Shown here piece by piece: positions 1-64,000 of a DNA stretch of 64,000 nucleotides. Numbering within the stretch: the first letter of the stretch is position 1; every line of letters starts with the position of its first letter. The stretch is from the NCBI GenBank assembly GCA_963965975.1, contig OZ014420.1, forward strand, positions 6,722,001 through 6,786,000, read 5' to 3'. The position numbers were made by a program, and so were the translations under genes. The stretch is from Xestospongia bergquistia. Lineage: Eukaryota > Porifera > Demospongiae > Haplosclerida > Petrosiidae. Under the pieces are notes generated by a model, which searched no databases, had not been told where the DNA came from, and was given only the letters and a program-made list of their open reading frames with translations.

Positions 1-862
1 CAAACCAGTCAGGTACACGTATATTACCATCAGAATCAAACTGGATCTTACGAGGGTAAGAACCTATGCCAGACATGTCAAAGAATTTGCTGCCATCTGG
101 GTTATATACAAATATTTTTCCAGTATCGTCTTTAGAACCTGCATCCTGAGAGACATATAACTTGCCATCAGAATCTACAGCAACTCCAACTGGAAATAGT
201 ATGCTAATTTTATTCCCAATTAATTCTCCATCAATTGTATATTCATAAACTTTTCCTCCTGAGAAGCTAGCAACATATACTCGATCATCTTTCCCACATA
301 ATCCAATTAGACCTCCAGTAGGAGTCTTGACTTTCTTTTGAAAGTTACCATCTTTATCAAATATATGAAGATGGCCATCTCCCCAAGCTGTGATGAAAAC
401 GTTTCCATTATTTGTTATGTATATGTACACTGGTAATGAGATGCCTGTTATTGTTTTCTTGGAATCTCCAATAGTAGCTGGATCTCGAGTAGGAGAAACA
501 TTCTTATTGTCAGTACCACCTCCTGGTTGTTTGGTATCACCAGTAACACCTCCTGGTTGTTTGGTATCGCCAGTAACACCTCCTGGTTGTTTGGTATCGC
601 CAGTACCACCTCCTGGTTGTTTGGCATCGTCAGTACCACCTCCTGGTTGTTTGGTATCGCCAGTACCACTTCCTGGTTGTTTGGTATCGCCAGTACCACC
701 TCCTGGTTGTTTGGTATCGCCAGTACCACCTCCAGACTTACTTATATTTTTTACTTCTTTTATGAGTTCATCAATCTTCTCAGCCAGAGACTTAATAAAA
801 GAGAGCAGTTGGAGACTCATATACATACCACTACTAACTAATATGATCATTAAAATAAACAT
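1..862 (-). CDS. NHL-type beta-propeller protein with hydrophobic N-terminus, copy 1 (3' part outside window)
   Basis: The reading frame is open from an ATG at 862 down to the window edge, so the C-terminal part is missing here. In order it shows a hydrophobic N-terminus (MFILMIILVSSGMY...; signal peptide or signal anchor), a short charged heptad-like segment (SLAEKIDELIKEVKNISKS), seven 10-residue repeats of the type GGGTGDTKQP, a linker (NKNVSPTRDPATIGD), then propeller blades with D-G-x-V-F/Y-I/V and Y-T-x-D-G motifs. The blade pattern resembles NHL repeats, which form extracellular or TRIM-type protein-interaction propellers; there is no RING or B-box. Secretion or membrane anchoring is inferred from the N-terminus. 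It is nearly identical to the next three genes and is the first of a tandem array. Function unknown. Confidence 0.8.
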   Translation of the reverse strand, partial: MFILMIILVSSGMYMSLQLLSFIKSLAEKIDELIKEVKNISKSGGGTGDTKQPGGGTGDTKQPGSGTGDTKQPGGGTDDAKQPGGGTGDTKQPGGVTGDTKQPGGVTGDTKQPGGGTDNKNVSPTRDPATIGDSKKTITGISLPVYIYITNNGNVFITAWGDGHLHIFDKDGNFQKKVKTPTGGLIGLCGKDDRVYVASFSGGKVYEYTIDGELIGNKISILFPVGVAVDSDGKLYVSQDAGSKDDTGKIFVYNPDGSKFFDMSGIGSYPRKIQFDSDGNIRVPDWF

Positions 863-1836
863 CTTTGTTGATTGGTGAGAATAACGAAAAACAGATTATG
901 ATCTGAACAAATGGAATGAATGCTTTATATATGTAGTTGTCAATTTTGTACATGATCTGACCAATCAAATTAAATATGGAAAGTCAATAGGGTATGTGTT
1001 TCTTTCCTTATGTCACCACGTGTGTGATATAGGATATAAAATACAACACTGTAGGTCTGTTTCTTTACTATAACACTACTTTATTAATGTTTTCACTTTG
1101 TTTTCCTACAGTGTTAATTAGTCTTTGTTAACATGTACATGTGACATGGTTGTTGATGTAATCTTTATGGATCTAGTAAACTTGTCACATTATAAAGAGT
1201 ACATTAATTTCCTATTATCACAAATTGTGTTACTAGTTTATGTTCTATAATATCTAGTGTTTGTATGTTATGACTAACATGCATTATGAAAAGCAGTACC
1301 TGAGATCATCATCCTTATGTTTTCCATATTTATATACACTTCTATCAATAGCTATTACTAAAACAGTTAAAGATCTCTCTGATCATAACACTTGGAAAAA
1401 TACACCCTTTCACATCTGTATCTGAGTGTAATGACAATTGCATGATAGGAATAATTTTAACTTTATTTGTAATTGTAACTAAAGAAAAGATAATAAAAGA
1501 GTTAATATTTATTACTTAAAATTATACTTGATCATGAGTTAGTAAAGATAAACTTTGTTACCAATAAAATCAGTAATCCAAACTGTTCCATCTATACCAA
1601 TAGCAGCATCACTAACACCAACAAAACCTGTAATAACTTTGATTGGTTTGACATTGCTCTAATCTGTACTTACCATAGTGACTCAGTAAATGATTATTGT
1701 TTTACATCTCAAATGTGATCTACATTAATGTACACTGTTTACTGGTTTTGTGATTAATAGTTCAGTAGATTTTAAATTTATATAAACATTTATACTAAAT
1801 TAATTATAAAGTGTAAATTATACCCTTCTGAAATTA
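863..1836. other. Intergenic part of the tandem NHL-gene unit
   Basis: This spacer recurs after each of the first four propeller genes. It contains a conserved promoter-proximal block (about 863-1030), an AT-rich middle, a degenerate version of the plus-strand exon-like block (about 1290-1450), and the dead fragment of the fifth gene's 3' end. No intact gene is seen. Confidence 0.6.
1539..1650 (-). pseudogene. 3'-end fragment of the 7577-8581 propeller gene, unit 1
   Basis: About 110 bp match the last 35 or so codons and stop codon of the gene at 7577-8581 (the segment ending in a Phe-Ile-Gly-Asn-Lys-Val-Tyr-Leu-Tyr-like C-terminus). The match breaks off where that gene continues into its IC-D-K-N-G-K segment. 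There is no start or upstream coding sequence. It is a remnant carried along by the tandem duplication. Confidence 0.85.
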
Positions 1837-2955
1837 TTAGTAAAGATAGACTGTGTTACCAGGACTATCTGTAATCCACAGTGTTCCATTAGGAGCAATA
1901 AAAGCATCACTAGCACCTTTAAAACCCTTCATAACTTTGATTTGTTTGCCATTCTTATCACAGATATGAACTTTACCTGGGCCGTAACGATCACATAGAT
2001 ACATGTTATCATCACTGTCCACAAAAAGACCTTCAGCTGCATTCACACCTTCTATTTTTAATTTAGATAACACTGTTCCAGACTTACTAACCACGAAAAT
2101 TGTACCAGTTGGATAGTCAGGTATACGTATATTACCATCAGAATCAAACTGGATCTTACGAGGATTAGTACCTATGCCAGAAATTTCATAGGATTTGCTA
2201 CCATCTGGGTTATATACATGTATTTTTCCAGTATCTTCTTGAAAAAGTGCACATTGAGAGACATAGATCTTGTTATCAAAATCTACAGCAACTCCAACTG
2301 GTTGAGTTATGCTAAGTTTGTCTCCAATTAATTTTCCATCAGTTGTATATTCATAAATTTTACCAGCTGAATAGCTTGCAACATATATTCGATCACCTTT
2401 CCCACACACTCCTGTTAGAGTTGCAGTAGGAGTCTTGAATTTCTTTTGAAAGTTACCATCTTTATCAAATATATGAACATGACCATCTCCCCAAGCTGTG
2501 ATGAACACTTTTCCATCATTTGTTATGTATATGTTGAATGGTGCTGAGATGCTTGTTATTGTTTTCTTGGGATCTCCACTGCCTCCTGGTTGTTTGGTAT
2601 CGTCAGTACCACCTCCTGGTTGTTTGGTATCGCCAGTACCACCTCCTGGTTGTTTGGTATCGCCAGTACCACCTCCTGGTTGTTTGGTATCGTCAGTACC
2701 ACCTCCTGGTTGTTTGGTATCGCCAGTACCACCTCCTGGTTGTTTGGTATCGCCAGTACCACCTCCTGGTTGTTTGGTATCGCCAGTACCACCTCCTGGT
2801 TGTTTGGTATCATCAGTACCACCTCCAGACTTGCTTATATTTTTAACTTCTTTTATGAGTTCATCAATCTTCTCAGCCAGAGACTTAATCAAAGAGAATA
2901 GTTGCAGACTCATATACATACCACTACTAACTAATATGATCATTAAAATAAACAT
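1837..2955 (-). CDS. NHL-type beta-propeller protein, copy 2 (372 aa)
   Basis: Complete single-exon ORF of 372 aa. Residues 1-15 are hydrophobic (signal peptide or type II anchor), 17-43 form a short amphipathic or coiled-coil segment, and about 45-125 hold eight 10-residue GGGT(G/D)DTKQP repeats. About 130-372 form the propeller, with repeated D-G-K-V-F/D-x-D-G-N motifs roughly every 40-48 residues, ending VYLY. Unlike copies 1, 3 and 4, the repeat tract runs straight into the propeller (GGSGDPKKTI) without the NKNV...RDPATIG linker. The start at 2955 is chosen because copies 1 and 4 share the same Met and hydrophobic stretch. Role unknown; a secreted or surface recognition protein is inferred only from architecture. 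Confidence 0.85.
   Translation of the reverse strand: MFILMIILVSSGMYMSLQLFSLIKSLAEKIDELIKEVKNISKSGGGTDDTKQPGGGTGDTKQPGGGTGDTKQPGGGTGDTKQPGGGTDDTKQPGGGTGDTKQPGGGTGDTKQPGGGTDDTKQPGGSGDPKKTITSISAPFNIYITNDGKVFITAWGDGHVHIFDKDGNFQKKFKTPTATLTGVCGKGDRIYVASYSAGKIYEYTTDGKLIGDKLSITQPVGVAVDFDNKIYVSQCALFQEDTGKIHVYNPDGSKSYEISGIGTNPRKIQFDSDGNIRIPDYPTGTIFVVSKSGTVLSKLKIEGVNAAEGLFVDSDDNMYLCDRYGPGKVHICDKNGKQIKVMKGFKGASDAFIAPNGTLWITDSPGNTVYLY
2560..2830 (-). repeat. 30-bp coding minisatellite (8 units) in copy 2
   Basis: Eight tandem 30-bp units encode GGGT(G/D)DTKQP. Equivalent tracts have seven units in copy 1 (about 511-735), one in copy 3 (about 4721-4757) and three in copy 4 (about 6668-6770). Units differ mainly at one Gly/Asp codon. 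All length changes keep the frame because the unit is a multiple of three. Confidence 0.95.
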
Positions 2956-3345
2956 CTTTGTTGATTGGTGAGAATAAAGAAAAACAGATTATGATCTGAA
3001 CAAATGGAGCGAATGCTTTATATAACTTCGGATGTTTGTTTCCTACATGATCTGACCAATCAGATTGCACGTAGAAAGTCAAGGTATGTGTTTCTTTCCT
3101 TATGCCATTGTATGTGTGATATAGGATATAAAACTGTAGGTCTGTTTCCTTACTATAGCCTACTTTATTAATGTTATCACTTTGTTTTCCTACAGTGTTA
3201 ATTAGTCTTTGTTAACATGTACATGTGACACAGTTGTTGATGTAATCTTTATGGATCTAGCAAACTTGCCACATCATAAAGAGTACATTAATTTCCTATT
3301 ATCACAAATTGTGTTACTAGTTTATGTTCTATAATATCTAGTGTT

Positions 3346-3549
3346 TTGTATGTTATGACTAGCACATGTTATGATAAGCAGTGCCTGATAACTTTTATTC
3401 ACAGATATAGAGATCATCATGCTTATGTCTTCCATATATATACACACTTCTATCAAGAGCTATTATTAAGGCAGTTAGAAGATTTGGAAAAAATACACCT
3501 TTTCACATCTGCAGCTGAGTGGTATGACAATTTCATTGAATATTTTTAA
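3346..3549 (+). pseudogene. Exon-like plus-strand ORF repeated in each unit
   Basis: A 67-codon open frame whose best part begins right after a splice-acceptor-like sequence (tttattcacag at about 3398-3408). From there it encodes a segment with HHAYVFHIYTHFYQELL and ending EWYDNFIEYF, then a stop. The same block is at about 5330-5500 and 7330-7500, where an extra A in the run near TTGGAAAAAA shifts the frame, and in badly decayed form at about 1290-1450. It looks like the last exon of an unrelated gene caught in the duplicating unit. There is a faint, unproven resemblance to the C-terminal HxYxHF region of MOB proteins. Confidence 0.45.
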
Positions 3550-3627
3550 CTTTATTTGTAAATATAACTAAAGAAAAGATAATAAAAGAGTTAATATTTT
3601 TTACTTAAAATTATACTTGATCATGAG

Positions 3628-3740
3628 TTAGTAAAGATAAACTTTGTTACCAATAAAATCAGTAATCCAAACTGTTCCATCTATACCAATAGCAGCATCA
3701 CTAACACCAATAAAACCTGTAATAACTTTGATTGGTTTGA
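3628..3740 (-). pseudogene. 3'-end fragment of the 7577-8581 propeller gene, unit 2
   Basis: Same truncated match as in unit 1: the terminal codons and stop of the fifth propeller gene, ending at the same internal break point. The shared break point shows the fragment existed before the units were duplicated. Confidence 0.85.
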
Positions 3741-3925
3741 CATTGCTCTAATCTGTACTTACCATAGTGACTCAGTAAATGATTATTGTTTTACATCTCA
3801 AATGTGATCTACATTAATGTACACTGTTTACTGCTTTTGTGATTAATAGTTCAGTAGATTTTAAATTTATATAAACATTTATACTAAATTAATTATAAAG
3901 TGTAAATTATATCCTTCTGAAATTA

Positions 3926-4843
3926 TTAGTAAAGATAGACTGTGTCACCAGGATCTGCAATCCACAGTGTTCGATCAGGAGCAATAGAAGCATCACCACC
4001 ACCTTTAAAACCCTTCATAACTTTGATTTGATTTCCATACTTATCACAGATATGGACTTCACCTGTACTGCCATAAGTACATACATACATGTTATCATCA
4101 CTGTCCACATAAAGGCCTTCAGTAAAATTCACACCTTCTATTTTAAATTTAGATAACACTGTTCCAGACTTACTAACCACGAAAATTGTATTGGTTGGAT
4201 AGTCAGTTACACGTATATTACCATCAGAATCAAACTGGATCTTACGAGGATTAGTACCTATGCCAGATATTTCATAGGATTTGCTACCATCTGGGTTATA
4301 TAAATGTATTTTTCCAGTATCTCCATGAAAAAGTGCACATTGAGAGACATAGATCTTGTTATCAAAATCTACAGCAACTCCAACTGGTTGAGTTATGCTA
4401 AGTTTGTCTCCAATTAATTTTCCATCAGTTGTATATTCATAAATTTTACCACCTGAATAGCTTCCAACATATACTCGATCACCTTTCCCACACACTCCTG
4501 TTAGATCTGCAGTAGGAGGCTTGAATTTCTTTTGAAAGTTACCATCTTTATCAAATATATGAACATGACCATCTCCCCATCCTGTGATGAATACTTTTCC
4601 ATCATTTGTTATGTATATATGCAATGGTGTTGTAATGCCTGTTATTGTTTTCTTGGGATCTCCAATACTGGCTAGATCTCTACTATGAGGAGGCAGAGGA
4701 ACATTCTTATCATCAGTATCACCTCCTGGTTGTTTGGTATTGTCAGTACCACCTCCAGACTTACTTATATTTTTCACTTCTTTCACGAGTTCATCAATCT
4801 TCTCAGCCAGAGACTTAATCAAAGAGAATAGTTGCAGACTCAT
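3926..4843 (-). CDS. NHL-type beta-propeller protein, copy 3 (305 aa, N-terminal hydrophobic segment out of frame)
   Basis: Intact 305-aa ORF beginning MSLQLFSLIKS, which corresponds to residue 15 of copies 2 and 4. The codons for the hydrophobic N-terminus are present upstream (to about 4893), but a 2-bp length difference near 4844-4853 (catatatagacacc here, catatacatacc in the others) puts them out of frame. As it stands the protein starts at the coiled-coil segment with no signal peptide. Only one 10-residue repeat unit remains. The linker (NKNVPLPPHSRDLASIGD) and propeller are conserved and uninterrupted. It may be a recently crippled or cytosolic variant. Confidence 0.75.
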   Translation of the reverse strand: MSLQLFSLIKSLAEKIDELVKEVKNISKSGGGTDNTKQPGGDTDDKNVPLPPHSRDLASIGDPKKTITGITTPLHIYITNDGKVFITGWGDGHVHIFDKDGNFQKKFKPPTADLTGVCGKGDRVYVGSYSGGKIYEYTTDGKLIGDKLSITQPVGVAVDFDNKIYVSQCALFHGDTGKIHLYNPDGSKSYEISGIGTNPRKIQFDSDGNIRVTDYPTNTIFVVSKSGTVLSKFKIEGVNFTEGLYVDSDDNMYVCTYGSTGEVHICDKYGNQIKVMKGFKGGGDASIAPDRTLWIADPGDTVYLY

Positions 4844-4893
4844 ATATAGACACCACTACTAACTAATATGATCATTAAAATAAACATCTTTGT

Positions 4894-5874
4894 TGATTGG
4901 TGAGAATAAAGAAAAACAGATTATGATCTGAACAAATGGAGCGAATGCTTTATATAACTTTTGATGTTTGTCAATTTCCTACATGATCTGACCAATCAAA
5001 TTAAATATGGAAAGTCAACAGCATATGTGTTTCTTTCCGTATGCCACCATGTGTGTAATATAGGATAAAAAATACAACACTGTAGGTCTTTTTCCTTACT
5101 ATAGCACTACTTTATTAATGTTTTCACTTTGTTTTCCTACAGTGTTAATTAGTCTTTGTTAACATGTACATGTGCCGCAGTTGTTGATGTAATCTTTATG
5201 GATCTAGTAAACTTGTCACATTATAAAGAGTACATTAATTTCCTATTATCACAAATTGTGTTACTAGTTTATGTTCTATAATATCTAGTGTTTTGTATGT
5301 TATGACTAGCACATGTTATGATAAGAAGTACCTGATAACTTTTATTCACAGATATGGAGATCATCATGCTTATGTCTTCCATATGTATACACACTTCTAT
5401 CAAGAACTATTATTAAGGCAGTTAGAAGATTTGGAAAAAAATACACCTTTTCACATCTGCAGCTGAGTGGTATGACAATTTCATTGAATATTTTAAACTT
5501 TATTTGTAAATATAACTAAAGAAAAGATAATAAAAGAGTTAATATTTATTACTTAAAATTATACTTGATCATGAGTTAGTAAAAATAAACTTTGTTACCA
5601 ATAAAATCAGTAATCCAAACTGTTCCATCTATACCAATAGCAGCATCACTAACACCAATAAAACCTGTAATAACTTTGATTGGTTTGACATTGCTCTAAT
5701 CTGTACTTACCATAGTGACTCAGTAAATGATTATTGTTTTACATCTCAAATGTGATCTACATTAATGTACACTGTTTACTGCTTTTGTGATTAATAGTTA
5801 AGTAGATTTTAAATTTATATAAACATTTATAATAAAATTAATTATAAAGTGTAAATTATATCCTTCTGAAATTA
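4894..5874. other. Intergenic part of NHL-gene unit 3
   Basis: Repeats the earlier spacers. It holds the exon-like plus-strand block with a 1-nt frameshift (about 5330-5500) and the gene-5 3' fragment (about 5576-5688). No intact gene is visible. Confidence 0.6.
5576..5688 (-). pseudogene. 3'-end fragment of the 7577-8581 propeller gene, unit 3
   Basis: Third copy of the same truncated fragment with the same break point as at 1539-1650 and 3628-3740. One substitution changes a codon near the stop (gtaaaaataaac against gtaaagataaac). Confidence 0.85.
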
Positions 5875-6897
5875 TTAGTAAAGATAGACTGTGTCACCAT
5901 AATAGTCTGTAATCCACAGAGTTCCATCAGGAGCAATAAAAACATCACCATCACCTTTAAAACCCTTGATAACTTTGATTTGATTTCCATACTTATCACA
6001 GATATAGGCTTCACCTGTACCGCCATTTGTACGTACATACATGTTATCATCACTGTCCACATAAAGGCCTTCAGTTGTATTCACACCTTCTATTTTAAAT
6101 TTAGATAACACTGTTCCAGACTTACTAACCACGAAAATTGTACTGTTTGAATAGTCAGGTATACGTATATTACCATCAGAATCAAACTGGATCTTACGAG
6201 GATTAGTACCTATGCCAGATATTTCATAGGATTTGCTACCATCTGGGTTATATAAATGTATTTTTCCAGTATCTCCATGAAAAAGTGCACATTGAGAGAC
6301 ATAGATCTTGTTATCAAAATCTACAGCAACTCCAACTGGTTGAGTTATGCTAAGTTTGTCTCCAATTAATTTTCCATCAGTTGTATATTCATAAATTTTA
6401 CCACCTGAATAGCTTCCAACATATACTCGATCACCTTTCCCACACACTCCTGTTAGATCTGCAGTAGGAGTCTTGAATTTCTTTTGAAAGTTACCATCTT
6501 TATCAAATATATGAACATGGCCATCTCCCCATCCTGTGATGAACACTTTTCCATCATTTGTTATGTATATGTTGAATGGTGATGAAATGCCTGTTATTGT
6601 TTTCTTGGGATCTCCAATAGTAGCTGGATCTCGAGTATAAGGAGGCTGAGGAACATTCTTATTGTCAGTACCATTTCCTGGTTGTTTGGTATCGCCAGTA
6701 CCGCCTCCTGGTTTTTTGGTATCGCCAGTACCACCTCCTGGTTGTTTGGTATCATCAGTACCACCTCCAGACTTGCTTATATTTTTCACTTCTTTCATAA
6801 GTTCATCAATCTTCTCAGCAAGAGACTTAATCAAAGAGAATAGTTGCAGACTCATATACATACCACTACTAACTAATATGATCATTAAAATTAACAT
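5875..6897 (-). CDS. NHL-type beta-propeller protein, copy 4 (340 aa)
   Basis: Complete 340-aa single-exon ORF: hydrophobic N-terminus (MLILMIILVSSGMY), coiled-coil segment, three 10-residue repeats (one reading DTKKP), linker DNKNVPQPPYTRDPATIGD, and an intact propeller of NHL-like blades ending VYLY. The start at 6897 aligns exactly with copies 1 and 2. It differs from copy 3 mainly in repeat number and in having an in-frame N-terminus. Likely secreted or membrane-anchored; function unknown. Confidence 0.85.
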   Translation of the reverse strand: MLILMIILVSSGMYMSLQLFSLIKSLAEKIDELMKEVKNISKSGGGTDDTKQPGGGTGDTKKPGGGTGDTKQPGNGTDNKNVPQPPYTRDPATIGDPKKTITGISSPFNIYITNDGKVFITGWGDGHVHIFDKDGNFQKKFKTPTADLTGVCGKGDRVYVGSYSGGKIYEYTTDGKLIGDKLSITQPVGVAVDFDNKIYVSQCALFHGDTGKIHLYNPDGSKSYEISGIGTNPRKIQFDSDGNIRIPDYSNSTIFVVSKSGTVLSKFKIEGVNTTEGLYVDSDDNMYVRTNGGTGEAYICDKYGNQIKVIKGFKGDGDVFIAPDGTLWITDYYGDTVYLY

Positions 6898-7576
6898 CTT
6901 TGTTGATTGGTGAGAATAAAAAAAAACAGATTATGATCTGAACAAATGGAGCGAATGCTTAAAATAACTTTGGATGTTTGTCAATTTCCTACATGATCTG
7001 ACCAATCAAATTAAATATGGAAAGTCAACAGCATATGTGTTTCTTTCCGTATGCCACCATGTGTGTAATATAGGATAAAAAATACAACACTGTAGGTCTG
7101 TTTCCTTACTATAGCACTACTTTATTAATGTTTTCACTTTGTTTTCCTACAGTGTTAATTAGTCTTTGTTAACATGTACATGTGACACAGTTGTTTATGT
7201 GGATCTAGTAAACTTGTCACATTATAAAGAGTACATTAATTTCCTATTATCACAAATTGTGTTACTAGTTTATGTTCTATAATATCTAGTGTTTTGTATG
7301 TTATGACTAGCACATGTTATGATAAGAAGTACCTGATAACTTTTATTCACAGATATAGAGATCATCATGCTTATGTCTTCCATATGTATACACACTTCTA
7401 TCAAGAACTATTATTAAGGCAGTTAGAAGATTTGGAAAAAAATACACCTTTTCACATCTGCAGCTGAGTGGTATGACAATTTCATTGAATATTTTAAACT
7501 TTATTTGTAAATATAATTAAAGAAAAGATAATTAAAGAGTTAATATTTATTACTCAAAATTATACTTGATCATGAG
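6898..7576. other. Intergenic spacer with exon-like block, unit 4
   Basis: Contains the promoter-proximal block shared by all four copies and a frameshifted copy of the plus-strand exon-like block (about 7330-7500). Here the downstream gene-5 sequence is the full gene rather than a fragment, so this is probably the parental end of the array. Confidence 0.6.
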
Positions 7577-8581
7577 TTAGTAAAGATAAACTTTGTTACC
7601 AATAAAATCAGTAATCCAAACTGTTCCATCTATACCAATAGCAGCATCACTAACACCAACAAAACCTGTAATAACTTTGATTGGTTTACCATTTTTATCA
7701 CAGATATAAACTGCACTAGGACTCCCGCGATCAGCTATATACATATTATCCTCACAATCCACAAAAAGGCCTTCACCAAACTTTAAGCCATTGATTGCTA
7801 ACTGACACAAAGGAATTCCAGCCTTAGTAATGATGTGGACTCTATTATAATGGATAAGCACACGTAGATTGTCATTAGAATCAAACTGGATCTTACGAGG
7901 ATAAATTCCTATACTAGTAATCACATGAGATTTGTTACCATCAGAGTTATATACATGTATTGTTGCGGTACTCAATTCTGAGACATAGAATTTATTATCA
8001 GAGTCTACAGCAAGTCCACTGGGATTCATTTGGCTTATTTTTACACCAATGAAGTCTCCATCAGTTGTATACTCATATATTGTATTTGTTGTACTACAAA
8101 TAACATATAAATGTTTCTCTTTGACATACAATCCAGCTGGACTACTATTGGGAACACCAAATGTTTTTAGAAAATTACCGTTTTTATCAAACTTGTGAAT
8201 ATAACCATCTCCATATCCTGAGATGAATACATCACCATCATCAGTGATGTGGATACTCTTTGGTTGTGGAACGACTATTATTTTCTTTGGACAACCAATA
8301 GTGAATGGATCTCGTGTACAAGAGGTGTTCCTGGTACAAAATGAGGCTGCAGTTTTGTTCTTTATATGGTTTGTGAGTTCATCGATTTTCTGAGTCAGAC
8401 ATTGCACTTGAAAGAGTACTTGCTGACAGCAGTCTTCTTTAGAACAAGTACTGAGATCATTTAGTATAGCAGATACCATCCCATTGCTGCCAATAAGTAA
8501 TACAATTGTTAAAAAAACATACATTTTCTTCAACAATGTGAAAAAACATAGCTTCATTGAGTTATAAATGTCTTGATGCAT
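7577..8581 (-). CDS. NHL-type beta-propeller protein, divergent member (334 aa)
   Basis: Complete 334-aa ORF. It has an N-terminal hydrophobic stretch at about residues 20-42 (KKMYVFLTIVLLIGSNGMV); the second Met at the start of that stretch (position about 20) may be the real start, giving a normal signal peptide. A Cys-rich segment with C-x4-DCC and further Cys residues follows, then a short heptad region and a propeller with the same blade motifs as copies 1-4. There is no GGGTGDTKQP tract; a C-T-R-N-T-S-C-T-R-D linker takes its place. Its 3' end is the source of the three dead fragments upstream. Likely a secreted propeller; function unknown. Confidence 0.8.
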   Translation of the reverse strand: MHQDIYNSMKLCFFTLLKKMYVFLTIVLLIGSNGMVSAILNDLSTCSKEDCCQQVLFQVQCLTQKIDELTNHIKNKTAASFCTRNTSCTRDPFTIGCPKKIIVVPQPKSIHITDDGDVFISGYGDGYIHKFDKNGNFLKTFGVPNSSPAGLYVKEKHLYVICSTTNTIYEYTTDGDFIGVKISQMNPSGLAVDSDNKFYVSELSTATIHVYNSDGNKSHVITSIGIYPRKIQFDSNDNLRVLIHYNRVHIITKAGIPLCQLAINGLKFGEGLFVDCEDNMYIADRGSPSAVYICDKNGKPIKVITGFVGVSDAAIGIDGTVWITDFIGNKVYLY

Positions 8582-9119
8582 TGGGTGTGAAAATGACTAC
8601 ATCATTTAAACAATGCATGTCCAATTTTTCCATTAATTACCATTATAATAATTTATTATTACAAATTGTCTTGTTCTAATCATGTATTCAATTGACACAC
8701 CAAATGTTCATAAGTGATGTGATAACATTTAATTACTTGAGAGGATACTGGTGACGTAATTGACATATACTGCCATTAATTGATGTATAGTGATAAATAA
8801 GTGCATTGTAATAGAACTCATAGACTCATAGTATTTATTGTTATAATGTACTTCAAATTATATACTTCAAGAGTACTAATATCAACATTAACAATTTAAT
8901 TGTGAATTATGGTATCTTTTATGTAGAAAAATTTAGTATTGATAGTAACATAACAATGTCATTATCCTAAATTTTAACCCTTCCTAAACCATAAACAATA
9001 TGTATTTCTATTTATGATTACTTGTTTCCATGGCCAAAACTTTTGAACATCAGAACATAATTGTTAAGACTATGTTACAAACTTAAATTACATTTTCTTG
9101 TTCAAAGTATATAGTTAAT
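8582..9119. other. AT-rich intergenic region
   Basis: About 540 bp of AT-rich sequence. I see no coding region, RNA gene or repeat I can name. It presumably holds the promoter of the gene ending at 8581. Confidence 0.5.
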
Positions 9120-9578
9120 TTATGCATACATTGCATTAAAGTCTGCTTCACTGCTATCTTCTTCAGTCTGGAAGTAATTACGTGAATGGCGATAGTGGGG
9201 ACGATGATGGCGGGAATGGGAACGGTGATGGTAGCGATCTGATGGTGGTTCATATGGTGGGAACACATCAGGTGATGGTTCTGATGGTGGGAACACACCA
9301 GGTGATGGTTCTGATGGTGGGAACACACCAGGCGGTGATGGTTCTGATGGTAGTGAAGTAGACTCAGAACATTTCACTATTTCTTTTTTGAGTTCTTTGA
9401 TTTCTTTTTTAATTTCTTTAACTTTCTCTTCCAGTAGCATATTCATCTCTTTATTAAATGCATCAACTTGACACAGAGCTTGAAGACATAACTCATCTGA
9501 TTCAGATGCTGCACTAGTCATAATGATCAATGTACCAAAGATTAAAGTGAAAATATTGACAGCAACATACATCTTCAA
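9120..9578 (-). CDS. Secreted-type protein with shared N-terminus and Pro/His-rich tail (152 aa)
   Basis: Complete 152-aa ORF. Residues 1-25 form a clear signal peptide (MKMYVAVNIFTLIFGTLIIMTSAAS). About 30-70 is a coiled coil rich in E-K heptads. About 75-115 contains three or four repeats of the SEPSPGVFPP type, and the tail is His/Arg-rich (YHHRSHSRHHRPHYRHSRNYF) then acidic. The first 50 or so residues and the 5' flank are nearly identical to the gene at 10640-11689, but the propeller is absent. His clusters could bind metal or mineral; that is only a guess from composition. Confidence 0.7.
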   Translation of the reverse strand: MKMYVAVNIFTLIFGTLIIMTSAASESDELCLQALCQVDAFNKEMNMLLEEKVKEIKKEIKELKKEIVKCSESTSLPSEPSPPGVFPPSEPSPGVFPPSEPSPDVFPPYEPPSDRYHHRSHSRHHRPHYRHSRNYFQTEEDSSEADFNAMYA

Positions 9579-10639
9579 GACTGAAAATAGAAACCAACAA
9601 ATGAAATAATTCAGTAGTGATCTAGCACATCATACACATTATGATATAATGGTTTTATAGAATAATGGTATTGAGAAAAGAGAAGTGTAAACAACAAAAG
9701 TACTGAACTGAAAAGGTGAGAAAGACAGCAACACAAAGAGGAAGAAGAGGAAAGAAGTAGAGCATTAATACATATCTCATGTCTTTTCCTCATATAGCAG
9801 ATGATATCAAACAAGGATCTAATGTCACTTTCCTTCTTCTCCTTTAATTACTTAATCAATTACATTACATTATGTTCTGAAGTAAATGACTGTAATACAT
9901 GTATACTTAATCTTTACATTTTTTGTCTTGCTATGAAGGTACATAGAGAAATAATAGACTATTATAGAAAGTGTCATATTCTTTAATAAAGATAATTACC
10001 ACATATTTAAAAACTGTGCATAAATCACATTAAACTCTCACCATGTGCTCAAAAATTTTAAGCCATGATAATAATTTTATATCTATAACCTATTATATTG
10101 TTTGTTGCTCTTTGATAGTGGAACAGTTGTTAGTTTATTTGGACAAACTAATACTATAATTGTGTTCTCTATTTGATCTTTTTGAGCTAGACACTTCATG
10201 TTGAGAGTATTTAAGTGTCGATAATCTTTGTTAGAAGAACAAATGCCAAGATCAGTCATCATAGTAGATACATTTTATATCCATAGATACGTATCCCATT
10301 GTCATCAAAAATAATATAATTATTAAAATAAATATAATTATATTTTTCTTTATAGTGATTTGTGCAAATGATGAAAATAAGGTTATAAATTGAGTTATTA
10401 ATATTAGGGGCTACATAATTAAATATTGTACATTTCATGTTGTGTTAAGTATTAAGTTCATTTTATAGTGACAGTTTCAAATTACATTGTCTGTGAGTGA
10501 TGTGAATTATGTTACAAATTATCTTGGTAATATTACAAACTGGTGTTAATAATAATTTAAATGGATTGTTATATTATGCTTGCATTATATAATGTAGAGT
10601 TCAAATTATTTGGTAATTATTGTTATTATAATGAACAAA
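9579..10639. other. Intergenic region with duplicated 5' flank
   Basis: About 9580-9800 is nearly identical to 11690-11920, the 5' flank of the next gene, showing the two genes were duplicated with their promoters. The rest is AT-rich and contains the degenerate fragment at about 10100-10330. Confidence 0.7.
10100..10330 (-). pseudogene. Decayed N-terminal fragment of a 7577-type propeller gene
   Basis: On the minus strand a degenerate stretch reads like the N-terminal segment of the 334-aa gene (TDLGICSSNKDYRHLNTL then MKCLAQKDQIEN, against LNDLSTCSKEDCC then VQCLTQKIDEL). It is preceded by decayed hydrophobic sequence. No propeller follows and frames are broken. I interpret it as a dead relative. 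Confidence 0.55.
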
Positions 10640-11689
10640 TCAATAAAGCTTTACTTCACTAGCATCAACAACCCAAACTGTTCCATCTGATGTCACAGTT
10701 ACATCTTTAGGATTTTTAAGATGCTCAATACTATTAACTTCATTACCATTCTTGTCTCTGATGCGAACTTTATAGCCTTCTATATAAAGGTCAATGGAAC
10801 TGTCAGTCAAGTACACATTATTCTGACTGTCTACAAATAATCCCATGCAATATCCATCATCACCGAAATAATCATATATGTCAATGTTCTTAACCAGCTC
10901 TCCAGACTTGGTTAGGACATGAATGTTACAATCCTCCTTCCTTAACACACAAAGATTACCATCAGAATCAAACTTGATAGCTGGAGTATGATTATTGATA
11001 TCAGTTTTTATTGTACGAGATTTGCTCCCATCTTGATGAAAAATTCCAATTGTGGGACGTCCTTCTGCAGATTCTTGTAATGCATATAGTGTACCATCAG
11101 AGTCTATAACAATTCCGCCGATAAAATGTTCTTTGTAGTCTTTTGTTCCGACCAGTTCTCCTTCACTTGTATACTCAAAGACTTTACCTTCATCAGTAGC
11201 AATGAATGTGTGATCTGCTGAATAAAGTCCTTTTGCATGTTTATCTCCTGGGATTGTAAACTCCTTTTTATGGTTGCCACTTTTATCGAGGATGTAGACA
11301 TGACTATGAGATGTACCTGCAACAAAAACCATTCCATCATTTGTACTATCAATAAGGTCCGGTTCATTGTCAAAACCATTTATGACTTTCTTTGGATCTC
11401 CAATGGTACTTGGATTTCTTACTCGAGGCTTCTTTTCTGCTCCTCTTCCAGATGGTAAGGATGGTTGTGATGGTGGGGATGGTTGTGAAGTGGATTTGGA
11501 ATTTTTTGCTATTTCCTTCTTGAGCTCTTCAATTTTCTCTTCCAGTAGCCCCTTTATCTCTTTGTTAAATGCATCAACTTGACACAGAGCTTGAAGACAT
11601 AACTCATCTGATTCAGATGCTGCACTAGTCACAATGATCAATGTACCAAAGATTAAAGTGAAAATATTGACAGCAACATACATCTTCAA
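10640..11689 (-). CDS. NHL-type beta-propeller protein with signal peptide (349 aa)
   Basis: Complete 349-aa ORF. It has the same signal peptide and Cys-Leu-Gln-Ala-Leu-Cys coiled-coil start as the 152-aa neighbour, a short SQPSPPSQPS linker, then RNPSTIGDPKKVING and a propeller with blades such as YILDKSGNHKKEF, YEYTSEGELVG and VLTKSGELVKN, ending VWVVDASEVKLY. The propeller is clearly homologous to copies 1-4 but distant. Predicted secreted. It sits at the 5' end of the family array, and its promoter region is shared with the 9120-9578 gene. Confidence 0.8.
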   Translation of the reverse strand: MKMYVAVNIFTLIFGTLIIVTSAASESDELCLQALCQVDAFNKEIKGLLEEKIEELKKEIAKNSKSTSQPSPPSQPSLPSGRGAEKKPRVRNPSTIGDPKKVINGFDNEPDLIDSTNDGMVFVAGTSHSHVYILDKSGNHKKEFTIPGDKHAKGLYSADHTFIATDEGKVFEYTSEGELVGTKDYKEHFIGGIVIDSDGTLYALQESAEGRPTIGIFHQDGSKSRTIKTDINNHTPAIKFDSDGNLCVLRKEDCNIHVLTKSGELVKNIDIYDYFGDDGYCMGLFVDSQNNVYLTDSSIDLYIEGYKVRIRDKNGNEVNSIEHLKNPKDVTVTSDGTVWVVDASEVKLY

Positions 11690-12385
11690 GACTGAAAATA
11701 GAAACCAACAAATGAAAATAATTCAGTAGTGATCTAGCACATCATACACATTATGATATAATGGTTTTATAGATGAATGGTATTGAGAAAAGAGAAGTGT
11801 AAACAACAAAAGTACTGAACTGAAAAGGTGAGAAAGACAGCAACACAAAGAGGAAGAAGAGGAAAGAAGTAGAGCATTAATACATATCTCATGTCTTTCC
11901 TCATATAGCAGATGATATCAAACAATGATCTAATGTTCTTCTTCAATATTTTGTGTTTCTTTAAGTTAAGATTATCCATGTCAAACATATAAGTCTTGAT
12001 GTAATGTTGAAATGAAAGTCATTGAACTATTAGGTACTAAATTCATAAATTGTGTAACCAATTCATCAGAGATCAACAAATGCATTGGATGAAGAACTTG
12101 TGATTGCTATTAAGCTTCATAGCAACCACAAGTTCTTCATTCAATGCAATTCTTAAGAAGCAGCTGTGCTAGCAAAGTAAATATAATAATCATCTTTTCT
12201 TCTTGTACAGTAACAAAGATCAAAAAAACGTTTTCCATTTTTTAGGATATATATATTAATATATGCTTTGAATTTGTAAGAGATTATATAATACAAAAAA
12301 TAGTATGCAAAGTTTTTAAATTGAAACGGAAAGAGAACTATGCCAATCCAGGCCATGTAAGTACAAAACTATCACATCATATCTA
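11690..12385. other. Intergenic region between the propeller array and the PHF20-like gene
   Basis: The part up to about 11960 is the duplicated 5' flank. The remainder is AT-rich with one strong hairpin (12081-12148). No protein-coding segment is convincing. Confidence 0.6.
12081..12148. repeat. Near-perfect 30-bp inverted repeat with 8-nt loop
   Basis: Arms 12081-12110 and 12119-12148 are complementary over 30 positions with two mismatches; the loop is taagcttc. The mismatches are a G.T wobble if read on plus and, at the other site, a G.T wobble if read on minus. It could be a foldback element remnant or a short RNA hairpin. It lies about 240 bp beyond the stop codon of the PHF20-like gene, possibly within its 3' UTR. 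Confidence 0.8.
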
Positions 12386-15300
12386 TTATAGTGGTTTATT
12401 AGAGGACATTAGAGTATCTCTTATTTGACCTAACTCCTTTATCGTTTGATGGACTTCCATTAAAAATGATTCATGATTAAATACAGGATTATCAGAATAA
12501 GTTTTTGGAAGGTCTGTAAATGGAGAGAAAAATACAATCACTTAAGCCTTATTAATTTAAATTACAAGGCTTAATTGCTAATCATGTCTCAGATATTTGT
12601 ACCATAATTATTCTATTATAACAAAAGGTATTCAATATTACCTTCAATCTGTTTGTCCACTTCATCCAACCAGCCCAATATTTTCACCTGCACTTGTTCA
12701 ATATGTTGTAACAATAGAAGTCGATGTAATAATTGTCCAATGGCTTCTCCTTTGATAACACTTTCAGATACATTTCTAACTACTGCTGCAATCTCAATGT
12801 CACGAGGAGAGAGGGGTTTACATGAGGCAGAGTTCTCATCCTTGTCATCCTTCTTCAGATCATTACAAACAGGATTAATGACAGATAAAGGTGGCTATAG
12901 GGAGAAAAGAAATAAACTCACTTTGTAATATAATGTCAAGACCCCCTAAGTGCTTACTTTGATTTCTTTTGAATTAGTTTGTGGTACTGTTCTTGATCGT
13001 AAACTATCCAATGACTGTCTCCTTAGTGGTGTCTGCGACGTGGTAGCAAATACTGCTGTCTCTTGTATACCAAATTCCTCTGAAAATAATTCAATGTGAC
13101 CTGACAAATTGTTAACCCTTTCTTTGGTACCTTGTCTAAAAAAATTCTTACCTTTGGAATCAACATCCATCTTCTCTTCAATAACAGGGTTAGGCACAGG
13201 ACTAGTTGACGATATTAATTTTGAAGAGATTTCGAGTGGGAGCGTGTCTTGTGAGGGTGTGAGGGAGGAGGATATGGGAGATACAATATCTATTAGAGAG
13301 GAGATACCCATTGGAAGATTAGAAGATAAGGACATTAGTAATTGCTGTGTATTAGAGTCTGTAATAGTTAGTTTATTGAGAATATCTTGAGTGAATGAAG
13401 ATTGAGTGTCTGAGTTTGCTATGATGTCAGATGATGTCACAGGTGGTAATGGTACAAGATGGAGATTGTTGATGTCGAGAGGAAGACTCGTAAGATTGCA
13501 GGTGGTATCTCCAGAAGAGGGTGTGGCGATAGGAGGAAGGGGAACTAGAGAGAGGGTAGAGACTTCATTAGGTGTGGTCATTGCATCAGGTGACCTGTCA
13601 CATAACTGTTCATCACCCCCTTCTTCTTTAATGACATGATTTGAGAAAGAAGTAGAGTCTACAAGACCATCACCAGAACCAGTCACACTTGTTTCTGAAA
13701 CAGGTAGTCCATTCTGGATTGATGAGGATAATAATGGTATTTGGTCTTTAACAGGTGCTAATAATTTCATTAGAATCTCTTGTATTTCAGCAACAGATAA
13801 TTGAGAACATTGTCTAGACCACTGCTTCAAATATGGATGGGTGGGGACTCTGGAATGGACACATAAAGAATGGACATATAAATAATGAATGCATAGGTAG
13901 AATATAAGTAAAAATTATATGTCAAATGTGTTGACATCCTGTCAACATATTTGACATCCTGTCAACATATTTGACATCCTATCAACATATTTGACATCCT
14001 ATCAACATATTTGACATCCTATTAATATATTAATCAACATATCCTATTAATACAATGTACTTGACAGCTTGTAGTTTTATTTTTGTACAATGAACCATTT
14101 TCTTCATTGTACAAAGGGCCTCAGCCAACTTATGACTTCTTAGGACAGCCTTCTGATGAGATAAAGGGACCTCTGGTCCACCAGGAAGAGACGGGAGAGT
14201 CCCATCCATAAACCAACTTCTAGGAAACTAAAACAGAACAAACTAGTAACAGTGTATATGTTATTTTTTCATCATATACCCTGTATTTCATTCTTCGGCG
14301 TATTCCTGGAGGATTGGAACATATAGGACACAGATAACTTTCTGGTGTCACTTGTTCTTCAATACCAACACAATCTCCATGTTGCCAGGTCAGACATTGA
14401 TCACACTAGTCACATGATAATCATATGATCAATGCACAAATCCCTTACCTGTATCATAAAACCTTCGTCTAAATTATTTCCACAGATACAGTGTACAACA
14501 TCATCTTTACTGGAGATGCGTTTCTCACGTTTTACATGGACAACTTCCTCTTTCTCCCCTTCATCTTCCTCGTCTTCCTCTGTTTCATCCTCGTCCATCG
14601 TTTCCTCACTTTCCGTATCCATCACAATCTCCGATACTGATGTCTGACTAGATTTACGAAGAGGACGCAAGTTACCTCTTTGACGAAACAGCTCTTCATT
14701 CTCAACCCGAACCAGTTGAAGGGGTTCTAAACCTGGTATTTTAAACTCTTTATATATAACATCAGCTTTCTCATGAGGTGGTACATTCAGAGACGTGTAC
14801 GAAATTGTTTCTTTTTCTTCTTTAGGCATTGCCTTTACTTTCAGTTTCGAAATGGGGCTTTTTAATGTCTTTTTTGGTGATAACTTGACATTAGGACTCT
14901 TTCTAATACTTTCAGGAGAACTTGTTGTTGAGACGTGGTCATCTTGATAAGACAGTTCCTTAGTATGAGTATCATCATGGGAAGACTGGCCATTGGTAGA
15001 ATGTTCCTTCTTTGATGATAAAGAATCTTGTTTTTTTGTGATAAGTTTTTCAACAATTCTTGGTGGTTTGGTAAGACCTATATAATGAACACAATTGTCT
15101 TTGTAATAAACTATTTGTATCACACATTAATAATCCTATAGTCCTCACTTAGAAAAGTGTTATGTGGGTATGGCTTGTACTGACCTTTAAGTTGTGACGA
15201 CTTTTCGTTCTGAATATTATGATAATGTTTAAGATGTGATTGTAAGAGAGTGTCTTTACGAAATGATTTATTACATCCAGTGAAATAGCATTTATATTTG

Positions 15301-17584
15301 TTATGATCCCAAACTACTACGTGCTCTTTAGGTGCTAAATGAGCTATGGATGAATGGATAGATGGATGAATACATAAAATGGATGAATGAATAGATGAAT
15401 GGATACATAAAATGGATAAATGGATGAATGAATAGATGGATGGATACATAAAATGGATGAATGAATAGATGAATGGATACATAAAATAGATAACAGCTGA
15501 ACTGGTGAATTATATGTAACATACAGCGAGTCAGCTTACTGGGTCTTTCACGATCGTTTTTAATTATCTGCATTAAAAATAATATCAAATAATTCTTACA
15601 AATTTAGATAACAGATTTTATTACGTTTTTCATTGCTCGTTTCTGTGTTCTGGTTGTCATGACAGCAGTTCTTCTCCTCCTTCCTTCTCTACCAGTAGTA
15701 GCATCTCCATCATCAGTATTGTCTGAAGTACTTTGAACAGAGGGTGGAGACATCATCTTTGATTTTGGAGGTCTACCTCGTCTTTTTGCTAGATAACCTA
15801 TCATTGAGAGAATCATTGGTAATGCTATAGTTCATCTATCTATCCATCCATCCATCTATCTGTCCATCTATTGTTCATCTATCTATCCATCCATCCATCC
15901 ATCCATTTATCTATCTGACTGTTTAGTTATCATAGTCTGTAACCTTCTTTTTTATCTTCCTCTTGACCTTTAACCCTTTCAGTGTATTTTAAACTTGGAG
16001 TTTCAGGTGGAGTGGGTTCAGCTATAGGAATGGGTCCCAAGGTAGTATCAGTCTGATTTCCTTCAACAGTAGCAATGTGTGTATCGGACCCACTAGGTAG
16101 CAATTCTATTCCCGAAATGGTATGAGATTGAGTCTGAATAGTAGTTTTAGGTGACGATATGAGAGATATAGGTGAGACAGGTATAGTTGGAGAGAAGTGG
16201 TGAGGAGGTGGAGTCAGTAAGGGTCCAAATGTTTTAGCAACTGGTGAATCATTTATGGTTAATTTAGTGGGTGTGGTTTGAGATTTTGCATGTAGAGTTC
16301 GAGATTTGTTAAGCGATTTCTTTCTACAAGTATTACTAGGTACAGGTGCTGGACAGGAACTATTTGTGTCCTCATTATCTTTTGCCAATTTAGTACTAAC
16401 TTCAGAACCCTTAGGGACTATTTTGGTACTTGATTTTCTATTACGTAGGGTCTGACGTCTATGCTTAGGAGAGGTCCCCTTCTCAGGCGCAGACGACACA
16501 TCACTAGTATCATTGTCAATAGTTGAAGATTGTTCTGTATCAGTATCTTCACTTAATACATATTCTTCATCTTCTTCATCAGATACACGTAAGAATGAGT
16601 GCCTCTTTCGTCTCTTGGTCACATGAAGAGGAGATGAAGGAGGTGAAGTGTCAGTCTGACCCGATTGACTATCATTTTTTTTTCTTTTTCGTGCTCTATC
16701 ACGTCTTGCTTTGGCAGTAGCTTTAATGTTGGCTTCTTGTTTAGCACTTTCAATGATAGTATCAGCAGCCACTTTGTCAGTGAGCTAAATATGATGCAAT
16801 TTATGTCACTTAATTTGTTGTAATGCTATTAATAGAACTTAATTACTATATATAGAACTATGCTCTAAAAATTGTATCTGATACTATTAATAGAATTACT
16901 TGTCTTAAAAAATAAAACTTACTCTCTTACGAACATCAGATATTGGTGCTGTATATTTTATTCCATCATCAAATAACACTTCTACTTGATCTGAAACAAA
17001 AGTATCACAAATGATCCATTTATAATTTTATTTGCCCAACTAATTATTACATGCTGTAGTTTTATCTGTTCATCAATCAATCCATTAGTCTACATTTATC
17101 CATACCTTGCTCTTTGATAGCAATCACACGTCCATAATAGAGACGATGGTCATGCCATTTAGCTTGTACTCTGTCACCAATATCAAACTAAACAAGTTAT
17201 AGGTTATAATACAGTTTGTAAACATAGACAAAACCAGTCTTACATTTCTTGATATCTTTCCTCGATATCTGTGTTGAGAATCATCTATAGCAAATCTTAA
17301 CTTGTCTCCTGATATTTCAATCAATTCGTCAAAACGAGAGCCCCAACCAGAAAAATGGACAAGAACTTGTTCTTCTTCTTTATTGATTTCAATCACTTTG
17401 GCTAAAAACCTATGTAAAATAGGTCTAATATTAAACTCACAGATCTTGTTCCAATCACTAACCAATTTCCATACTTGTCTTTGGCTTCTATACGCATATC
17501 AATTTCTAACTGATCTGCGCTAGTGATCATTTCTCTCTCAGATTCTCCTCGAGTTAAGACACTAGTGCTACTTTCTGAAGCCAT
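12386..17584 (-). CDS. PHF20/PHF20L1-like Tudor-PHD chromatin reader, 14 exons
   Basis: The splice structure reads cleanly. Exons (high to low): 17584-17463, 17409-17244, 17187-17106, 16990-16923, 16784-15944, 15788-about 15625, a short exon near 15570-15540, 15343-about 15190, 15077-14449, 14405-14280, 14227-14061, 13849-12958, 12894-12642, 12513-12386. Domains in order: MBT/Tudor 1 (EAKDKYGNW, then [17 protein letters not shown]), Tudor 2 ([21 protein letters not shown]), an AT-hook (KRRGRPPK), a C2H2 zinc finger ([12 protein letters not shown]...LQSHLKHYH), a PHD finger (CICGNN...[12 protein letters not shown]...YLCPIC), and a C-terminal helical region. This order matches PHF20/PHF20L1, readers of methyl-lysine in the NSL/MOF acetyltransferase complex. 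An in-frame upstream ATG at 17674 is possible. It is divergent from TSFM, with 195 bp between the ATGs. Confidence 0.85.
13921..14050. repeat. 20-bp tandem repeat in an intron
   Basis: About five units of a 20-bp repeat (gacatcctgtcaacatattt type), decaying toward the right. Each unit holds a TGACA...TGTCA mini-inverted repeat. It lies inside an intron of the PHF20-like gene. Confidence 0.85.
15345..15487. repeat. About 33-bp tandem repeat in an intron
   Basis: About four units built from ggatgaatgaatagatgaat-type sequence ending acataaaa. They fill the intron directly upstream (in gene sense) of the zinc-finger exon. The open frames over it are low-complexity artefacts. Confidence 0.85.
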
Positions 17585-17779
17585 TTTAGGGCCACACACA
17601 ATCTCTGACAGACATAGATCTGTCCTATGTGAAGTTTCCAGAGATAGCAAGCTTCGATAACCTGGTATACTCACTGCTCAGTTAGACAAAAAAGAAAGCA
17701 CTAATTTCCATTTCCCCCAGCGGCCCTCCCGGGGAAAGCTCCTCCCACTAAATAGGCTCCCACGTGGTCTGAATACATC
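17585..17779. promoter_or_regulatory. Shared divergent promoter region, PHF20-like / TSFM
   Basis: Only 195 bp separate the two start codons on opposite strands, with a locally GC-rich patch (about 17716-17745). The arrangement implies a bidirectional promoter; no specific factor site is claimed. Confidence 0.55.
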
Positions 17780-18731
17780 ATGAGAGGACATTTTCGTTCT
17801 ATATTTCATTATTTCTCTTCGTCTGTTGCAAAGTCTACAAGTCCTTTGGCCGTCTTACGTCAAAAGACTGGTTACCCAATATCCAAATGTAAAGAAGCAT
17901 TGATCAAACATGACAACGATATCACAGCTTCAGAACTGTGGCTGCAAAAGCAAGCACAGAAAGAAGGTTGGGCTAAAGTGGAGAAATTTAAGGGACGTGC
18001 CACACGACATGGAGTTATTAGTGCTGTTGTACGAGATAATTATGCAACCATGATAGAGGTACTGGACTATGAATATCATTAATTGTTATGTTCTAAATCT
18101 CCTATATTCATAGGTGAATTGTGAGACTGATTTTGTTGCTAAAAATCAAGATTTTCTTCATTTTGTATCTCAAACCACTGAAGCAATACTTAATCATTTG
18201 AAGCTCCACCCACTGCCTACTTCCTCTGTCAGTCCATTATCAATTCAACATGTAACACACCAATCCTTAATAACCATGGTAACTGTCTCTGATAAACATG
18301 GCTCCTTAGGTGATTTAACGGCTGAAAATATTGGTCGTTTTGGAGAGAACATTTCTTTTTCTCGTGCATGTTTAATGTCCACAAGTACAGGTCTTGTTAG
18401 TACCTACATTTATAACAAAACAGTTCTTCCTGGCTCTGATATTGCCATGGGAAAATATGGCTCTCTTGTTCACTTAAAATTAGCCAACAGCAAAAATTTT
18501 AACTCTTTAGAAGCCAATGAGATCGGTCGTAAACTAGGTCAGCATATTGTAGGGATGAATCCTCAGTGTCTTGAACAAGTTGTTAACGACGAAGGTGTGG
18601 CATGTGAAGATGATTCTAAAGCTCTACTTCAACAGACTTTTCTCATAGATAATAATGTTACAGTTGGAGAATGGCTCAAATCATATGACATCAGTGTGAC
18701 TGATTTTATTCGTTATGGAGTTGGTGAATGA
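17780..18731 (+). CDS. TSFM: Mitochondrial elongation factor Ts
   Basis: Two exons, 17780-18058 and 18114-18731, joined by a 55-nt intron (GAG|gtactg...tcatag|GTG), give about 298 aa. After a mitochondrial-type presequence (MRGHFRSIFHYFSSSVAKS) come the EF-Ts N-terminal UBA-like signature (LRQKTGYPISKCKEAL), DITASELWLQKQAQKEGWAK, and across the splice junction the NCETDFVAKN motif typical of the family. EF-Ts is the nucleotide exchange factor that recycles EF-Tu in mitochondrial translation. Length and motifs fit an intact gene. Confidence 0.95.
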
Positions 18732-19335
18732 TATATAGTAATTGTAGATTATTGTTATGTCACTTTTTTTGTAAATAGTTATTTGTTAAAAATAGTTTGG
18801 TAATATGTTTACCATATATGGTGTGATTTGTGTATGAAAACAAACGTATTTGTGTACAAAGAAGGTATATACCAGAACAAAAAATGTCAAAATTGCTCAG
18901 CTTCTAAATATTGTATGATGTCTAATAATGGAAGTAAAGGTAGTTAGTAACTATTTAGAGATAAGAAAATGATTCTTGTGTGACTATATCATTTAATTTC
19001 AATACTTTGATAATTAAATGATCAATTTCCGGGTGTGGTTTTGCTTAAACATTAATTTTATTGTATTGTATTGTATAATTATATTTTTGGAAAAAAATGA
19101 ATACTATTAAAACGTTATGAATATTCATTAAAAGTGCGTAACGTCATTACTTCACGTTCTGACTCAAGAATGTAATCATACCGTATCAATTCTGATTGTT
19201 CAAGCTGGATCAGGACACTGCCCCTAGTTGCCGAATCATATGTAACTGATACGATTTGAATCGTCACTGACATCAGACCTGACACAAAATTTAGTTCTTG
19301 GCTTGTGTAGCTCTCAGCTAGCCCTTAACTTCAAA
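18732..19335. other. Intergenic region
   Basis: About 600 bp, AT-rich, between TSFM and the first methyltransferase gene. It presumably contains the TSFM 3' UTR and the promoter of copy A. I see no gene or repeat. Confidence 0.5.
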
Positions 19336-20297
19336 ATGATACCCAGTGTTTGTAAGTGTACTACTGTCAATTTATTATAATATATTAGTCATCATACAAT
19401 GACACATTAGTGGACATCATAAAAGCCAGTTATATCTGTAACCTTTTTGCCCCATCATTATACTGGAATATATATAACACCATCTTTAATTTGTAAAATC
19501 GTCTGTATATTATGTATTAGACGCTCACTATGATAAATGTGCTGATAAAATTGACGACTTATGGGACTTTGTTCTGGAAGGATATGCAGACACTGCAATC
19601 AAATATCTTGATCTAAAACCAACCAGTAAATTGGCTGATATTGGAGGAGGTACTGGTGCAGTAGCTGAAATAATCAGTAGAAAAGCAGGTTAGCTAGCAC
19701 TCACAGACTATAGATATTGAACATCTTCATTCAGGTCTTGAGACTCCAGTGTGTGTGGTTGAACCAGTTCAGAAGATGCTTGTTCAAGCAACCAATCGAC
19801 ATGGTGTAAAGCCAGTCTTAGCAACATGTTCAGAGTTTTATAAAAATCCAACTTATCAAGCAAGTCAATATGACAAGGTACTATTCTGTGCTTCTATCCA
19901 TCATATTCCTGATCAACTGGCGACACTCAGAATGGTTTATGACTGCATGCCTACTGGAGGAGTTTGCTTAGCTATCAAATGTGGTGACAAAATCACTTTA
20001 CCATTATGGCAGTCTGCTAAGGCTGCTTATGATACCAATACTGATTGTAGTTATAACTTTGAACAGGTTTTTGGTGCAGTCCATAAAACTACTGAGTCCA
20101 TTTTTTTCACAACAAAGAAAAGTGTCTGGTTTGCTAAGTTGCGTGGAAGAATATTTTCATATTTTGAAAGTTTGTCTGATGAAGAAATAGAGAAAGGAAT
20201 TGTTGAGTTAGAAGAAAAGGAGTTTAAAGGAATCAAAGACGATGATGAACTGAATCTTGAATATCAAATTAGTTGTTGTACAGCTGTTAAAATATGA
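19336..20297 (+). CDS. SAM-dependent methyltransferase, copy A (248 aa)
   Basis: Three exons: 19336-19351 (only MIPSV plus one base), 19521-19688 and 19735-20297. The second intron is 46 nt (GCAG|gttagc...cattcag|GT). Without splicing it there is an in-frame TAG and a frame change; with it the protein is continuous. The class I methyltransferase fold is shown by motif I (LADIGGGTG), the acidic-residue strand (VCVVEP), a SIHHxPD post-II segment and MPTGGVCL. The C-terminal half has DEEIEKGIVELEE. The substrate is unknown. Copy A is the most divergent member of the local family. Confidence 0.8.
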
Positions 20298-21511
20298 GCA
20301 TTTTTATAAGCAGCCATGTCATATAATAATACAAATGAAAGTTGTATTATTAATTTTATTTAATTATATATGTGTATGAGTTCTATGATTTTAATTATAA
20401 TATTTATTAATTTTGCAACTATATAGATCTATATAGTTCTAGAAGTTTGTGGGTATAGTGTGCAATTTATTTAATATTAATATTTGAATGTTGACTCATC
20501 AGATGATATCATTGCATAATAAAATAAATACTGAGGAGCTAATGTATGTGAGTACAAATGTGACTGACTCCCACTTCTAATATATCTATGCTGCAATAAT
20601 TTAATGACGGATTTTTGTCTCATGAAAAATGATGATATCGAGGGTTTGTAATTAATGTTTAAATTTTCTATAAATATATATTGATTAAAATAATTATATT
20701 CTATATTCCTTTGATCTTGTTTTTGGTGTAATACACAAAACAACAGAGTCCTTTTTCTTCACGAATAAAGAAAAGTGCTTGGATTGCAAAGTTCTGTCAG
20801 ATTAAGTAATTAAGAAAGGAATTGTTGACTTAGAAGAAACAGAGTTTAAAGGAATTGACAACGAAGATGAGCTAAATCTTGAATATCAAGTTATCTGTTA
20901 TAGAGCTATTCAATAAAATGTGAGAATTTTAAAGGGAAAATAACAATTACAACTATTTTTGTTTTTTTCTAATTTCAGTTTTACAAAAAAATAATAGAGA
21001 ATAAATTATAGTTATATCATGTTAACTAATTAATTTTGATATTAACACTTAAAATATAAAACTTTATAAAAATGCACCTCTTCAAGTGAATCTGTAGTCT
21101 ACAATAAGTTGTCATCTTCCTGATCAACTAGCTGTTTTAAAATTATGTATGACTATGTACCTGCTGTTGAATAAAATGGTCTAATAATGATATCTTTAAC
21201 CTGACACAGTTATAACGTTATAATCAAATGAAGGAAGACTACAAACACAATATATGTTGATACCTTTGATCAAGTTTTTGATACAGTAAATAATGTTGAG
21301 CAGCTTTTATGTATGTACTACGAAGTAATCAAATCATTAGATCTAGAAGTTTAAATTAAAGAAGTCTACATACTATTCAGCCAATATTAATACACAGAAC
21401 CTCAGTCTGTAATATACGTAAAAATCTATATGTGTGTAGTATATAGGACTTAATCATGTGACTTCCTTCCTTCCGATATAATTGCATTTTTTTGTCTCCC
21501 AGCTGACAACA
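20298..21511. other. Spacer with methyltransferase debris
   Basis: AT-rich spacer containing a 3'-end fragment of another copy (20715-20916) and a second, more decayed piece at about 21108-21175, which resembles the HLPDQLATLKM...CMPTGG region. No intact gene is visible. Confidence 0.6.
20715..20916 (+). pseudogene. Methyltransferase 3'-end fragment
   Basis: About 200 bp match the last exon of copies B-F from the FGAVHKTTESFFF region to the stop. It has an internal deletion (removing the ...RIFSNFEEMSDEE... part) and frameshifts. No upstream exons. It is a dead copy. Confidence 0.85.
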
Positions 21512-22526
21512 ATGATGTCCAGTGTTTGTAAGTGTTAAATCCTCTTGTATATAGTAATTATAAGATTATATATATATATATATATATAGACTAGGAAAAT
21601 ACCATGTTGGCCCATGCCAAGGTTTAGAACCAGTTAATGTTAATTTCCATTGAAGTATGCTACTTGTTTTCAGCACTATAGTCACAACCTATAACAGTAT
21701 ACCACAATAAAAATTAATATAATATATTCATCTTATTATTATACTAGATACTCATTATGACAAACATGCTGATCAATATGATGACTTGTGTGATTGTATT
21801 CATGAAGGATTTACAGATATAGCAATCAAATACCTTGATCTTAAACCTACTGATAAATTGGCTGATATTGGAGGAGGTACTGGTACAGTAGCTGAAATGA
21901 TTAGTAAGAGAACAGGTGAGGAGTTACAGTCTTGTTTTTTTGATGTTGATATTAAACATCTTCATTCAGGTCTTCAGACTCTGGTATGTGTGGTTGAACC
22001 AGTGGAGAAGTTGCTTGTTCAAGCAACCAATCGACATGGTGTAAAGCCAGTCTTAGCAACATGTTCAGAGTTTTATAAAAATCCAACTTATCAAGCAAAT
22101 CAATACAACAAAGTACTGTTCTGTGGTTCTATCCATCATCTTCCTGATCAATTGGCTACACTCAAAATGGTTTACAACTGCATGCCTACTGGAGGAATTT
22201 GTCTAGTGATCAGAAGTAGTAGCACAACTCTACCATTATGGAAGAAGGCTAAAACTACCTTTGATCCTAATCCTGAATATATTCAAGCCTTTGAACAAGT
22301 TTTTGGTGCAATACACAAAACAACAGAGTCCTTTTTCTTCACCATAAAGAAAAGTGCTTGGATTGCAAAGCTACGATGTAGAATATTTTCTAATTTCGAA
22401 GAGATGTCAGATGAAGAAATTGAGAAAGGAATTGTTGAGTTAGAAGAAGCAGAGTTTAAAGGAATTGACAACGAAGATGAGCTGAATCTTGAATATCAAG
22501 TTATGTGTTATAGAGCTATTAGATAG
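21512..22526 (+). CDS. SAM-dependent methyltransferase, copy B (246 aa when spliced)
   Basis: Exons 21512-21527 (MMSSV plus one base), 21748-21915 and 21970-22526. The second intron, 21916-21969 (gtgagg...cattcag), is 54 nt and has no stop, so the region can also be read through as 18 extra residues. Splicing brings motif I (DIGGGTG) and VCVVEP to normal class I methyltransferase spacing, so I prefer the spliced form. Downstream motifs are SIHHLPDQLATL, MPTGGICLVI and DEEIEKGIVELEE. Reading frame intact. Substrate unknown. Confidence 0.8.
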
Positions 22527-23009
22527 AATTTTAAAGTGAAATAACAATTACAACTATTTTTGTTTTTTTTATTTCAGTTTTATAAAAATAATAGAGAATA
22601 AATTATAGTTATATCATGTTAACTAATTAATTTTGATATTAACACTTAAAATATAAAACTTTATAAAAATGCACCACTTCATGATCAGGTGAGTCTGTAG
22701 CCTACAATAAGTTGTTATCTTCCTGATCAACTAGCTGTTTTAAAATTATGTATGACTATGTACCTGCTGTTGAATAAAATGGTCTAATAATGATATCTTT
22801 AACCTGACACAGTTATAACATTATAATCAAATGAAGGAAGACTTACAAACACAATATATGTTGATACTTTTGATCAAGTTTTTGATACAGTAAATAATGT
22901 TGAGCAGCTTTTAAAATTACGTATTACACCATTTTAAACATATTATTATTACACCATTTTATTCAACAGCAGGTGTACAGTTATACATAATTTTAAAACA
23001 GCTACTTGA
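22527..23009. other. Spacer with palindromic junction between inverted methyltransferase blocks
   Basis: Contains another decayed CMPTGG-region fragment (about 22712-22770) and, from about 22900 to 23010, its inverted partner. This marks the boundary where the following block lies in opposite orientation. Confidence 0.6.
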
Positions 23010-23640
23010 CAGGATTGGGGTCAATTACATTAGAATGATTACAATTACAGTGATTACATAAGATGAATACAATTATAATTATGTTACATGTGAATAACTT
23101 GAATCAATAACAGTGTAACAATCAGTAAACAGTTTTAAAATTGTCCAAATTGCTTCATCCTTTCATCATTTCTCTTCACAAACTCCTTGGCTATTGAAAG
23201 TAAATTGAGATTATTGGTGTAGTTGTTGTGTATATGCAAAAGTAAACAATTGTTTAAGTGGCTTTGAGTCATTGAAGAACACAAGTAAGTGTATAGTCGT
23301 TTAAGAGCGGAAAATGACCTCTCAGATGTGGATGAAGAGATAGGTACTGTTAAGAACAAACGAATGAAGTTGTGTACTGCTGGAAGCATCCCTTTATATG
23401 TAATGTTGTTGTTTATAGCATTGCAAATAGTTTGTACTGAAGTGACTTTCTTAATGGAGGGAATTTCCTTCTGTATTACATCATACAGAAGAGGCAATTG
23501 ACAAGACAAATCAGATGCATCAACATTCTTTCCAAAGCAAGACTGTTGAAAATGTTCTAAATCATCCTGAAAGTCTTGCTTATTTGCAGCTTTAATTAGT
23601 GTCTGCTCCATGCAGAGTACCACTGGAACATGTTGATTTT
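23010..23640 (-). mobile_element. Truncated hAT transposon, element 3
   Basis: The left end begins CAGGATTGGGG at 23010 after the 8-bp sequence ctacttga. The transposase remnant (23135-23623, minus) carries the hAT C-terminal dimerisation signature (TVPISSSTSERSFSALKRL...MTQSHLNNCLLLHIH). The transposase N-terminus and the right terminal repeat are absent; the sequence jumps straight into the 3' flank of methyltransferase copy D. It is non-autonomous and dead. Elements 1 and 2 (26564-26942, 27055-28508) are relatives at the same ancestral site. Confidence 0.8.
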
Positions 23641-23821
23641 AGACTACCAATTAACTTGTAGTTTGATGACCTACATTATAAAGCTTTATGTTTTAAATGT
23701 TAATATAAAACAATAATATGACTATAATTTATTTCTATTTTTTATCTAAAACTCAAATAAAAGAAAACAAAAATAGTTCCAATTGTTAATTTCCTTAAAA
23801 ATTCTCACATTTTATCGAATA

Positions 23822-25046
23822 GCTCTATAACAGATAACTTGATATTCAAGATTTAGCTCATCTTCATTGTCAATTCCTTTAAACTCTGTTTCTTCTAACT
23901 CAAGAATTCCTTTCTCAATTTCTTCATCTGACATCTCTTCGAAATTAGAAAATATTCTACGTACATCGTAGCTTTGCAATCCAAGCACTTTTCTTTATGG
24001 TGAAGAAAAAGGACTCTTTTGTTTTGTGTACTGCACCAAAAACTTGTTCAAAGGCTTGAATATATTCAGGATTGGGATCAAAGGTAGTTTTAGCCTTCTT
24101 CCATAATGGTAGAGTGGTGTTACCACTTGTGATCATTAGACAAACTCCTCCAGTAGGCATGCAATTGTAAATCATTTTGAGTGTAGCCAATTGATCAGGA
24201 AGATGATGGATAGAACCACAGAACAGTACTTTGTTGTATTGATTTGCTTGATAAGTTGGATTTTTATAAAACTCTGAACATGTTGCTAAGACTGGCTTTA
24301 CACCATGTCGATTGGTTGCTTGAACAAGCATCTTCTCCACTGGTTCAACCACACACACTGGAGTCTGAAGACCTGAATGTAGATGTTCAATATCAACATC
24401 AAAAAAACAAGACTGTAACTCCTCACCTGTTCTCTTACTAATCATTTCAGCTACTGTACCAGTACCTCCTCCAATATCAGCCAATTTATCAGTAGGTTTA
24501 AGATCAAGATATTTGATTGCTATATCTGTAAATCCTTCATGAATACAATCATGCAAGTCATCATATTGATCAGCACATTTGTTATAATGAGCATCTAGTA
24601 TAATAAGATGAATATATTATATTAATTTTATTGTGGTATACTGTTCTAGATTGTGCTGAAAACAAATAGCATACTTCAATGGAAATTAACATTGACTGAT
24701 CAACATGGTATTTCTTCCCACTATACATACATATATATATATATATTATGTCTGATGATCACATAACGCGTGAAACTCGGAGTAACATGTACAGCAACAA
24801 AGCGAGAGCTCTGCTCTTTTGTCCTTCAATTCTGTTCTAACCTGCTCTGTCTAAACGATATTAAGCACTCTTCAACAGACTTAGATACTTTAGTATATAT
24901 ATATTACATATATATATACACAATATAGGATGTATATATGTATAATCTTATATTACTATAATCATTATAATTATAATAAATTTATACATAACATTTCAAA
25001 AGTATATACGAGAACATGAAACTTACTTACATACGCTGGGTATCAT
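23822..25046 (-). pseudogene. SAM-dependent methyltransferase copy D, frameshifted
   Basis: Exons 25046-25031 (MIPSV plus one base), 24594-24427 and 24372 downward. The second intron is 54 nt and open. A 4-bp insertion (gtac, about 23961-23964) relative to copies B, C, E and F shifts the frame just after IAKLRC and gives an immediate stop, losing the last 60 or so residues. The lost part is still recognisable down to about 23822. The methyltransferase core motifs remain, so a truncated protein is possible, but I call it a probable recent pseudogene. It is head-to-head with copy C. Confidence 0.75.
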
Positions 25047-25257
25047 CGTCGTTAGAGATATATATCGCGAGGTAGATAATTATTAGAGGTGAGGGGTGTG
25101 TCTAATATAAATCCTAAACCCTAAACTCAGTCAACAGTCAGTCTGTAACAACAGACGGTTATTGTATAATAATAATAAAAATTTATGGGTGGGACTTATA
25201 GTATAACACCAACCACGCTCTCAATTATCTACCTCGCGATATATATCTCTAATGACG
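25047..25257. promoter_or_regulatory. Shared head-to-head promoter of methyltransferase copies D and C
   Basis: 211 bp between two divergent start codons. The first exons and about 40 bp of upstream sequence form an inverted repeat (arms about 25029-25085 and 25221-25277, including tacctcgcgatatatatctc). The unique centre contains ataaaaatttatgggtggg. A bidirectional promoter is inferred. The F/E pair has the same structure at about 30268-30480. Confidence 0.65.
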
Positions 25258-26352
25258 ATGATACCCAGCGTATGTAAGTTATATGTTCTCGTATATACTT
25301 TTGAAATATTATGTATTAATTTATTATAATTATAATGATTATAGTAATATAAGACTATACATATTATATTATATATAATTATATATATATATATATGTAT
25401 GTATGTATGTATATAGTGGGAAGAAATACCATGTTGGCCCATGCCAAGGTTTAGAACCAGTTAATGTTAATTTCCATTGAAGTATGCTACTTGTTTTCAG
25501 CACTGTAGTCACAACCTATAACAGTATACCACAATAAAATTAATATAATATATTCATCTTATTATTATACTAGATGCTCATTATAACAAATGTGCTGATC
25601 AATATGATGACTTGTATGATTGTATTCATGAAGGATTTACAGATATAGCAATCAAATACCTTGATCTTAAACCTACTGATAAATTGGCTGATATTGGAGG
25701 AGGTACTGGTACAGTAGCTGAAATGATTAGTAAGAGAACAGGTTAGGAGTTACAGTCTTGTTTTTTTGATGTTGATATTGAACATCTTCATTCAGGTCTT
25801 CAGACTCCAGTGTGTGTGGTTGAACCAGTGGAGAAGTTGCTTGTTCAAGCAGGAAATCGACATGGTGTAAAGCCAGTCTTAGCAACATGTTCAGAGTTTT
25901 ATAAAAATCCAACTCATCAAGCAAATCAATACAACAAAATACTGTTCTGTGCTTCTATCCATCATCTTTCTGATCAATTGGCTACACTCAAAATGGTTTA
26001 CAATTGCATGCCTACTAGAGGAGTTTGTCTAGTGATCACAAGTAGTAACACCACTCTACCATTATGGAAGAAGGTTAAAACCACCTTTGATCCCAATCCT
26101 GAATATATTCAAGCCTTTGAACAAGTTTTTGGTGCAGTACACAAAACAAAAGAGTCCTTTTTCTTCACCATAAAGAAAAGTGCTTGGATTGCAAAGCTAC
26201 GATGTAGAATATTTTCTAATTTCGAAGAGATGTCAGATGAAGAAATTGAGAAAGGAATTCTTGAGTTAGAAGAAACAGAGTTTAAAGGAATAGACAACGA
26301 AGATGAGCTAAATCTTGAATATCAAGTTATCTGTTATAAAGCTATTCGATAA
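25258..26352 (+). CDS. SAM-dependent methyltransferase, copy C (246 aa when spliced)
   Basis: Exons 25258-25273, 25574-25741 and 25796-26352. The 54-nt second intron begins gttagg, so an unspliced reading meets TAG at once; splicing restores T-G-L-Q-T-P-V-C-V-V-E-P in frame. Core motifs are as in copy B except that MPTGG reads MPTRG (Gly to Arg), which may matter because this loop follows a core strand. An in-frame ATG at 25252 could add two residues. Substrate unknown. Confidence 0.75.
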
Positions 26353-26563
26353 AATGTGAGAATTTTTAAGGAAATTAACAATTGGAATTATTTTTGTTTT
26401 CTTTTATTTGAATTTTAGATAAAAAATAGAAATAAATTATAGTCATATTATTGTTTAATATTAACATATAAAATATAAAGCTTTATAACAATGTAGATCA
26501 TCAAACCACAAGTTGGTAGTCTACAACAAATTACTTCTATCTGTCATCTTCCTGATCAACTAG

Positions 26564-26942
26564 CAGGGTTGGGGCCGTTACAATTGTAATCGTAATCGAT
26601 TACAATCAATTATATTTTTTAATTGTAATTGCAATCAACTTTCCAGAAACAGTGTAATTATAATTATAAGCAGTAATTGCTGTAATCACAAGTGATTACA
26701 GCAATTAGCCTTTAGTCTTTGCAAGTAGTACTTGGAATGTTGCCTGTGTTAACATCTGCTGGTGTAAATTTATGAAATGATGCATGAAAGATCATGTGAT
26801 TAGACTGATTGATTACACCTTCCATATTTGCAACTGAATGTCAAAAGCCTATTTATACTATTGTAACATAATTATAATTGTATTCATCTTATGTAATCAC
26901 TGTGCAATTGTAATCATTCTAATGTAATTGACCCCAATCCTG
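26564..26942. mobile_element. hAT-type MITE, element 1 (379 bp)
   Basis: Ends are CAGGGTTGGGGCC... and ...GACCCCAATCCTG, an imperfect terminal inverted repeat. It is flanked by tcaactag (26556-26563) and tcaagtag (26943-26950), an 8-bp target duplication with one mismatch. The site downstream of copy B (about 22733) reads gatcaactagctgttttaaa without the element, i.e. an empty site. The interior is made of gtaattacaattg-type palindromic repeats and has no coding capacity. Confidence 0.85.
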
Positions 26943-27054
26943 TCAAGTAGCTGTTTTAAAATTATGTATAACTATACACCTGCTGTTGAATAAAATGGTG
27001 TAATAATAATATGTTTAAAATGGTGTAATACATAATTTTAAAACAGCTACTTGA
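26943..27054. repeat. Palindromic junction between convergent methyltransferase blocks
   Basis: About 110 bp forming an inverted repeat around roughly 27000 (...gctgttttaaaattatgta... and ...tacataattttaaaacagc). It is the meeting point of two inverted copies of the methyltransferase 3' flank, each with its own hAT element. Confidence 0.75.
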
Positions 27055-28508
27055 CAGGGTTGGGGTCAATTAGATGAGAATGATTACAATTACACAGTGA
27101 TTACATAAGATGATTATAATTATGAATAACTTGAATCAATAACAGTATAACAATCAGTAAACAGTTTTAAAATTGTCCAAATTGCTTCATCCTTTCATCA
27201 TTTCTCTTCACAAACTCCTTGGCTATTGAAAGTAAATTGAGATTATTGGTGTAGTTGTTGTGTATATGCAAAAGTAAACAATTGTTTAAGTGGCTTTGAG
27301 TCATTGAAGAACACAAGTAAGTGTATAGTCGTTTAAGAGCGGAAAATGACCTCTCAGATGTGGATGAAGAGATAGGTACTGTTAAGAACAAACGAATGAA
27401 GTTGTGTACTGATGGAATCATCCCTTTATATGTAATGTTGTTGTTTGTAGCATTGCAAATAGTTTGTACTGAAGTGACTTTCTTAATGGAGGGAGTTTCC
27501 TTCTATATTACATCATACAGAAGAGGTAATTGTCTTGTCAAATCAGATGCATCAACATTCTTTCCAAAGCAAGACTGTTGAAAATGTTCTAAATCATCCT
27601 GCAGAAAGTCTTGCTTATTTGCAGCTTTTTTGATTAGTGTCTGCTCCATGCAGAGTACCACTGGAACATGTTGATTTTCAAATTGTCTTTCCAACTCACC
27701 CAAAAGCAAGTCACGTGCTTCATGGTATATGCTGCGGTAGTAATCTTCTACGGATGAAAGATGTGATGAACTTCCATCTTCATATCATGGAGGTCAACAT
27801 CATTGCCTTTGTAACATAGGCTCACCAATATCTAGTTTCTTAGCAATGATTTACTTTCAATTTGGCAGAAAGTAAGCATTGATGCTTGTCTTTTAGCCAT
27901 TTTGAACTTTTACTACTGAACTACTGTACAGTTGGTATTAATTATTCAATATTATGCATGTGTGATCAAATACATGTACATCATTTACACTGTCAGGTCC
28001 AAAACTCTTAAATTTTTTCACACTATTCATTTTTTGATAATGGTTTTTGAAATTGCTGATTCATTCAAATTAGGGGGCTATGGCCCCAGTCTTAAATTAG
28101 AGGGGCTCAATTCCCCTGCCCCCCCCCCCCCCTCTATGTCTAAACCAGAGGAGATGCTACTCATGCTAATCTAGCAGTAATAGTATAAATAGGCTTTTGA
28201 CATTCAGTTGCAAATATGGAAGGTGTAATCAATCAGTCTAATCACATGATCTTTCATGCATCATTTCATAAATTTACATCACCAAATGCTAACACAGGCA
28301 ACATGTACTTGTTCCATGTAGTACTTACAAAGGCTACTGTAATTGCTGTAATCACTTGTGATTACAGCAATTACTGATTATGATTATGATTACGATTACT
28401 AATATAATTACACTGTTTCTGGAAAGTTGATTGCAATTACAATTGTGATTACAGCAAAAATGTAATTGATTGTAATTATGATTACAATGGTAATTGGCCC
28501 CAACCCTG
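27055..28508 (-). mobile_element. hAT transposon with broken transposase, element 2 (1454 bp)
   Basis: Ends CAGGGTTGGGG (27055) and CCCCAACCCTG (28508), flanked by ctacttga (27047-27054) and ctagttga (28509-28516), an 8-bp duplication with one mismatch. The minus-strand transposase is in pieces: a start-like MAKRQASMLTFCQIE near 27902, a middle part about 27503-27709, and the dimerisation domain 27167-27421 (SSTSERSFSALKRL). Stops, frameshifts and large deletions separate them. A C-rich run lies at about 28120-28133. Dead element. Confidence 0.8.
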
Positions 28509-28530
28509 CTAGTTGATCAGAAAGATGACA

Positions 28531-28764
28531 CACTGTAAAAATTAATATGCCATTTTAACAACTAATTTGTACATTACACAGATAGATTACTATGGAATAT
28601 AGAATTCTTGTGAATTACTCATTGTATAATTTGTTGTTATGTTATACTTTTATATAGTAACAAATTATACAATGAGTAACTCACATAAATTCTAAACTTC
28701 ATAGTAATTTGTCCATGTAAAGTACAAATTAGTTGTTAAAAAAAACATATTAATTTTTACAGTG
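28531..28764. mobile_element. 234-bp MITE with long terminal inverted repeats
   Basis: The ends CACTGTAAAAATTAATATG and its complement, with most of the interior also self-complementary, make a near-complete foldback. The paralogous flank at about 26535-26548 lacks it: gatgacagatag on the minus strand there, against gatgaca-[element]-cagatag here. This shows insertion with a 2-bp CA duplication. No coding capacity. Family unassigned. Confidence 0.85.
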
Positions 28765-28955
28765 CAGATAGAAGTAATTTGTTGTAGACTACCAATTAAC
28801 TTGTAGTTTGATGATCTACATTATAAAGCTTTATGTTTTAAATTTTAATATAAAACAATAATATAACTATAATTTATTTCTATTTTTTATCTAAAAGTCA
28901 AAAAAAGAAAACAAAAATAATTCCAATTGTTAATTTCCTTTAAAATTCTCACATT

Positions 28956-29920
28956 TTATCGAATAGCTTTATAGCAGATAACTTGATATTCAAGATTTAG
29001 CTCATCTTCGTTGTCAATTCCTTTAAACTCTGTTTCTTCTAACTCAACAATTCCTTTCTCAATTTCTTCATCTGACATCTCTTCAAAATTAGAAAATATT
29101 CTACATCGTAGCTTTGCAATCCAAGCACTTTTCTTTATGGTGAAGAAAAAGGACTCTGTTGTTTTGTGTACTGCACCAAAAACTTGTTCAAAGGCTTGAA
29201 TATATTCAGGATTAGGATCAAAGGTGGTTTTAGCTTTCTTCCATAATGGTAGAGTGGTGTTACCACTTGTGATCATTAGACAAACTCCTCCAGTAGGCAT
29301 GCAATTGTAAATCATTCTGAGTGTAGCCAATTGATCAGGAAGATGATGGATAGAAGCACAGAACAGTACTTTGTTGTATTGATTTGCTTGATAAGTTGGA
29401 TTTTTATAAAACTCTGAACATGTTGCTAAGACTGGCTTTACACCATGTCGATTGGTTGCTTGAACAAGCAACTTCTCCACTGGTTCAACCACACATACTG
29501 GAGTCTGAAGACCTGAATGTAGATGATCAATATCAACATCAAAAAAACAAGACTGTAAGTCCTCACCTGTTCTCTTACTAATCATTTCAGCTACTGCACC
29601 AGTACCTCCTCCAATATCAGCCAATTTATCAGTAGGTTTAAGATCAAGGTATTTGATTGCTATATCTGTAAATCCTTCATGAATACAATCATACAAGTCA
29701 TCATATTGATCAGCACGTTTGTCATAATGAGCATCTAGTATAATAATAAGATGAATATATTATATTAACATTTATTGTGGTATACTGTTCTAGGTTGTGT
29801 ATACAGTGCTGAAAACAAATATCATACTTCAAAGGAAATTAACATTAACTGATCAACATGGTATTTCTTCCCACTACAACACACACACACACACACATTA
29901 TATATATATTATATATATAT

Positions 29921-29983
<63 letters not shown>

Positions 29984-30267
29984 CTGATGATCACATAACG
30001 TGTGAAACTCGGAGTAACATGTACAGCAACAAAGCAAGAGCTCAGTTCTTTTGTCCTTCAATTCTGTTCTAACCCGCTCTGTCTAAACGATATCAAGCAC
30101 TCTTCAACAGACTTAGATACTTTAGTATATATATATATATATACACAATATAGTATGTATATATGTATAATCTTATATTACTATAATCATTATAATTATA
30201 ATAAATTTATACATAACATTTCAAAAGTATATACGAGAACATTTAACTTACATACGCTGGGTATCAT
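28956..30267 (-). CDS. SAM-dependent methyltransferase, copy F (246 aa when spliced)
   Basis: Exons 30267-30252 (MIPSV plus one base), 29734-29567 and 29512-28956. The second intron, 29513-29566, is 54 nt and open (gtgagg...cattcag), so an unspliced ORF of 246 codons starting within exon 2 is also visible. Motifs: LADIGGGTGAV, VCVVEP, ASIHHLPDQLATL, MPTGGVCLMI, DEEIEKGIVELEE. All exons are intact. The long first intron (517 nt) holds (AC)n and (AT)n microsatellites. It is head-to-head with the broken copy E and convergent with copy C. Confidence 0.8.
29879..29979. repeat. (AC)n/(AT)n microsatellite in copy F intron 1
   Basis: A run of AC dinucleotides followed by about 80 bp of nearly pure AT dinucleotides. 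Its counterpart in copy E is at about 30551-30608. ORFs spanning it are artefacts. Confidence 0.95.
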
Positions 30268-30552
30268 CGTCGTTAGAGATATATATCGCGAGGTAGATAA
30301 TTATTAGAAGTGAGGGGTGTGTCTAATATAAATCCTAAACCTTAAACTCAGTCAACAGTCAGTCTGTAACAACAGACGGTTATTGTATAATAATAATATT
30401 ATATGTAAAAATTTGTGGGTGGGACTTATAGTAGAACAACTACGCCCTCAATTATCTACCTCGCGATATATATCTCGTATATACTTTTGAAATATTATGT
30501 ATAAATTTATTATAATTATATAATGATTATAGTAATATAAGATTATACATAT

Positions 30553-30612
<60 letters not shown>

Positions 30613-30746
30613 GGAAGAAATACAATGTTGATCAGTCAATGTTAATTTCCATTGAAGTATGCTACTTGTTTTCAGCACTATAGTCACAACCTAGAACAGT
30701 ATACCACAATAAAATTAATAATATATTCATCTTATTATTATACTAG

Positions 30747-31530
30747 ATGCTCATTATAACAAATGTGCTGATCAATATGATGACTTGTATGATTGTATTC
30801 ATGAAGGATTTACAGATATAGCAATCAAATACCTTGATCTTAAACCTACTGATAAATTAGCTGATATTGGAGGAGGTACTGGTACAGTAGCTGAAATGAT
30901 TAGTAAGAAAACAGGTTAGGAGTTACAGTCTTGTTTTTTTTTGATGTTGATATTAAACATCTTCATTCAGGTCTTGAGACTCTGGTATGTGTAGTTGAAC
31001 CAGTGGAGAAGATGCTTGTTCAAGCAACCAATTGACATGGTGTAAAGCCAGTCTTAGCAACATGTTCAGAGTTTTATAAAAATCCAACTTATCAAGCAAG
31101 TCAATACAACAAAGTACTGTTCTGTGCTTCTATCCATCATCTTCCTGATCAATTGGCTACACTCAAAATGATTTACAATTGCATGCCTACTGGAGGAGTT
31201 TGTCTAGTGATCTCAAGTAGTAGCACCACTCTACCATTATGGAAGAAGGTTAAAACCACCTTTAATCCTAATCCTATATATATTCAAGCCTTGGAAAAAA
31301 TTTTTGGTGCAGTACACAAAACAACAGAGTCCTTTTTCTTCACCATAAAGAAAAGTGCTTGGATTGCAAAGCTACGATGTAGAATATTTTCTAATTTTAA
31401 AGAGATGTCAGATGAAGAAATTGAGAAAGGAATTCTTGAGTTAGAAGAAACAGAGTTTAAAGGAATTGACAACGAAGATGAGCTGAATCTTGAATATCAA
31501 GTTATGTGTTATAGAGCTATTAAAATGTGA
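30747..31530 (+). pseudogene. SAM-dependent methyltransferase copy E, broken
   Basis: Exon 2 (30747-30914) and exon 3 (30971-31530) with a 56-nt intron between them. Compared with copy C, the region holding the start-codon exon is deleted: at about 30474-30480 the flank jumps from atatatctc straight to gtatatac, with a TCTC direct repeat at the deletion ends in copy C. In exon 3 a CGA codon has become TGA (31033-31035, the Arg after QATN). Both changes argue for a pseudogene. The intron still has good splice sites. Confidence 0.85.
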
Positions 31531-31590
31531 GAATTTTTAATTAATTAAACACAAGAGATTTAAATTGAATGAGTTTGTAAAAATGACAAA

Positions 31591-32059
31591 TTAATTACAT
31601 TCTAATTTTTTTGATGACTCCATCAAATATTTTTTCTTCCATTTAATTTTCTGAGGTTGTACTGTCTGTCTTAGTCCACACCATCCAAAGACAGAATTCA
31701 TTAGTGTATATAACCAGAGGGATAACCTCATTGGCCAAGCAAGGAAGACTACTTGTTCAAATTGCTCAGACCCTCCAGTCTGCTGGGCATAAAAAGGAAA
31801 AAAGAAAAACAATAATTTCTTGTTCTTGAACATTAACTTTATATCGATCACCTGTATTACCTATATTACCTGTATTTGAACTGAATAGGATGTTTGTCTT
31901 TTCCAAACAATATATCGAACCAGTTTAAGTCTTTGAAGAGCACGGAGAAGAGGATTGCTATAAATAATTCTTTCTACACTTCCTTGTAACATGTCACACA
32001 TGATATATCTAGCAGGTGCTAGTTGAGTGTGTGTATGAGAGAGAGAGAGAGCGAGAGAA

Positions 32060-32091
<32 letters not shown>

Positions 32092-33557
32092 CGAGAGATC
32101 ATCATATAATAAACAAGCAATATAGAGTACATTATAAACTCTAGCTAAATCCCAAGTACCATAATAGGTCTTACCATATCTGAGAATATCAAAATACATA
32201 GAGACACTTAAATTTAATTTCTGATATCTAGGAAAAAATATAAGATAAGAAGTCATTTAAATTTACATTTACCTTGGGTTGACCCAACCCACAACAATTT
32301 CATAACAGTTTAATTTAGAAGGTACCCATCGTATCTCCTCTCCATCCTCTTCCAAACTGGTTCTGTCGTACACAGGGACTGCCATCTCACCAACTGAATA
32401 ACCAATCATGTTCTCCACCTTTAGAGTGCATGGAATTAAGAAAACCCATTTGGAACAAAAGTTGTCATGTGATAGTCACATGATAGGTATTGTAGTCATA
32501 TGATGTAGTGTATACCTTAAAGTGATGAGCCAAGTTTATTTCAAATCCCTTACTCAAACTGGCTGGAAGAACAAAGGCTGCCACACCTGGATATACTGGT
32601 TTACCTCTATATTTAATACCGTCTCCAATAAAGGCCATAAACTGCGACAAAGTCTCATGACCACACCTACCTCCTCGGTACCTCCATACTCTTGAGAGTG
32701 AGAGAGAGAGTCACATGTACACGTATATGATTCTATTGTTGTGTACCTATCTTCATTCTGAAATATCCAATGAATTATTTCTTCTTGAGTTAATCTTGGT
32801 AAAGCACTTATAGGAATTATATAAATACATTGTGTAATAGCTCCTCTGACTTCTTGAAACTAATAAGACATGATAGTAAGTATTATTTAGATAACTACAT
32901 CAGTCTGCATGTGTGAAGCCTTTGAATAGTAGACATTTATCCATTTATCTCTCATATAAGTTATCCATCCATTTGTCTATCCATTCATCTCTCTATTCAT
33001 CTGTCTATCACTGACCTTGTTATACAAAGATAAGTCTTTCTTTGTCACTTTTCTCTCTAAATATACCTTTTAAGATTATACCAGTAGAGTTCATAATGTA
33101 CTGATAAAATTTAATTACCTTTAATTGTAATAACTGTTTGTGACTATGCTGACACATTTCCTGCACGTTAACATCAAGACACCATTTTTTAACTCTCTCA
33201 TTCATAAACTCAACAAGATGGTGGACAATGTCCTCCTTGGACATAACAGACTGAGCTAGTCTCCTCTCATTTCTATCTTGAGTTCTTCTCCAACGTTCAT
33301 AGTCAAATCCCTCATTGATCACATTTGCAGGACCTTCGCCAGTTTCCATGAGCATACTAATATACTGTGAGAGGTATTTACCAAGAAACCTGTCAATAAA
33401 TAACATATACAACTATATTATAACTTGTGCATGTGTGTGTTACCTAAACTGTTTTAAGTCTCCATCTTCTATTAAGCTCTGCATTACATCATCAAATATC
33501 AGACCAGCTAAATCCTGAGCAGATAACAATAACAAACGAACAGACAAACAGACAGAC

Positions 33558-33592
<35 letters not shown>

Positions 33593-36500
33593 TAGACAGA
33601 TAGACAGAGTGGGTGGAAAATACCTTTGTTACTCGTGATCGTTGTCTAGTAAAGACTGGTTTATGAGAAGAACTACTAATGGAGAACCCTGGCTGTAGTA
33701 TCATGTCAATACCACAACGAACTTTCTCAGGTCTTTATAACAAAATATAGAATTAATAACTATTAATAACTACTTGGTCTGCATAATTAATTAATAAATT
33801 ATCAATTAATATACCTGTGATCATAATAACTTCTCCATTCTGGAGAGAAGTCGTAACGACATGTTAAAATACTACCAGTTACCTCAGGTTGAATTGATCT
33901 AGTCACATGATAGACAATATAGTCACATGACAAGTCATATGATAATAAGACTTGCAGACCTTCTTAGAAGATTCCAGGTTCTCTGGTTTGGGAAATTTTG
34001 TGGTACAATAACAGCTGGTACTAGAGATGATGTATTGTCAGGACCCAGTTCTAGTAATTTTGTGAATATCTGGACCCATACTTGTGAGGTATCATACGGA
34101 TGACCATTAGTATAAGACTTGAAGATATAGAGACCTAGATAGATGGATGGATGGATGGATAGGTAAGTGAATGAATGTAATAACCTTCTTCACATAATAA
34201 TATTTCACAATTCTCTATTTCCGTTCCATCTTCATCATATAATGACAGGAAACCACTATCAGTTCGTAGACCAATCTATTAATGTAAAGATAATGTGTTG
34301 AAATCATGTGATAGTCATGTGACATATTTCACCTCTAGTGGTCTTTCACAATGTTCTCCAGAGGGAGCATAGCAGCCGATAATTTGACTACCACAACATC
34401 TAGTGGACGGAGACCACACAGATACTGTACTAGATACAAAAATAGATAAACTTACTTGGAACAATCAAAGAAACGAACATTTAATGATACATTAAATGTT
34501 TTGGGCTTAATGGGAGTTCTTGCCTTAATAAAATAATTAATATTATTATTATTATTTATAATATTTATTATTATTATTACTTGTTTATCAAAGTAAGCTT
34601 CTATTTCATCTTCTTGAGACAACAAGGCTACCTATAATTGGAAAATAAGAGAAGGCATCTCTCTCTCTCTCTCTCTCTCTCTGGTCCTTAACCTTCCTTT
34701 CACGGAGTCTACTTCCTTTGGTTCCATCAAGTTTATGATCAATAGTTCTCACGGCAACTGAACGATGACCCTAAATTGACAGGCAACATACCATGGATGG
34801 AATAAATAAATGATAAATAAAAGTTAAAGGAACCTTTAATTCAGCTAATGTAAGTGCTTCGTCAAATAGTTCTACACTTTTGACCAATTCGCCATTCACG
34901 GATACCTAAATCAAGTTACACAACTGTCACATGATAGATCACATGATTTGTGACTCACATGAGTAATTCCCAGTTGTTTTAAGATATCAGAAAATTCACT
35001 ATATAAAGACAACAGTGATTGTCTCATGTTCTCCTCAATACTGTGAGATCCATCAGTTGTAACTGATAGAGTAAATGGCTGAAAAAAAAACATGATAATA
35101 ACAATACATCTTTTGAGTGTCCAGCTGGTAGGAAGTCCACACTCTGTTGTGTGTAGTTAATAAAGAGGTGTGGTCAATGTAACACAATAAAGGGACTTCC
35201 TGCCAGATTTCTGGATACCTTACTTCATTCCAAAATCGTATGCTGTATTCACAATCTTCTGTGAGTTTCTTTATATCCTCCATATTTCGAGGTAGGCATG
35301 CTATCATATTATCAAGATATTTCTCTCTTGCAGACAAAAGTTTTTCCCCTTCTTTTTCAGATGTTTCCATGGCAACATTGAGTTCAGATATCGGAGCAGT
35401 CAAGTATTTTTTGATTTGGTTAGTTAATAACTTCTTTAGGACATCATAACGTGGGACCTATTAATAGTTACAAAAGTAAGTTCCTATACGTTCCTACTTA
35501 GTACTCCCTCTCTCTGTCTCTCTCTGATACCTGCATATGTTCAATTCTCATAGCACACATTGAAAGAATTTCCATTGTCTTTTGACAGTTGAGTACTTCC
35601 AAAGGAAACTTACTATAAATAGTTAATATTGTAAATACAACAATGGTAGCTGGTTTGAATACCTTTTGAAAATGCTAAATAATTCATCACTAGTACAATC
35701 TTCAAATGTACTGAGTTCCTCAGAAAATAGTGTCCTAAAATAATAGAGTAGTTGTATTGAAGGTTAATCTTAACTCACCTGAAAAGTGTCAATCGTCCTA
35801 TCTCTGCTCGACAAACTTCCCAAAAATCTTTTTTAAATCTAAACACATATAAATACAAATAGTGTCAAATTATAGTACAGTCAGACACTCCAATATATAT
35901 ATATAACTGTTTTATTAACCCTTTATATGTCACAATTAAATTATTTTATTAACTTTTAATTACCTTTGCTCAATCAATGCTTCATCTATTTGCATAATAG
36001 ATGGCTGTATCAATCGTTTCATAACTTCTAACTCTATCTCTCGTGTCTTTCTTCTTTCTTCTCTTTCCTCATCTGACATATCCTGTTCTTCCATACTAAT
36101 TTTACTGTTGGGAGTGGTCTTTGTAAGATCCATTATGGACATTACAAGCTGAAAGAATGAGATTGTTGACAAAAGAAAAGATGTAATATATCAGATAATA
36201 ACAGCATCTTTCATTGTACCTCACAGAGTGCTTGAAGCTGTCTTCCGGAAAGTTTCCCCCGTCCAAAGTCATATAAATGCTTCCTCAGTTTTGAGTACAA
36301 ATCATCTTTCAAAGGATCACGACAAATTCTAAAGATACATCTGATTTCCTGTAGAGAACAACACTCAGTTAACAATAGTCCAATAATTGTACTTACATTT
36401 CGTTTGCCTTTGAAAACTAACGTATAAAAGAGTTGTTGAATGTCTGTCATTTCCTCAGGAAAACAGGTTTTCATATAAACACAAGCATTCTACATATATT

Positions 36501-39271
36501 AGAATAGAAACAGCTGCACTATATTATAATTACTTACTCTAATAAAAAAGAGGAGAGAAGTCTGTCCAGAACTGACAAGTTGTTGAATCAGCTGCTCAAT
36601 AAAAGCTCTAAATAAAAGAAAATAATGCATAATTTGGTACAATCTCTCTTCTTACTTCAAATCATCTGATGAGACTGAGGGAGGTAGGAGATATGATAAT
36701 AACTCTAGTCCGTGTGAAATAAACTCCTCAATATTATGACCAGCTTCCAGAGTGTCTATATAGACAGACAAACAGAATGAATGAACAGATAATATCACAC
36801 ATACCTTTAGTAATGCTGAGGACATTGATGGTGAGTGCCATTTTCTCTTCATCAGAGAAGTTCATTAAATCAAGATTTTTAACTAATTTTGGAAGGACAA
36901 TACCACATAGTTGAAAGGGTGTGGCCATTTCATTCTCTAGCGATAAAGTAGACAAGGAGAGAAGTTGTATGGCCAATAGTTTCTTGTCAACTCTCCAAGA
37001 GATGTACGTGGGATATGAGGGAGGTTCCTCTCCAAAAAATCTAATTATTATATAGGTGCTAAAGATGATTGCTAAGTTACCAACTTACTTCCTCAGCTTA
37101 TCTAGGTTCTGTTTGGGAACGTTAATGGGCGGGGATGAAGAAAAGAGGCGTGGTATGACAGATGCAAATAGATAACATATGTTATCACCATTTCTCACCT
37201 AACAATGAAAGAGAGAGAAAGATACATGTAACCATGGCGATTACAATATTATACCATAGCACATGCTAATTCAAGAAGTCGTACGAGTACCAAAGTGCGT
37301 AGATCATTATCTCTAAGACGTTCCACCTCAGTAGGTTCTATTGGAAATATATCTTCTTCTTCTTCATAGTCATCATGTGACATGTCATGTGATTCAGGTT
37401 CTCCAATAGGTAATTCAGAAATGATGTCGTTTAGTATACTCTCACATACTTTCAAAGAACTATAATGAACAATGGTGGCTCTTTCTTGGATGACGACTTT
37501 GTCAATAGGTGGAAAAAGACGCCAAACATTAACAATATGATGTATACCTTCTGTAAGGAGTGGTTTTTTGTGTTGAGAACAAATGGAGAGATAGCCAAAT
37601 TCCAAGAGTCGATAAGAAACAGAATGACTGTGGACACCGAAAAATGGGCCAAACAGATTTGGTAGGTTCACTTGAATGGCTTCACTTGGTTTGATACCTC
37701 GTTCACTCAGAGATGAAATGAATTCGATCAGCTGATCAAAGAATTCTTTTGGGTTGTCGGAGAGATATCCTTCAGTACAATAAGTCATGAGAATATCAAC
37801 ATACTGTCTAATAAAGTCCACTGTGATGGAGAGGGAGATGGTGACTGGATGTGAGGACAAGACAACGTAAACCAGACTCATTAGTCTAGTAGCAATGTTC
37901 GGCTCTGTTCTCAAACGTGATGACCATTCCTTAAAGAGTTTTGTTAATTCCAAGTAGAGTTGTGTAGTAAGGTCATTATTTGGTTCTTTAAGGGTTAATA
38001 ATAAAGTTATATTTACCAACAAACTCATGCATTGCTCAAATTCAGTCGGATGAGTGGAGAAAATAAATGATAATTGTAAGATCTCATTAGCTACTTCTGA
38101 TGTCAGGGACATACTCGCAATGTCGTCTGTAAAACAGGCTAATTGAGTTAGAAATACTGATTTGTCGGATCTGTGATGTTCAATTGTAGTTTCAGTGGGT
38201 GGAGTCAAACCTAATGATGTCATCGATTGAATGTTGAAGTTGAAAAGAGAATTAAAAATATTTGATAAAGTGGGTGTGTCTTCTTGAGAGAATTGAGGAA
38301 TTATTTCAGGTGACAGTCTCGACTGAGCAGCATTATAAATTTCTGAGGCGTTTGATTGGATAGCTTGTATCGCCATGGAAACATCCAATATATCTTGACT
38401 AAGACAATATTTCTAATCATTGATTTTGTGTTCATTTATCCATCCATCCATCCATCCATCTATCCATTCATCCATCCATCCATCCATTATACTTAGTAGC
38501 AGGTGAAAGGTATTTATTTTTCTCTGTCAGTAATAAGTCCAGGAGCTCTGGTAGTTTAAATGATACAATACACCAGGAGTAAAACCCTGATCTTAACCTA
38601 ATACATTTTTAATAGTTAATTAATTTTAATAATAATTATAATGGAACTTACTCAACATTTTGTTGAATTCCAAACCAACAGTTCATTAGAGCAGCTGTAC
38701 ATCTCTATAGCAATGAATGGATGGTTGTTATATAAATAAATAAATGAATGAGACCTCACTTGTATAATTATTCCAGGTGTCTCTTTACCTCTAATAGTTT
38801 GAGCTAAGACTGTGATGAGTCTCTCCCAGTAACGTGGTCGATGTGCCATCTCTTGACTGATATCTTCCATTGTCATGATAAAGGTACCATGCTAAAATAA
38901 ATGAATGAATGAATGAATGGACAAAAATTATAGAATGGTTATAAATGTAACCTATAGTAGTATGATATCAATACTAACATCTCTTGAAGCAGGTTGGTGA
39001 TCTAATAAAGTTTGACATCCTAATAATACCATTTCTAATGGATTAATACGAAACCAATCACTAAAAGAGATCATGACATTAGAACTAAATATGACAGTTA
39101 GTGTACAAACCTTTCTGTCATTTTTCTCGAGTATGGACGGTGTCTCATTTTCTCAAGAGACCAAACAAACTCTGACCATTTTAAAGGTACTTCAGGTTGA
39201 GAATGAGGTAAGTCAGGACTCTCTCCAGCAACATCTCCAACTGGAGGAGCAGGCTGTTCCTCTTGAGCCAT
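31591..39271 (-). CDS. Large multi-exon gene, product not recognised
   Basis: Start ATG at 39271 ([21 protein letters not shown]), stop at 31591-31593 after [14 protein letters not shown]. Roughly two dozen exons with mostly 45-100 nt introns; the longest exon is about 37255-38380. The N-terminal half is helical and HEAT/ARM-like in texture (e.g. [49 protein letters not shown]). Middle segments are charged ([20 protein letters not shown]). The C-terminal third has [35 protein letters not shown] and [18 protein letters not shown]. No catalytic motif, zinc finger or transmembrane segment stood out. It is likely a large conserved scaffold protein; I decline to name it. Confidence 0.7.
32036..32100. 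repeat. (GA)n tract next to a splice acceptor
   Basis: A GA-dinucleotide run that reads (CT)n on the sense strand of the surrounding minus-strand gene. It ends about 20 nt before an acceptor-like CAACTAG|CACCTGC at 32018. Confidence 0.8.
33540..33608. repeat. (GACA/GATA)n microsatellite in an intron
   Basis: About 70 bp of mixed gacagacagatagaca units inside an intron of the large unidentified gene. The open frame across it is an artefact. Confidence 0.9.
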
Positions 39272-39341
39272 TTTTTAAAAAGTCACACCCCTCAATCAAA
39301 ATTATATTAAAAATTACAAAAATTGTTCAACAATAGCTCCT

Positions 39342-42208
39342 TTACAATTTGGCCTTAGTTTTCTTGATCAATGGCCTCAAATATTTTTGATATGTCTCAT
39401 GAACCTAATAGATGAGAGAACATGTTATACATCAATAAAATGTTTAATACCTCAGTTTTATTTCTTGGTGCTTTCAATGCCCACTCATATAAATGTTTAT
39501 ATACATCACCATCATATCGACCTAATGCTGAGTTCAATACATCATCAGGAATATCAAATGCATCAACAAGTGGAATAGCTTCTTGTCTAAGAGAGAGAGA
39601 GAGAGAGAGAGAAAGACAATGATCATATTCCAGTAACAATACACACTAACCTCACTTCTTTTAAGAGATAATATAACTGTGTTTTAGCCATACCTATTTG
39701 TTCACTGGACATATATCCATCCTAATAATAATATATTATAATTTTAAACTAACATACTCTTTCCTTACCAAACAGAACTCTCCAGAATATTGTACAATAC
39801 CAAATACTCCATACATATTACATAATGCATGTAATATAGATAGGTTAACATCACATAAATCAGCTGTCTCAATTGATGAGTAAAATGACTTTAAAACTAT
39901 ATAATGACAATGAGCCTATAAAAGAAATAGTCACATGATAATCACATGATCTTAGGTTTACTCTAGCAGCTATAGTCCAGTCTACAGAAGATCCATCCCA
40001 TGATCCAATGGAGTCCATACCTCTTCTCATATTATCTTGATAATGAGATGATGCTACTTCTACTAACCTATATTAAATAATCATAATGATAACAATATTA
40101 TATTAACTACCTTTTAGCTCTTTGACGATAAGCTTCTAATAAAACATGAGGATCAGAGAACTGTTTAGGAGTATGGACAGCACTTTCCATGTATTTAGGA
40201 TAGTCTGATGCAAGATAACAGACATTATTAGGTAGTTGTGATTGTGGTAACTTTTGTTGTACTACTTTATGAAGATATCTAATAGCAGGAGAATGAAATA
40301 AATACAGATAGAGAGATAACTTACCTAGCAGTCTGTAGAAACATGACAGTATTCTCTCCTTCATAAGTTTGTGAGGAAGTAAAGCAAACATAAAGATGAG
40401 GTATACCACTAGCTAGTGAGTATCCATGTCCACCACAACAAAGACGACACAACTAGTAATATAACATTAAACAATATAGGTAGATATTATCTTCTTTTAA
40501 TACCTCAATTCCTTGTGAACTTAGTTCTGTACAAAATGCCTTCAGACCAGCACTAGTTGCATGAAGCTATTATAATATAGATATAGGATATTGCAGATTA
40601 ATATAATACTAACCTCAGGGAGGGAGTCCAGGTTACCCTCGGCAATCTCTCCAGTCATTTCAAAATACATTTTGTTCATAAAATGACCTGCAAAGCATTG
40701 TGCATAGGCTGATGCTAAAAGTGGGAGGAGTTTGAATTGTTGGGTCTGATAATCCAACACTTGAGTCTCTGGTTGACTACATAATAAAAATTAGTAATTG
40801 TTACTAAATATAGCACACATGACAATCAATGTTACTAAATATAGTACATATGTTATGAACTTGGTATGTTACTAAATATAGCACAACCTGTGCATACCCT
40901 GGTCTGTTTTGGGTCTGCCGCCTCACAACACTATATCTGATTGCTATAGTAACAGCTCTTGATAAAATAACATAGGAATAGTTAACTAGTCCAGCTCTTA
41001 TCATCACCATTGTACCATAGGCAATTTTATCAGTAGGTGGTTTTGAATAAGTACCATCAGGTGATACCTAAATATAGTAATTATATAGTGACTATAATAA
41101 CTTATACTTGAGCATATTTCATGAGCATTTGATCTCGTGGAATCCTAACATTAGTCAATCTTAGGAAACCATTGTCCATAGAAAAATAGCCAAATTTTGG
41201 ACCAATATCTCCGACTTGTACTCCTATAATAGTAGACATATTTATTATTATCTTGTTAGTATTAAATAAACCTGGTAGAGGTTGATGATCTTCTAAACTC
41301 CTTAACTGTACTATGAAGAGATGGATACCGTGGTCTTTACCCTTAGTGATCAACCTAGCAACCACAATAGCATGAGTTGCTGTGTGACCCACTGAAAGGA
41401 CAAAGAAGCCAGTACACAAAGGTCAAAGGTCAAACTTACAAGTACCAGGCCACCATTTGATAGAGGTTAATGTCGGAGAATTCATAATAAATTCTTCAGT
41501 AGATGGGTCGTATGTTGCAGTAGTTTCTAGACCCCTAATAAAGGTTCCTGTAATATTAAAAGATAAGTAAAACCCTGTAACATGTCATAGCAAAAGTTAC
41601 CATGACCCATCTCAGTTTGCGCATATGTTCCAATGATATCATGATTGAAAGCTAGTGGTAGCCATTTTGCTTTCTGTTCGACAGTGGCTTGTTTCTGGAG
41701 AGGGAGAGAGAGAGAGAGAGAGAAAGAGTGAGAGATCCATTTAGAAACACCTCAAATTACCACAAGTGTAGGTAAAAACATAAGTTCATGAAGGGATGTT
41801 GGAAATTCTATGTTAATAGCACTAAAGTAGAGATAATGAACAGTTGCTTTAGTATTTACTAAATTAACTCACTTCTTGAGATAGTTTTTGTCATGTAGAT
41901 CTAGATTCTTAGATACTATTACATATTGAACACTTTTCTTCATGCCATCATCAAATGCCTCTTCTGTTGACAAGAAATAACGATCTTTGTTAGAAAATAC
42001 TGGATCCTCTACAGCTAGCTTCACTATAGAAAGTAGACATTATGTAATGGAGATTGTTGTTAATATCTCCCTTACTCATCCTTCTTCTCTTTGCAGTAAA
42101 CATCTCCCCTCCATCTAGCAAGTTAGTGAGCTCTTCTAAATTTAACTTGCTCCTCTCTCTCTCCCTCTTCAATTCTTCGACCATATAACTTTTGTCAGTC
42201 ATCATCAT
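39342..42208 (-). CDS. Peroxisomal acyl-CoA oxidase, copy 1
   Basis: Many short exons from the ATG at 42208 ([20 protein letters not shown]) to the stop at 39342-39344. Landmarks in order: acyl-CoA oxidase N-terminal helices ([23 protein letters not shown]), the FAD/substrate-binding segment [72 protein letters not shown], and the active-site region [11 protein letters not shown]...[17 protein letters not shown] with the expected catalytic Glu. It ends KKTKAKL, a type 1 peroxisomal targeting signal. The enzyme oxidises acyl-CoA to trans-2-enoyl-CoA, making H2O2, the first step of peroxisomal beta-oxidation. First of three tandem copies. Confidence 0.92.
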
Positions 42209-42278
42209 GTCGCTTGTTAGCTTATTAATTATTAATAATATTAATTAAAGGATTAATTAACAACACAAATAGGATCCT

Positions 42279-42524
42279 TTACAATTTGGCCTTAGTTTTC
42301 TTGATCAATGGCCTCAAATATTTTTGATATGTCTCATGAACCTAATAGATGAGAGAACATGTTATACATCAATAAAAAGTTTAATACCTCAGTTTTATTT
42401 CTAGGTGCTTTCAATGCCCACTCATATAAATGTTTATATACATCACCATCATATCGACCTAATGCTGAGTTCAATACATCATCAGGTATATCAAATGCAT
42501 CAACAAGTGGAATAGCTTCTTGTC

Positions 42525-42567
<43 letters not shown>

Positions 42568-45152
42568 AAGACAATGATCATATTCCAGTAACAATACACA
42601 CTAACCTCACTTCTTTTAAGAGATAATATAACTGTGTTTTAGCCATACCTATTTGTTCACTGGACATATATCCATCCTAATAATAATATATTATAATTTT
42701 AAACTAACATACTCTCTTTCCTTACTAAACAGAACTCTCCAGAATATTGTACAATACCAAATACTCCATACATATTACATAATACATGTAATATAGATAG
42801 GTTAACATCACATAAATCAGCTGTCTCAATTGATGAGTAAAATGACTTTAAAACTATATAATGACAATGAGCCTATAAAAGAAATAGTCACATGATAATC
42901 ACATGATCTTAGGCTTACTCTAGCAGCTATAGTCCAGTCTACAGAAGATCCATCCCATGATCCAATGGAGTCCATACCTCTTCTCATATTATCTTGATAA
43001 TGAGATGATGCTACTTCTACTAACCTATATTATATAATCATAATGATAACAATATTATATTAACTACCTTTTAGCTCTTTGACGATAAGCTTCTAATAAA
43101 ACATGAGGATCAGAGAACTGTTTAGGAGTATGGACAGCACTTTCCATGTATTTAGGATAGTCTGATGCAAGATAACAGACATTATTAGGTAGTTGTGATT
43201 GTGGTAACTTTTGTTGTACTACTTTATGAAGATATCTAATAACAGGAGAATGAAGTAAATAAAGATAGAGAGATAACTTACCTAGCAGTCTGCAATGACA
43301 AGACAGTATTGTCACCTTCATAAGTTGGGTAAGCAGCTGCATTGACATAAAGATGAGGTATACCACTAGCTAATGAGTATCCATGTCCACCACAACAAAG
43401 ACGACATAACTAGTAATATAACATTAAACAATATAGGTAGATATTATCTTCTTTTAATACCTCAATTCCTTGTGAACTTAGTTCTGTACAAAATACCTTC
43501 AGACCAGCACTAGTTGCATGAAGCTATTATAATATAGATATAGGATATTACAAATTAATATAATACTAACATCAGGGAGGGAGTCTAGGTTACCCTCGGC
43601 AATGGCCTCCATTACTTCAGAATACATTTTATTCATAAAATGACTCGTAAAACAAAGTGCATAAGCTGACGCTAAAAGTGGGAGGAGTTTGAACTGTTGC
43701 GTCTGATAATCCAACACTTGTGTCTCTGGTTGACTACACAATAGATATACTAAAATTAGTAATTGTTACTAAATATAGCACAACCTATACATACCCTGGT
43801 CTGTTTTGTGTCTGTCGCCTCACAACACTATATCTGGTTGCTATAGTAACAGCTTTAGCCAGAGCAAAGTAGCTGTCAAAAACTATACCAACCCTCATTA
43901 TTATCATAGCACCATAGGTAATTTTATCAGTAGGTGGTTTTGAATAAGTACCATCAGGTGATACCTAAATATAGTAATTATATAGTGACTATAATAACTT
44001 ATACTTGAGCATATTTCATGAGCATTTGATCTCGTGGAATCCTAACATTAGTCAATCTTAGGAAACCATTGTCAATAGCAAAATATCCAAATTTTGGACC
44101 AATATCTCCGACTTGTACTCCTATAATAGTAGACATATTTATTATTATCTTGTTAGTATTAAATAAACCTGGTAGAGGTTGATGATCTTCTAAATTCCTT
44201 AACTGTACTATGAAGAGATGGATACCGTGGTCTTTACCCTTAGTGATCAACCTAGCAACCACAATAGCATGAGTTGCTATGATACCCACTGAAAGGATGG
44301 ATTTCAAGGATCAAGGTTCAAAATTTAACTTTTAAACTCACATCCTCCACACCACCATTTGGTAGAAGTCAACGTTGGAGAGTTTAAAATAAATTCTTCA
44401 GTACATGGGTCGTATGTTGCTGTAGTTTCTAGACCCCTAATAAAGGTTCCTGTAATATGTAATATAGAACAGAAGCTCCTGCAATGTCATATCAAACTCA
44501 CCATGACCCAACTCAGTCTGTGCATATGCTCCAATGATATTGTAATTGCGAGCTAATTGAAGCCATTTTGCTCTTTGTTCATCAGTACCTTGCTTCTAAA
44601 ACAAGAAAAAAGACTTTCACCAGGTCCATCCAATTCCACCAGACTCATTTTCAAACACATTTGACATGGAGTAGTCTAGAATCAAGAACACACTATAACT
44701 CACATTAATAGCAGGTATAAACATGAGCTCGTGAAGAGTGAATGGCATATCCACATTTGTGAGACTACAGAAATGGATAATTTCTATGGTAACTATTAGG
44801 GCGATTGCTTACGTCCCAAACAGACGTTTGACAGTGGGACTTGTCATTTGGGAAAACTGAGGGACCATGTGAACACTTTTCTTCAAGGCATCATCAAATG
44901 CTTCATCTACTGTCAGAAAGTAATGATCATCTTTGCAAAATACAGGATCGTCTAAAATCAGCTTCACTGTTGAGAAAAATCTCTTAAATATATGCAGCTA
45001 GTTAAAAGCTGTGCTTAGAATGTGTTGCGATATTTCTTACACATCATTCTTCTCTTCTCTGTAAACTCTTTCCCTCCATCTAGTAAGTTAGTAAGCTCCT
45101 CTAAGTTTAGCTTACTATTCTCTCTCTCCAACATCAATTCCCTAATCGCCAT
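42279..45152 (-). CDS. Peroxisomal acyl-CoA oxidase, copy 2
   Basis: ATG at 45152 ([20 protein letters not shown]), stop at 42279-42281 after a C-terminal AKL signal. Same domain order as copy 1. Two differences lie near the active site: KWWPG is KWWCGG, and the catalytic segment reads [17 protein letters not shown] (Asp for the second Glu of EGENTV), with VNAAAY where the paralogues have VCFTSS or VSFTPS. The catalytic Glu itself is kept. The 3' half, introns included, is almost identical to copies 1 and 3, whereas the 5' third and its introns are clearly diverged. A shifted chain-length preference is possible but not shown. Confidence 0.9.
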
Positions 45153-45279
45153 CTTGAGCTCTTAAGGGCTATTATATAAACGATCAACGCGTTTACAATT
45201 TAATTTAAAAAATAATTTAATAATAATGACAACCCAATTAACATAACTATATAATATTACATAGTTAAGATCTATTCCT

Positions 45280-45534
45280 TCACAACTTGGACTTTGTTTT
45301 TTTGAGCAATGTTTCCAAATGTTTCTGATAAGTATTATGAACCTAATAGAGAAATAACACAATGTAACAATTATTAACTTTATAGACACAAGAATTGGAA
45401 GAGATTTTAGGTCACATACAATGTAAAAACATTTTATTATATTTAGTCTGTCCATTAGCGTAGTAAATAAATTTGAACAAGATATTCAAAGATTTTCCAG
45501 TTAGTTAACTAACATACAGTTGACAGAAACTCTT

Positions 45535-45568
<34 letters not shown>

Positions 45569-45736
45569 GTCTCTTTGCTCTCTGAGAAACATTTAATACC
45601 TCAGTTTTATTTCTAGGTGCTTTCAATGCCCACTCATATAAATGTTTATATACATCACCATCATATCGACCTAATGATGAGTTCAATACATCATCAGGAA
45701 TATCAAATGCATCAACAAGTGGAATAGCTTCTTGTC

Positions 45737-45773
<37 letters not shown>

Positions 45774-48346
45774 AAGACAATGATCATATTCCAGTAACAA
45801 TACACACTAACCTCACTTCTTTTAAGAGATAATATAACTGTGTTTTAGCCATAACTATTTGTTCACTGGACATATATCCATCCTAACAATAATATTTTAT
45901 AATTTTAAACTAACATACTCTTTCCTTACCAAACAGAACTCTCCAGAATATTGTACAATACCAAATACTCCATACATATTACATAATACATGTAATATAG
46001 ATAGGTTAACATCACATAAATCAGCTGTCTCAATTGATGAGTAAAATGACTTTAAAACTATATAATGACAATGAGCCTATAAAAGAAATAGTCACATGAT
46101 AATCACATGATGTTAGGCTTACTCTAGCAGCTATAGTCCAGTCTACAGAAGATCCATCCCATGATCCAATGGAGTCCATACCTCTTCTCATATTATCTTG
46201 ATAATGAGATGATGCTACTTCTACTAACCTATATTAAATAATCATAATGATAACAATATTATATTAACTACCTTTTAGCTCTTTGACGATAAGCTTCCAA
46301 TAAAACATGAGGATCAGAGAACTGTTTAGGAGTATGGACAACACTTTCCATGTATTTAGGATAGTCTGATGCAAGATAACAGACATTATTAGGTAGTTGT
46401 GATTGTGGTAACTTTTGTTGTACTACTTTATGAAGATATCTAATAGCAGGAGAATGAAATAAATACAGATAGAGAGACAATTTACCTAGCAGTCTGTAGA
46501 AACATGACAGTATTCTCTCCTTCATAAGTTTGTGATGGAGTAAAACTGACATAAAGATGAGGTATACCACTAGCTAGTGAGTATCCATGTCCACCACAAC
46601 AAAGACGACATAACTAGTAATATAACATTAAACAAGATATTATTTTCGTTTAATACCTCAATTCCTTGTGAACTAAGTTCTGTACAAAATGCCTTCAGAC
46701 CAGCACTAGTTGCATGAAGCTATTATAATATAAACATAGGATATTACAGATTAATATAATACTAACCTCAGGGAGGGAGTCCAGGTTACCCTCGGCAATC
46801 TCTCCAGTCATTGCAGCATAAAGTCTTAACATATACTGACCAACAAACGATAATGCATAAGCTGATGCTAAAAGTGGGAGGAGTTTGAATTGTTGGGTCT
46901 GATAATCCAACACTTGAGTCTCTGGTTGACTACATAATAAAAATTAGTAATTGTTACTAAATATAGTACACATGACAATCAATGTTACTAAATATAGTAA
47001 ATGTTTCTAAATATAGCACAACTTGTGCATACCCTGGTCTGTTTTGGGTCTGTCGCCTTACAACACTATATCTGGTTGCTATAGTAACAGCTCTAGCAAG
47101 TCTCCTTGATGCAACATAAGTTAGTCCAACTCTTATCATCACCATTGTACCATAAGTAATTTTATCAGTGGGCGGTTTTGAGTAAGTACCATCAGGTGAT
47201 ACCTAAATATAGTAATTATATAGTGACTATAATAACTTAGGATATATACTTGAGCATATTTCATGAGCATTTGATCTCGTGGAATCCTAACATTAGTCAA
47301 TCTTAGGAAACCATTGTCCATAGTAAAATAGCCAAATTTTGGACCAATATCTCCGACTTGTACTCCTATAATAGTAGACATATTTATTATTATCTTGTTA
47401 GTATTAAATAAACCTGGTAGAGGTCGGTGATCTTCTAAACTCCTTAACTGTACTATGAAGAGATGGATACCGTGGTCTTTACCCTTAGTGATCAACCTAG
47501 CAACCACAATAGCATGAGTTGCTGTGTGACCCACTGAAAGGACAAAGAAATAAAAGGCCAGTACACAAAGGTCAAAGGTCAAACTTACAAGTACCAGGCC
47601 ACCATTTGATAGAGGTTAATGTCGGAGAATTCATAATAAATTCTTCAGTAGATGGGTCGTATGTTGCTGTAGTTTCTAGACCCCTAATAAAGGTTCCTGT
47701 AACATGCAATACAGAACAGAAGCTCATGTAATGTCATATCAAACTCACCATGACCCATCTCAGTCTGTGCATATGCTCCAATAATGTCATAGTTTTGAGC
47801 TAATGGCAGCCATTTTGTCCTCTGTTCTTCAGTACCTTGATTCTAAAAGAAAACACTAATTAATTAAGTAAATTATTATTTTATAAACTTACATCAATTG
47901 ATGGTACAAACATACCATCATGTAAATCAATAGGTAACTCCATGTTTATAGCACTATGATTGATAGTTACCATGACAACAGTTCAACTTGTTAGCTACCT
48001 TTTAAAGTAGTGTTTAGTGATTCTATCAGTGATCCCCAGTTTGTTAGTAACTTGAACAAAATGGACGCTCTTTCTCATAGCATCATCAAATGCTTCTTCT
48101 GTTGATAAGAAGTAATGATCTTTGTTAGAAAATACTGGATCCTCTATTACTAGCTTCACTATAGAAGGTAGACATTATGTAATGGAGATTATTGTTAATA
48201 TCTTCCTTACTCATCCTCCTTCTTTTCTCTGTAAACATCTCCCCTCCATCTAGCAAGTTAGTGAGCTCTTCTAAATTTAACTTGCTCCTCTCTCTTTCCT
48301 TCCTCAATTCTTCAACCATATAACTCTTTATCCCTAGGTCTGCCAT
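45280..48346 (-). CDS. Peroxisomal acyl-CoA oxidase, copy 3
   Basis: ATG at 48346 ([21 protein letters not shown]), stop at 45280-45282. The last exon encodes [20 protein letters not shown], so the PTS1 is canonical SKL where copies 1 and 2 have AKL. That last exon lies after a longer intron (about 45350-45597). The active-site segment is [19 protein letters not shown], the classical form. Introns in the middle of the gene are nearly identical to copy 1. It is divergent from the small gene at 48470 (123 bp between ATGs), suggesting a shared promoter. Confidence 0.92.
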
Positions 48347-48469
48347 GTGGATTATTGGTCCTATGACCTCAATTACACTTTACACTTACTGCAGACGTTG
48401 CAGTGGTAAGTTTATTTTAACCCCTTTCTTAACGAACTAATTTGTTGCTATGGTAACCGAACACCTAAG

Positions 48470-49767
48470 ATGTCTGTAGAACAGAAGGTAAGCTCTTACT
48501 ACAGCATTAATTTATAGATTGTTCTTTCTTTTAGAGAGTTGCTCGTACTTCTACTCTACCTCCTTTGCAATGTTCAGCCTTAACACACTCAACTGATGTA
48601 GGACAAAGGTAGTGTCTGAATACTGAGTGATGCTTTCAAGTATCCTTGTCTCTTCACGTTAGGGGGTTTTCTCGTAAACTTCAGGAGATGGTCAAGCAAC
48701 AAAAACAGCTTGAGACCTCAATTCTCCAACCCCATAAGAGAGAAGTGTTTGAAAAGAGAAATTGGAAACAACTCAATGTAACACAACTAAACAAAATGAG
48801 TCCTATTCAACTTAGTCGTTATATGATGGTAAGAACTCTATCCATCTATATTACTGTCTATCTATCAATTCTCACTATGCATCTATCATTCATCCATCTA
48901 TTTGTTAATCTACATATGCCTGTTTGTCCATTAATTCATCCATCCATCCATCCATCCTAGTATGAACCAACTCCTAAAGATATAAAGGATAGACAAACTG
49001 AAGCATTAAGACGAGTGAGAGCTCATCGTCGTATTGTGAGAGAGTTAGTTATTAATATTTTATAATAATTCTATAATTAACGTTCTTACTCCATAGAAAA
49101 TACCAGCCCCCTTTATTAAGAGACTTGATTGAAATTGAAGAGAATAGTGAACTTATAGGACAACTAAAGTATGGATGGATGGATGGACAAGTAGATGAAT
49201 TAATCACATAATGACTGTCATATTATAGAGCAGCTGAAGCTAAATATAGAATTAAGACAGCTAGTACAAGCTATGAAAGAGAAAGGGTACAATCATTGTC
49301 ATTATATTACATATCTGTAATGTTTTTTATCAATAGTCATTAGAACTATATCACTTAATATCATCTCAACCAACTGCTCAAGAAGCTATTAGATTGCAGA
49401 GCTTCATACCACCAACTCCAATCTATGTCAATGTACCAGACTATCTCTCCAAGTCAGAGGTGAGTATATTATATCAACAATCATCTTTAGTTTTAAAGTT
49501 AACATAGTATATGTACTTAAATTCTTGTGTCACTAGAGGTCATGTGATTTGTCACTATATTGTTCTCAGTCTATGTTAAGTCCATTGAAGTAGACAATAA
49601 AGTTATGAGTTGAACTCAGTAATACTAATTTTATGAGAATGAGTGACATTTCTATTGTAAATAAATGAGAGAATTTTTCCTTTTAATTTTTCTCCTTTAC
49701 TCAGAGAAATCGCTGTGAGACTATATTAGAAGATACACTTGGTCTAACTATAAATAGAACATTATAG
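48470..49767 (+). CDS. Small conserved-looking basic/coiled-coil protein, 218 aa, not recognised
   Basis: Eight exons with consistent phases: 48470-48487, 48535-48608, 48663-48828, 48961-49043, 49097-49168, 49229-49286, 49337-49459 and 49705-49767, total 657 nt. The protein is basic and helical: MSVEQKRVARTSTLPPLQ, KLQEMVKQQKQLETSIL, RVRAHRRIVREKYQPPLLRD, IEIEENSELIGQLK, PPTPIYVNVPDYLSKSE and ETILEDTLGLTINRTL. No zinc finger, signal peptide or membrane segment. All splice sites are GT-AG and the frame is continuous, which argues for a real gene. Function unknown. Confidence 0.75.
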
Positions 49768-49830
49768 CAATGGACATTAAAAATAATAACGAAAAATATT
49801 TCAAACCAAAAAAAAACAATTTAAAAATAA

Positions 49831-50647
49831 TCATTTAGGAATCTCACTCTTATTATCACCTGCTCCCTCATTCTCACTCCTAACTGAGACACGCCTTGGC
49901 AAAGTGGGACGTTGAGAGTCTGTTCTGGATGCAATTTTCCCAATCAGGTCATTGCAGGGGCATTGACCCTCTGAGACGGCTCTCACTTTAGTGATAAGAT
50001 CGTATGTGATTTTATCACTCACTACGGAGTCATGTTTGTAGTCAGGATGAGCATGTACAAATTGTCTTATCCAAGTAGCTGTGGTTGGTAATTCACCTGG
50101 ATAAATGCACGGATAGACAAATAAATAGATGGGATAGTGGGATTGACCATACCAGAGGCTCTCTTTGAGATAAATCTCAGATACTGCAGGATAGTACATC
50201 TTGTATCAACATCAATATCAATACTGTTTACATACATCCTGACCAGTGGAATAATGCCAGGAAATTCATCCTAAAAGCATGTAGAGATGAATGGATTAAA
50301 TATTAAATTTACTTTTCCATTTATAATTGTATCAATATTCATTAAAGTATATTCATCATCATGAGAGCTCTGTTGTATAGCTGCTCTATCTTCATCTTCG
50401 TCATCTTCTGGTAGCAAACTTTTACGAAAATAAAAGAGCTCGCGATGTACAGCATCTCGTACTTGAGCCCTCTTCATATTTTCTTCCATCTTTTAATTAT
50501 TTGTTATAGTAAATTATTGATATTTTATAAGAGACACTGACTTTTGATATTGGTATCAGAAAATTGAGTTTAAATGAGAGAATAGCTCTTGTTACAAGAA
50601 CAATGAATACAACAAAGGCAGCATTTTCAAAGTCTGTGATTTGTAGC

Positions 50648-50732
<85 letters not shown>

Positions 50733-50786
50733 GGGAGAGGGAGAGGGAGAGGGAGAGAGGGAGAGGGAGAGGGAGAGGGAGAGGGA

Positions 50787-50847
<61 letters not shown>

Positions 50848-50876
50848 AGGGAGAGGGAGAGAGGGAGAGGGAGAGG

Positions 50877-50908
<32 letters not shown>

Positions 50909-51961
50909 AAAGCTATATCTATTAGTACAATTAAGTTTATTTGTTACCTCCATTGGTCTAAATTCTACTCTCCATCCAATGGGGGAATTTGGTGGTGGTG
51001 GTTTAAATCTCATACTTTGCCAGTTAGTTGACTGAATATTCTGTTTAATGGAGGAATCGATTTCATTACATTATCTATACTAAAGTGACTACCTCAAAAT
51101 GATCAGACTCATTCTCAACATCTTGTTCAAGTTTCTCAGCAAATAAAGAAATAGGGTCGCGAATAAACAAATGAGCAATATGTTTTGCTAAGATTTCATC
51201 AATACCTGTAATTATAAATATTACATCAGCAAGTAATGTCAATGACAAATGTCATAGTCACCGTTTTCTCGCAGGATTTGATATGCTTCCTCATTAATGG
51301 ATATATCTTTGTCGTTGTAGTCAGGATTAGCCAAATACATATCAATGGAGTCATATCGGGACTTTGGTATAATGTATTTATCATTCTTCAATGGCTGGAG
51401 TGGATGGAAGATATAATAAAATATTATCAGTATACATACTCTCCAGACCCTGCTGTACTGGGTCTGGAGATGAAATATTAACATACGAACCTCTAGTCCT
51501 CTTTCTTCTCGTGTTCTATCATCAACTGAGCCAACTATTGTACCCCATCTACAGTCAACATCAGCCAAATATCCTCGAAATATTGGAGAGGCAGCCGATA
51601 GTGCTAACTAAGAGGAGATAGGTATATTAAATACATGTCATGTGACATACCATTATGGGGCACATGACTGATAGCTGATCATAGAGATGACGAGACTCCT
51701 CAAGGTCACAGCCTTGAAAGGTAACCTGTTGATAAGACACCATTAATTATGACTTCTATTATATACACGTTAATCCTCAGTACTGTACTACTACTCAATA
51801 GACTCATTCCAATACCTGTAAACATGAACATCCCATTCCAAATCCCATACAATCCATATAGATATGATCAGGTTTTCCATTAATTTTAGCAGTGCCATCA
51901 TCATTTGGAACTTGCTCAATAAATGGGTTAGGAGTGGAGGTATCTTTGTATACTAGGGGGA

Positions 51962-52016
<55 letters not shown>

Positions 52017-53428
52017 TAAGAGAAAAGCAGTAATAGTTCTTACTTGGCATGTTCATTGCTACTTTCTCTCCTCGTCTTTCTCTAACATTTCGTGTCAATG
52101 TTCTAATTAAACACAAACAATAATCATCTTAATATTAGGAATTAGATTACATGAATCTTGGATGTCCTGTCCAAATGGCTTCATCAGGAAAGAACAATGA
52201 CCTTGAGGCTGATGACTCAGGTTTGGGAATATACTGAGGTTCTGTAAATCCCGGACAACCCATTCTACAGAGTATTTTATATGGTAAGATCTGTTTATAG
52301 CCTTTGTCTGCCCCGCCCAATTCAATCTAATCTATCCATTTTATCCAACATACCTAGGAAAAACAGTGAGGGAGAGAGGAAATGTTGAAGTTCCTTTCAA
52401 CACCTCGTACAACATCTCACGTCTACTAAAAATGTAAGAGCATCCATTACAAGTCAAGGATTACCTGAGCTTCATGTTAGCTTCTACCATATTGAAATCA
52501 CCATAGCAACCACCATAAGGACTAGCCCCAGGAGTCCCTTTATAAAAAACATTTATCACTAATTACTAATTAATTATTAATTATGAAATGATAGTGGTCA
52601 CTTGTTGAGTAATGAATTCCACAACCAATGCCACTTGGATACAGTCAGCATATTTAGCTAATACACAATAATATTGTACTATAGTCAATTAATAAACAAT
52701 ACATGTATTAATATAGAGGATAACATATCAGTATCTAAATAACATACTATATATTATAATGTAGTCCATTTTGTTGCCATTAGTAGAATATATAGTTATA
52801 CACATACATATAACTAACTGACCTTCTATCATGTAGCTTGCATATTCTGGTCTCCATTTTGCAGCATGATTTCTAAACAGATAGTCTTATGTTAGCAATT
52901 GTATATTAGTCTTACTGAGGATCCTCTATTTCTGGTTTCTGCAGCGTTTCCAATAAACTCGGTCCTATAAGACTTAGTCGAGCTATTTGTTGAACATGAT
53001 CTAATGTTATCAGATTATATTCCACCTGTAGAGTACAATTAATTAGTTTAAATATGTATCTATTAGAGTGAAATATGTCTCCATAATTTGAATCTTACAT
53101 CCAACATGCATCCATAATTCCAAGCATGCATCCATAAGTCAAAAACATGCATCCATAAAGTTTAATAGATATTAACCAATCCAAGTGTATGTCTATTAGT
53201 CTGGTTATGCAATTATTTCTGCATATGTGGTTTTTATTGCTGCATATAAAACTATGCAACAATGTATCTATTGCATACTTCATCTCCCCATTTGAGAGTG
53301 TCTCCTTTTCTGTCTTTCAGTTTGTGATAAATAGAAATAAATTGAAGAATGCCAGTCTTGTGTACAATCCAAGCATTTTTCTTGGTATCTGCCCAAGAGA
53401 GAGGCTTGCCTTCAGACAACAGACCCAT
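49831..53428 (-). CDS. GCLC: Glutamate-cysteine ligase catalytic subunit
   Basis: Exon 1 (53428-53279) encodes [18 protein letters not shown]...LKWGDE. Later exons hold [11 protein letters not shown], the RHRRGEKV-type segment, the [22 protein letters not shown] motif, [85 protein letters not shown] and a C-terminal ...[19 protein letters not shown]. These follow animal GCLC from end to end; the stop is at 49831-49833. The enzyme joins Glu and Cys with ATP to make gamma-glutamylcysteine, the rate-limiting step of glutathione synthesis. Two introns are dominated by (CT)n tracts on the sense strand. Confidence 0.95.
50651..50908. repeat. Long (GA)n/(GGGAGA)n tract in a GCLC intron
   Basis: About 260 bp of GA-dinucleotide blocks alternating with gggaga-type blocks. 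On the gene's sense strand it is an unbroken polypyrimidine tract ending at the acceptor ctgcag|CTACAAATC (exon starts 50646). ORFs of more than 100 codons across it are artefacts. Confidence 0.95.
51962..52013. repeat. (GA)n tract in a second GCLC intron
   Basis: About 50 bp of GA repeats, (CT)n in gene sense, running into the acceptor ccctag|TATACAAAG with exon start at 51952. Confidence 0.9.
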
Positions 53429-53520
53429 CTTCTGACTTGCTTGCTTGAAGGTGGGATTACCACGCCCTTTTAAGTACTATTAAATGTAATATCATTTTTA
53501 TTTCCTTTGGGAGTACATAT

Positions 53521-53592
53521 GGGGGTATAGCTCAGTGGTAGAGCATTCGACTGCAGATCGAGAGGTCCCTGGTTCAATCCCGGGTGCCCCCT
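53521..53592 (+). tRNA. tRNA-Cys (anticodon GCA)
   Basis: The cloverleaf can be drawn by eye: acceptor GGGGGTA pairs with TGCCCCC (one G.T), discriminator T; D-arm AGCTCAGTGGTAGAGC; anticodon stem-loop with loop CTGCAGA, giving anticodon GCA; and T-arm with GGTTCAATCC. A Pol III-type T-run follows at about 53595. No intron. It lies between GCLC and the golgin-like gene. Confidence 0.96.
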
Positions 53593-53647
53593 CCTTTTTC
53601 TTACTTTTTAAAATTTTTGTTATTTTTTAAATATGTTATTATAAATT

Positions 53648-54699
53648 TCATGTCAAAACAATAGGAGTACTACGACCTCCATAACTGCTGCGTCCTTTTT
53701 TCTCTTGGACTTTAGCATATACCGTTTTCCTTTCTTGCGGTGTAAAATTTAAAATTGACACAATGGCTCTTAAATGCTCTTCAGCATGTGAATCAGTTAA
53801 CAAATGATACACAGCTTGCTTTAAAAAACTTAATTGAGCGTCATCAACATTAGGTATAGTACCAGATATCTCTTTTCCTTTGCTTTTTGACATTTTCTGT
53901 CTTGATTCAATTAATTGACTTGTCAACTGTTCAACCTCTTTACATTTCTTTGTGTAAAGCTCTCCAAAGCGTTTTTCTTGCTCCACAGACTGGCAACGTT
54001 CTTCTAATAACACTGCCTCTAAACGATCTGCTCGCTGTTGGTATTCTCTTAAGGAGAGTTGCCATTGTTGCAGTGCATTCTCTAGTTCTAGTGCTTGATG
54101 ATGGCTTTCATCAAGTGATTGTGCTAGCTTTGTTTTACTAGCTACTTCTTTAACAGTTTGTTGCTTGTAGTGATCAACACTTTTCTTTAGCTGAGCAATC
54201 TCTTTGTCTCTCTCAGCCAGTAACTCATGTGATTCCTGAAATAGTAACAATATGTACGTAGATATGTATACAATATATCATATACTTTTAATGCAGCTTC
54301 CAATTCACATATTGTGACCCTCATCATTTTAGCCAAGCTCTTTTTCTTTCCTTTTTTTTCTTCATCATCTCTTGTCTCTTCTATTTCAATATCTCCACTT
54401 CCATGTACTAACTCCAATTGATTTACCATTTGGTCTTGTCCTATACTATTTGCCTGTTAGAAATTGGATACAATAAACGACTTCTACTGCATTGTAAAAA
54501 TAATGTAAAGGAGATCTAGTTTCAAACTATATTGTCTAGTTACACCCACTACTTCAGTCAGAAAGATTTCAATAGCTTATATGGTACTATAGAACTTCGG
54601 CTGCTAATGAAGATAGCATCAAATAAAACTGACCTCTTTCTCATTTTTATGCGTCGTTGTAGAGAGAGCTTCTAAGCTTTCTGTATCACTGGATGCCAT
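53648..54699 (-). CDS. Golgin-like coiled-coil protein with GRIP-like C-terminus (273 aa)
   Basis: Three exons: 54699-54634, 54453-54286 and 54235-53648. After an acidic N-terminus (MASSDTESLEALS), about residues 75-200 form a long coiled coil (LLAERDKEIAQLKKSVDHYKQ onward). The C-terminal segment AQLSFLKQAVYHLLTD...LRAIVSILNFTPQERKTVY has the spacing of a GRIP/GRAB domain, the Golgi-targeting module of golgins that binds Arl/Arf GTPases. The Tyr usual near the start of GRIP domains appears as Phe here. It is short for a golgin. Golgi tethering is inferred from the domain. Confidence 0.65.
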
Positions 54700-55065
54700 T
54701 TGATTTTTGTAAGTGAGCTCCACCCAAAAATCTGACTATTAAATTCATGAGTTGACAAAAGGAATGTTCTTACATAAGCGAATTTAAATATATCGTAAAA
54801 GCAATATCTTACAATAAGTATTTTCTTTAATACTAAATAAGATGGGATCTCTACGTGTAGAATTGTTGGAACTGAACCACAAGTTATCACATAATAAAAT
54901 TCAGAGTTAGGTTTAGACATCAATTATAACTCAAGTACATGTTATGAAATGAATAATTCAGATAATATACACCTGTAAAACTTTAAAGATATGACCAGCT
55001 CTAATCCATAAAAACATTGGGATATGAAATCTTGTAATTTTGACATCTGATCTTTTTAAACAAGT
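54700..55065. other. Intergenic region
   Basis: About 365 bp between the golgin-like gene and the first F-box-like gene. I see no coding or RNA feature here; it should include a promoter and a 3' UTR. Confidence 0.5.
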
Positions 55066-56226
55066 TTAAGTGATAAACTGAATGGAAGGAGATATTGACG
55101 GATGCTTATGACTGAAGACTTTAAGACTCTTGAGATGAGGGTATTTCTCAGTGATAGATACAATAATATCAGTATAAGTGTTAGTAAAATTAGGTAGACT
55201 TATATGAAACTCTCTCAATTCACAACATTGATTAGCAATAACTCGAGCAACTGTTTCAACAAATATTGGTATCATAGTAGGATTGTTGATGTATTTACTG
55301 GAAACAACAGACAAATCCATTGTCTTTAGTGAACCATTAGCTGATATGATACTCAAGATACATTCCATCAAGTCTACGTGAGAACTAGCTAATTGTGGCC
55401 AATTCTCTAATTGCATGTACTGTACATAACTAAGTGAGTTTCTTAGAAGTAACAGTTCTGGTTTGCTAAGAGGTTTAAAGTTAATACAGCTATTGCCAAT
55501 GTTGATGTTCAAAAGTAATATTGGTGATCTGAAATTGAAGTAACAGAGAAGGCAATGGAGAGCATATAAGAAATCTAATTGTTGATATTGTATCATCTTA
55601 TCACAGTCCAGATGTCTCATTGGTATATACTGACAACAGTAGCCACAACTACCTGTTATATTGAAGCAGATACCAGTAAAGATTCTTTGACCATTACATC
55701 CGAGAATATTAGACAAACTGGTAGGATATTCACTGATAACATTACCTGAAAATTTATACCGAGGGAATAAAGTAGAATTATAACTAGACTGTAAGAGAGA
55801 AAGGATTTTTGATTGCCTGTTGCTATAGCAACACTGAAGTGGATACACGGATGTGTAATAGCATGAAACCTGTTGAAATGTAGTAATGTGAATAATATAT
55901 AGTTGAAACAATGTCTTCCATGATAAACAAAGTTGAAGGAAGGAGATTATTGGTTGTATAATACTACAAAACTCTTCAGTATTACTGGAACATCTTGACC
56001 AGTATATCTCTCTCCATATCTCTTCCATATCAATGTCATTAGCTACTTGTGTCTCCTCTAGTTTGTGGATATCCACTGGAGGGAGATTAAGGAGGAGTTC
56101 ATGACGAATAGCTCGTGGTAAGAGAGCGATCATTTGTAAAGGAATCTCTTCCAAGCGACCTATTAAATATAACAGACACTGGTCCCTCAGAGAAATGAGA
56201 ATAGTAAGTGAACAAGGGCCTTCCAT
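55066..56226 (-). CDS. F-box-like / leucine-rich protein, copy 1 (386 aa)
   Basis: Single-exon ORF of 386 aa. Residues about 12-78 (LRDQCLLYLIGRLEEIPLQM, ALLPRAIRHELLLNLPPVDIHKLEE, then MEEIWREIYWSRC) resemble an F-box: LP-x-IRxELLLxLPP-x-D-x-x-KL with a conserved Trp. The rest is rich in Leu/Ile with loosely repeated LKxMDLS/LREFHISLPN elements, suggesting irregular leucine-rich repeats. Two Cys clusters (CCYSN, CGYCCQY) lie in the middle. It may be a substrate adaptor of an SCF-type ubiquitin ligase, but that is inference. Confidence 0.6.
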   Translation of the reverse strand: MEGPCSLTILISLRDQCLLYLIGRLEEIPLQMIALLPRAIRHELLLNLPPVDIHKLEETQVANDIDMEEIWREIYWSRCSSNTEEFCSIIQPIISFLQLCLSWKTLFQLYIIHITTFQQVSCYYTSVYPLQCCYSNRQSKILSLLQSSYNSTLFPRYKFSGNVISEYPTSLSNILGCNGQRIFTGICFNITGSCGYCCQYIPMRHLDCDKMIQYQQLDFLYALHCLLCYFNFRSPILLLNINIGNSCINFKPLSKPELLLLRNSLSYVQYMQLENWPQLASSHVDLMECILSIISANGSLKTMDLSVVSSKYINNPTMIPIFVETVARVIANQCCELREFHISLPNFTNTYTDIIVSITEKYPHLKSLKVFSHKHPSISPSIQFIT

Positions 56227-56344
56227 CAGTTAATTATAGACAGCTATGTTGAATGGTATCCCTCCCACCAACAGAAAAACACATCAATGATATGGATTCA
56301 TATTATTAATATTATTACATACACACACATATAATAAGACAGAT

Positions 56345-57988
56345 TCATTCCACTGAGGCAGTAACAGGATCTAACAAAGTATCATCTATTTCATAATCAC
56401 AAGGTAGAAACAACCGAGATAATTTACAACATCGCTCAGCAATCCAAACTGAACGTAAAATTTTAAGAAAAGAGGAATCTATTTGACACAGAGATAGATC
56501 AAGTGACAATATGGATAACACATCTGGAGAGAGAGTGGAGAGAGATAGAAAGAGAGCCTTCAATGGAAAAGGTGCATGCAGATTGAGCCCTTCAAAAGCT
56601 ATTACCATTCCTTCTTGATTTAGTGTACGTGATATGATAAAACGTGGAATACGATACAACTGTTGTGTTCTCTGAATAACTTCAGGATAATCAGAGTTAT
56701 AAAAAGTTTGATGGAAACCGACAGCATTTAATTGAAATGTGACAGAAGAACTTGTGCTACGAAAGATATAAGGAATAATGACATCCATAGATTCAATTTG
56801 AAGATCACAGTTTGTGAAAGTGAGTGAGACAAATGAAGATTTCTGATATAATTTAAGTAATTCAGTGATAGGTGGTATATAATGAACCGACTCAGAGCTA
56901 GGTAACCACGGATGCATTCGCAAAGTTTTTAATTGTGGCAGTGCATTTGCTATTTTCTTGATACCTTCTATAAATATTAGATCAAATCGTAGTTCTTGAA
57001 GACAGCAAAGGGACTGATTGGTAATAATTCTTTTTGAAACATCTTCAAAAAAATCCACTTTTTTTGGAACAGGTCCACTTGAACATGTGCTATCAGTTCT
57101 AACCTCTAAGACCTTTGTTGTATCATTGATTAAAAAGATATCATCGAGAAGATTGATAACAGAAGTTGTGTACTGATATTGTTGGTCAGTGTCTAAGCGT
57201 ACAAACTGAACTTGGTCAAGAATCTGTCTGAAGTAGTCTTGTTCATTGATAGCATGCCCAAAATAGCCCATTTTTAAAACATTAACATTTAAAAGTAGTA
57301 TTGAGGGCTTAAAATTGAACAGAACATTAAGGTATTTTATAATATGTAAGATATTTATGTAAGGTGTCATAATATCTATACCTTCTACTGGTTCTCTAAA
57401 GGGCAGATACTGACAACAATATTGACAGTTTACTGTAGTATTAAAACATGTTCCATTAAAAGGAGTTAAAATTCTCTCTGCCAAATTTGACGTCTTTGTG
57501 GGAAACAAACTTGAATTAAAGATGGTGAAAAGTAAAGCTTTTAACTGCACAGGGCAAGAACATAGAAGCCATCCTATATTAAAGTATGTGGCTGTATGTA
57601 AAATATAATGCAAAAAAATAGCCTTCCAATGTAACTTGCGTTGAATTGACAAGTCACAGAATATTTCGTGCAATTTAGTATTAAACTCTTGAGAGTAACG
57701 ATCAGGACATCTTGACCAGTATATCTCTCTCCATATCTCTTCCATATCAATGTCATTAGCTACTTGTGTCTCCTCTAGTTTGTGGATATCCACTGGAGGG
57801 AGATTAAGGAGGAGTTCATGACGAATAGCTCGTGGTAAGAGAGCTATCATTTGTAAAGGAATCTCTTCCAAGCGACCTATTAAATATAACAGACACTGGT
57901 CCTTTAGAGGTAAGGCTCTGGAAAGACTATTTCCTGACTCTTTTGATCTGGTCAGATTTAAGGGAGTAAGCGAACCCAGTAAATCCAT
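56345..57988 (-). CDS. F-box-like / leucine-rich protein, copy 2 (547 aa)
   Basis: Single-exon ORF of 547 aa, paralogous to the 386-aa gene. The F-box-like segment (about residues 25-95) is identical or nearly so to that of copy 1, also at DNA level (55985-56190 against 57705-57910), while the remaining sequence aligns only weakly. It has the same central CQYCCQYLPF cluster and LRR-like elements (LKTLRMHPWLPS, LSLDLSLCQIDSSFLKILRSVW). Longer than copy 1 at the C-terminus, where copy 1 ends early. Function unknown beyond the F-box guess. Confidence 0.6.
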   Translation of the reverse strand: MDLLGSLTPLNLTRSKESGNSLSRALPLKDQCLLYLIGRLEEIPLQMIALLPRAIRHELLLNLPPVDIHKLEETQVANDIDMEEIWREIYWSRCPDRYSQEFNTKLHEIFCDLSIQRKLHWKAIFLHYILHTATYFNIGWLLCSCPVQLKALLFTIFNSSLFPTKTSNLAERILTPFNGTCFNTTVNCQYCCQYLPFREPVEGIDIMTPYINILHIIKYLNVLFNFKPSILLLNVNVLKMGYFGHAINEQDYFRQILDQVQFVRLDTDQQYQYTTSVINLLDDIFLINDTTKVLEVRTDSTCSSGPVPKKVDFFEDVSKRIITNQSLCCLQELRFDLIFIEGIKKIANALPQLKTLRMHPWLPSSESVHYIPPITELLKLYQKSSFVSLTFTNCDLQIESMDVIIPYIFRSTSSSVTFQLNAVGFHQTFYNSDYPEVIQRTQQLYRIPRFIISRTLNQEGMVIAFEGLNLHAPFPLKALFLSLSTLSPDVLSILSLDLSLCQIDSSFLKILRSVWIAERCCKLSRLFLPCDYEIDDTLLDPVTASVE

Positions 57989-58146
57989 TATCCTCTGGTC
58001 TTACTGGGTGGAGCAATTAATTAATAAACACAAAGTCTGTATCAATTGTGTCAACTTGTTATTTGCAATATTTTTTGGTAATAGTAATGAGAACAGTGAA
58101 ATTAATAGCTTTGGAACAGTTCTCTTAAAGGACCACTCTTCTCTCT

Positions 58147-58646
58147 CTAATCGAACAAACCTACAATATAAGTCAACACACCAGGTTAACAACAAAACTT
58201 AACAAACATACCAAATCCCATGTCATCATCAGACTCGCTGTCTTCATCCTTCTTGTCATCTTTCTTATCCTCAGCAGCTGCTGTTTCATCTCCTCCTTCA
58301 CCACCACCTCCACCACCAGTAGGAGCTGCAACAGCTCCAGCAGCTGCTCCTGACCCAACATTACAAATAAGGGCTCCAACATCTTTACCTACAAACAAAC
58401 GATGAATTTTCTCTCGTGATTACGACAGAACTCGAGAAATTACCTTCTAATGCTCTAGCGAATAAGCTAGGCCAGATAGGTTCACAATTCACCTTAGCTG
58501 CTTTGATCAGCGTGGTTATCCTGTCAGCCTATAATATGGAAAGGCCTAATAACTCACAATAACACATATGAACTCACAGTAATAGGTAAATCTGCATCGT
58601 GAAGTATGAGAGCGCTATAAACACAAGCTAACTCAGAGGAAGACAT
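58147..58646 (-). CDS. RPLP1: 60S acidic ribosomal protein P1
   Basis: Four exons: 58646-58578 (MSSSELACVYSALILHDADLPIT), 58528-58444 (ADRITTLIKAAKVNCEPIWPSLFARALEG), 58388-58212 (Gly/Ala hinge and acidic tail ...SDDDMGFG) and a tiny 58160-58147 exon that completes the invariant C-terminal LFD and stop. Without splicing the last 51-nt intron the ORF would end in a non-canonical MFVKFCC. P1 forms the ribosomal stalk with P0/P2 and recruits translation GTPases through this acidic tail. Intact. Confidence 0.95.
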
Positions 58647-58865
58647 CTTTAGTAGTACTAATTTGATAAAATAAAACTCAGTGGAAAGGTGTAAGTCGCC
58701 GAATAGGCCTTAGCAAATGAACAAACACTTCACCACTAGTTCCTAATATTGCACAAGATGGAGAAAGCGACCATGTGTTCACTGGTAACCACGCCCATTT
58801 GCCCTACCTGCGCATGCCCAAACAATGTAGGTAATATTAATTAATTAATTTTCATTAATTACTGG

Positions 58866-61581
58866 TTATGAATATGAATTAGCTTTGTGTTTAGGAAGAA
58901 ATGTAAAATTGGCTGGTATTGGTCCAAGCAACATTTCACTATATTAAAAGAATAAATAATAAATGAATATTGTTAGGTGTAATGACTACCTTATTTTTAT
59001 CCAATCTTGACAGTTTCTTGAAGACATTAATGTTTCTAATTCATCTCTTCCTTCGTAAAATGGTGGCCTCTCGTTAATTCTTTGCGGTAAACGTTCAAGA
59101 AGACCCAGAGGTATATATCTAGTAAGTTACCATGACAACACATATATCAACCACCAATCGTGTACCTGTGTAAGAATGACAACCATTCCAGTAAAAATCG
59201 ACGAGTTCTTTCCACACCCTAAAAAAGAAAAGTGAGATTTTATTAATTGACTAAACATTACATTGACCTTCTCCTTGTTTTAAACAATACTTGTTCAATG
59301 ATCTCATATATTTAGATTATGGACTTTTCTATGGTGTACTTTATAAGCAACCATTCTGATCTTTACCTGGGTATCTGATCCCCAATGTTCTAGACCATAA
59401 TGAGTATAGTCTTTGAGAAGACCAAATCTCTCATTGGATGAGATATCCCAATGCCTATTGAGATAATAGACAAATGATATTAAAAAGTTAATTAATTAAT
59501 TTATAATATATAAATTAATTAATTAACCTTTGTTCTTTAATTTCAGTAAAAATCCACGGTTTTATAAGTGCCCCTCTATTTAAGATAAATAAATGACTTA
59601 TATTATGACATACTTACCTAGCTATCATTGTCCCTGCTATTTTAGTACCAGTGACATGTCTATTATAATCCTCATATGATAACACATCGCCATTACCTAT
59701 ATAGGAACATCATAATACTGGTGATCATTTAGCCACACCCACCAAACACTGGCATAGGATCAGCTGCTTCAGCACATTGATTGATATAGTCCCAATCGGC
59801 CAAATGTGTGTACCTCTGCTCTCGTGATCTTCCATGAATCTAGAACCAAACAACATTGTTCATAAACTCTTTTCCTCTCTAATTTACTGTTAATAAAGAT
59901 GCTCCCCATTCTCTGATAACTGGAGCTAACTTATGAGCGTTCCAGTTCTTGTCATAAATACCAGTACGCATCTTAACAGTTAACGGACAATCTATGACCT
60001 ATAAATAGGTCAATTTGAAATCAATGAATTGTTTTGTCTACTTGAGTCATTCCTTTAACAATTTGCTCAAATCTTCCTTTTCTTTGCATTAAAGCACATC
60101 CACAACCCTATGTAAAATGGACAGATGGATAGAATATAATGGACAAATAGATCGTATAATAGATCAATAAAACCCAAAATGGACAGCTATAACACTTACC
60201 TTTTTAAATATTAAATCTATAGGACATCCAACATTAATATCAATAAAATCAACATTACAAGTTGTAGTAATAAGTTCAGCACATCGCGACATAGTGTCAC
60301 TGAATGAGCCACATAACTAGAAACAAAATATTAGAAACTTATAGAGTTTCAGTCTCATACCTGTACTCCAAATATATCCTCAGACTCGTGTCGTTTTAAT
60401 AATGCCCATTCACTTTGTTGACCCTGTAATTATAGGATAAATAAATTGTACAATCAAATGATCAATATACTTGTAATAAATTAATAGACATGGCCATTTC
60501 TCCACAAGTTATATCTGCTCCTAACTTCTTACATATTCTTCTAAAAGGTAAGTTACCAACCTAGAAAGAGAGAGAGAGAGAGATAGGGTTGAAAATATTC
60601 AATGAACTCACTGTTGTCAGTGGAGCAAGAAAAAGTTTACCTCTAAAGTCAACCTAAAATAAACGGGAACTTTAAATATATTCATTTTTTATTTACTTTT
60701 TTCTTTTCAAGTGGTCTTAATCGAATAGTATCTTCATTAGTAAATGGACCACACATCATGTTAATATCATTAATTCCATCCTGTTTTATTGTACCAGCAT
60801 CACTCACTACCATAATATCTGACTTTTCAACATCACTAGCTTTTGATAATGTTTTTAAATAGTTTGATGTTCGAGGAAAAGTTTTCTTTTTCTTACGTAA
60901 CTCTTCTTGTAGAGACTTCAATAAAACATTACTTACTGAGGTTGGTCGGTCATTAACAAAAATATTATGATTAATAAGGTTTTTCCCTTCACTAGAGATA
61001 TGACTGTTACCATAGCGACATGCTATACCAGACGGGCAACAACCATATGTTTCATACATATAACAATGGGTGTCTATATCAGGGGGTTTTGAGCTTAGGA
61101 ACCCTTCAATGTTATGCGAGTAACGACAGTGATCACCATAATTACATACATATCCATGACCATGTAACGAAGGACATAGCTGCTCTGAAAATGCTAATTT
61201 GATAGGTGGGCGGTACTTGTTTTGTCCTCTTTGTTTTCGTTTTTTAGTTGGGGGCAAAGGTGATGGTGTAGGTGTGGCTTCATTTGTGGGTATCACCTTC
61301 TCCTCTAAAGTACTGTGTGGTCGTTTACGTACAATATATCTAGATAGAATTATGGAAAGCATACAATAGATACGAAATGTTTGTATACATACTCACTGGG
61401 GCTTAATGGGAGCTACTCCTGGTGGAAGATAATCTCCTATATCAGTAGAAGTAGCATGCATATCACGTGATTGTTCTGCATCCTTTTTGTCTTTATCTGC
61501 TAGATTATTAGTTGGTTGGACGGAGTTTTGTTCGTCTTTGTTTGAGCTAGTGGTTAAAGAAACTGACTCGTCTCCTTCCAT
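58866..61581 (-). CDS. DUS3L: tRNA-dihydrouridine(47) synthase, DUS3L-type
   Basis: ATG at 61581 ([18 protein letters not shown]), stop at 58866-58868 after [11 protein letters not shown]. The N-terminal exon encodes an acidic linker. Then come two CCCH zinc fingers ([21 protein letters not shown] and [22 protein letters not shown]), as in eukaryotic Dus3. The TIM-barrel dihydrouridine synthase domain follows: [29 protein letters not shown], the [12 protein letters not shown] motif with the catalytic Cys, [39 protein letters not shown] and [12 protein letters not shown]. Reduces U47 in the variable loop of tRNAs using FMN. Divergent from SLC25A32. Confidence 0.94.
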
Positions 61582-61756
61582 GCTGCTTTGAGTGAGTTAA
61601 TAAAGGGTTAACAATACTTACAGTATACGGAAGTTACTGCTCCATTCCGTTTCTATAGAAATTTCAGAATGTTTCCGTTCACCTCCGTTGAATAGACTAT
61701 CCTATTATAGTATTCACTGATGCAATAAAAGAATGGTGTTGCTGTAGACCTGACAC
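61582..61756. promoter_or_regulatory. Divergent promoter region, DUS3L / SLC25A32
   Basis: 175 bp between start codons on opposite strands. No obvious coding sequence, so it must hold both promoters. No specific motif is claimed. Confidence 0.55.
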
Positions 61757-62357
61757 ATGGAGAGTGAGTCCAGTACAACAGATGCTCCTAAAATCACTTT
61801 CTCTAATAAAATGATATCAAAATCACAGCCCACAATTCTTGACGGGATACGATATGAACATTTAGTGGCCGGATTAGCAGGAGGCGTGGCCTCTACTCTC
61901 ATCACTCATCCATTTGACCTCACAAAAATTAGATTTGCAGGTTCTATAAATTAGAAATATTTGGTTTTTATTTTATTTTAAATACAGTTGACGATGGCTC
62001 TATAACTAACCAACGACCAAAATATAAAGGATTTCTTCATGCTGTTAAAACTATCACTAAAGAAGATGGTTGGCGAGGATTATACAGAGTATATAGTACA
62101 AGATATAATTACTTCGTTAAAATTTAATTAATTAGGGTGCTAGTGCTAATATGACAGGTGCTGGATTATCTTGGGGTTTTTATTTCTATTTGTAAGTAAA
62201 ACCATTTTGTATCTCTTGTTATATCTTTCTTAGTTATAATGCTTTTAAGTTTCACTTTCAAGAGGGTAATGTCAACTATCAACTTAATCCTCTAACTCAT
62301 CTGTTTCTGGCTTCTTGTGCAGGTATATGAAAGGGATTGATAACTGTCTTCCTCTCC

Positions 62358-62394
<37 letters not shown>

Positions 62395-63299
62395 CCTCTC
62401 TCCTCTCACACACACACAGGTATTTTAACATTGACACTAACTAATCCAATCTGGGTCATTAAAACAAGACTCTGTCTACCAAATACAAGTTCTATTCCAG
62501 CTCATATGAGATATAGAGGATTATCAGGTTAAATAATTCACTAACTAACCAATGGCCATTTTGATCCATACTTTGTAGATGGCTTAATTAAATTATGTCA
62601 ATATGAAGGAATAAAAGGTTTATATAGAGTAAGTTTATATCAGGTAGTTATTGTTCATTCATATTATTTATCTGTTTATCTAAGGGCTATATACCTGGTA
62701 TTTTTGGCACTAGTCATGGCGCTGTACAATTCATGGTTTATGAAGAATTAAAAAAATTCTATTGTAATACATACTCCATTGCCATTACTAATAAGCTGGT
62801 ATGTATTTTTAGAATTCTAAAAATAGCTAGAATTCAACTCTTCATTGGTTAGGGTCCCCTTGAGTATATATTAATGGCTGCTATTTCTAAAGCAGTTGCT
62901 GCCTCAGTCACTTATCCTTACCAAGTAGTACGAGCTAGACTTCAAGTAAGTCACATGACGTGATCCTCAAAGTCACATGCATATCACACACTTAGGATCA
63001 GGAACAGAGATATAGTGGTGTTATGAACACTATTAGCAGAACATATAGGTAAGATTCATTGACCTTTGACCTTTAAATAATCTTTCTACTTGTTAAGATA
63101 TGAAGGTATTCGTGGATTTTATAAAGGTTTAACACCAAACCTTATGAAGTAAGCTCACAAGCTGTTCAATTCTACTTACTACTATTGTATATACTCTCTC
63201 TCCTTTTGAAGAGTTGTACCAGCAACATGTATTACTTTTGTGGTATATGAGTACACATCACAGTTCATGTTGTCACGACAACAATCAGGAGAGAGATGA
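61757..63299 (+). CDS. SLC25A32: Mitochondrial folate/FAD carrier of the SLC25A32 type
   Basis: Several short exons starting 61757-61940 ([15 protein letters not shown]..., [27 protein letters not shown]) and ending at the stop 63297-63299 after SRQQSGER. Three Solcar repeats are visible with signatures [18 protein letters not shown] and PYQVVRARL, each followed by an [10 protein letters not shown]-like segment ([27 protein letters not shown]). [18 protein letters not shown] and [14 protein letters not shown] are characteristic of the folate/FAD carrier subfamily. It is an inner-membrane transporter; six membrane helices are expected. About 300-320 aa, intact. Confidence 0.9.
62345..62419 (+). 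repeat. (CT)n(CA)n tract at an SLC25A32 splice acceptor
   Basis: CT-rich run followed by cacacacacag; the next exon begins at 62420 (GTATTTTAACATTGACAC). This is the plus-strand example of the pattern seen in several minus-strand genes. Confidence 0.9.
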
Positions 63300-63434
63300 C
63301 AACTGCTGGTATCGCTGCAGTATTGTATATATGTAGATAATGGCTTTATTTAGTATAAATATATAACTCATTAAAATGTCATCTATTATTATTAATAACA
63401 CTTTTTATTAATTTATTTATACATATTTAAAATA

Positions 63435-64000
63435 CTAATTGACAAGGTCCATTGATTTAAACAATTTTAAATGTCGAGTTTCTCTTGACTTCAACAACTC
63501 TTCACATTTTTTACGTAACTGACATTCTGTCATTTGATCATAGTTTGCTTTATCACGTGCCATCTTTACATAATCTGTGCCGTGCTTTTGTAAGAGAGTG
63601 GCTATATATTCACTTTCAGCTGTCGATAAATGACATGTTTTTCTCACAGGACGCTTTGAACGAGTATCAAATTCTTGATGAAGCAGACGAGCGTTTTTGC
63701 TTTTCAGTTTTTTAAGTTTTTTCAATTCTCCAGAAACTCCTGTAGATTCCGAGGATAAAGTAGGTGTAGCTTCTGATGTAGTTTCCATTGGCTCAATACT
63801 TTTATCAGCTGGTAAATAGTCCATGATTACATCATCTTTAAATGGTTTAATATCAGAATTAATGTCATAGACAAGACCTAAGTTACGAAGATTATATTTC
63901 AAAGAGAGTTTCTTATTCCATTTTTCTCTGATGTTAGACATTTTAATCGTGTAGCCATCTCTCTTGTACTTCCTTTTAAACCTCTTACCATAAGCTGTAG
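63435..64000 (-). CDS. NOP16: Nucleolar protein 16 (5' end outside window)
   Basis: The frame is open from the window end to the stop at 63435-63437. The part upstream of the first internal Met (63941) reads YGKRFKRKYKRDGYTIK, a basic N-terminal region that continues beyond 64000, so the real start is not in this window. MSNIREKWNKKLSLKYNLRNLGL, the CHLSTAESEYIATLLQKHGTDYVKMARDKANYDQMTECQLRKK region and the overall length fit NOP16, a nucleolar factor in 60S ribosome biogenesis. SLC25A32 is convergent, with about 135 bp between stop codons. Confidence 0.85.
   Translation of the reverse strand, partial: TAYGKRFKRKYKRDGYTIKMSNIREKWNKKLSLKYNLRNLGLVYDINSDIKPFKDDVIMDYLPADKSIEPMETTSEATPTLSSESTGVSGELKKLKKLKSKNARLLHQEFDTRSKRPVRKTCHLSTAESEYIATLLQKHGTDYVKMARDKANYDQMTECQLRKKCEELLKSRETRHLKLFKSMDLVN

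Follow-up and report, generated by a model that had tools for sequence, protein, structure and literature searches.

A probable short phase 1 intron that is stop-free in three of six clustered copies of a predicted methyltransferase gene

Gene cluster and surroundings

Six copies (A to F) of one methyltransferase gene are located between 19.3 and 31.5 kb of the window, i.e., the whole stretch of 64,000 nucleotides that was analysed. Copies A, B, C and E are on the plus strand, D and F on the minus strand (Table 1). A 16-nt exon 1 was assigned to copies A, B, C, D and F; a search allowing up to five edits did not find it upstream of copy E. Motif I lies within exon 2 of all six copies, and exon 3 starts in each with GL(E/Q)T and continues through VCVVEP. 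Two copies are damaged in exon 3, D by a frameshift and E by a TGA codon. Of the copies without such damage, A and C carry a stop in the segment between exons 2 and 3 and have an otherwise uninterrupted frame from exon 1 to the end, while this segment is open in B and F.

Copies C and D are arranged head to head, with exon 1 regions that resemble each other in inverted orientation (window 24990-25290). The junction of F and E (30250-30500) has a similar inverted arrangement, in which the exon 1 of E seems to have been lost. A decayed exon 3 fragment of the same methyltransferase, containing stops, was present between copies A and B (20683-20913), and contig C11 holds, at about 6.871 Mb (L020, L023), another exon 3 piece of this family that is broken and contains several stops. 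Amid the methyltransferase copies lies a C-terminal piece of a hAT transposase (Pfam Dimer_Tnp_hAT; 23135-23623, minus strand), and a stretch near 27150 reads similarly to this piece. Related beta-propeller-like open reading frames occupy 1837-11689 on the minus strand, some with GGGTGDTKQP repeats; two of them were scanned, both matched Pfam SGL and one also NHL.

Table 1 Exons and second introns of the six methyltransferase copies in the window
Feature	Position	Strand	Remarks
Copy A exon 1	19336..19351	+	MIPSV and first base of Y; in-frame junction with exon 2
Copy A exon 2	19521..19688	+	motif I DIGGGTG
Copy A intron 2 (putative)	19689..19734	+	46 nt, GTTAG...CATTCAG; if retained, stop at codon 2 and frameshift
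Copy A exon 3	19735..20297	+	VCVVEP through stop
Copy B exon 1	21512..21527	+	match; exact bases taken off the sequence
Copy B exon 2	21748..21915	+	
Copy B intron 2 (putative)	21916..21969	+	54 nt, GTGAG, open in frame
Copy B exon 3	21970..22526	+	
Copy C exon 1	25258..25273	+	match; exact bases taken off the sequence
Copy C exon 2	25574..25741	+	
Copy C intron 2 (putative)	25742..25795	+	54 nt, GTTAG, TAG is codon 2
Copy C exon 3	25796..26352	+	
Copy D exon 1	25031..25046	-	match; exact bases taken off the sequence
Copy D exon 2	24427..24594	-	
Copy D intron 2 (putative)	24373..24426	-	54 nt, GTGAG, open in frame
Copy D exon 3	23815..24372	-	frameshifted
Copy E exon 2	30747..30914	+	no exon 1 located upstream
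Copy E intron 2 (putative)	30915..30970	+	56 nt, GTTAG; if retained, TAG at codon 2 and frameshift
Copy E exon 3	30971..31530	+	interrupted by TGA
Copy F exon 1	30252..30267	-	match; exact bases taken off the sequence
Copy F exon 2	29567..29734	-	
Copy F intron 2 (putative)	29513..29566	-	54 nt, GTGAG, open in frame
Copy F exon 3	28956..29512	-	

Protein family and structural models

The copies A to F are predicted to encode class I SAM-dependent methyltransferases. The spliced protein of copy A scored above the cut-offs of four Pfam families: Methyltransf_23 (38.2 bits, cut-off 27), Methyltransf_12 (34.4, cut-off 30), Methyltransf_11 (31.8, cut-off 21.2) and Methyltransf_25 (31.1, cut-off 27). 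The protein of copy B with the segment retained, a different copy and a query without its first residues, reached 29.7 bits with Methyltransf_23, compared to 38.2 bits for spliced A. An AlphaFold2 model of this retained form kept the Rossmann-type methyltransferase fold around the insert with a mean pLDDT of 86 and a pTM of 0.84. The insert comprised residues 57-74 of the model, between the motif I helix and the following strand, and pLDDT values below 50 were confined to residues 60-74 within it. This low confidence is weak evidence for disorder and partly built in, because only two of ten alignment rows carried the insert. The model of a prokaryotic relative (L027, mean pLDDT 92.5) had a short loop at the same site, between a helix (52-61) and a strand (65-69). 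Together, the two models place the insert in a loop that might tolerate 18 residues.

Among the best 50 PDB matches of the retained form, most were named methyltransferases, e.g., OxaG, HvrF and human histamine methyltransferase. Motif I, the order of Rossmann-type strands and helices and the PDB fold are shared with the known class I enzymes (Pfam Methyltransf_23/11/12/25), but the identity to retained B among the matches listed was only 11-19 %, with TM-scores of about 0.45-0.66 by query length.

The segment between motif I and VCVVEP

The segment that separates exons 2 and 3 is 46 nt long in A, 54 nt in B, C, D and F, and 56 nt in E. It starts with GTTAG in A, C and E and with GTGAG in B, D and F, and ends with CATTCAG|GT in six of six copies. 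Its removal keeps one frame over the junction in all six. The original prediction had described such a segment with these starts, lengths and this restoration of a common frame, and every copy agreed with that description. Retention would introduce in-frame stops at codons 2 and 11 in A and at codon 2 in C and E, and none in B, D and F. It had further been proposed that the T/G difference at donor position +3 is the sole determinant of the consequence of retention. This holds for C against B, D and F, but not for A and E: their segments, with 46 nt and 56 nt, also shift the frame, and a further stop follows in A, hence the single base decides only between C and B, D and F.

An open frame over this length is not remarkable by itself, since 25 % of 20,000 shuffles of 54 nt with the composition of the copy B segment were stop-free.

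Paralogues and prokaryotic relatives

Searching the whole genome (146 Mb, 21 contigs) at the protein level yielded 23 matches, including four further copies, P1 to P4, on contig C13 with 31-47 % identity by piece; the identity to copy A was 38 % for P2 and 35 % for P4. These divergent paralogues form two similar pairs at 5.42-5.45 Mb of the contig (L024, L025) and share the intron position of the window copies. Their segments of 45, 45, 60 and 57 nt also run from GT to AG and interrupt the same codon in the same phase as in the window copies, and all four contain in-frame stops. Thus, a GT...AG segment was present at an identical site and phase in ten of ten copies, and each is in frame across the junction once the segment is removed. 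A length divisible by three together with a stop-free frame occurred in only three of the ten, in B, D and F, but not in A, C, E and P1 to P4. Judged by eye, the segment sequences of P1/P2 and P3/P4 resemble neither each other nor those of the window copies.

A scan of prokaryotic genomes revealed eight relatives with 25-31 % identity in the best segments. In an alignment of 17 proteins, none of the eight had the 18 residues. The distance from motif I to the EP/DP motif, counted on this alignment, was one residue shorter than in spliced A for six relatives and three residues shorter for two; with the segment removed, the spacing between DIGGGTG and VCVVEP pointed out in the original prediction agrees with that of the eight relatives to within one to three residues. 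From the insert-free prokaryotic proteins and the comparison of the paralogues, the most parsimonious view is that the ancestral protein corresponds to the spliced form and that the segment is an extra. An old gene transfer of the family is possible, with the note that relatives outside this genome were sought in prokaryotes only. A study of horizontal transfer in Amphimedon queenslandica lists methyltransferase among the common domains of its candidates (PMC4784904).

Comparison with other introns and donor sites

Control introns were inferred from chaperonin (PF00118) and proteasome (PF00227) genes of the genome, and not from transcripts. For chaperonin, 40 of 50 matches were used, and 22 introns were obtained for 28 exon pairs; for the proteasome, 16 of 23 matches gave 4 introns from 7 exon pairs. 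Nine of the 35 pairs were dropped due to a missing candidate, a near tie or a score below 2.5. The score rewarded the consensus at positions -2, -1, +4, +5 and +6 and at the acceptor, position +3 was not scored. The 26 introns had a median length of 55 nt, with 15 in the range of 44-60 nt. Five had a length that is a multiple of three, and none of the 26 was open in frame, so that openness is not the norm in this genome. A gap of 55 nt at 18059-18113 in the adjacent EF-Ts gene (Pfam EF_TS) fits, as read from the sequence, this pattern of short introns.

For A. queenslandica, median intron lengths of 81 bp genome-wide and 68 bp in ribosomal protein genes are reported, the shortest of the latter measuring 37 bp (PMC3412847). 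In the genome studied here, a reading of 37 bp is possible for the first RPS21 intron, equal to the published A. queenslandica length, but the second RPS27 intron comes out at about 270 bp compared to a published 2263 bp (PMC3412847). By its short introns the genome, a eukaryotic one, is sponge-like and probably that of a sponge. The segment resembles the short GT-AG introns of this demosponge in length class and ends. Its G+C content is below that of the exons in nine of the ten copies, as in short demosponge introns, and equal to it in copy A. We see no difference in principle between the two.

At +3, 17 of the control introns had A, 6 had G, 2 had C and 1 had T. T was present at this position in three of six window copies (Fisher p 0.015 against 1 of 26, with copies that are not independent). 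Predicted duplexes with the 5' end of U1, from which the host's own may differ, had energies of -12.1 kcal/mol for the GTGAG donors and of -7.3 and -8.1 kcal/mol for the GTTAG donors, the latter being weaker by 4.0 to 4.8 kcal/mol. The copies that could tolerate retention pair better with U1 and hence should be the least retained. Other donors of the genome gave -4.2 (P1/P2), -5.7 (EF-Ts) and -7.5 kcal/mol (P3) by the same measure.

Divergence of the segment and the exons

Between A and the copies B, C, D and F, the segment differed at 15-18 of 46 sites, in addition to a gap of 8 nt. The exons had about 50-53 differences at 150 synonymous sites and 67-78 at 565 nonsynonymous sites. The change in the segment was not different from the synonymous change (Fisher p 0.72-0.86) and exceeded the nonsynonymous change (Fisher p 8e-6 to 0.002); these tests cover the pairs of A with B, C, D and F, with E left out, and are not independent, as all share A. 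Between A and these four copies the segment diverges in a neutral-like manner, as an intron does. The dN/dS ratios of A to each of the other five copies were 0.27-0.33, and the exons were thus under constraint over the span between A and the others.

Constraint on the recent copies B to F is itself weak: dN/dS of their exons ranged from 0.32 to 1.09, with both values above 1 involving the damaged copy E. The segment has 1-5 differences per 54 sites among them, too few for a test of constraint. The segments of B, D and F differ at four bases, three of these changing a residue and one silent. The splits among B to F conflict in a tree of the copies, and the copies cannot be ordered; this suggests exchange between them, as by recombination or gene conversion. 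The T/G state is mixed on the gene tree and clusters no more than in shuffles. With the conflicting patterns in B to F, nothing indicates that the difference has been maintained.

Discussion

The segment is very probably an ordinary short phase 1 GT-AG spliceosomal intron, common to the ten copies examined. This identification, made already in the original prediction, gained support from the site and phase in the paralogues, the relatives lacking an insert, a divergence like that of synonymous sites, and a length and splice sites typical of the genome. We infer from the sequences that it is indeed spliced. Splicing would link the helix after motif I straight to the strand bearing VCVVEP, and a single phase 1 intron would have been inherited by all ten copies of the family. 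The stop-free state of 54 nt in B, D and F is best explained by chance, with the T or G at +3 as the one deciding base of an otherwise open segment. A retention in B or F would place 18 residues in a loop and would probably be splicing noise that evades nonsense-mediated decay.

That B, D and F hold a genuine coding insertion which is never spliced, with A, C and E as pseudogenes, is almost certainly wrong: the frame is open in three copies, but four paralogues have segments with in-frame stops at the identical site and phase, the insert is absent in eight of eight prokaryotic relatives, and A and C are otherwise open throughout, with dN/dS of 0.27-0.33 between A and the others. A regulated use of the open frames, in which B and F, and formerly D, regularly retain the intron and so form a second functional enzyme, with A and C limited to one form, is very unlikely. 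Open frames in multiples of three, the fold of retained B preserved around its insert (mean pLDDT 86) and the absence of open introns among the 26 controls, by which three open copies are at least not the norm, speak for it, as does the report of intron retention as the commonest alternative splicing event in A. queenslandica, with 45 % (PMC4432959). At this level some retained reads would be expected in a host that belongs or is related to this species. Against such a use, neither the four paralogues nor the eight prokaryotic relatives have an equivalent of the insert, three of the four bases that vary between the segments of B, D and F alter a residue, chance alone opens 25 % of segments of this length and composition, and copy D is frameshifted further on. 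The better U1 match of the open copies (-12.1 versus -7.3 and -8.1 kcal/mol) predicts less retention. The two protein forms that had been suggested for some copies received no positive support, and several findings speak against them: the insert is unconserved and varies in its residues, the open copies have the stronger predicted donor and one of them, D, has a broken exon 3. The places proposed for testing covered five copies and lacked copy E. A version in which the donor base acts as a switch, swapped by gene conversion, between copies with one enzyme and B and F with a second enzyme carrying the 18-residue loop, is highly improbable.

Compatible with an ordinary intron, but unlikely, is a role of the donor in expression: the weak GTTAG donor of A and C would lead to retention, an early stop and a lower output via nonsense-mediated decay, and the GTGAG copies would be spliced more fully. 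The excess of T at +3 (three of six copies versus 1 of 26 controls, p 0.015) and a U1 duplex predicted to be weaker by 4.0 to 4.8 kcal/mol are in line with this role. Yet donors as weak or weaker occur elsewhere in the genome, in P1/P2 (-4.2), the EF-Ts gene (-5.7) and P3 (-7.5), and the T/G state departs from the gene tree, among copies B to F with conflicting site patterns.

Taken as an ordinary intron, the segment can be compared with known classes. Stop-free introns with a length in multiples of three escape nonsense-mediated decay and are reported to be selected against in intron-rich eukaryotes (PMC11334263), and a deficit of introns with such lengths is described for ciliates (PMC5014332). 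The introns of B, D and F, likewise stop-free in frame at 54 nt, resemble these translatable introns (PMC11334263; PMC5014332), but those of A, C, E and the four paralogues on contig C13 do not, and the open state is a minority within the family. Among named classes, exitrons (PMC4484396) come closest to the idea of two forms. The segment of B, D and F shares with them a length divisible by three, the lack of a stop and a coding capacity if kept. In the description of PMC4484396, exitrons are defined by alternative splicing observed in transcripts within annotated coding exons, whereas the segment is known here from sequence comparison and appears as an inherited ordinary intron. A narrow literature search for methyltransferases of sponges such as Amphimedon, tandem copies and retained introns, all taken together, found no paper.

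The segment is ordinary biology, and its value is that of a warning for annotation. Automated gene prediction could carry the intron of B, D and F into the protein as 18 coding residues, or cut A, C and E short, and in this way create spurious differences among copies of the same gene. Were retention real and regulated, the cluster would offer a natural experiment on how the outcome for a retained intron depends on single donor bases, in an animal group in which retention is reported as the commonest alternative splicing event of one species (PMC4432959).
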